From IMG/VR virus record IMGVR_UViG_3300011113_000136, positions 1-23,520 of that record: DNA of 23,520 nt; one strand, written 5' to 3'. The DNA comes from a virus. The translations under genes and the position numbers were made by a program. How positions within the stretch are numbered: the first letter of the stretch is position 1; each line of letters starts with the position of its first letter. Positions 1-23,520 of this stretch are shown in pieces. Below the pieces are notes generated by a model, which was not told the DNA's origin, made no database searches, and was given only the letters and a program-made list of their open reading frames with translations.

Positions 1-1
1 C

Positions 2-700
2 TTGAAAGCAGTTCATGGTCTTGACGCTGAAACAGAACTGGCTAACATTCTGTCCGCTGAAATTCTTGCTGAAATCAACCGTGAAGTTATCCGTACAATC
101 TACAGAATCGCTAAGCCAGGTTGCCAAGCAGGTACAACAACTGCTGGTGCATTTAATCTTGACACAGATTCTAACGGTCGTTGGATGGTTGAAAAGATTA
201 AAGGTCTGGCATTCCAGATTGAGCGTGAAGCAAACCAAATTGCTAAGACAACTCGTCGTGGTAAAGGTAACATCGTTATCTGTTCTTCAGACGTAGCATC
301 TGCTCTGGCAATGGCTGGTATTCTTGACTACAACTCAGCACTGGCTGGTCAAGTATCACTGACAGTTGATGACACTGGCAACACATTTGCTGGTACAATC
401 TTCGGTCGTATCAAAGTTTACATCGACCCATACTTCCCAACAGGCTCAACATCTGAGTTTGCTGTAGTTGGTTACAAAGGCACAAACGCATACGATGCTG
501 GTATGTTCTACTGCCCATACGTACCGCTGCAAATGGTTCGTGCAGTTGACACTGGTACATTCCAACCAAAGATTGGCTTCAAGACACGTTATGGTCTGGT
601 AGCAAATCCATTCGCAGAAGGAACAACACAAGGTCTTGGTACTCTGAATACTCAGAGCAACAACTATTACCGCGGTTTCCGCATTGCAAACCTCATGTAA
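2..700 (+). CDS. 23: Major capsid protein gp23, C-terminal part
   Basis: Partial: the reading frame is open from the window edge, so only the last 232 residues are seen (full T4-family gp23 is about 450-520). It forms the hexameric lattice of the phage head. The C-terminal segments match what I remember of T4 gp23: a stretch with FQIEREANQIAKTTRRGKGN, then VGYKGTNAYDAGMFYCPYV, then FKTRYGLVANPFAE. The TTG at position 2 is an internal codon, not a start. A strong terminator follows 28 bases after the stop, and a late promoter for the next structural gene lies beyond it. High confidence for the family; nothing is odd in the visible part. Confidence 0.96.
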   Translation: MKAVHGLDAETELANILSAEILAEINREVIRTIYRIAKPGCQAGTTTAGAFNLDTDSNGRWMVEKIKGLAFQIEREANQIAKTTRRGKGNIVICSSDVASALAMAGILDYNSALAGQVSLTVDDTGNTFAGTIFGRIKVYIDPYFPTGSTSEFAVVGYKGTNAYDAGMFYCPYVPLQMVRAVDTGTFQPKIGFKTRYGLVANPFAEGTTQGLGTLNTQSNNYYRGFRIANLM

Positions 701-727
701 TTAAGCCACCGAAGAGTGGTGCTTTAG

Positions 728-757
728 AGAGAGGGTCTTCGGATCCTCTCTTTTTTT
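728..757 (+). terminator. Rho-independent terminator after gene 23
   Basis: A 10-bp stem (728-737 with 742-751, one G-T pair) closes a TTCG tetraloop with a C-G closing pair, one of the most stable RNA loops, and is followed by seven T residues (751-757). It ends the very highly expressed capsid transcript before the gene 3 promoter. Confidence 0.93.
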
Positions 758-762
758 ACGTA

Positions 763-770
763 TATAAATA
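763..770 (+). promoter_or_regulatory. T4-type late promoter (TATAAATA)
   Basis: The octamer at 763-770 is an exact copy of the T4 late promoter element recognised by gp55-bound RNA polymerase with the gp45 clamp; both proteins are encoded in this window. It is the only perfect copy I noticed on the + strand here, and it lies directly before a virion gene, as expected. The start codon of gene 3 is only 5 bases downstream, so a transcript from this site would begin at or near the ATG. Confidence 0.75.
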
Positions 771-775
771 AGAGT

Positions 776-1315
776 ATGACAGTTCTCACACGTAATCCAA
801 TAAACCCAAATAGTCTACAGCCTAACAAGTTTACGCTGAACTTGGCTCGTACACCGAATCTACAATACTTTGCACAGACAATTTCTTTGCCTGGTTTATC
901 TACATCTGAGATACCGGTGCAAAACCCATTTGTTGAATTGTATGCGCCAGGTGAAAAAGCAATCTATGATGTATTGAATGTTACTTTTATTGTCGATGCT
1001 GAACTATTGTCATGGTTAGAAATACATGATTGGCTTCGTGCATTAACTTTTCCGACAGAATACGAAGAGTATCAGAATCTAGCTAAACTAAATCAGTTTG
1101 CTTCATCGATACCAACAAAAACACCACAGTATTGTGATGGTGCAGTGACACTGTTATCAGCATCAAACAAACCTTACTACCGTTTTAACTTCAAAGATTT
1201 ATTTCCAATATCACTTTCTGGTTTTGTTGTATCATCAACCGATACACCAGAAACAATCATTACCGCAGATGCTACATTTAGATTTACCTATTACAACGTA
1301 GACAAATTATTTTAA
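776..1315 (+). CDS. 3: Tail completion / sheath stabiliser protein, gp3-like
   Basis: A 179-residue protein. Gene position (directly after 23 and before uvsY) and length (T4 gp3 is about 176) fit gp3, which caps the head-proximal end of the tail tube and sheath before head joining. The sequence has the tail-tube-superfamily look: an N-terminal NKFTLNLAR strand, then the FAQTISLPGLSTSEIPVQNPF segment in two strands, DVLNVTFIVD, and a helix LLSWLEIHDWLRAL. That pattern is shared with gp19, gp48 and gp54, so a tail tube or tube-initiator protein is the main alternative. The start ATG lies 5 bases after a late promoter with only a weak purine-rich stretch before it. Confidence 0.78.
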   Translation: MTVLTRNPINPNSLQPNKFTLNLARTPNLQYFAQTISLPGLSTSEIPVQNPFVELYAPGEKAIYDVLNVTFIVDAELLSWLEIHDWLRALTFPTEYEEYQNLAKLNQFASSIPTKTPQYCDGAVTLLSASNKPYYRFNFKDLFPISLSGFVVSSTDTPETIITADATFRFTYYNVDKLF

Positions 1316-1327
1316 TTGTGATATACT
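1299..1327 (+). promoter_or_regulatory. Sigma70-type promoter for uvsY
   Basis: -35 TAGACA (1299-1304), 17-base spacer, -10 TATACT (1322-1327), with TG one base upstream of the -10 (1319-1320), an extended -10. It overlaps the end of gene 3 and separates the recombination genes from the late structural genes. The predicted start is near 1334, giving a leader of about 12 bases that is mostly Shine-Dalgarno sequence. Confidence 0.72.
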
Positions 1328-1343
1328 CCTATTAGGAGGTATA
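1322..1343 (+). promoter_or_regulatory. Inverted repeat sequestering the uvsY ribosome binding site
   Basis: The very strong Shine-Dalgarno AGGAGGT (1334-1340) is the right arm of an inverted repeat whose left arm is 1322-1330: nine base pairs with one bulged G (1339) and a 3-base loop. Any read-through RNA from gene 3 could hide the uvsY start in this hairpin, whereas RNA starting near 1334 from the local promoter would lack the left arm. Confidence 0.5.
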
Positions 1344-1345
1344 AT

Positions 1346-1780
1346 ATGAGCAAACTTGATGAAGTATTACAAATGTGGACTGCGGATTCTAATATCGACC
1401 GCACTGAACCCGGTAAAGCACTGATTGATATTCCCAAACTTCATTCGAAGTATTTGAACATTCTTTCTTCACATCGATTGTTAGCAAAAGAAGCAGAGTT
1501 CAATTACAATAAATGGCGTAAACTAAAATGGGAATACTACACTGGCAGACTTGACGAAGAAGAACTTGAGAAACGTGGTTGGGAACCATTCCCATACACA
1601 CTCAAATCTGAAATCAATACATACTTAGAAGCAGATGAAGATATCAATAAGTATCTTGCAAAAAAACTATTACACGAAGAAATCGTTGATGTCTGTCAGG
1701 CAATAATTAAAGAACTAAACGCAAGAACTTTTCAACTTCGTGACTTTATTACTTGGGAAAGATTTATAGCTGGTGTCTGA
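1346..1780 (+). CDS. uvsY: UvsY recombination mediator
   Basis: 144 residues (T4 UvsY 137). UvsY loads the UvsX recombinase onto single-stranded DNA covered by gp32 and is needed for recombination-dependent replication. Recognised by the family pattern: HSKYLNI followed by KEAEFNYNKWRKLKWEYYTGRLDEEEL, parallel to T4 'HSSIKKEMLRIEAQKK...LDYYSGRGD', then an ADEDINKYLAKK segment and a C-terminal helix ending in FITWERF, compared with 'DMRAFEAG' in T4. Mostly helical and charged with no Cys-rich or membrane segment. The start has an ideal AGGAGGT Shine-Dalgarno. Its end overlaps the uvsW start by 8 bases, suggesting coupled translation. Confidence 0.93.
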   Translation: MSKLDEVLQMWTADSNIDRTEPGKALIDIPKLHSKYLNILSSHRLLAKEAEFNYNKWRKLKWEYYTGRLDEEELEKRGWEPFPYTLKSEINTYLEADEDINKYLAKKLLHEEIVDVCQAIIKELNARTFQLRDFITWERFIAGV

Positions 1781-3254
1781 TTTAATTTTACGTAAACATA
1801 ATGAAGCATTCATCAGGTTCGAGTGTGAGAAAAGTGTGGCACAAGAACTTGCAGACTACTTTACTTTTTTTGTACCAGGTTATCAGTTTATGCCTGCTTA
1901 TAAGAACCGCACCTGGGATGGTCGCATAAGGCTTGCTGATCTACGTACATATACTATCTATCATGGACTTGTACCTTACATTGAGAAGTTTTGTGAAGAG
2001 AGAGATTACAAACTTGAGATTGATAGTGCAGTAAACAACACAGAGAGCTTTTCAGCAATTGAAGCCAATGAGTTAATAGAACAACTTCATTTGGACAAGA
2101 GCATTATAGCAGAGGGTGTAAGGGAATATCAATACAAAGCCTTCTTATTTGCCATTAGAAATAAAAGAATGTTGTTATTGTCACCGACTGGCTCAGGCAA
2201 GTCACTGATTCAATACTTGATACTAAGGTACTTACAACACAAAGGTTACAAGAAAGGACTTCTAATTGTTCCTACAACTTCTCTTGTTGAGCAAATGTAT
2301 TCTGATTTTGAATCTTATGGTTACGATGCCGCAAACTATGCCCATCGACAGTATTCAGGAAAAGATAAGCATACGGATAGATTTTTAACAATTACCACTT
2401 GGCAATCTATCTACAAGAATCCACCAGAATACTTTGAGCAATTTGATTTTGTTTTAGGTGATGAAGCACATCAGTTCAAAGCAAAGTCATTGACCACCAT
2501 CATGACTGGATTAAAGAATGCAAAGTACCGTATTGGTTGCACAGGTACAATTGATGGTACACAAACACATAAGTTAGTGTTAGAAGGACTATTTGGTCCT
2601 GTATACCAATCAACAACTACTGCCAAACTAATTGAGAACAAACAACTGGCAGACTTTCGTATTAAGTGTTTGGTATTAAAATATTCAGAAGAGGTGTGTA
2701 AACTATCCAGAGGTTGGGATTATCAATCTGAGATAGACTACATAGTAAGAAGTACCGCAAGAAATGAGTTCATTCGTAATTTGGTGCTATCACTTGAAGG
2801 TAACTCACTAGTCTTGTTCAATCTAGTAGAGAAACATGGCAAGCATCTTCACAAAATGATTGAAGAGAAAGCTGGCAACAGACATGTTTTCTTTGTGTAT
2901 GGTGGAACAGATGTTGATGTGCGTGAACAAGTTCGTGCTATCACTGAGAAACAAAATGATGCAATCATTGTTGCATCATACGGCACATTCAGTACAGGTA
3001 TCAATATTCGTAATCTTCACAATGTTGTTTTTGCTTCTCCGTCTAAATCAAGGGTAAGAAATTTACAATCAATCGGTAGGGGTTTAAGAATCGGAGATAA
3101 TAAAACTGAAGCAGTTTTGTATGACATTGCCGATGATTTTCGTATAGGCAAACATGTAAATTATACCTTGCAACATTTGCAGGACCGTGTTAGAATATAC
3201 GATGAAGAAAAGTTTAAATACAAGTTTTACAATATAGAGGTCAAGAATGCATAA
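1773..3254 (+). CDS. uvsW: UvsW DNA/RNA helicase
   Basis: 493 residues (T4 UvsW 503), a superfamily 2 helicase that branch-migrates and unwinds recombination intermediates and R-loops and helps switch replication from origins to recombination. Visible motifs: N-terminal DNA-binding domain (about 1-110, with NRTWDGRIRL near residue 45), Walker A SPTGSGKS (137-144), DEAH (230-233), motif III CTGT (256-259) and motif VI QSIGRGLRIG near residue 465. The start is GTG, inside the end of uvsY; no in-frame ATG precedes the conserved N terminus. It overlaps the next gene by 8 bases. Confidence 0.95.
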   Translation: MSDLILRKHNEAFIRFECEKSVAQELADYFTFFVPGYQFMPAYKNRTWDGRIRLADLRTYTIYHGLVPYIEKFCEERDYKLEIDSAVNNTESFSAIEANELIEQLHLDKSIIAEGVREYQYKAFLFAIRNKRMLLLSPTGSGKSLIQYLILRYLQHKGYKKGLLIVPTTSLVEQMYSDFESYGYDAANYAHRQYSGKDKHTDRFLTITTWQSIYKNPPEYFEQFDFVLGDEAHQFKAKSLTTIMTGLKNAKYRIGCTGTIDGTQTHKLVLEGLFGPVYQSTTTAKLIENKQLADFRIKCLVLKYSEEVCKLSRGWDYQSEIDYIVRSTARNEFIRNLVLSLEGNSLVLFNLVEKHGKHLHKMIEEKAGNRHVFFVYGGTDVDVREQVRAITEKQNDAIIVASYGTFSTGINIRNLHNVVFASPSKSRVRNLQSIGRGLRIGDNKTEAVLYDIADDFRIGKHVNYTLQHLQDRVRIYDEEKFKYKFYNIEVKNA

Positions 3255-3666
3255 CGTAAAGCTAATAAGAATGCAATCTGGTGAAGATATCATGGCTTCT
3301 ATGTTTGAGGATGATAACTCAGATCAAATACAATTGAATGATCCAATGCGTATTGTGTTTCGTCGTTTACCTACTGGTCAAACAGTAATGATGATGATGC
3401 CATGGTTGCCAGTTGAATTGATCAAAGAAAACTCTGCGATGATTTATTATTCGGATATCGTGACTGTTGTTGAACCCAAAGAATCAATGATACGATACTA
3501 TGACAAACTTGTTGAGCGTACAATCGAAGAAATGGCTGATTCAGATAAAATGATAAACAATCTTCTAGAAGAACAAGAAGGTGAAGAAGAACAAGATATA
3601 GAACAACAAATTATGGATGATGTGCTTCAAAGTATACATGAGGCAAAAGGTAAAAAACTACATTAA
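3247..3666 (+). CDS. Sm-like (LSm) domain protein of T4-like marine phages
   Basis: 139 residues. The first ~80 residues look like an Sm/LSm beta-barrel: VKLIRMQSGEDIMASM, a strand with IQLNDPMRIVFRR, then a methionine-rich MMMMPWLPVE strand and IVTVVEPK. I remember this family as a conserved gene next to uvsW in cyanophages, and a putative cyanophage-derived protein of this type was shown by crystallography to have an Sm fold. The last ~55 residues are acidic with a Glu-rich stretch and look disordered or coiled. Function is unknown; RNA binding, as in Hfq, is only inference. It overlaps the uvsW end by 8 bases. Confidence 0.7.
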   Translation: MHNVKLIRMQSGEDIMASMFEDDNSDQIQLNDPMRIVFRRLPTGQTVMMMMPWLPVELIKENSAMIYYSDIVTVVEPKESMIRYYDKLVERTIEEMADSDKMINNLLEEQEGEEEQDIEQQIMDDVLQSIHEAKGKKLH

Positions 3667-3680
3667 TAGGAATTTTCGTT

Positions 3681-5201
3681 ATGTCAAAAGTGGTGACATT
3701 TGTTATACCAAGCAGTGCTTCACAAGCATATCAAGAACTTGCTAATAAGTATTCGGCTATTGAGCCACCAACATGGGCATTATTGTTAGCAAATGCTATT
3801 CGTGTCGAAGGTCATGACCCATGTATTCTAGACTTTGATGCTGATCCAGCAAGAGACATAGAGTTTGCTGCACATAAAATTGCTGACACTGGCGCAGACA
3901 TAGCAGTATTTGTTCTCTACGGACAAAATCCAAACTCAGGCACCACAATGATGATTGGTGCGTCTAGACTAGCAACACAACTCAAACTTTCACACCCATC
4001 AATCAAAACAGTCTTCATTGGTTCACACGCATCAGCATTACCATATGATGTGATTGGTTTACCATACGTTGATTTTGTTTTTATCAATGAGGGTGTTTAT
4101 GGTTTATTAGACTTACTTCAAACAAACTACAAAGACAATCTAGATAAAGTTCGTGGTCTTGTTTATAAGAAGCAAGGCTTTGCTGCTACAGGTGCGCCGG
4201 GTGAGATTGTACAAACAAAAGATATGGACCGTGTGATGCCCGGCTACGCATGGGATTTGTTACCAAAGAAAAGAAAATTACTAGACAAGTATCGTGCCCA
4301 TTACTGGCATAACTATTTCAAAGATGATGGACGCACACCGTTTGCTGCTATCTCTACGTCACTGGGTTGTTCATTTGGTTGTAACTTCTGTATGATCAAT
4401 ATCGTGAATCGTACATCATATGAACAAGGCACAGTATCATCCGACTCACGTGGTATGCGTTTCTGGTCACCTGAATTGATGCTCAAAGAGTTTGAGTATT
4501 TGTATGAGAATGGTGTTCGTACTGTGCGGCTGACTGACGAGATGTTCTTTCTAAACAGAAAGTATTATATACCAATTCTTGAAGGTATCAAACAACGTGG
4601 TATGGACTTTAACTTTTGGGCTTACGCACGTGTTGACTCTGTACGCAAAGATCAATTAGAATTATTCAAAGAAGCAGGTGTCAATTGGTTGTGTCTTGGT
4701 ATCGAAGCAGCAAATCAAAATGTGCGACTTGAGATTGAAAAAGGTAAGTTTGAAGATGTAGATATTCGTCGTGTTGTTGCTGATGTTAAAGCAGCAGACA
4801 TCAACATTCTTGGTAACTACATGTTTGGCTTTCCAGAAGATACAATGGAAACAATGCAAGAGACACTGGATTTGTCACTTGAATTAAACACTGAACATGC
4901 TAACTTCTACGCAGCAATGGCATTGCCAGGTAGCCCATTGTATATGTACGCCAAGAACAATGGTTGGGATTTACCAGAGAAGTTTGAAGAGTTTGCATTC
5001 TTGTCTTATGATTGTAAACCACTACGCACAAAAACATTGACTGGTGCTGAAGTCTTGAAATTCCGTGATGAAGCATGGCACAAATACTTTTCACATGAAC
5101 CATTTCTAAATCTTGTTGAGACAAAGTTTGGTGAAGATTCAAGACGCAATCTTGTTGAAATGTCAAAGATTAAATTGAAACGAAAAATACTTGGAGATTG
5201 A
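3681..5201 (+). CDS. B12-binding-domain radical SAM enzyme
   Basis: 506 residues in two parts. Residues ~1-150 resemble the Rossmann-like cobalamin-binding domain of class B radical SAM enzymes (PPTWALLLANAIRVEGHDPCILD, later KTVFIGSHAS and YVDFVFINEG). There is no DxHxxG motif, which is common in this class. The radical SAM core follows, with the [4Fe-4S] cluster triad C230-x3-C234-x2-C237 (CSFGCNFC), and later RLTDEMFF, LGIEAANQ and NYMFGFPEDT, typical of the barrel. Such enzymes methylate or otherwise rearrange unactivated carbons. As the first gene of the sugar block it could modify a sugar or glycan lipid; the exact reaction cannot be read from sequence. The next gene starts just after its stop. 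Confidence 0.88.
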   Translation: MSKVVTFVIPSSASQAYQELANKYSAIEPPTWALLLANAIRVEGHDPCILDFDADPARDIEFAAHKIADTGADIAVFVLYGQNPNSGTTMMIGASRLATQLKLSHPSIKTVFIGSHASALPYDVIGLPYVDFVFINEGVYGLLDLLQTNYKDNLDKVRGLVYKKQGFAATGAPGEIVQTKDMDRVMPGYAWDLLPKKRKLLDKYRAHYWHNYFKDDGRTPFAAISTSLGCSFGCNFCMINIVNRTSYEQGTVSSDSRGMRFWSPELMLKEFEYLYENGVRTVRLTDEMFFLNRKYYIPILEGIKQRGMDFNFWAYARVDSVRKDQLELFKEAGVNWLCLGIEAANQNVRLEIEKGKFEDVDIRRVVADVKAADINILGNYMFGFPEDTMETMQETLDLSLELNTEHANFYAAMALPGSPLYMYAKNNGWDLPEKFEEFAFLSYDCKPLRTKTLTGAEVLKFRDEAWHKYFSHEPFLNLVETKFGEDSRRNLVEMSKIKLKRKILGD

Positions 5202-5203
5202 TT

Positions 5204-5974
5204 ATGGATTTGCAAAGAAAAGCAAACTTATATCGCAAAGAATTATTTGAAAAGTTTGTTGAAGTAAAACAAGGACATCCTGGCTCTACTTTCTCAATGC
5301 TAGAGATTGTCACCACACTGTATCATGGTGGTTATGTTGGCTTTGAAGATAAAGTTATTATCAGCAAAGGTCATGCGACAGTAGCATTGTATCCTATTCT
5401 ACGTGACTTCAATATTATTCCACAAGAAGATTGGGATAATTGGGGTAAGGGTAAGCCAACATGCCTACGTGTGTTTGGTAACATCTCTATACCTGGCATC
5501 GACATGACATCAGGCTCACTTGGTCATGGTATTGGTGTTGGTGCTGGTATGGCAATTGCTAATCCAAACAGTCATGTTCACGTTGTTATTTCAGAAGGTG
5601 AACTGTATGAAGGTTCAACATGGGAAGCATTGTTGTTTGTTGCTCATCGTCAAATCAAGAACATGACAATCTTTATTGACATCAACAATCTTATCATTCT
5701 TGGTAAGACAGATGATTGTTTAATGCTCAATAGTATTCGTGAAAAGTTGTCTGGTTTTCCATTTGACATACACTCAGTTGATGGGCATAATACAAAAGAA
5801 ATTATGAATGCTTTAGATGAAACAGCATATCAGCCAAAAATTGTTTTATGTCATACAGTCAAAGGTAAAGGCTTCTCATTGATGGAGAACAAACCTGAAT
5901 GGCACTACATGCAAGCAATTACACCAGAAGAAATTGAACAATGCCGCAAGGAGATTAATGATGTTACAGCGTGA
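5204..5974 (+). CDS. Transketolase, N-terminal (TPP-binding) subunit
   Basis: 256 residues, the pyrophosphate half of a split transketolase, which moves a two-carbon ketol unit between sugar phosphates using thiamine diphosphate. Visible: KQGHPGST (22-29), ISKGHA (53-58), GSLGHGIGVGAGMA (104-117), the metal/TPP motif SEGELYEG (130-137) and DINNL (159-163). The canonical motif is GDGE; here Asp is Glu (E131) and the preceding Gly is Ser. The ATG at 5204 is chosen over a TTG at 5198 because GGAG (5193-5196) is 7 bases upstream. The C-terminal subunit follows with overlapping reading frames. High confidence for family; substrate unknown. Confidence 0.9.
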   Translation: MDLQRKANLYRKELFEKFVEVKQGHPGSTFSMLEIVTTLYHGGYVGFEDKVIISKGHATVALYPILRDFNIIPQEDWDNWGKGKPTCLRVFGNISIPGIDMTSGSLGHGIGVGAGMAIANPNSHVHVVISEGELYEGSTWEALLFVAHRQIKNMTIFIDINNLIILGKTDDCLMLNSIREKLSGFPFDIHSVDGHNTKEIMNALDETAYQPKIVLCHTVKGKGFSLMENKPEWHYMQAITPEEIEQCRKEINDVTA

Positions 5975-6878
5975 TGCATTCATTGAAGAGATAAACAAAA
6001 GATTACAAACAGACAGAGACATTTATTTTTTGTCTGCTGACTTTGGCGCAGCAGCATTAGACTCTTTGCGTGAAACTTATCCAGACAATTTCATTCATTG
6101 TGGTATCTCAGAGCAAGCAATGATTGATATCGCAACTGGTCTAGCATTACAAGGCAAGAAAGTGTTTTGTTATGCGATGGCACCATTCATTTCTCTTCGT
6201 GCGATTGAGCAAATCAAATGTGGACCATCAATGATGAATCTACCAATTGCAATTCTTTCAGTTGGTATTGGTATCGGTTATGCTGACGCTGGTCCTACAC
6301 ATTACATCACAGAAGATTTTGCTTGTATGCGCTCCATTCTTAATCTGAACATTTACACACTGTCGGATGCAAGTTCAGCAAAACGATTGGCAAATAAACT
6401 ATTAGACAAACCTGAGTTATGTTATGTTCGTTTTGATAGACATGATCAATCAGAACTGCCTGTCACAAATTTCACACAAGACTTAACTTATCGTTTGATG
6501 GGTGACACCGTTACTTCAAAGAAAGTTCTTGTGATTGGTTCTGGTAAGATGTCACATGTTATTGCTGATGTCTATAAAGAAACTTCAGATAAAGTTGTTG
6601 GTGTTGATTTGATTCGTGCTAAACCATTTCCAAATACATTAAATATGTTACTTCAAGAATGTGGTGGTGTGATTGTAATTGATGAACAAACACCATGTGG
6701 TTCTTTAGGTGCTGCTGTGCTTGAAGCAATGTCAGAAAGAAACTCATTGAATAAAAAAGTAAAAGTGATTACGCTACCAGAAGAGTATTTGTTTGAAAAT
6801 GGTGGCCGTGATTATCTGCTGAAGAAACACGGTTTGAGTAAAGAAAATATTATTAAGACATTGAATGATAATTTCTAA
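5961..6878 (+). CDS. Transketolase, C-terminal subunit
   Basis: 305 residues: the pyrimidine-binding domain and the C-terminal domain of transketolase. The catalytic Glu that activates TPP is seen in GISEQAMIDIATGLA (E51), followed by FISLRAIEQIK and GYADAGPTHYITED; the C-terminal domain has KKVLVIGSGKMSH and IVIDEQTPCGSLGAAV. The ATG at 5961 lies 7 bases after AAGGAG (5948-5953), so it is preferred over an upstream in-frame codon at 5934. It overlaps the end of the N subunit by 14 bases, so the two chains are probably made in equal amounts and assemble as a heterotetramer. The product could be sedoheptulose 7-phosphate, a heptose precursor (inference). Confidence 0.9.
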   Translation: MLQRDAFIEEINKRLQTDRDIYFLSADFGAAALDSLRETYPDNFIHCGISEQAMIDIATGLALQGKKVFCYAMAPFISLRAIEQIKCGPSMMNLPIAILSVGIGIGYADAGPTHYITEDFACMRSILNLNIYTLSDASSAKRLANKLLDKPELCYVRFDRHDQSELPVTNFTQDLTYRLMGDTVTSKKVLVIGSGKMSHVIADVYKETSDKVVGVDLIRAKPFPNTLNMLLQECGGVIVIDEQTPCGSLGAAVLEAMSERNSLNKKVKVITLPEEYLFENGGRDYLLKKHGLSKENIIKTLNDNF

Positions 6879-7848
6879 AACTCCTTATCGTCTTTCTTTG
6901 TTTGGCGGTGGTACAGACTATCCAGATTGGTTTCAGTCAAGGCAGACTAAAATTATATCTGCTGCTATGGCGCATTATTGCTATATAAATCTAAAAGTTT
7001 TACCACCATATTTTGATTATGTAAACAGAGTTATTTACTCTAAGATTGAAAGTGTATCAGATGTCTCACAAATAGATCATCCTTCTGTACGGGAGTGTTT
7101 GAAATACTATGATATACCTAATGGAATTTCTATTACTCATGATGGCGATTTGCCTGCTCGTTCTGGTATTGGATCAAGTTCTTCGTTCACTGTTGGACTG
7201 ATTCACGCCATACTTACATTACAGGGCAAGTTGCCTACGCCATATGGTTTGGCGTTAGATGCTATCAATATAGAACAAAACTATATTGGTGAGTCTGTTG
7301 GCGTTCAAGATCAATTCATGGCAGCATACGGTGGCATTCGTGTCATTGAACTTTCGGGCGCAAACATGAACGTCCGTGACCTAAGAATCAAAGATGATTA
7401 TGTCTTAGACCTAGAAGAACACATCATGTTAGGTTTTTCTGGTATCGATAGATTTTCAAATGTACATGCCAAACAGCAAGTCGATGCTATCAAAGAAGGC
7501 AAGTCTAAAAAACTACTTGAAGAAATTACAACAATCACTGAAACCGCATTGCATATTTTTGAGAGTCATGGTAAAATAAAAGAGATAGGTGAATTGTTAA
7601 AGTATCAATGGAATCGTAAACGACAACTTACTGACACTGTTACAACTGATTACATAGATACAATATACAACAAGGCTATCAATGCAGGTGCATATGGTGG
7701 CAAGTTAATGGGTGCAGGTGGTGGTGGATTCTTTATGTTTCTTGCGCCACCTGATGCTCATGAAAAGATAAAACAAGCAATACCTGAAATTAATGTATGG
7801 GTGCCTTTCAGATTTGATTTTGAAGGCTCAAAGATTATAATGGAGTGA
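6865..7848 (+). CDS. GHMP-family sugar kinase (heptose 7-phosphate kinase-like)
   Basis: 327 residues, close to bacterial HddA (D-glycero-D-manno-heptose 7-phosphate 1-kinase) and related fucose/mannose kinases. GHMP motif 1 at the N terminus, ISKTPYRLSLFGGGTDYPDW; motif 2, the ATP loop PARSGIGSSSSF (97-108); motif 3, KLMGAGGGGFFMFL near residue 280. VGVQDQFMAAYGG contains the usual catalytic Asp region. It overlaps the transketolase gene by 14 bases. In a heptose route it would phosphorylate C1 before nucleotide transfer. No isomerase (GmhA), phosphatase (GmhB) or nucleotidyltransferase is in the window, so those would have to come from host or elsewhere in the phage. Confidence 0.85.
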   Translation: MIISKTPYRLSLFGGGTDYPDWFQSRQTKIISAAMAHYCYINLKVLPPYFDYVNRVIYSKIESVSDVSQIDHPSVRECLKYYDIPNGISITHDGDLPARSGIGSSSSFTVGLIHAILTLQGKLPTPYGLALDAINIEQNYIGESVGVQDQFMAAYGGIRVIELSGANMNVRDLRIKDDYVLDLEEHIMLGFSGIDRFSNVHAKQQVDAIKEGKSKKLLEEITTITETALHIFESHGKIKEIGELLKYQWNRKRQLTDTVTTDYIDTIYNKAINAGAYGGKLMGAGGGGFFMFLAPPDAHEKIKQAIPEINVWVPFRFDFEGSKIIME

Positions 7849-7850
7849 TG

Positions 7851-9026
7851 ATGAAGTATCCTTTAATGTCAGACAATATTACTAGAGAAGATTTAGATTT
7901 GGTAATAGAACATCTTAAAAAAGATAATCCCAAACTTACGAACGGACCAGAGTGTCGTGCTTTTGAAGAAGCATGGAGTAAATGGTTGGGTGTAAAATAC
8001 TCTGTGTTTGTCAATTCGGGTGCTTCAGCAAATTTATTATCAATGACAATGTTGAAGATTAAACATCCAGAAGGTGGTGAAGTGATTGTGCCACCATTTA
8101 CATGGGTGTCTGACATTGCATCTATTCTTCAATGTGGTTTCACACCAGTGTTTGTTGACATTGATTTGGATACACTTGGTATGAATGAGTTTGGTATACT
8201 CAATGCGATTACTGACAAGACACGTGCTGTATTCATTACGTATGCACAAGGCTTTGATTGCTTATCTGGTAGAGTATTGGAAGTTCTACGTCATCGTAAT
8301 ATACCTTTAATTGAAGATGTGTGTGAATCACATGGTGCAACACACAATGGTAAATTACTTGGTAGTTATGGTTGGATGTCTAACTTCTCTTTTTACTTTG
8401 CACACCATATGTCTACTATTGAAGGTGGAATGGTATGTACAAATGATGAAGAAGTTTATCGCACAGTTCGAATGCTTCGTTCACATGGCATGGTTCGTGA
8501 ATGTGGTGACTGGATAATGGCTGAAAAATATAAGACAGAATATCCAGAGTTGAACTCAGACTTTATCTTTGCTTATGCTGCATACAATATGCGTAACAAT
8601 GAAATTGGTGGCATACTTGGTCAGAATCAGTTGAAAAATTTGGATGAAAATGTTAGACTACGTAATGAGAATCTTTTCTACTTCTTATCAAAATTAGATC
8701 AGAAGAAATATAAGGTAGACTTTAGATTGATTGGTTGCAGCAACTATGCGTTCAACATTGTTTTACAGCCAGAGTATGCCAATAAAGATTTTGTAGAAAG
8801 ACTGATGCACAAGATGCGTGATGAAGAAATTGAGTTTCGCCGTGGTTCAGCGGGTGGTGGTAATCAATTGAGACAGCCATATCTAAAAGGCATTGTACCA
8901 GCAGATCACTACACAAAATACCCAAACACGGATCACATGCATTTTTATTCTTTCTATGTTGGTAACTATCCAACATTAAGTAAAATATCAATTGATGAAA
9001 TCACAAGCGTATTGAACAGGGTGTAA
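7851..9026 (+). CDS. PLP-dependent sugar 3-dehydratase, ColD/RfbH type (DegT family)
   Basis: 391 residues (ColD is 388). Fold-type I, DegT/DnrJ/EryC1/StrS family: NSGASANLLSM binds PLP phosphate, IVPPFTWVSDI and IEDVCESHGA (Asp to pyridine N) are normal. In the active-site loop SFYFAHHMSTIEGG the residue that is Lys in sugar aminotransferases is His (CAC codon 8403-8405). Lys-to-His is the hallmark of ColD and RfbH/AscC, which remove the C3 hydroxyl from 4-keto-6-deoxy sugar nucleotides instead of aminating them. The four Cys of the 2Fe-2S AscC type are not evident, favouring ColD-like chemistry. Starts at 7845 (GTG), 7848 and 7851 are possible; GGAG at 7842-7845 best serves 7851. Confidence 0.84.
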   Translation: MKYPLMSDNITREDLDLVIEHLKKDNPKLTNGPECRAFEEAWSKWLGVKYSVFVNSGASANLLSMTMLKIKHPEGGEVIVPPFTWVSDIASILQCGFTPVFVDIDLDTLGMNEFGILNAITDKTRAVFITYAQGFDCLSGRVLEVLRHRNIPLIEDVCESHGATHNGKLLGSYGWMSNFSFYFAHHMSTIEGGMVCTNDEEVYRTVRMLRSHGMVRECGDWIMAEKYKTEYPELNSDFIFAYAAYNMRNNEIGGILGQNQLKNLDENVRLRNENLFYFLSKLDQKKYKVDFRLIGCSNYAFNIVLQPEYANKDFVERLMHKMRDEEIEFRRGSAGGGNQLRQPYLKGIVPADHYTKYPNTDHMHFYSFYVGNYPTLSKISIDEITSVLNRV

Positions 9027-9027
9027 C

Positions 9028-9960
9028 ATGAATATATTAGTGACTGGCGGTGCTGGATACATTGGTTGTATTCTCACAGAATATTTGATGCAGATGAATC
9101 ATGAAGTAACTCTTATTGATAACTTCATGTATAAACAGACAGGTTTAAATCATCTTTGTGAAAACAAAAAACTTACTATTGTAAATGGTGACATTCGTAA
9201 TCCACATCACATGTCATCACTGCTAAAGAAAGCAGATGTCATTATACCTCTTGCCGCACTTGTTGGCGCACCGTTGTGTAACAAAGATGTTGTTGGTGCA
9301 GATACAACAAACAAAGATGCGATGTTTTGGATGATGAACAGCGTTTCAAATGAACAACGAATCATTATGCCAACGACTAACTCAGCATATGGTACAGGCG
9401 ATGAAAATAATTTCTGTACAGAAGATTCACCACTGCGACCAATCTCAAAGTATGCTATTGATAAAGTTGCTGTAGAACAACGATTGATGGAACGTGAGAA
9501 CTCAATCAGTTATCGTTTGGCTACAGTGTTTGGTATGTCACCACGTATGCGTACAGATTTGCTGGTAAACGATTTAGTTTATCGTGCAGTCAATGATGGC
9601 TATGTAATCATCTTTGAAGGTCACTTCAAACGTAACTACATTCATGTGCGTGATGTGTGTGAAGCATTTTTACACGCCATGTATCAGTTTGATGAAATGA
9701 AGAGTAACATCTACAATGTAGGCTTGTCTTCAGCAAATGTATCTAAACTAGAACTCTGTGACATTATCAAGAAACACATACCAACATTTACAGTTATAGA
9801 AGGCGACATTAAGAAAGACCCAGATCAACGTAACTATATTGTCTCTAATGAAAAATTAGAAACAACAGGTTGGTTGCCTTACTATACAATAGATGATGGT
9901 GTGGAGGAACTCATCAAGGGATATACATACTTGAAGAATAACATTTACGGTAATGTATAA
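9028..9960 (+). CDS. NAD-dependent sugar epimerase/dehydratase (extended SDR)
   Basis: 310 residues. Rossmann motif GGAGYIG (7-13), acidic LIDNF end of beta-2, catalytic NSAYG (Ser/Thr near 117-119) and Y142-x3-K146 (KYAIDK). This is a sugar-nucleotide 4-epimerase/4,6-dehydratase/reductase family member; the length suits an epimerase or 4-ketoreductase. YRLATVFGMSPRMRTDLLVNDLV and the HFKRNYIHVRDVCEAF segment are typical of nucleotide-sugar-binding extended SDRs. It follows the dehydratase by one base and overlaps gene 55 by one base (TAATG), so it is likely cotranscribed with both. It plausibly finishes a deoxy sugar; the exact substrate is unknown. Confidence 0.88.
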   Translation: MNILVTGGAGYIGCILTEYLMQMNHEVTLIDNFMYKQTGLNHLCENKKLTIVNGDIRNPHHMSSLLKKADVIIPLAALVGAPLCNKDVVGADTTNKDAMFWMMNSVSNEQRIIMPTTNSAYGTGDENNFCTEDSPLRPISKYAIDKVAVEQRLMERENSISYRLATVFGMSPRMRTDLLVNDLVYRAVNDGYVIIFEGHFKRNYIHVRDVCEAFLHAMYQFDEMKSNIYNVGLSSANVSKLELCDIIKKHIPTFTVIEGDIKKDPDQRNYIVSNEKLETTGWLPYYTIDDGVEELIKGYTYLKNNIYGNV

Positions 9961-10499
9961 TGACAACAGCAAATCATTACGTCAACAACGCAGACTTTCT
10001 AGCAGCACTTATAAAATATAGAACAGATTGTGAAGATGCAAAGACTAATAGTAAACCAGAACCAAAGATACCAGATTACATTGGTGAGTGTTTTCTAAAG
10101 ATTGCAGAACATCTATCACGTAAGCCAAACTTTATTTCATACACATACCGTGATGAGATGATATCAGATGGTGTGGAAAACTGTCTGATGTACTTTCGTA
10201 ACTTTGATCCTGCTAAGTCTAAGAATCCATTTGCTTACTTTACACAGATAATTTACTATGCATTTCTGCGTAGAATTATGCGTGAAAAGAAACAACTATA
10301 TGTGAAGTACAAAGCCACACAACAATTCGGTTTGCTTGATGAAGGTGAGATGTATGAAGATGAAAACGGTAATATGAAACAGTTTGAATTGTATGATAAC
10401 ATCTCAGAGTTTATTCACAACTTTGAGGAAAATAAGAAAAAGAAAAAGGAAAAGAAGTCAGAGGGGCTTGAACAATTCCTAGATGATGATGTAGAATAA
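9960..10499 (+). CDS. 55: Late-transcription sigma factor gp55
   Basis: 179 residues (T4 gp55 185). gp55 replaces host sigma on core RNA polymerase and recognises TATAAATA late promoters, activated by the sliding clamp gp45. Matches T4 through YVNNADFLAALIKYRTDCED, then IAEHLSRKPNF and YRDEMISDGVENCLMYFRNFDPAKSKNPFAYFTQI, equivalent to the sigma region-2 fragment, then the FLRRIMREKKQL helix. The tail ends with acidic/hydrophobic GLEQFLDDD, like the gp45-binding C-terminal tail SLDFL of T4 gp55. A lysine-rich run precedes that tail. Presence of gp55, gp45 and a late promoter in the same window is consistent. Confidence 0.93.
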   Translation: MTTANHYVNNADFLAALIKYRTDCEDAKTNSKPEPKIPDYIGECFLKIAEHLSRKPNFISYTYRDEMISDGVENCLMYFRNFDPAKSKNPFAYFTQIIYYAFLRRIMREKKQLYVKYKATQQFGLLDEGEMYEDENGNMKQFELYDNISEFIHNFEENKKKKKEKKSEGLEQFLDDDVE

Positions 10500-10503
10500 T
10501 ATT

Positions 10504-11580
10504 ATGAAAATATGTGTGCTTGGTGATACTCACTTCGGTATGAGGGGTGACTCTTTAGATTTTCATAAATACATAGAGAAGTTCTACGAGAACGTCTTCT
10601 TTCCCTATCTAAAGGATCACAATGTTACTACCGTTGTACAACTTGGTGATCTTTTCGACCGCCGTAAGTTTATTAACTTCAATTCACTCTATCTGTGTCG
10701 TGAATATTTCTTTAATAAACTTGCAGAAAACAACATCACATTCATCACGTTCCTTGGCAATCATGATGTTGCTTTCAAAAACACCCTACAGGTTAATTCA
10801 TCCAAATTACTTTTAGACGGATATGATAATATTACTGTACTGGATACTTTTACTACAATGCAGTTTGGCGGCATTGATATTGATCTGGTGCCTTGGATAT
10901 GCGATGATAATCAAGAAGAAATTCTTCAAAAACTAAAAGACTCCAAATCACAAATTGTCTTTGGTCATTTTGAAATAAAAGGTTTTGAAATGGACCGTGG
11001 TAATGTGTGCCATGAGGGCATTGATAGAAACATATTCAATAAGTATGATATAGTTTTATCTGGTCATTTTCATCATCGTTCTGATGATGGGCATATTTAC
11101 TATGTTGGTACACCGAATGAAATGACATGGGCTGATTACAATGATCCACGTGGTTTTGTTATCTTCGATACACATACACGTGAGCAAGAGTTTATTCAAA
11201 ATCCATACAGAATGTTTCACAAGTTGAATTACAATGATGAACTTGAACATTTTGCTGAAGGTTACAAATCTTCATTTATGGATTATTCAATCTATGAAGG
11301 CTGTTATGTCAAAGTTGTTGTAGTCAATAAACAGAATCCATTTTTGTTTGACTTTGTGATTGACAGTATATACAAAGCTGGTGCTGCTGACATCTCAATC
11401 GTAGAAGACTTTACCGATGTAACAAGTGACAGTGATGATGAACTGATCGATCAAGCAGAAGATACGGTAACAATACTGTCAAAGTACATAGATAATTTGA
11501 CATTGAATGTTGAAAATGATAAACTGAAAAGTCTTATGCGTGAACTTTATGTGGAAGCATTGAATACAGAAATTGAATGA
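10504..11580 (+). CDS. 47: Recombination nuclease subunit gp47 (Mre11-like)
   Basis: 358 residues (T4 gp47 339). The nuclease of the gp46/47 complex, which resects DNA ends for recombination-dependent replication and degrades host DNA. All five metallophosphoesterase motifs are visible: GDTHFG (7-12), GDLFDRR (48-54), GNHD (85-88), GHFEIKG (154-160) and SGHFHHR (186-192). The C-terminal part is acidic. Its stop overlaps the gp46 start in ATGA, a classic coupled arrangement for a heterotetrameric complex. Confidence 0.96.
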   Translation: MKICVLGDTHFGMRGDSLDFHKYIEKFYENVFFPYLKDHNVTTVVQLGDLFDRRKFINFNSLYLCREYFFNKLAENNITFITFLGNHDVAFKNTLQVNSSKLLLDGYDNITVLDTFTTMQFGGIDIDLVPWICDDNQEEILQKLKDSKSQIVFGHFEIKGFEMDRGNVCHEGIDRNIFNKYDIVLSGHFHHRSDDGHIYYVGTPNEMTWADYNDPRGFVIFDTHTREQEFIQNPYRMFHKLNYNDELEHFAEGYKSSFMDYSIYEGCYVKVVVVNKQNPFLFDFVIDSIYKAGAADISIVEDFTDVTSDSDDELIDQAEDTVTILSKYIDNLTLNVENDKLKSLMRELYVEALNTEIE

Positions 11581-13286
11581 TACTATTTAAAACTCTAAAA
11601 TGGAAGAATCTATTAAGCACTGGCAATTACTTCACTGAGATAGCACTCAACAGTAATGCCAATACTTTGATTGTTGGTACGAATGGCTCAGGCAAGTCAA
11701 CAATGCTTGATGCTTTATGCTTTGCTTTATTTGGTAAACCATTTCGCAATGTCAACAAACCAAATTTGCTAAACAGTATTAATGGTAGAGATTGTGTTGT
11801 TGAAATAAATTTTTCTATTGGTAATAAAGAGTTCAAGATTGTTCGTGGTATCAAACCAAACATCTTTGAAATTTATCAAGATTCAGTTTTGCTGAATCAA
11901 GATGCGGCTGTAAGAGATTATCAAGACTATCTAGAGAGGTTTATTCTCAAACTAAACTATAAGTCTTTTACACAGATCGTTATTCTTGGTTCAGCATCCT
12001 TTACACCCTTCATGCAGTTGTCTGCTTCTGATCGCAGATCAATCATTGAAGATTTGCTAGACATTCAAATCTTTTCTACCATGAACGGTTTGGTCAAAGA
12101 AAGATTGACTGGTAACAAAGACCTGACAGTAGCAAAGAAAAATGATATAGCATTGTTGCTTCAAAAGTATGATTTGAAGAAAGAACATCAAGACAAACTC
12201 AATCAAGATACCGAAGAAAAGGTAAAAGAGTATGAGAAAGAGATACTTCTGTACAGAGAAACCATACGCACCCTACATGATGACATTGACAGCTTGGAGC
12301 AAGCCAAGCAAACCTTATCAGAAATCTGTGCTAAAATTCCTGAAAATGAAAAGAAGATTACTTCGTTTAAAAAGGTTGAATCTCAGATTGAAAGCAAAAT
12401 ATCCAAAGTGGGAACAGATAGAGAGTTCTATGAACACAATGCTGATTGCCCAACCTGTAGGCAAGCCATTACCTTGGAGTTTAAAGAAGGGCAACTTGTT
12501 GAACTTGGAACAAAAGAAAAAGAACTTAATGGTGCTTTGATAGAATTAAAGGCAAGAATCACTGAACAAGAGAATGTTGTAACTGAACTGCGTGAGAAAG
12601 AAAAAGAATTATCAAATGTTCGCATTCAGTTAGCCACAACACAGACTAGTGTAAAAGGTTTGAATAGTTCAATTACCAAACTAGAAAATCAAATTGAACA
12701 AGTAAAAAAATCAAAACAAGAAAACATTGATGAGAGTGAACTAAACGATATTAAAAAGGGAGTTGAAGAAGCGCAAGATGAACTTAAAGTTTTGATGGAA
12801 GAAAAATCATATCTTGACGTTGCCTCAGTTTTACTTAAAGATACTGGTATCAAAACTAATATTATCAAACAGTATTTACCTGTGATAAACAAATTGGTAA
12901 ACAAATATCTTACAAGTATGGATTTCTTTGTAAACTTTAATCTTGATGAGTCGTTTAAAGAAACAATTAAATCGCGGCATCGTGATGATTTTTCTTATCA
13001 CAATTTTTCAGAAGGTGAGAAACAGCGCATTGATATGGCACTTATGCTTACATGGAGAGCAATTGCCAAGTTAAAAAATTCTACCAATACAAATCTTTTG
13101 ATACTTGATGAGGTGTTTGATTCAAGTCTTGATAGCACTGGTACCGAAGAACTAATGAAGATTCTCCATAGTTTAGATGATGTAAACTTATTTGTTATTA
13201 GTCACAAAGGCGACATACTACAAGATAAATTTGCCAACACAATTCGATTTGATAAAATTAAAAACTTTTCAAGGATAGTGAAATGA
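11577..13286 (+). CDS. 46: Recombination nuclease ATPase subunit gp46 (Rad50-like)
   Basis: 569 residues (T4 gp46 560), the SMC-type ATPase partner of gp47. Walker A GTNGSGKST (34-42); coiled coils on both sides of a zinc hook CPTC (291-294), long Glu/Lys-rich heptads at ~170-285 and ~300-400; ABC signature FSEGEKQ (477-483) and Walker B LLILDE (507-512) followed by VFDSSLD. ATP binding engages the heads and controls gp47 nuclease access. ATGA overlaps at both ends place it in one operon with gene 47 and the deformylase gene. Confidence 0.96.
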   Translation: MILFKTLKWKNLLSTGNYFTEIALNSNANTLIVGTNGSGKSTMLDALCFALFGKPFRNVNKPNLLNSINGRDCVVEINFSIGNKEFKIVRGIKPNIFEIYQDSVLLNQDAAVRDYQDYLERFILKLNYKSFTQIVILGSASFTPFMQLSASDRRSIIEDLLDIQIFSTMNGLVKERLTGNKDLTVAKKNDIALLLQKYDLKKEHQDKLNQDTEEKVKEYEKEILLYRETIRTLHDDIDSLEQAKQTLSEICAKIPENEKKITSFKKVESQIESKISKVGTDREFYEHNADCPTCRQAITLEFKEGQLVELGTKEKELNGALIELKARITEQENVVTELREKEKELSNVRIQLATTQTSVKGLNSSITKLENQIEQVKKSKQENIDESELNDIKKGVEEAQDELKVLMEEKSYLDVASVLLKDTGIKTNIIKQYLPVINKLVNKYLTSMDFFVNFNLDESFKETIKSRHRDDFSYHNFSEGEKQRIDMALMLTWRAIAKLKNSTNTNLLILDEVFDSSLDSTGTEELMKILHSLDDVNLFVISHKGDILQDKFANTIRFDKIKNFSRIVK

Positions 13287-13855
13287 GTGAAAAATTAATT
13301 ATTGATACCACTGCTGGTATACAACAAATAGAAAAGATTGATCCTCTTCGTGTGTTTGGTGAAGATTACTCTATGCTTGGTCAAAAGATGCCAGAATACA
13401 CTGGCGGGTTTCCCGCACCAGCATTAGTCACATTGGCTAAAAGATTGAAGATGACAATGAAATTATATGCAGGTTTAGGATTGTCTGCTAATCAATGTGG
13501 TGTTGCTGAGAGAATGTTTGTCATCGGCACAGATGAATTTCAACTTGTTTGTGTTAACCCCAAAATTATTGATCAAGGTCCATCAGTAAAAGATAAAGAA
13601 GGTTGTCTTTCTTTTCCTGGTTTGTTTTTGAGTGTCGATAGACCCTCATGGATTGAGGTAGAGTTTACAGATGAAAATGGTAACGTAAATCAAGTAAAAC
13701 TTCATGGATTATCTGCACGTTGTTTTCTTCATGAACTTGATCATTTGAACGGAATAAGATATACTAATCTTGTAAAACCACTTGCATTGAAAATGGCAAG
13801 ACAAAAGGCAAACAAAATCGTAAAGAAAATTGTAAGAGAAAATAAAAAACAATGA
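13283..13855 (+). CDS. def: Peptide deformylase
   Basis: 190 residues. Removes the formyl group from the N-terminal methionine of new proteins. The three metal-site motifs are intact: GLGLSANQ (64-71), EGCLS (106-110, metal-ligand Cys108) and HELDH (150-154). Many marine phages carry shortened deformylases lacking the C-terminal helix; this one keeps a basic C-terminal extension (KMARQKANKIVKKIVREN). The N terminus (about 1-45) is longer than usual, with an odd segment QKMPEYTGGFPAP. ATGA overlap with gene 46 upstream and with the PP-loop gene downstream. The enzyme may support rapid phage translation, or the supply of particular phage or host proteins (inference). Confidence 0.93.
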   Translation: MSEKLIIDTTAGIQQIEKIDPLRVFGEDYSMLGQKMPEYTGGFPAPALVTLAKRLKMTMKLYAGLGLSANQCGVAERMFVIGTDEFQLVCVNPKIIDQGPSVKDKEGCLSFPGLFLSVDRPSWIEVEFTDENGNVNQVKLHGLSARCFLHELDHLNGIRYTNLVKPLALKMARQKANKIVKKIVRENKKQ

Positions 13856-14658
13856 TAGATAAACTTCTTGAAAAGATCATACAAGAAAAAGTTCACGACA
13901 AAGAGGTCGCTGTTTTACTGTCTGGTGGTGCTGATTCATTGTCAGTTGCTCTTGCTGCACATAGGTTAGGATGTGATGTACATGCTTATTCATTTCATCT
14001 AAAAGACTTACCGACTTATGATGCCAGTAAAGCGGAAGATTCTTCAAGCAAGATGGGTTGGAAGTTTACTAAAGTAATTGTTCCAGTAGATAATCTTGTA
14101 GAAGATTTTCATACATTAAGAAAAAAGTTTGAGTGTGTAAAGAAAACACAGTATGAATGTACGTTTCCTTTTCTGTATATTTTTCCACAGATAAAAGAGA
14201 AAAATATTCTTTCAGGTTTTGCTGCTGATGGACACTATGGTGTTTCGAAAAAAGCATGTATACATTTTAAGCAGCCTAAAGAATTGTTCGATCAGTTTCG
14301 TTCCAGTTATCTAAGTGATCCTCCAGGTTTAAGACAACAATTGGCACTAAGCAAATACTATAATAAAGAGTATATAACACCATATACGGATCAAAGAGTG
14401 ATTGATTACTTTCATCAGTTTGATTGGTTTCAGGTTAATCAACCTTATCAGAAGCATCATGTAGTGGAAGCGTTTACCGAATTTAAAACAATAGGTAAAC
14501 CTAAACATCATATCAATCTTCAATTAGGCTCTGGTATTGACAAGGCATTTGAAAGCCTGCTAGAATGTAATGAAATAAATTACAAAAGACGAAATCGAAT
14601 GTTAGACGTTTATAGAGATTGGAAAGATCGTGGCGAAATACGAACACTATTTGATTGA
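13852..14658 (+). CDS. Asparagine-synthetase-like PP-loop ATP pyrophosphatase (putative amide ligase)
   Basis: 268 residues. N-terminal PP-loop motif VLLSGGADSLS (SGGADS 24-29) and FAADGHYG (123-130), which resembles the SGDGADE loop of AsnB; together they point to the synthetase domain of asparagine synthetase, which adenylates a carboxylate and replaces AMP with ammonia. The N-terminal glutaminase domain of AsnB (starting with Cys) is absent, so it would use free ammonia or a partner. Lys/Arg-rich C terminus (KRRNRMLDVYRDWKDRG) could bind nucleic acid. It overlaps the DNA methyltransferase by 29 bases, suggesting a role with it; amidation of a carboxylated base is my proposal. A thiolase-type or other PP-loop activity remains possible. 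Confidence 0.7.
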   Translation: MIDKLLEKIIQEKVHDKEVAVLLSGGADSLSVALAAHRLGCDVHAYSFHLKDLPTYDASKAEDSSSKMGWKFTKVIVPVDNLVEDFHTLRKKFECVKKTQYECTFPFLYIFPQIKEKNILSGFAADGHYGVSKKACIHFKQPKELFDQFRSSYLSDPPGLRQQLALSKYYNKEYITPYTDQRVIDYFHQFDWFQVNQPYQKHHVVEAFTEFKTIGKPKHHINLQLGSGIDKAFESLLECNEINYKRRNRMLDVYRDWKDRGEIRTLFD

Positions 14659-15868
14659 AGATGTAAGAAAATCATCAGCACGTGAATTGTTTACCGTTGT
14701 CAGTACATTTGCTGGTGGTGGTGGCAGTTCTACAGGCTATCGTTTGGCTGGTGGTAAAGTTATTGCAATTAATGAGTTTGTTGAAGAGGCAATTAAAACT
14801 TATTCAACAAATTTTCCCGACACAAAAATTATACCAGGCGACATTAAAAAATTAAAAGGTCAAGACTTTCTTGAAGTTGCCAATCTAAAGGCGGGTGAAC
14901 TTGATATACTTGATGGATCACCACCCTGCTCTGCGTTTTCTGTAGCGGGTAAGCGTGAGAAGAACTGGAAAGGTGCAGTTCATTATGAATCAGAAAGTTA
15001 CTTTGATTTCGATACAGGTGAGATGGTAACTGTTGGGGGGTATGAAGTTAAAGATGGTGTTAAGAAATACTCTGATGATCAAGTTGTTGAAGCGATTGAA
15101 GATTTGTTTCTTGAGTTTATTCGTATTGCTAAAGACATAAAACCTAAAGTAATCATTGCTGAAAACGTCAAAGGCATTACAATGGGTAAGGCAAGAGACA
15201 AACTACATCAGTTTCAAAACGAATTTGAAAAGATAGAACCCGGATATTTGGTCACTCATCATGTATTGAACGCTGCTGATTATGGTGTGCCACAAGCACG
15301 TGAAAGATTGTTCTTTGTTTGTGTTCGCCAAGATGTTGCGGATAAAGTTGGCTTGAATTTTCTCAACATGAACACGATGACTTATCCAATACCATCGACA
15401 CCAAAACATATCAGCATAAAGAGTGCCATTGATCACATACAAAATGATCCCGATGAAGAGAAAGAACTACTTGATTTTGTTGAAGGTTCTTTTCAAAAGA
15501 AGTTTATTGAACTATTGCCATTCAATCCAACAAAGCACACTAAACCATCTGACCCAGAGTTCCGTGATAAGAATCCAAAAGGTTCGTGCTTCAATATGAT
15601 TCGACCAGCAATTAATTTACCATCACCAACTCTGACACAAGCTGGTCAACAGAAAGGTGTGAGTGGTGTTTTTCATTACGCAAAGAATCGTAAGTTGACT
15701 ATCAAAGAATTGAAGATACTGATGAGCATTCCAGATGATTATGTGTTGACTGGTAAGTTTGATCAGCAAGCAGAAAGATTAGGTAGAATGGTTGCACCTA
15801 AAATGATGGCTGCACTGTCATCACATGTATATGAAAACATTCTGAAACCATACAAGGAATCGTTATGA
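14630..15868 (+). CDS. C5-cytosine DNA methyltransferase with variant motif X (possible carboxymethyltransferase)
   Basis: 412 residues. Motif I FAGGGGSSTGYRLAGG (27-42), motif IV SPPCSAFS with catalytic Cys100, motif VI ENV (178-180), motif VIII QARER (222-226), a ~90-residue target-recognition region (~235-325), motif IX INLPSPTLT (328-336) and motif X ERLGRMVAP (382-390). In ordinary family members motif X reads GN(S/A)V; here Asn is Arg386 (AGA at 15785-15787). Asn-to-Lys at that position in M.MpeI is known, from memory, to let the enzyme use carboxy-SAM. The start is GTG at 14630, the only upstream start before motif I, within the preceding gene. The CmoA-like gene follows with an ATGA overlap. 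Target site cannot be read from sequence. Confidence 0.88.
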   Translation: MAKYEHYLIEDVRKSSARELFTVVSTFAGGGGSSTGYRLAGGKVIAINEFVEEAIKTYSTNFPDTKIIPGDIKKLKGQDFLEVANLKAGELDILDGSPPCSAFSVAGKREKNWKGAVHYESESYFDFDTGEMVTVGGYEVKDGVKKYSDDQVVEAIEDLFLEFIRIAKDIKPKVIIAENVKGITMGKARDKLHQFQNEFEKIEPGYLVTHHVLNAADYGVPQARERLFFVCVRQDVADKVGLNFLNMNTMTYPIPSTPKHISIKSAIDHIQNDPDEEKELLDFVEGSFQKKFIELLPFNPTKHTKPSDPEFRDKNPKGSCFNMIRPAINLPSPTLTQAGQQKGVSGVFHYAKNRKLTIKELKILMSIPDDYVLTGKFDQQAERLGRMVAPKMMAALSSHVYENILKPYKESL

Positions 15869-16545
15869 CTAAGTTTACGTTTGCACAAAGAGAAGAGGGC
15901 TTCGACAATCACATAGAACATTCTATTCGTGGTTATACAAATCTCTGGAATGATGTACTCAAGTATTCTGAATACTTTGTTGAAGACTACACTAATGTTG
16001 TTGACATTGGTTGCTCTACAGGTAAACTACTTAAGGCAATGATCGCACAGAACACTTTTGCACCACATGCAAACTATGTCGGCATTGAAGTAGAAGAAGA
16101 TTTTTTTAAATCGTATGATGAAGATGAAGAACAATTTTCACATCTACGTTATCATCGTGGAGATGTTCGTGACTTCAGATTTCTAAATTGTAGTTTGGTT
16201 ACTTCAATTTTTACTTTACAGTTCATACAGGAAAAAGAAAGATCATCAATCATCAAACAAATCTATGAAGGATTGAATCCAGGTGGCGCTTTCATCTTTG
16301 CTGAGAAAACAATTGCTGAATGTTCCAAGATACAAGACATAAGAACATTTACCTACTATGATTATAAGCGTGAACACTTTACATCAGATGACATACTCAA
16401 CAAAGAAAAGCAATTGCGCCATATGATGAAGTTAAACACCAGAAAAGAACTCATCAACAAATGTGCCACAGCTGGATTTGCGTTTGATCGTATCGATTCA
16501 TTCTGGCAAAATCATAGTTTTACCGCATTTGTTGCCATAAAGTAA
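15865..16545 (+). CDS. cmoA: CmoA-like carboxy-SAM synthase
   Basis: 226 residues (E. coli CmoA 247). CmoA converts SAM and prephenate to carboxy-S-adenosylmethionine, normally for tRNA cmo5U34. Segments align with my memory of E. coli CmoA through the whole length: SIRGYTN (20-26) with SVPGYSN, VVDIGCSTG (45-53) with VYDLGCSLG, RGDVRD (98-103) with EGDIRD, FTLQF (116-120) identical, IYEGLNPGGAFIFAEK (133-148) with IYQGLNPGGALVLSEK, and the tail FTAFVAIK with FGSLVALK. The Arg199 position that binds the carboxylate is approximately Lys182 here, still basic. A plain SAM methyltransferase is the alternative. ATGA overlap with the DNA methyltransferase gene. Confidence 0.82.
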   Translation: MTKFTFAQREEGFDNHIEHSIRGYTNLWNDVLKYSEYFVEDYTNVVDIGCSTGKLLKAMIAQNTFAPHANYVGIEVEEDFFKSYDEDEEQFSHLRYHRGDVRDFRFLNCSLVTSIFTLQFIQEKERSSIIKQIYEGLNPGGAFIFAEKTIAECSKIQDIRTFTYYDYKREHFTSDDILNKEKQLRHMMKLNTRKELINKCATAGFAFDRIDSFWQNHSFTAFVAIK

Positions 16546-16549
16546 ACAC

Positions 16550-16578
16550 TTGACAAAGTAGCGGTTTCACGATATAAT
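16550..16578 (+). promoter_or_regulatory. Consensus sigma70 promoter P1 before the CobT-like gene
   Basis: TTGACA (16550-16555), 17-base spacer, TATAAT (16573-16578): exact consensus at both boxes. It starts just after the CmoA-like gene and opens a new early transcription unit. An imperfect inverted repeat (TCCC TTAT / ATAA ga GGGA, 16580-16602) lies at the start of the predicted transcript. Confidence 0.88.
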
Positions 16579-16627
16579 ATCCCTTATGATATATAAGAGG
16601 GATACAAAGTTGTCAATTCAGCAACAC

Positions 16628-16656
16628 TTGACAAACCTGAGTATGCCATGTATAAT
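16628..16656 (+). promoter_or_regulatory. Consensus sigma70 promoter P2 before the CobT-like gene
   Basis: TTGACA (16628-16633), 17-base spacer, TATAAT (16651-16656): again both boxes are exact. It is 78 bases downstream of P1, in tandem, and begins with the same 11-mer CACTTGACAAA. Predicted start near 16663, giving a leader of about 23 bases before the ATG at 16686. Confidence 0.88.
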
Positions 16657-16685
16657 GTATGTTCAGTGACAGTTGAGGTTATCGA

Positions 16686-18983
16686 ATGAGCAACATTCAA
16701 AATCAAAAGTCCGGTCTTGCCAAACTCATGGCAACCGAGAATCTAGTTGTACAACATGCCAAAGTTTCAACGGCAATGTTCAATCCCAAAACACGTGTTC
16801 TAACTTGTCCTATTTGGGAACAAATGTCTGGCGATCTTTATGACTTGTTAATGGGTCATGAAGTTGGTCACGCTATCGATACACCTGCTGATGGTTGGCA
16901 TGGTGCTGTACATGATCGTGGTCTAAACTACAAAGGCTTTTTGAATGTAGTTGAGGATGCACGTATTGAGAAACGACAGAAACGCCGTTACCCTGGTCTG
17001 CGCCGTTCGTTTATGAACGGCTTCAATGAACTGATGGACAAAGATTTCTTCGGTTTGAGAGGTCGCAGTATCAATTCGTTACCGTTCATTGATCGTTTGA
17101 ATATCTACACAAAGTCTAGTTACTCTTTGCCTGATGTTCGTTTCAATGCAAAAGAGCAAGAGTTTGTTGACCGTATTCAAGAATGCGAAACCTGGGATGA
17201 TGTTCTCAAACTCACTAATGAGATTTGGGATTACTCAAAAGAAGAACAGTCACAGACTAACACACCTCAAGATGACTTCGGCTTTGGTGATGAAGGTGAT
17301 GATGATTACCAAACTGAGCCAGGCTCGAATGAGGGTGATGCTGAGACTGATGGTCAAGGTGATGAAGAATCTAAGTCTAAAGCCAAAGGTGAAGACGGTG
17401 ATCAAGAAACAGAATCATCATCAAGTGGTGATGAACAGTCTGATGAAGATGGTGATGTTGACGGTGAAGATAAAAGTCAATTAAACCGTAACAAAGAATC
17501 ACAAAGTGTAAATCAAGACCAATCATCTCCTGAACCACGGTGTGAGACTGATGAAAACTTTCGTCAGAATGAAAACAAACTCATTGCCAAAAACGCACGT
17601 GAGTATCGATACCTTGATATTCCTAAGCCCAACTTGGCAAGAATTGTCACACCAGCAAAACGTGTTCAAGAGGTTCTGACTAAAGAATTTTCAGAGCAAC
17701 GACCAGAAACATACGAAACGGTTGCTAACAGCCTATACAATGATTTTCGCCGTAAGAATGAGCGATTCATTTCACTGTTAGCAAAAGAGTTTGAGATGCG
17801 TAAGGCTGCCGATAAGTTTTCGAAAGCCAAAGTATCAGCAACTGGTGACATTGATATTAGCCGCATTTTCAAATATCAAATTGATGATAACATTTTCAAA
17901 AAAGTAATGCGTGTGCCAAAAGGCAAATCGCATGGTCTTGTTTTGTTGCTTGATAAGTCAGGTTCAATGTCCGATAATTTGTCGGCATCATATGAACAGA
18001 TTTTGATTCTGGCTATGTTTTGTCGCAAAGTAAACATACCATTCACTGCTTATGGTTTTGGTAATGCTGATCATGTTCGTTACAGCATTGACTATCCTGG
18101 TGAACAAACTGATTACACAAGCAAAACATCTGAATGTTTTTCAGAAAACAACAATGAAATGTGGTTATCATCTGTGTATCTGCGTGAGATGATCAATTCT
18201 AAAATGAGCAACTCAGAATTTTCTAAAGCAGTCAAGAATATTCTGTGCCTTATGGATGCTTGGCATTCTGGTCGTTATGCTGGTGGTAAAAACTTTTATC
18301 GTCCACCTTCAGATTCATTGTCGAATACACCAATGACTGAGGCTTTGATTGCTTGTCAACCAATCATCAATGAGTTTCGTACTGTCAATAATCTTGACAT
18401 TGTGAATCTGTGTGTGGTACATGATGGTGATGCTGATGATATCAATTCGTTTCATGTGACCAACAATGTTGGTACTGGCTCACGTAACTTTTTCAACTCT
18501 GGTTATCAAAACGTTTTTCTGTGTGATAAGAAAAACAAGATTCAGCAAGAGATGACTGGAGGTGATGATGGTGTGCGTATTGCTATTGCTAAATGGTTGA
18601 CTAAAACAACTGGTGCTAAAATCATCGGTTTCTATTTGGCACCCAATCATCTTTTGAAAGGTGCTGTACGCCGCCGTTTACACAATGCTGAACTTGATGA
18701 ATTGCGTAAAAACGAACGGCAAAATTTCTTACAAATAAGAGATGCTTATGTGAAGTACATCAAAATTGTTCGTAAGGAAAAATTTCTTGAATCAAAGAAT
18801 CCTGGTTATGAATCATTCTTTATTCTACCCGGTGGTTCTGATTTAAGTGTTGATGATGAGGACTTTGAAGCACCAGAAAAAGTTACCACAACAACCTTGA
18901 CCAAGGCGTTCAGTAAGTTTGCCAAGAATCGTCAGGTCAATCGTGTTCTGGTATCACGGTTCATTGGTATGATAGCAGTTTGA
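16686..18983 (+). CDS. cobT: CobT-like protein with vWA domain and HExxH motif
   Basis: 765 residues. N-terminal domain with HEVGHAID (58-65) and VVEDARIE (88-95); the latter matches the VEQARVE segment of CobT. HExxH plus a downstream Glu fits a zinc site, possibly a metalloprotease. An acidic, low-complexity linker follows (~195-290, rich in D, E, G, S, Q). The C-terminal von Willebrand A domain has the MIDAS motif DKSGS (423-427), TPMT (548-551) and HDGDADD near residue 580. CobT with CobS forms an AAA+/vWA machine that in bacteria drives cobalt insertion by CobN; no CobN is here, so a remodelling role on another protein is possible. It is paired with the CobS-like gene downstream. Confidence 0.8.
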   Translation: MSNIQNQKSGLAKLMATENLVVQHAKVSTAMFNPKTRVLTCPIWEQMSGDLYDLLMGHEVGHAIDTPADGWHGAVHDRGLNYKGFLNVVEDARIEKRQKRRYPGLRRSFMNGFNELMDKDFFGLRGRSINSLPFIDRLNIYTKSSYSLPDVRFNAKEQEFVDRIQECETWDDVLKLTNEIWDYSKEEQSQTNTPQDDFGFGDEGDDDYQTEPGSNEGDAETDGQGDEESKSKAKGEDGDQETESSSSGDEQSDEDGDVDGEDKSQLNRNKESQSVNQDQSSPEPRCETDENFRQNENKLIAKNAREYRYLDIPKPNLARIVTPAKRVQEVLTKEFSEQRPETYETVANSLYNDFRRKNERFISLLAKEFEMRKAADKFSKAKVSATGDIDISRIFKYQIDDNIFKKVMRVPKGKSHGLVLLLDKSGSMSDNLSASYEQILILAMFCRKVNIPFTAYGFGNADHVRYSIDYPGEQTDYTSKTSECFSENNNEMWLSSVYLREMINSKMSNSEFSKAVKNILCLMDAWHSGRYAGGKNFYRPPSDSLSNTPMTEALIACQPIINEFRTVNNLDIVNLCVVHDGDADDINSFHVTNNVGTGSRNFFNSGYQNVFLCDKKNKIQQEMTGGDDGVRIAIAKWLTKTTGAKIIGFYLAPNHLLKGAVRRRLHNAELDELRKNERQNFLQIRDAYVKYIKIVRKEKFLESKNPGYESFFILPGGSDLSVDDEDFEAPEKVTTTTLTKAFSKFAKNRQVNRVLVSRFIGMIAV

Positions 18984-18990
18984 TAACAAT

Positions 18991-19012
18991 CCACCACTTG
19001 ACAAAGTGGTGG
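18991..19012 (+). repeat. Perfect inverted repeat with promoter -35 in its loop
   Basis: Arms CCACCACTT (18991-18999) and AAGTGGTGG (19004-19012) are exact reverse complements around a 4-base GACA loop. The TTGACA of the CobS-like promoter spans the arm and loop. No T run follows, so this is not a standard terminator; it could be an operator or weak terminator/3' end of the CobT-like transcript. Confidence 0.7.
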
Positions 19013-19026
19013 GCTTCATTTATAAT
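18998..19026 (+). promoter_or_regulatory. Consensus sigma70 promoter before the CobS-like gene
   Basis: TTGACA (18998-19003), 17-base spacer, TATAAT (19021-19026), both exact. Predicted start near 19033; the ATG at 19059 has an ATGGAG Shine-Dalgarno at 19042-19047. Shares CACTTGACAAA and spacing with both promoters before the CobT-like gene, so the two partners are probably expressed together. Confidence 0.87.
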
Positions 19027-19058
19027 AGTAGTTCCTAGTGTGATGGAGAATTTATATT

Positions 19059-20249
19059 ATGGCAACTCGTTCTGATAAGCGACAAGCATTTCTTGATGCT
19101 CTTACCGCAACAAACAAATCTACACTGACCCGTACAGAGGTACGCAGTGTTGCCAAAAAGTTAGGCATATCAACTCCGCAATGGTTTATTAAAGATGAGT
19201 CTAACAAGGTTAGCAGAGGTCTATACAAAGTCCCATCGGCTGCCTCTGCGCCCGCCTCAGCGGCTTCTATTGAACTCTCAGCGCAGGTTATACCAATGAC
19301 CAAGACTGAAGTTTCATCGGGTAATCGCATTGCTAATGTGACAACTGATCTTGAGATTGAGAATCTGATTCCTTCTCAATATGACAACTATGTTCCTTTT
19401 GGCAACTTTGATGATGTGTTGTCAATTGTGAAATCAAAACAGTTCTTTCCTGTGTTCATTACCGGTCAGTCTGGTAACGGTAAGACCATGAGCATTGAAC
19501 AGGCTTGTGCCAAAGCAAAACGAAAGTTTATTTGCGTATCAATGACACCTGATTCTGATGAGGGTGACTTGCTTGGCAACTATGTTCTAATCAATGGTCA
19601 GATGGAATGGCGTGATGGTCCTGTGACTGTTGCTGCCCGTCAAGGTGCCGTACTCTGTATTGATGAGATTGACTACGGCGCACAAAACTTGTCGTGCTTA
19701 CAACGGGTGCTTGAGGGTAAGCCATTCTTGCTAAAGAAAAAGAATGAGTTGGTAGTACCTGCGCCCGGCTTTACTGTGTTCGCTACTGCTAACACAAAAG
19801 GTAAAGGTTCTGAAGATGGTCGTTATATGTTTACCAATGTGTTGAATGAGGCGTTTCTTGAGCGTTTCCCTAACACAATGGAACAACAATGGCCACCAGC
19901 ACGTATTGAAGAAAAAATTGTCAACAAAGAACTTGATTCTGTCGGTCGTTCTGATGAAGTCTTTGCTAAGAATCTAATTACTTGGGCAAATACAATTCGC
20001 AATACGTTTGCTGATGGTGGTTGTGATGAGGTTGTTTCAACCCGCCGTCTGGTTCACATTGTCAAAACATTCGGTATCTACGGTGATAAGAAAAAAGCGA
20101 TTGAGTATTGCTTGAATCGTTTTGATGCTGATACTAAGATTACCTTTCTTGATCTGTATACTAAGATTGATGCTGGTATTGATCCTAATGCCGCACCAGT
20201 TGTCACCGATGAAGTACCGGTAACTAACTCCGAAGAACAACCGTTCTAA
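19059..20249 (+). CDS. cobS: CobS-like AAA+ ATPase (MoxR-related)
   Basis: 396 residues. AAA+ core: Walker A GQSGNGKT (136-143), Walker B AVLCIDEID (197-205), then QNLSCLQRVLEGKPF and FTVFATANTKGKG (sensor 1 Asn) and an arginine-finger segment EAFLERF. N-terminal ~60 residues (TRTEVRSVAKKLGISTPQWF, then GLYKV) look like a small DNA- or protein-binding domain joined by an Ala/Ser/Pro-rich linker. CobS genes occur widely in T4-like marine phages. Partner of the CobT-like vWA protein; the two would form a ring ATPase with a substrate adaptor. Cobalamin synthesis is not shown by anything else in the window. Confidence 0.85.
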   Translation: MATRSDKRQAFLDALTATNKSTLTRTEVRSVAKKLGISTPQWFIKDESNKVSRGLYKVPSAASAPASAASIELSAQVIPMTKTEVSSGNRIANVTTDLEIENLIPSQYDNYVPFGNFDDVLSIVKSKQFFPVFITGQSGNGKTMSIEQACAKAKRKFICVSMTPDSDEGDLLGNYVLINGQMEWRDGPVTVAARQGAVLCIDEIDYGAQNLSCLQRVLEGKPFLLKKKNELVVPAPGFTVFATANTKGKGSEDGRYMFTNVLNEAFLERFPNTMEQQWPPARIEEKIVNKELDSVGRSDEVFAKNLITWANTIRNTFADGGCDEVVSTRRLVHIVKTFGIYGDKKKAIEYCLNRFDADTKITFLDLYTKIDAGIDPNAAPVVTDEVPVTNSEEQPF

Positions 20250-20269
20250 GGTAATCTTTCACTTTTGCC

Positions 20270-20301
20270 AGAGAGAGTGTTGACACACTCTCTCTTTTTT
20301 T
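20270..20301 (+). terminator. Rho-independent terminator after the CobS-like gene
   Basis: An 11-bp perfect stem (20270-20280 with 20285-20295), 4-base loop TGAC and a run of T residues (20295-20301). The next promoter is built into the same bases: its -35 covers the loop and its spacer contains the T run. Confidence 0.93.
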
Positions 20302-20308
20302 ATATAAT
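20280..20308 (+). promoter_or_regulatory. Consensus sigma70 promoter before the winged-helix gene
   Basis: TTGACA (20280-20285), 17-base spacer, TATAAT (20303-20308), both exact. The predicted start is near 20315, leaving a leader of about 69 bases that contains a small hairpin followed by T residues. Confidence 0.85.
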
Positions 20309-20317
20309 GTTAAGTAT

Positions 20318-20344
20318 GTAGAGAAAAGTCGCCTCTACTTTTTT
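20318..20344 (+). promoter_or_regulatory. Leader hairpin with T run, possible attenuator
   Basis: GTAGAG (20318-20323) pairs with CTCTAC (20333-20338) around a 9-base loop, followed by six T (20339-20344). It begins within a few bases of the predicted transcription start, so it could stop some transcripts early or protect the RNA 5' end. The stem is only 6 bp, so it is weak. Confidence 0.4.
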
Positions 20345-20383
20345 ACATTTTTTGTGCGGCTAATTTTTAATGGAGTAAATTGA

Positions 20384-20647
20384 ATGTCTGCTAAAGAGAA
20401 AATTCTAAAGTATCTTTCTAAAGATGGTCCCTATAACACGTTGACTGTTGCTCAAGCACAATCACGTTTTGGAATTAGCAATGTTGGCGCACGTATTGAA
20501 GAACTTCGTGCTGAGGGTCATTGCATCTATACCAACAAGAAAAAACTCAGCAACGGTAAAACAATTACCTACTATCGTCTAGGTAAGCCAACAAGAGAAA
20601 TGATTGCAATGGCGCATTCAATTCTTGGTGGTCAAGCGTTTGCCTAA
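20384..20647 (+). CDS. Small winged-helix / HTH DNA-binding protein
   Basis: 87 residues. Helix-turn-helix pattern: KEKILKYLSKDGPYNTLTV, then AQAQSRFGISNVGARIEELRAEGHCIYT as helix-turn-recognition helix, followed by a wing NKKKLSNGKTITYYRLG. The length and wing suit a winged-helix regulator common in marine phages. It has its own strong promoter and is closed by a terminator, so it is a single-gene unit. A regulator of early phage or host transcription is likely; target unknown. ATGGAG (20370-20375) precedes the start. Confidence 0.75.
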   Translation: MSAKEKILKYLSKDGPYNTLTVAQAQSRFGISNVGARIEELRAEGHCIYTNKKKLSNGKTITYYRLGKPTREMIAMAHSILGGQAFA

Positions 20648-20665
20648 ATTGGGCTAAAATTGGTG

Positions 20666-20704
20666 GAGTGGGAGCATATATATTATATGTTCTCACTCTT
20701 TTTT
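20666..20704 (+). terminator. Rho-independent terminator after the winged-helix gene
   Basis: A 13-bp stem (20666-20678 with 20686-20698, two G-T pairs), 7-base loop and six T (20699-20704). It ends the unit of the winged-helix gene 12 bases before the next start codon. Confidence 0.9.
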
Positions 20705-20715
20705 ATGGATAGATT

Positions 20716-21531
20716 ATGCAAATACAAGTCGATATTGAACAACTAAGAAAAAACAAACTGTTTGTTGCCACACCCATGTACGGTGGAATGAATCACGGTC
20801 TGTACATGAAATCATGTCTTGATCTTCAAACTGTCATGATTAAGTATGGTATTGAAACAAAGTTTTCTTTTCTTTTCAACGAATCTCTCATCACAAGAGC
20901 AAGAAATTATTTGGTAGATGAGTTTCTACGCACAGATTTTACACACATGATGTTCATTGATTCGGATATTCATTTTGATCCGAATGATATAGTTGCTTTA
21001 CTTGCGCTTGATAAAGATGTTATCGGTGGTCCTTATCCAAAGAAGTCAATCAATTGGAGTAACATTGCTGAGACTGCTCGTCGTCATCCAGATTTAAATC
21101 CAAAAGAACTTGAGAACCTTGTTGGTGAGTATGTGTTCAATGTGGTAAAAGGCACACAACAATTTCAAGTATCTGATCCATTAGAAGTAATGGAAATTGG
21201 CACGGGTCATATGATGATCAAACGTGGTGTGTTTGATAAAATGAAAGAGGCTTACCCTCAAATCAAATACAAACCCGATCACATTGGTCAAGCACACTTT
21301 GATGGTTCACGTTACATTCATGCTTACTTTGACACTGTAATCGATACTGTTGATTCATGTGTTGGTGGTGGCTCAGAGCGTTATCTCTCAGAAGATTATA
21401 TGTTCTGTCAGATGTGGCGTAAGATTGGTGGACAAGTTTGGTTATGTCCATGGATGCGAACACAGCATATTGGTACATACGCATTTACTGGCAACATGCC
21501 CGCTGTTGCTCAGTATACTGGTAGACTGTGA
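20716..21531 (+). CDS. GT-A fold glycosyltransferase
   Basis: 271 residues. N-terminal KLFVATPMYGG (14-24), an NESLITRARN segment, then HMMFIDSDIHF with the nucleotide-sugar/metal DxD-type motif (DSD 82-84), and YLSEDYMFCQMW with an ED pair (226-227) at the usual catalytic-base position, followed by TQHIG (His251, possible metal ligand). This is the layout of family-2-like glycosyltransferases. Cytoplasmic: no membrane segment. The acceptor is unknown: a virion protein, host glycan or modified DNA base are all possible. No promoter is evident between the terminator and the start, so read-through or an unseen promoter supplies it. It overlaps the next gene in GTGA. Confidence 0.78.
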   Translation: MQIQVDIEQLRKNKLFVATPMYGGMNHGLYMKSCLDLQTVMIKYGIETKFSFLFNESLITRARNYLVDEFLRTDFTHMMFIDSDIHFDPNDIVALLALDKDVIGGPYPKKSINWSNIAETARRHPDLNPKELENLVGEYVFNVVKGTQQFQVSDPLEVMEIGTGHMMIKRGVFDKMKEAYPQIKYKPDHIGQAHFDGSRYIHAYFDTVIDTVDSCVGGGSERYLSEDYMFCQMWRKIGGQVWLCPWMRTQHIGTYAFTGNMPAVAQYTGRL

Positions 21532-21797
21532 TCGATTACAAGTACAGTGAAGACCGTATTCTTAAGGACATAAAAGAATATGTTGATAAGACATACGGTC
21601 AACACTACTCACTAAACAAATTCCAAACTTCGGAATTCATCATCGACTGTGGGCATGGTGAAGGATTCTTCATTGGTAACATCATCAAATACGCACAACG
21701 ATACGGCAAAAAGAATGGATACAATCGTGATGACTTGATGAAAGTTGTACACTATGCTATAATGGCTTTACACAACCATGATTTGACGAGGAAATAA
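21528..21797 (+). CDS. DUF3310-family protein (SaV-like)
   Basis: 89 residues with GTG start overlapping the glycosyltransferase stop. The C-terminal half, GFFIGNIIKYAQRYGKKNGYNRDDLMKVVHYAIMAL, matches the DUF3310 pattern (GN-x-x-KY-x-x-R-x-x-x-K...DL-x-K), common in phages and sometimes called nucleotide-kinase-like. No Walker motif is present, so I would not call it a kinase. The promoter of gene 45 lies inside its 3' end. Confidence 0.8.
   Translation: MIDYKYSEDRILKDIKEYVDKTYGQHYSLNKFQTSEFIIDCGHGEGFFIGNIIKYAQRYGKKNGYNRDDLMKVVHYAIMALHNHDLTRK
21736..21764 (+). promoter_or_regulatory. Extended -10 promoter for gene 45
   Basis: TTGATG (21736-21741), 17-base spacer and TATAAT (21759-21764) with TGC just upstream (21756-21758), an extended -10. 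It lies within the end of the DUF3310 gene; predicted start near 21771, leader about 30 bases with GAGGAAA before the ATG. Confidence 0.7.
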
Positions 21798-21800
21798 ATT

Positions 21801-22481
21801 ATGAAACTTTCAAATGAAACTTTGTCTGTCTTGAAAAACTTTGCCAGTATCAATCAAGGCATTGTTTTCAAACCAGGCAAAACAATTCGTACCATTTCTA
21901 CACATAAGAATATTCTTGCTGAGGCTGTTGTCTCTGAAGAGATTCCAAAAGAGTTTGGTGTGTATGATCTAAACAACTTCTTGTCCGTTCTTTCTCTGCA
22001 CAAAGAAGAGCCAGTCATTGACTTTGATGATGCAAATGTACTCATCTCTGGTCTACAAGGTCGCAGCAAAATCAAGTATCGTTTCTGTGCTACCAGCATG
22101 ATTGTTGCTGCACCAGACAAGAATCTGGAACTCAACAATCCAGAAATCAAATTTGATCTGAGTGCTGAAGACTTTGACTGGATTCTTCGTGCTGCCAATG
22201 TATTGTCTTCACCACATATTGCCGTTGAATCTGATGGTAGTAAAGTTTCTGTGACTGCATTTGATTTGCAGAATGATGCTGCACATACTGAATCACTTGA
22301 AGTCTCAAAGAGTAATGGTGACAATTACAAGATGCTATTCAAAACAGAAAACTTGAAGATGCTTGCGGGTGCTTATGCAGTTACAATATCTTCAAAAGGC
22401 ATTGCACACTTCAAACACAAATCAATGAACATTCAGTATTGGATTGCGACTGAGGCCGGTTCAAAATATGAGAAAGGTTAA
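21801..22481 (+). CDS. 45: Sliding clamp gp45
   Basis: 226 residues (T4 gp45 228). Trimeric ring that tethers the replicative polymerase and activates gp55-dependent late transcription. The N terminus KLSNETLSVLKNFASINQGI closely parallels T4 'KLSKDTTALLKNFATINSGI', then VYDLNNFLSVLSL with 'IYDLNGFLGILSL', and the second domain FDLSAEDFDWILRAANVL and MLFKTENLKMLAG. Starts at ATG with a good Shine-Dalgarno (GAGGAA). Directly upstream of a small ORF and clamp loader gene 44, as in T4-type replication clusters. Confidence 0.96.
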   Translation: MKLSNETLSVLKNFASINQGIVFKPGKTIRTISTHKNILAEAVVSEEIPKEFGVYDLNNFLSVLSLHKEEPVIDFDDANVLISGLQGRSKIKYRFCATSMIVAAPDKNLELNNPEIKFDLSAEDFDWILRAANVLSSPHIAVESDGSKVSVTAFDLQNDAAHTESLEVSKSNGDNYKMLFKTENLKMLAGAYAVTISSKGIAHFKHKSMNIQYWIATEAGSKYEKG

Positions 22482-22483
22482 TC

Positions 22484-22693
22484 ATGGGTAAGTTTGTTGT
22501 TTTTACTAATGCATCAGAGGTTTTTGATGGTGAATCTATTGCTATCAATAAAGAAGCAATCGCATCGGTATTTGAACCAGTAAAAACTATTCCAGAGCAA
22601 GAAGGTAAAACTATTATCTATGGTGTCAATGGCATTGATTGGCATGTAAAAGAACCATATCTGGAAGTGCTTGCAAAATTGAACGCTGACTGA
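22484..22693 (+). CDS. Small conserved-looking protein of unknown function
   Basis: 69 residues, not recognised. It starts 3 bases after gene 45 stops, with a GAAAGG sequence before the ATG. The pattern is two beta-rich halves: KFVVFTNA, then AINKEAIASVFEPV, then TIIYGVNGIDWHVKEPYLEVLAKL. The second half recalls the 'nG.x.V.E...eV' pattern of small SH3-like FlbD-type proteins, but that is weak. Because it sits between clamp and clamp loader, a link with replication or late transcription is possible. The gene 44 promoter overlaps its end. Confidence 0.65.
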   Translation: MGKFVVFTNASEVFDGESIAINKEAIASVFEPVKTIPEQEGKTIIYGVNGIDWHVKEPYLEVLAKLNAD

Positions 22694-22699
22694 TATAAT
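22671..22699 (+). promoter_or_regulatory. Sigma70-type promoter for gene 44
   Basis: TTGCAA (22671-22676), 17-base spacer, TATAAT (22694-22699). The -35 has four of six consensus bases, the -10 is exact. Predicted start near 22706; the ATG at 22732 follows a GAAAGGTG ribosome site. Confidence 0.65.
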
Positions 22700-22731
22700 A
22701 TATTACATTATGATTTTTGTGAAAGGTGATC

Positions 22732-23520
22732 ATGGAACATCTTCTGTGGACAGAAAAGTATCGACCACGAACAGTGGAAGATTGTATTCTGCCAGAACGT
22801 TTGAAAGCAGTGTTTCAACAATACGTGAACCAGAAAGAGATGCCAAATCTTCTTCTGGCTGGTGGGGCGGGCGTGGGCAAGACGACAATCGCCAAAGCCA
22901 TGTGCAACGAAATCGGTTGCGACTACATGGTAATCAATGGTTCTGATGAGAACGGTGTCGATACAATTCGTGTCAAAATCAAAAACTATGCATCATCTGT
23001 TTCTTTGTCTGGTGGCCGCAAAGTCATCATTCTAGATGAAGCAGATTATCTAACACCAAACGCACAAGCAATTTTGCGTAATGCGATTGAAGAGTTTGCC
23101 GCAAACTGTTCTTTCATTTTCACTTGTAACTACAAAAACAAAATCATTGATCCACTACATAGTCGTTGTGCGGTGATTGAATTTAATTTGAAGAATGGTG
23201 AAAAGCAAAAGATGGCCGGTGCTTTCTTTAAACGCATCACACACATACTCAATACAGAGAAAGTGGAATTTGACGAAAAGGTAATTGCTGAAGTAGTCAA
23301 AAAACACTTTCCAGATTTTCGTCGTGTTATTAATGAACTTCAACGCTATTCCAAACTCGGCAAGATTGATGTAGGCATCCTCTCTCAGATTGGCGATATT
23401 TCTCTAACACAGATTGTCAAACATCTGAAAGAAAAAGACTTTACATCCGTCCGTAAATGGGCAGCAACGTCGGAAATTGATAACACGACATTCTTTCGCA
23501 AACTCTATGATGCTTTGTAT
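22732..23520 (+). CDS. 44: Clamp loader large subunit gp44, N-terminal part
   Basis: Open to the window end: 263 residues seen (T4 gp44 319). AAA+ ATPase that opens the gp45 ring and loads it on primer-template DNA together with gp62. N terminus LLWTEKYRPRTVEDCILPE is the clamp-loader signature; Walker A GGAGVGKTT (44-52), Walker B IILDEAD (99-105), sensor-1 region FTCNYKNKII and the arginine-finger SRC motif (144-146). I translated it directly: the frame from ATG 22732 has no stop up to 23520. A 78-residue frame starting at 22710 in another phase is a shadow of this gene. Confidence 0.95.
   Translation, partial: MEHLLWTEKYRPRTVEDCILPERLKAVFQQYVNQKEMPNLLLAGGAGVGKTTIAKAMCNEIGCDYMVINGSDENGVDTIRVKIKNYASSVSLSGGRKVIILDEADYLTPNAQAILRNAIEEFAANCSFIFTCNYKNKIIDPLHSRCAVIEFNLKNGEKQKMAGAFFKRITHILNTEKVEFDEKVIAEVVKKHFPDFRRVINELQRYSKLGKIDVGILSQIGDISLTQIVKHLKEKDFTSVRKWAATSEIDNTTFFRKLYDALY

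Follow-up and report, generated by a model that had tools for sequence, protein, structure and literature searches.

The cobS region and its surroundings

The window, by which we mean the whole stretch of DNA analysed, is 23,520 bases long and constitutes the complete record IMGVR_UViG_3300011113_000136. Genes for a T4-type major head protein (phrog_138), a helicase (phrog_16) and a UvsY-like protein (phrog_231) place the phage among the T4-like myoviruses, and further T4-like core genes are present, namely gp46/47-like genes, a late sigma factor (phrog_234) and a sliding clamp (phrog_223). The family-matched ORFs lie on the + strand. The region of interest begins with a cobS-like gene (19059-20249, + strand; phrog_249, 1.4e-97), whose product shares less than 60% identity with each of its matches in the searched phage collection. 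It is followed, after a gap of 134 bases, by a winged-helix gene (20384-20647, + strand; phrog_4973, Pfam HTH_39) and then by an ORF at 20716-21531 (+ strand; phrog_1574, with an Anp1 match below the curated cut-off). In cyanophage S-IOM18, cobS directly adjoins gp154, the homologue of which in the window is ORF 21528 (43% identity over 81 residues). The order cobS, gp154, gp45 is common to the window and S-IOM18, except for two extra genes between cobS and the gp154 homologue in the window, the first following the element termed here site B and the second following site C.

Elsewhere in the window, inspection of the translations by eye suggests radical-SAM-, transketolase-, sugar kinase-, aminotransferase- and epimerase-like ORFs at 3681-9960, within the T4-like core; the one ORF of this block that was scanned gave no PHROGs match. 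A terminator with a TTCG loop (726-753) follows the major head protein gene. The window's only TATAAATA, the T4 late promoter motif, lies upstream of the tail tube gene at 763-770, with five bases separating it from the ATG. A search of the window against Rfam returned nothing at gathering scores.

A predicted terminator hairpin and a promoter share bases after cobS

Site B lies in the gap between cobS and the winged-helix gene. Its hairpin (20270-20295, + strand) has 11 pairs, formed by a left arm AGAGAGAGTGT (20270-20280) and a right arm ACACTCTCTCT (20285-20295) around the loop TGAC (20281-20284). Seven T residues follow (20295-20301, + strand), six of them beyond the stem. Superimposed on this predicted terminator is an exact TTGACA-N17-TATAAT promoter, with the -35 box at 20280-20285 and the -10 box at 20303-20308 (both + strand), which at 12/12 consensus positions is a strong promoter of sigma-70-like type. 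An earlier note on this DNA had proposed that terminator and promoter are built from the same bases, with the T run inside the 17-base spacer ahead of an exact TATAAT, and both statements hold. It had also assigned the -35 box to the loop and right arm; as worded this needs correction, since the box comprises all four loop bases and the innermost base of each arm, the left as well as the right.

The same note pointed to a second hairpin over a -35 box, and this site, termed site A, does exist upstream of cobS. The hairpin (18991-19012, + strand) covers the TTGACA (18998-19003) of another exact TTGACA-N17-TATAAT promoter (18998-19026, + strand; TATAAT at 19021-19026), but lacks a genuine U-run.

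The window contains five promoters of this form with no more than one mismatch, four of them exact and all on the + strand, against 0.48 expected; five were reached in none of 100 shuffles. Loose promoter matches were not enriched (44 versus 43.0 in shuffles of window positions 10000-23520), and terminator-like sites were (14 versus 7.2, sd 2.6).

Conservation and covariation among relatives

Relatives were taken from viral contigs as the best 80 of 595 confirmed loci encoding CobS relatives. The comparison was anchored on promoters and comprised 47 distinct sequences of site A and 49 distinct sequences of the first promoter downstream of cobS, all of them selected for matching the promoter at 9/12 or more positions with a spacing of 17, a choice that favours conserved boxes. 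Six of 81 sequences were left out for site A, three being too short and three (L081-L083) having no such promoter, with a hairpin seen by eye; five of 81 were left out for site B, one for shortness (L051), three for an 18-base spacer (L031, L032 and L068) and one for a missing promoter (L046). The 49 sequences after cobS were divided into 22 with TTTTT in the spacer and 27 others; because the former were selected on this string, their T run does not in itself count as a finding. In the 18 loci that carry an inserted gene after cobS (the cassette, see below), the first promoter is that of the cassette, so that the 27 others are a mixture of cassette promoters and site B of other clades.

A sequence passed the fold test when at most 2 of 200 shuffles, in which both promoter boxes were kept fixed, were equally stable. 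All 22 distinct T-run versions of site B passed, as did 43 of the 47 site A versions, with four failures, and 18 of the 27 others. Thus every distinct T-run version among these best 80 of 595 loci also has a significant hairpin. The boxes themselves vary little in the T-run set, with TTGACA in 21 of 22 and TATAAT, TATACT and TACAAT in 15, 6 and 1, respectively. The T run was counted without selection in the 58 comparable cassette-free loci, where 37 have it at the promoter after cobS and 21 do not (again among the best 80 of 595). Fourteen of these 21 retain a significant hairpin, eleven between the -35 and -10 boxes and three over the -35 box. A significant hairpin at the promoter after cobS was absent in 7 of the 58 (L077 and L079-L084), which are among the more distant relatives.

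The arms pair far more consistently in one register than in others. In the best dyad register, 98.5% of cells were paired for the T-run versions of site B (median 43.7% over 38 registers), 85.3% for site A (median 35.6% over 38 registers) and 77.3% for the 27 other versions (median 38.4% over 50 registers). Cells in which both bases had changed numbered 12 for the T-run versions of site B, 59 for site A and 35 for the other versions, against shuffle means of 2.8, 27.8 and 12.0, and in no case did any of 500 shuffles give as many; these counts come from related sequences and are not independent. Counting instead the pairs that show a double change gives weaker evidence, the observed number being reached by 139, 16 and 16 of the 500 shuffles, respectively. 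As a predicted structure, the composite of promoter and terminator is conserved across much of its family, and the proposal that one piece of DNA ends one unit and starts the next, as put forward in the earlier note, is well supported by this comparison among relatives.

With only 134 bases from cobS to the next gene, a terminator and a promoter might have met simply for want of intergenic space. Much of the family, however, preserves the arrangement with compensatory changes, and does so in two different registers at one position; this covariation makes a chance overlap extremely unlikely.

Probable selection on RNA rather than on double-stranded DNA

A palindrome lying on a -35 box occupies the classical position of an operator, which favours a reading in which a dimeric repressor or activator binds it as double-stranded DNA; the missing U-run at site A would also agree with this. 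A hairpin in + strand RNA tolerates G-U and does not tolerate A-C, whereas an operator should show no such preference. The raw G-U to A-C count (41 to 9 at site A) was discarded as evidence because wrong registers gave similar ratios. Expectations were instead calculated from column composition, with rows picked by other pairs only. The stem cells then contained 42 G-U against about 62 predicted, so that G-U too is under expectation, and 2 A-C against about 21 predicted. Both A-C cells fall in the set without a T run, and 8 other mismatch cells remain.

Avoidance of A-C where G-U occurs is not expected from a DNA-binding protein. Nor do the arms have the conserved sequence of an operator, as they vary with compensatory change; the arms of sites A and B are unrelated, with dyad centres one base apart (3.5 and 2.5), and in other clades the dyad sits in the spacer. 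Given the strand asymmetry, we regard an operator as highly improbable. Since the stems vary yet mostly pair, and A-C is nearly absent while G-U occurs, the alignments indicate that the selected object is most likely a + strand RNA hairpin. The same asymmetry, together with the + strand orientation of the family-matched ORFs, makes the RNA of a transcript entering from upstream the most likely structure under selection; transcripts initiated at the site B promoter itself would exclude the hairpin.

Such an RNA hairpin could instead protect the 3' ends of readthrough transcripts or be the place where these are processed, whether or not termination also occurs; the U-run of site B would then have been added in some members of the family. 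In agreement with this, pairing is maintained without a U-run at site A and in the spacer-type hairpins, and 14 of 58 cassette-free loci have a hairpin after cobS that lacks a T run. The presence of the T run in 37 of the same 58 loci, and the occurrence of T-run composites in phages nt-1 and Aeh1, count against it, and for site B we consider it unlikely. Site A is a separate matter. No T run longer than four was found in 46 of its 47 distinct versions among the best 80 of 595 CobS relatives, so it should be a poor intrinsic terminator; its hairpin may bring about a weak transcript ending, or serve in 3'-end protection or processing.

Proposed function of site B

Stem-loops combined with promoters have been named "promoter early stem loops (PeSLs)" in T4-like phages, where they have a role in gene shuffling between close relatives (PMC4503421). 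A title cited in two other papers speaks of "composite conserved promoter-terminator motifs" in T4-like phages (PMC5931544, PMC5348500). On the sequence evidence above, site B is very probably a composite promoter-terminator of the PeSL kind, which would end the cobS transcript and start that of the winged-helix gene. RNA polymerase arriving from cobS would form the RNA hairpin and U-run and stop. The same bases, as a double helix, would serve as the -35 box and spacer of a host-type sigma-70 promoter, and the transcript of the winged-helix gene would start about seven bases past the TATAAT. Sharing bases in this way would insulate adjacent small units in little space, and each unit would become a self-contained gene with its promoter, able to be lost, gained or swapped. 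That site B both terminates and initiates in the cell is what we infer from its anatomy and conservation.

A more elaborate version would have the polymerase that stops in the U-run, and hence on the next -10 box, bind sigma and initiate again from the shared promoter without dissociating. Single-molecule work describes polymerase as almost always remaining on the DNA after release and often restarting, so that a restart at the shared promoter is possible, and it also describes the restarts as usually running in the reverse direction, which counts against such a hand-off (PMC6978322). Much of the family, moreover, keeps the hairpin without a U-run. We find this version distinctly improbable. 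If true, selection for the hand-off, beyond compactness, would explain why bases are shared rather than promoter and terminator placed side by side.

Neighbouring elements

The 5' leader of the winged-helix gene contains a predicted H-type pseudoknot (20318-20361, + strand), with stem 1 formed by 20318-20323 and 20333-20338 and stem 2 by 20327-20332 and 20356-20361. Its last strand ends ten bases ahead of a GGAG. From the window and 53 distinct relatives, 22 sequences were chosen; in these, 98.5% of cells were paired and 36 cells had a double change, against 8.0 in shuffles (0 of 500 as many); 8 of the 12 pairs change on both sides, which was matched by 2 of 500 shuffles. The count of further pair types was not unusual (162 of 500 shuffles). 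The predicted pseudoknot is thus strongly covarying; it gave no Rfam match, and a riboswitch could be among its possible readings.

Site C (20665-20699, + strand), before the ORF at 20716, is a T-tailed hairpin with TATATT in its loop. All 53 distinct versions passed a fold test, and TATANT occurs in 51 of the 53 within the 60 bases examined, its position in the loop being assigned by eye. No -35 box is evident by eye. By analogy with phage RB49, site C is possibly a composite with the -10 box in the loop.

Gene turnover beside site B

Among the best 80 of 595 relatives, 76 were measurable for the interval between the cobS stop and site B, and 18 of these carry an extra gene there, of about 460-490 residues. 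L061-L064 and similar sequences are near copies, and 18 is therefore not a count of events. The cassette gene has its own promoter, the -35 box of which starts 1 to 3 bases past the cobS stop codon; it passed the fold test in 12 of the 18 loci, with the hairpin between the -35 and -10 boxes. Four representatives were scanned (L018:2656-4041, L025:4127-5503, L033:6287-7729 and L061:6275-7645), which share 23-43% mutual identity. All four matched GmrSD_N and all four matched an HNH-kind nuclease, in each case with two above the curated cut-off. It is possible that the position after cobS is a slot for nucleases directed against competing phages.

Losses were also seen at this place. The winged-helix gene is absent from L077. 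In L046 the promoter and the leader structure are missing, which an assembly fault could explain. PeSLs are placed where genes are gained and lost, and the extra gene in 18 of 76 relatives and the L077 locus without its winged-helix gene are instances of this at site B. Such turnover fits the published role of PeSLs; it shows turnover and not the mechanism, and a part of the element itself in gene exchange is what we infer. Site B marks a place in a conserved block of phage genes where genes for GmrSD/HNH-like nucleases are gained and lost.

Distribution of hairpin-bearing promoters in the window and the family

The suggestion of a design habit of this phage stands in part. Two of the four exact promoters of the window carry a hairpin; those at 16550 and 16628 have none of this kind, and the habit is narrower than proposed, clustering around cobS. 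In the family sequences, the comparison of which is biased to the cobS region, promoters of at least 11/12 form 111 clusters, and in 26 of these a strong hairpin was seen in at least one member. By position and by our own reading of the sequences, which rests on the 34 of 111 clusters listed, 22 of the 26 are site A (10), site B (8) or the cassette promoter (4). The other 89 clusters, among them versions of sites A and B that lack the hairpin, contain four with a strong hairpin, one of them around the -10 box (3 of 6 members) and three upstream. The former is an exact promoter from L026:106 onward and in its relatives, in which the TATAAT is precisely the hairpin loop.

Outside the aligned sets of sites A and B, 11 of 60 distinct exact promoters passed the fold test, which reaches only to the -10 box and is blind to hairpins around it, whereas the cluster test sees these. 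Ten of the 11 are site B by sequence, lying behind a cassette, having an 18-base spacer or belonging to loci found by pattern, which leaves 1 of 50. A pattern of loop plus T run retrieved 36 stretches of viral contigs, at least one of which (L142) showed no significant hairpin. Most other strong promoters of the family are without a hairpin.

Comparison with PeSLs and ordinary terminators

Six named phage genomes were scanned for strong promoters, defined as at least 11/12 consensus. A strong hairpin was found on 17 of 73 in RB49, 8 of 23 in nt-1, 10 of 34 in Aeh1 and 1 of 7 in Felix O1, the last of spacer type, and on none of 8 in T4 and none of 19 in S-IOM18. Permuted-consensus controls, six per genome, gave 0 or 1 each on few sites. 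Overall, 36 of 164 real strong promoters bear a strong hairpin against 7 of 222 permuted-consensus sites, which likewise speaks against a chance overlap. Composites are therefore a habit of several T4-like phages, including but not confined to the one from which the window comes.

At site B a stem-loop is combined with a strong promoter, as in PeSLs. The stem-loops of PeSLs are reported to be effective terminators, and the work of Arbiol (2010) and Comeau (2014) was reportedly on RB49/phi1 and PST/nt-1. For site B a canonical stem and U-run are predicted, and site A is without the U-run. With respect to the published role in recombination between copies, gene turnover is seen, and the arms of sites A and B differ, so that the two are not near-identical copies. 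The present comparison extends the PeSL kind to a phage group known here from viral contigs, and provides evidence for the maintenance of such hairpins as RNA structures.

An attribution of PeSLs to Felix O1 and rV5 was considered and rejected. The rV5 listing of promoters and terminators, in the portion available, contains no such composite, Felix O1 has the single spacer-type case among 7 strong promoters, and it is Arbiol (2010) and Comeau (2014) to whom the citing papers refer.

An ordinary intrinsic terminator of the phage, at 726-753, resembles site B in its stem, tight loop and U-run, but it has a TTCG loop, and no promoter of sigma-70 consensus is listed there whose -35 box falls within the hairpin. 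The closer likeness is to PeSLs: in these elements of T4-like phages, as at site B, a strong sigma-70-like promoter is joined to a stem-loop next to genes subject to gain and loss. In five promoters of nt-1 and one of Aeh1, as at site B, the hairpin includes the -35 box and the spacer includes a T run; the Aeh1 composite has the same centre (2.5). In nt-1, unlike site B, the -35 box is mostly in the left arm and not in the loop, and the RB49 composites differ in that their hairpin mostly occupies the spacer (8 of 17) or surrounds the -10 box (7 of 17). Within RB49 and within nt-1 the composites are alike, whereas sites A and B of the phage described here are unlike.
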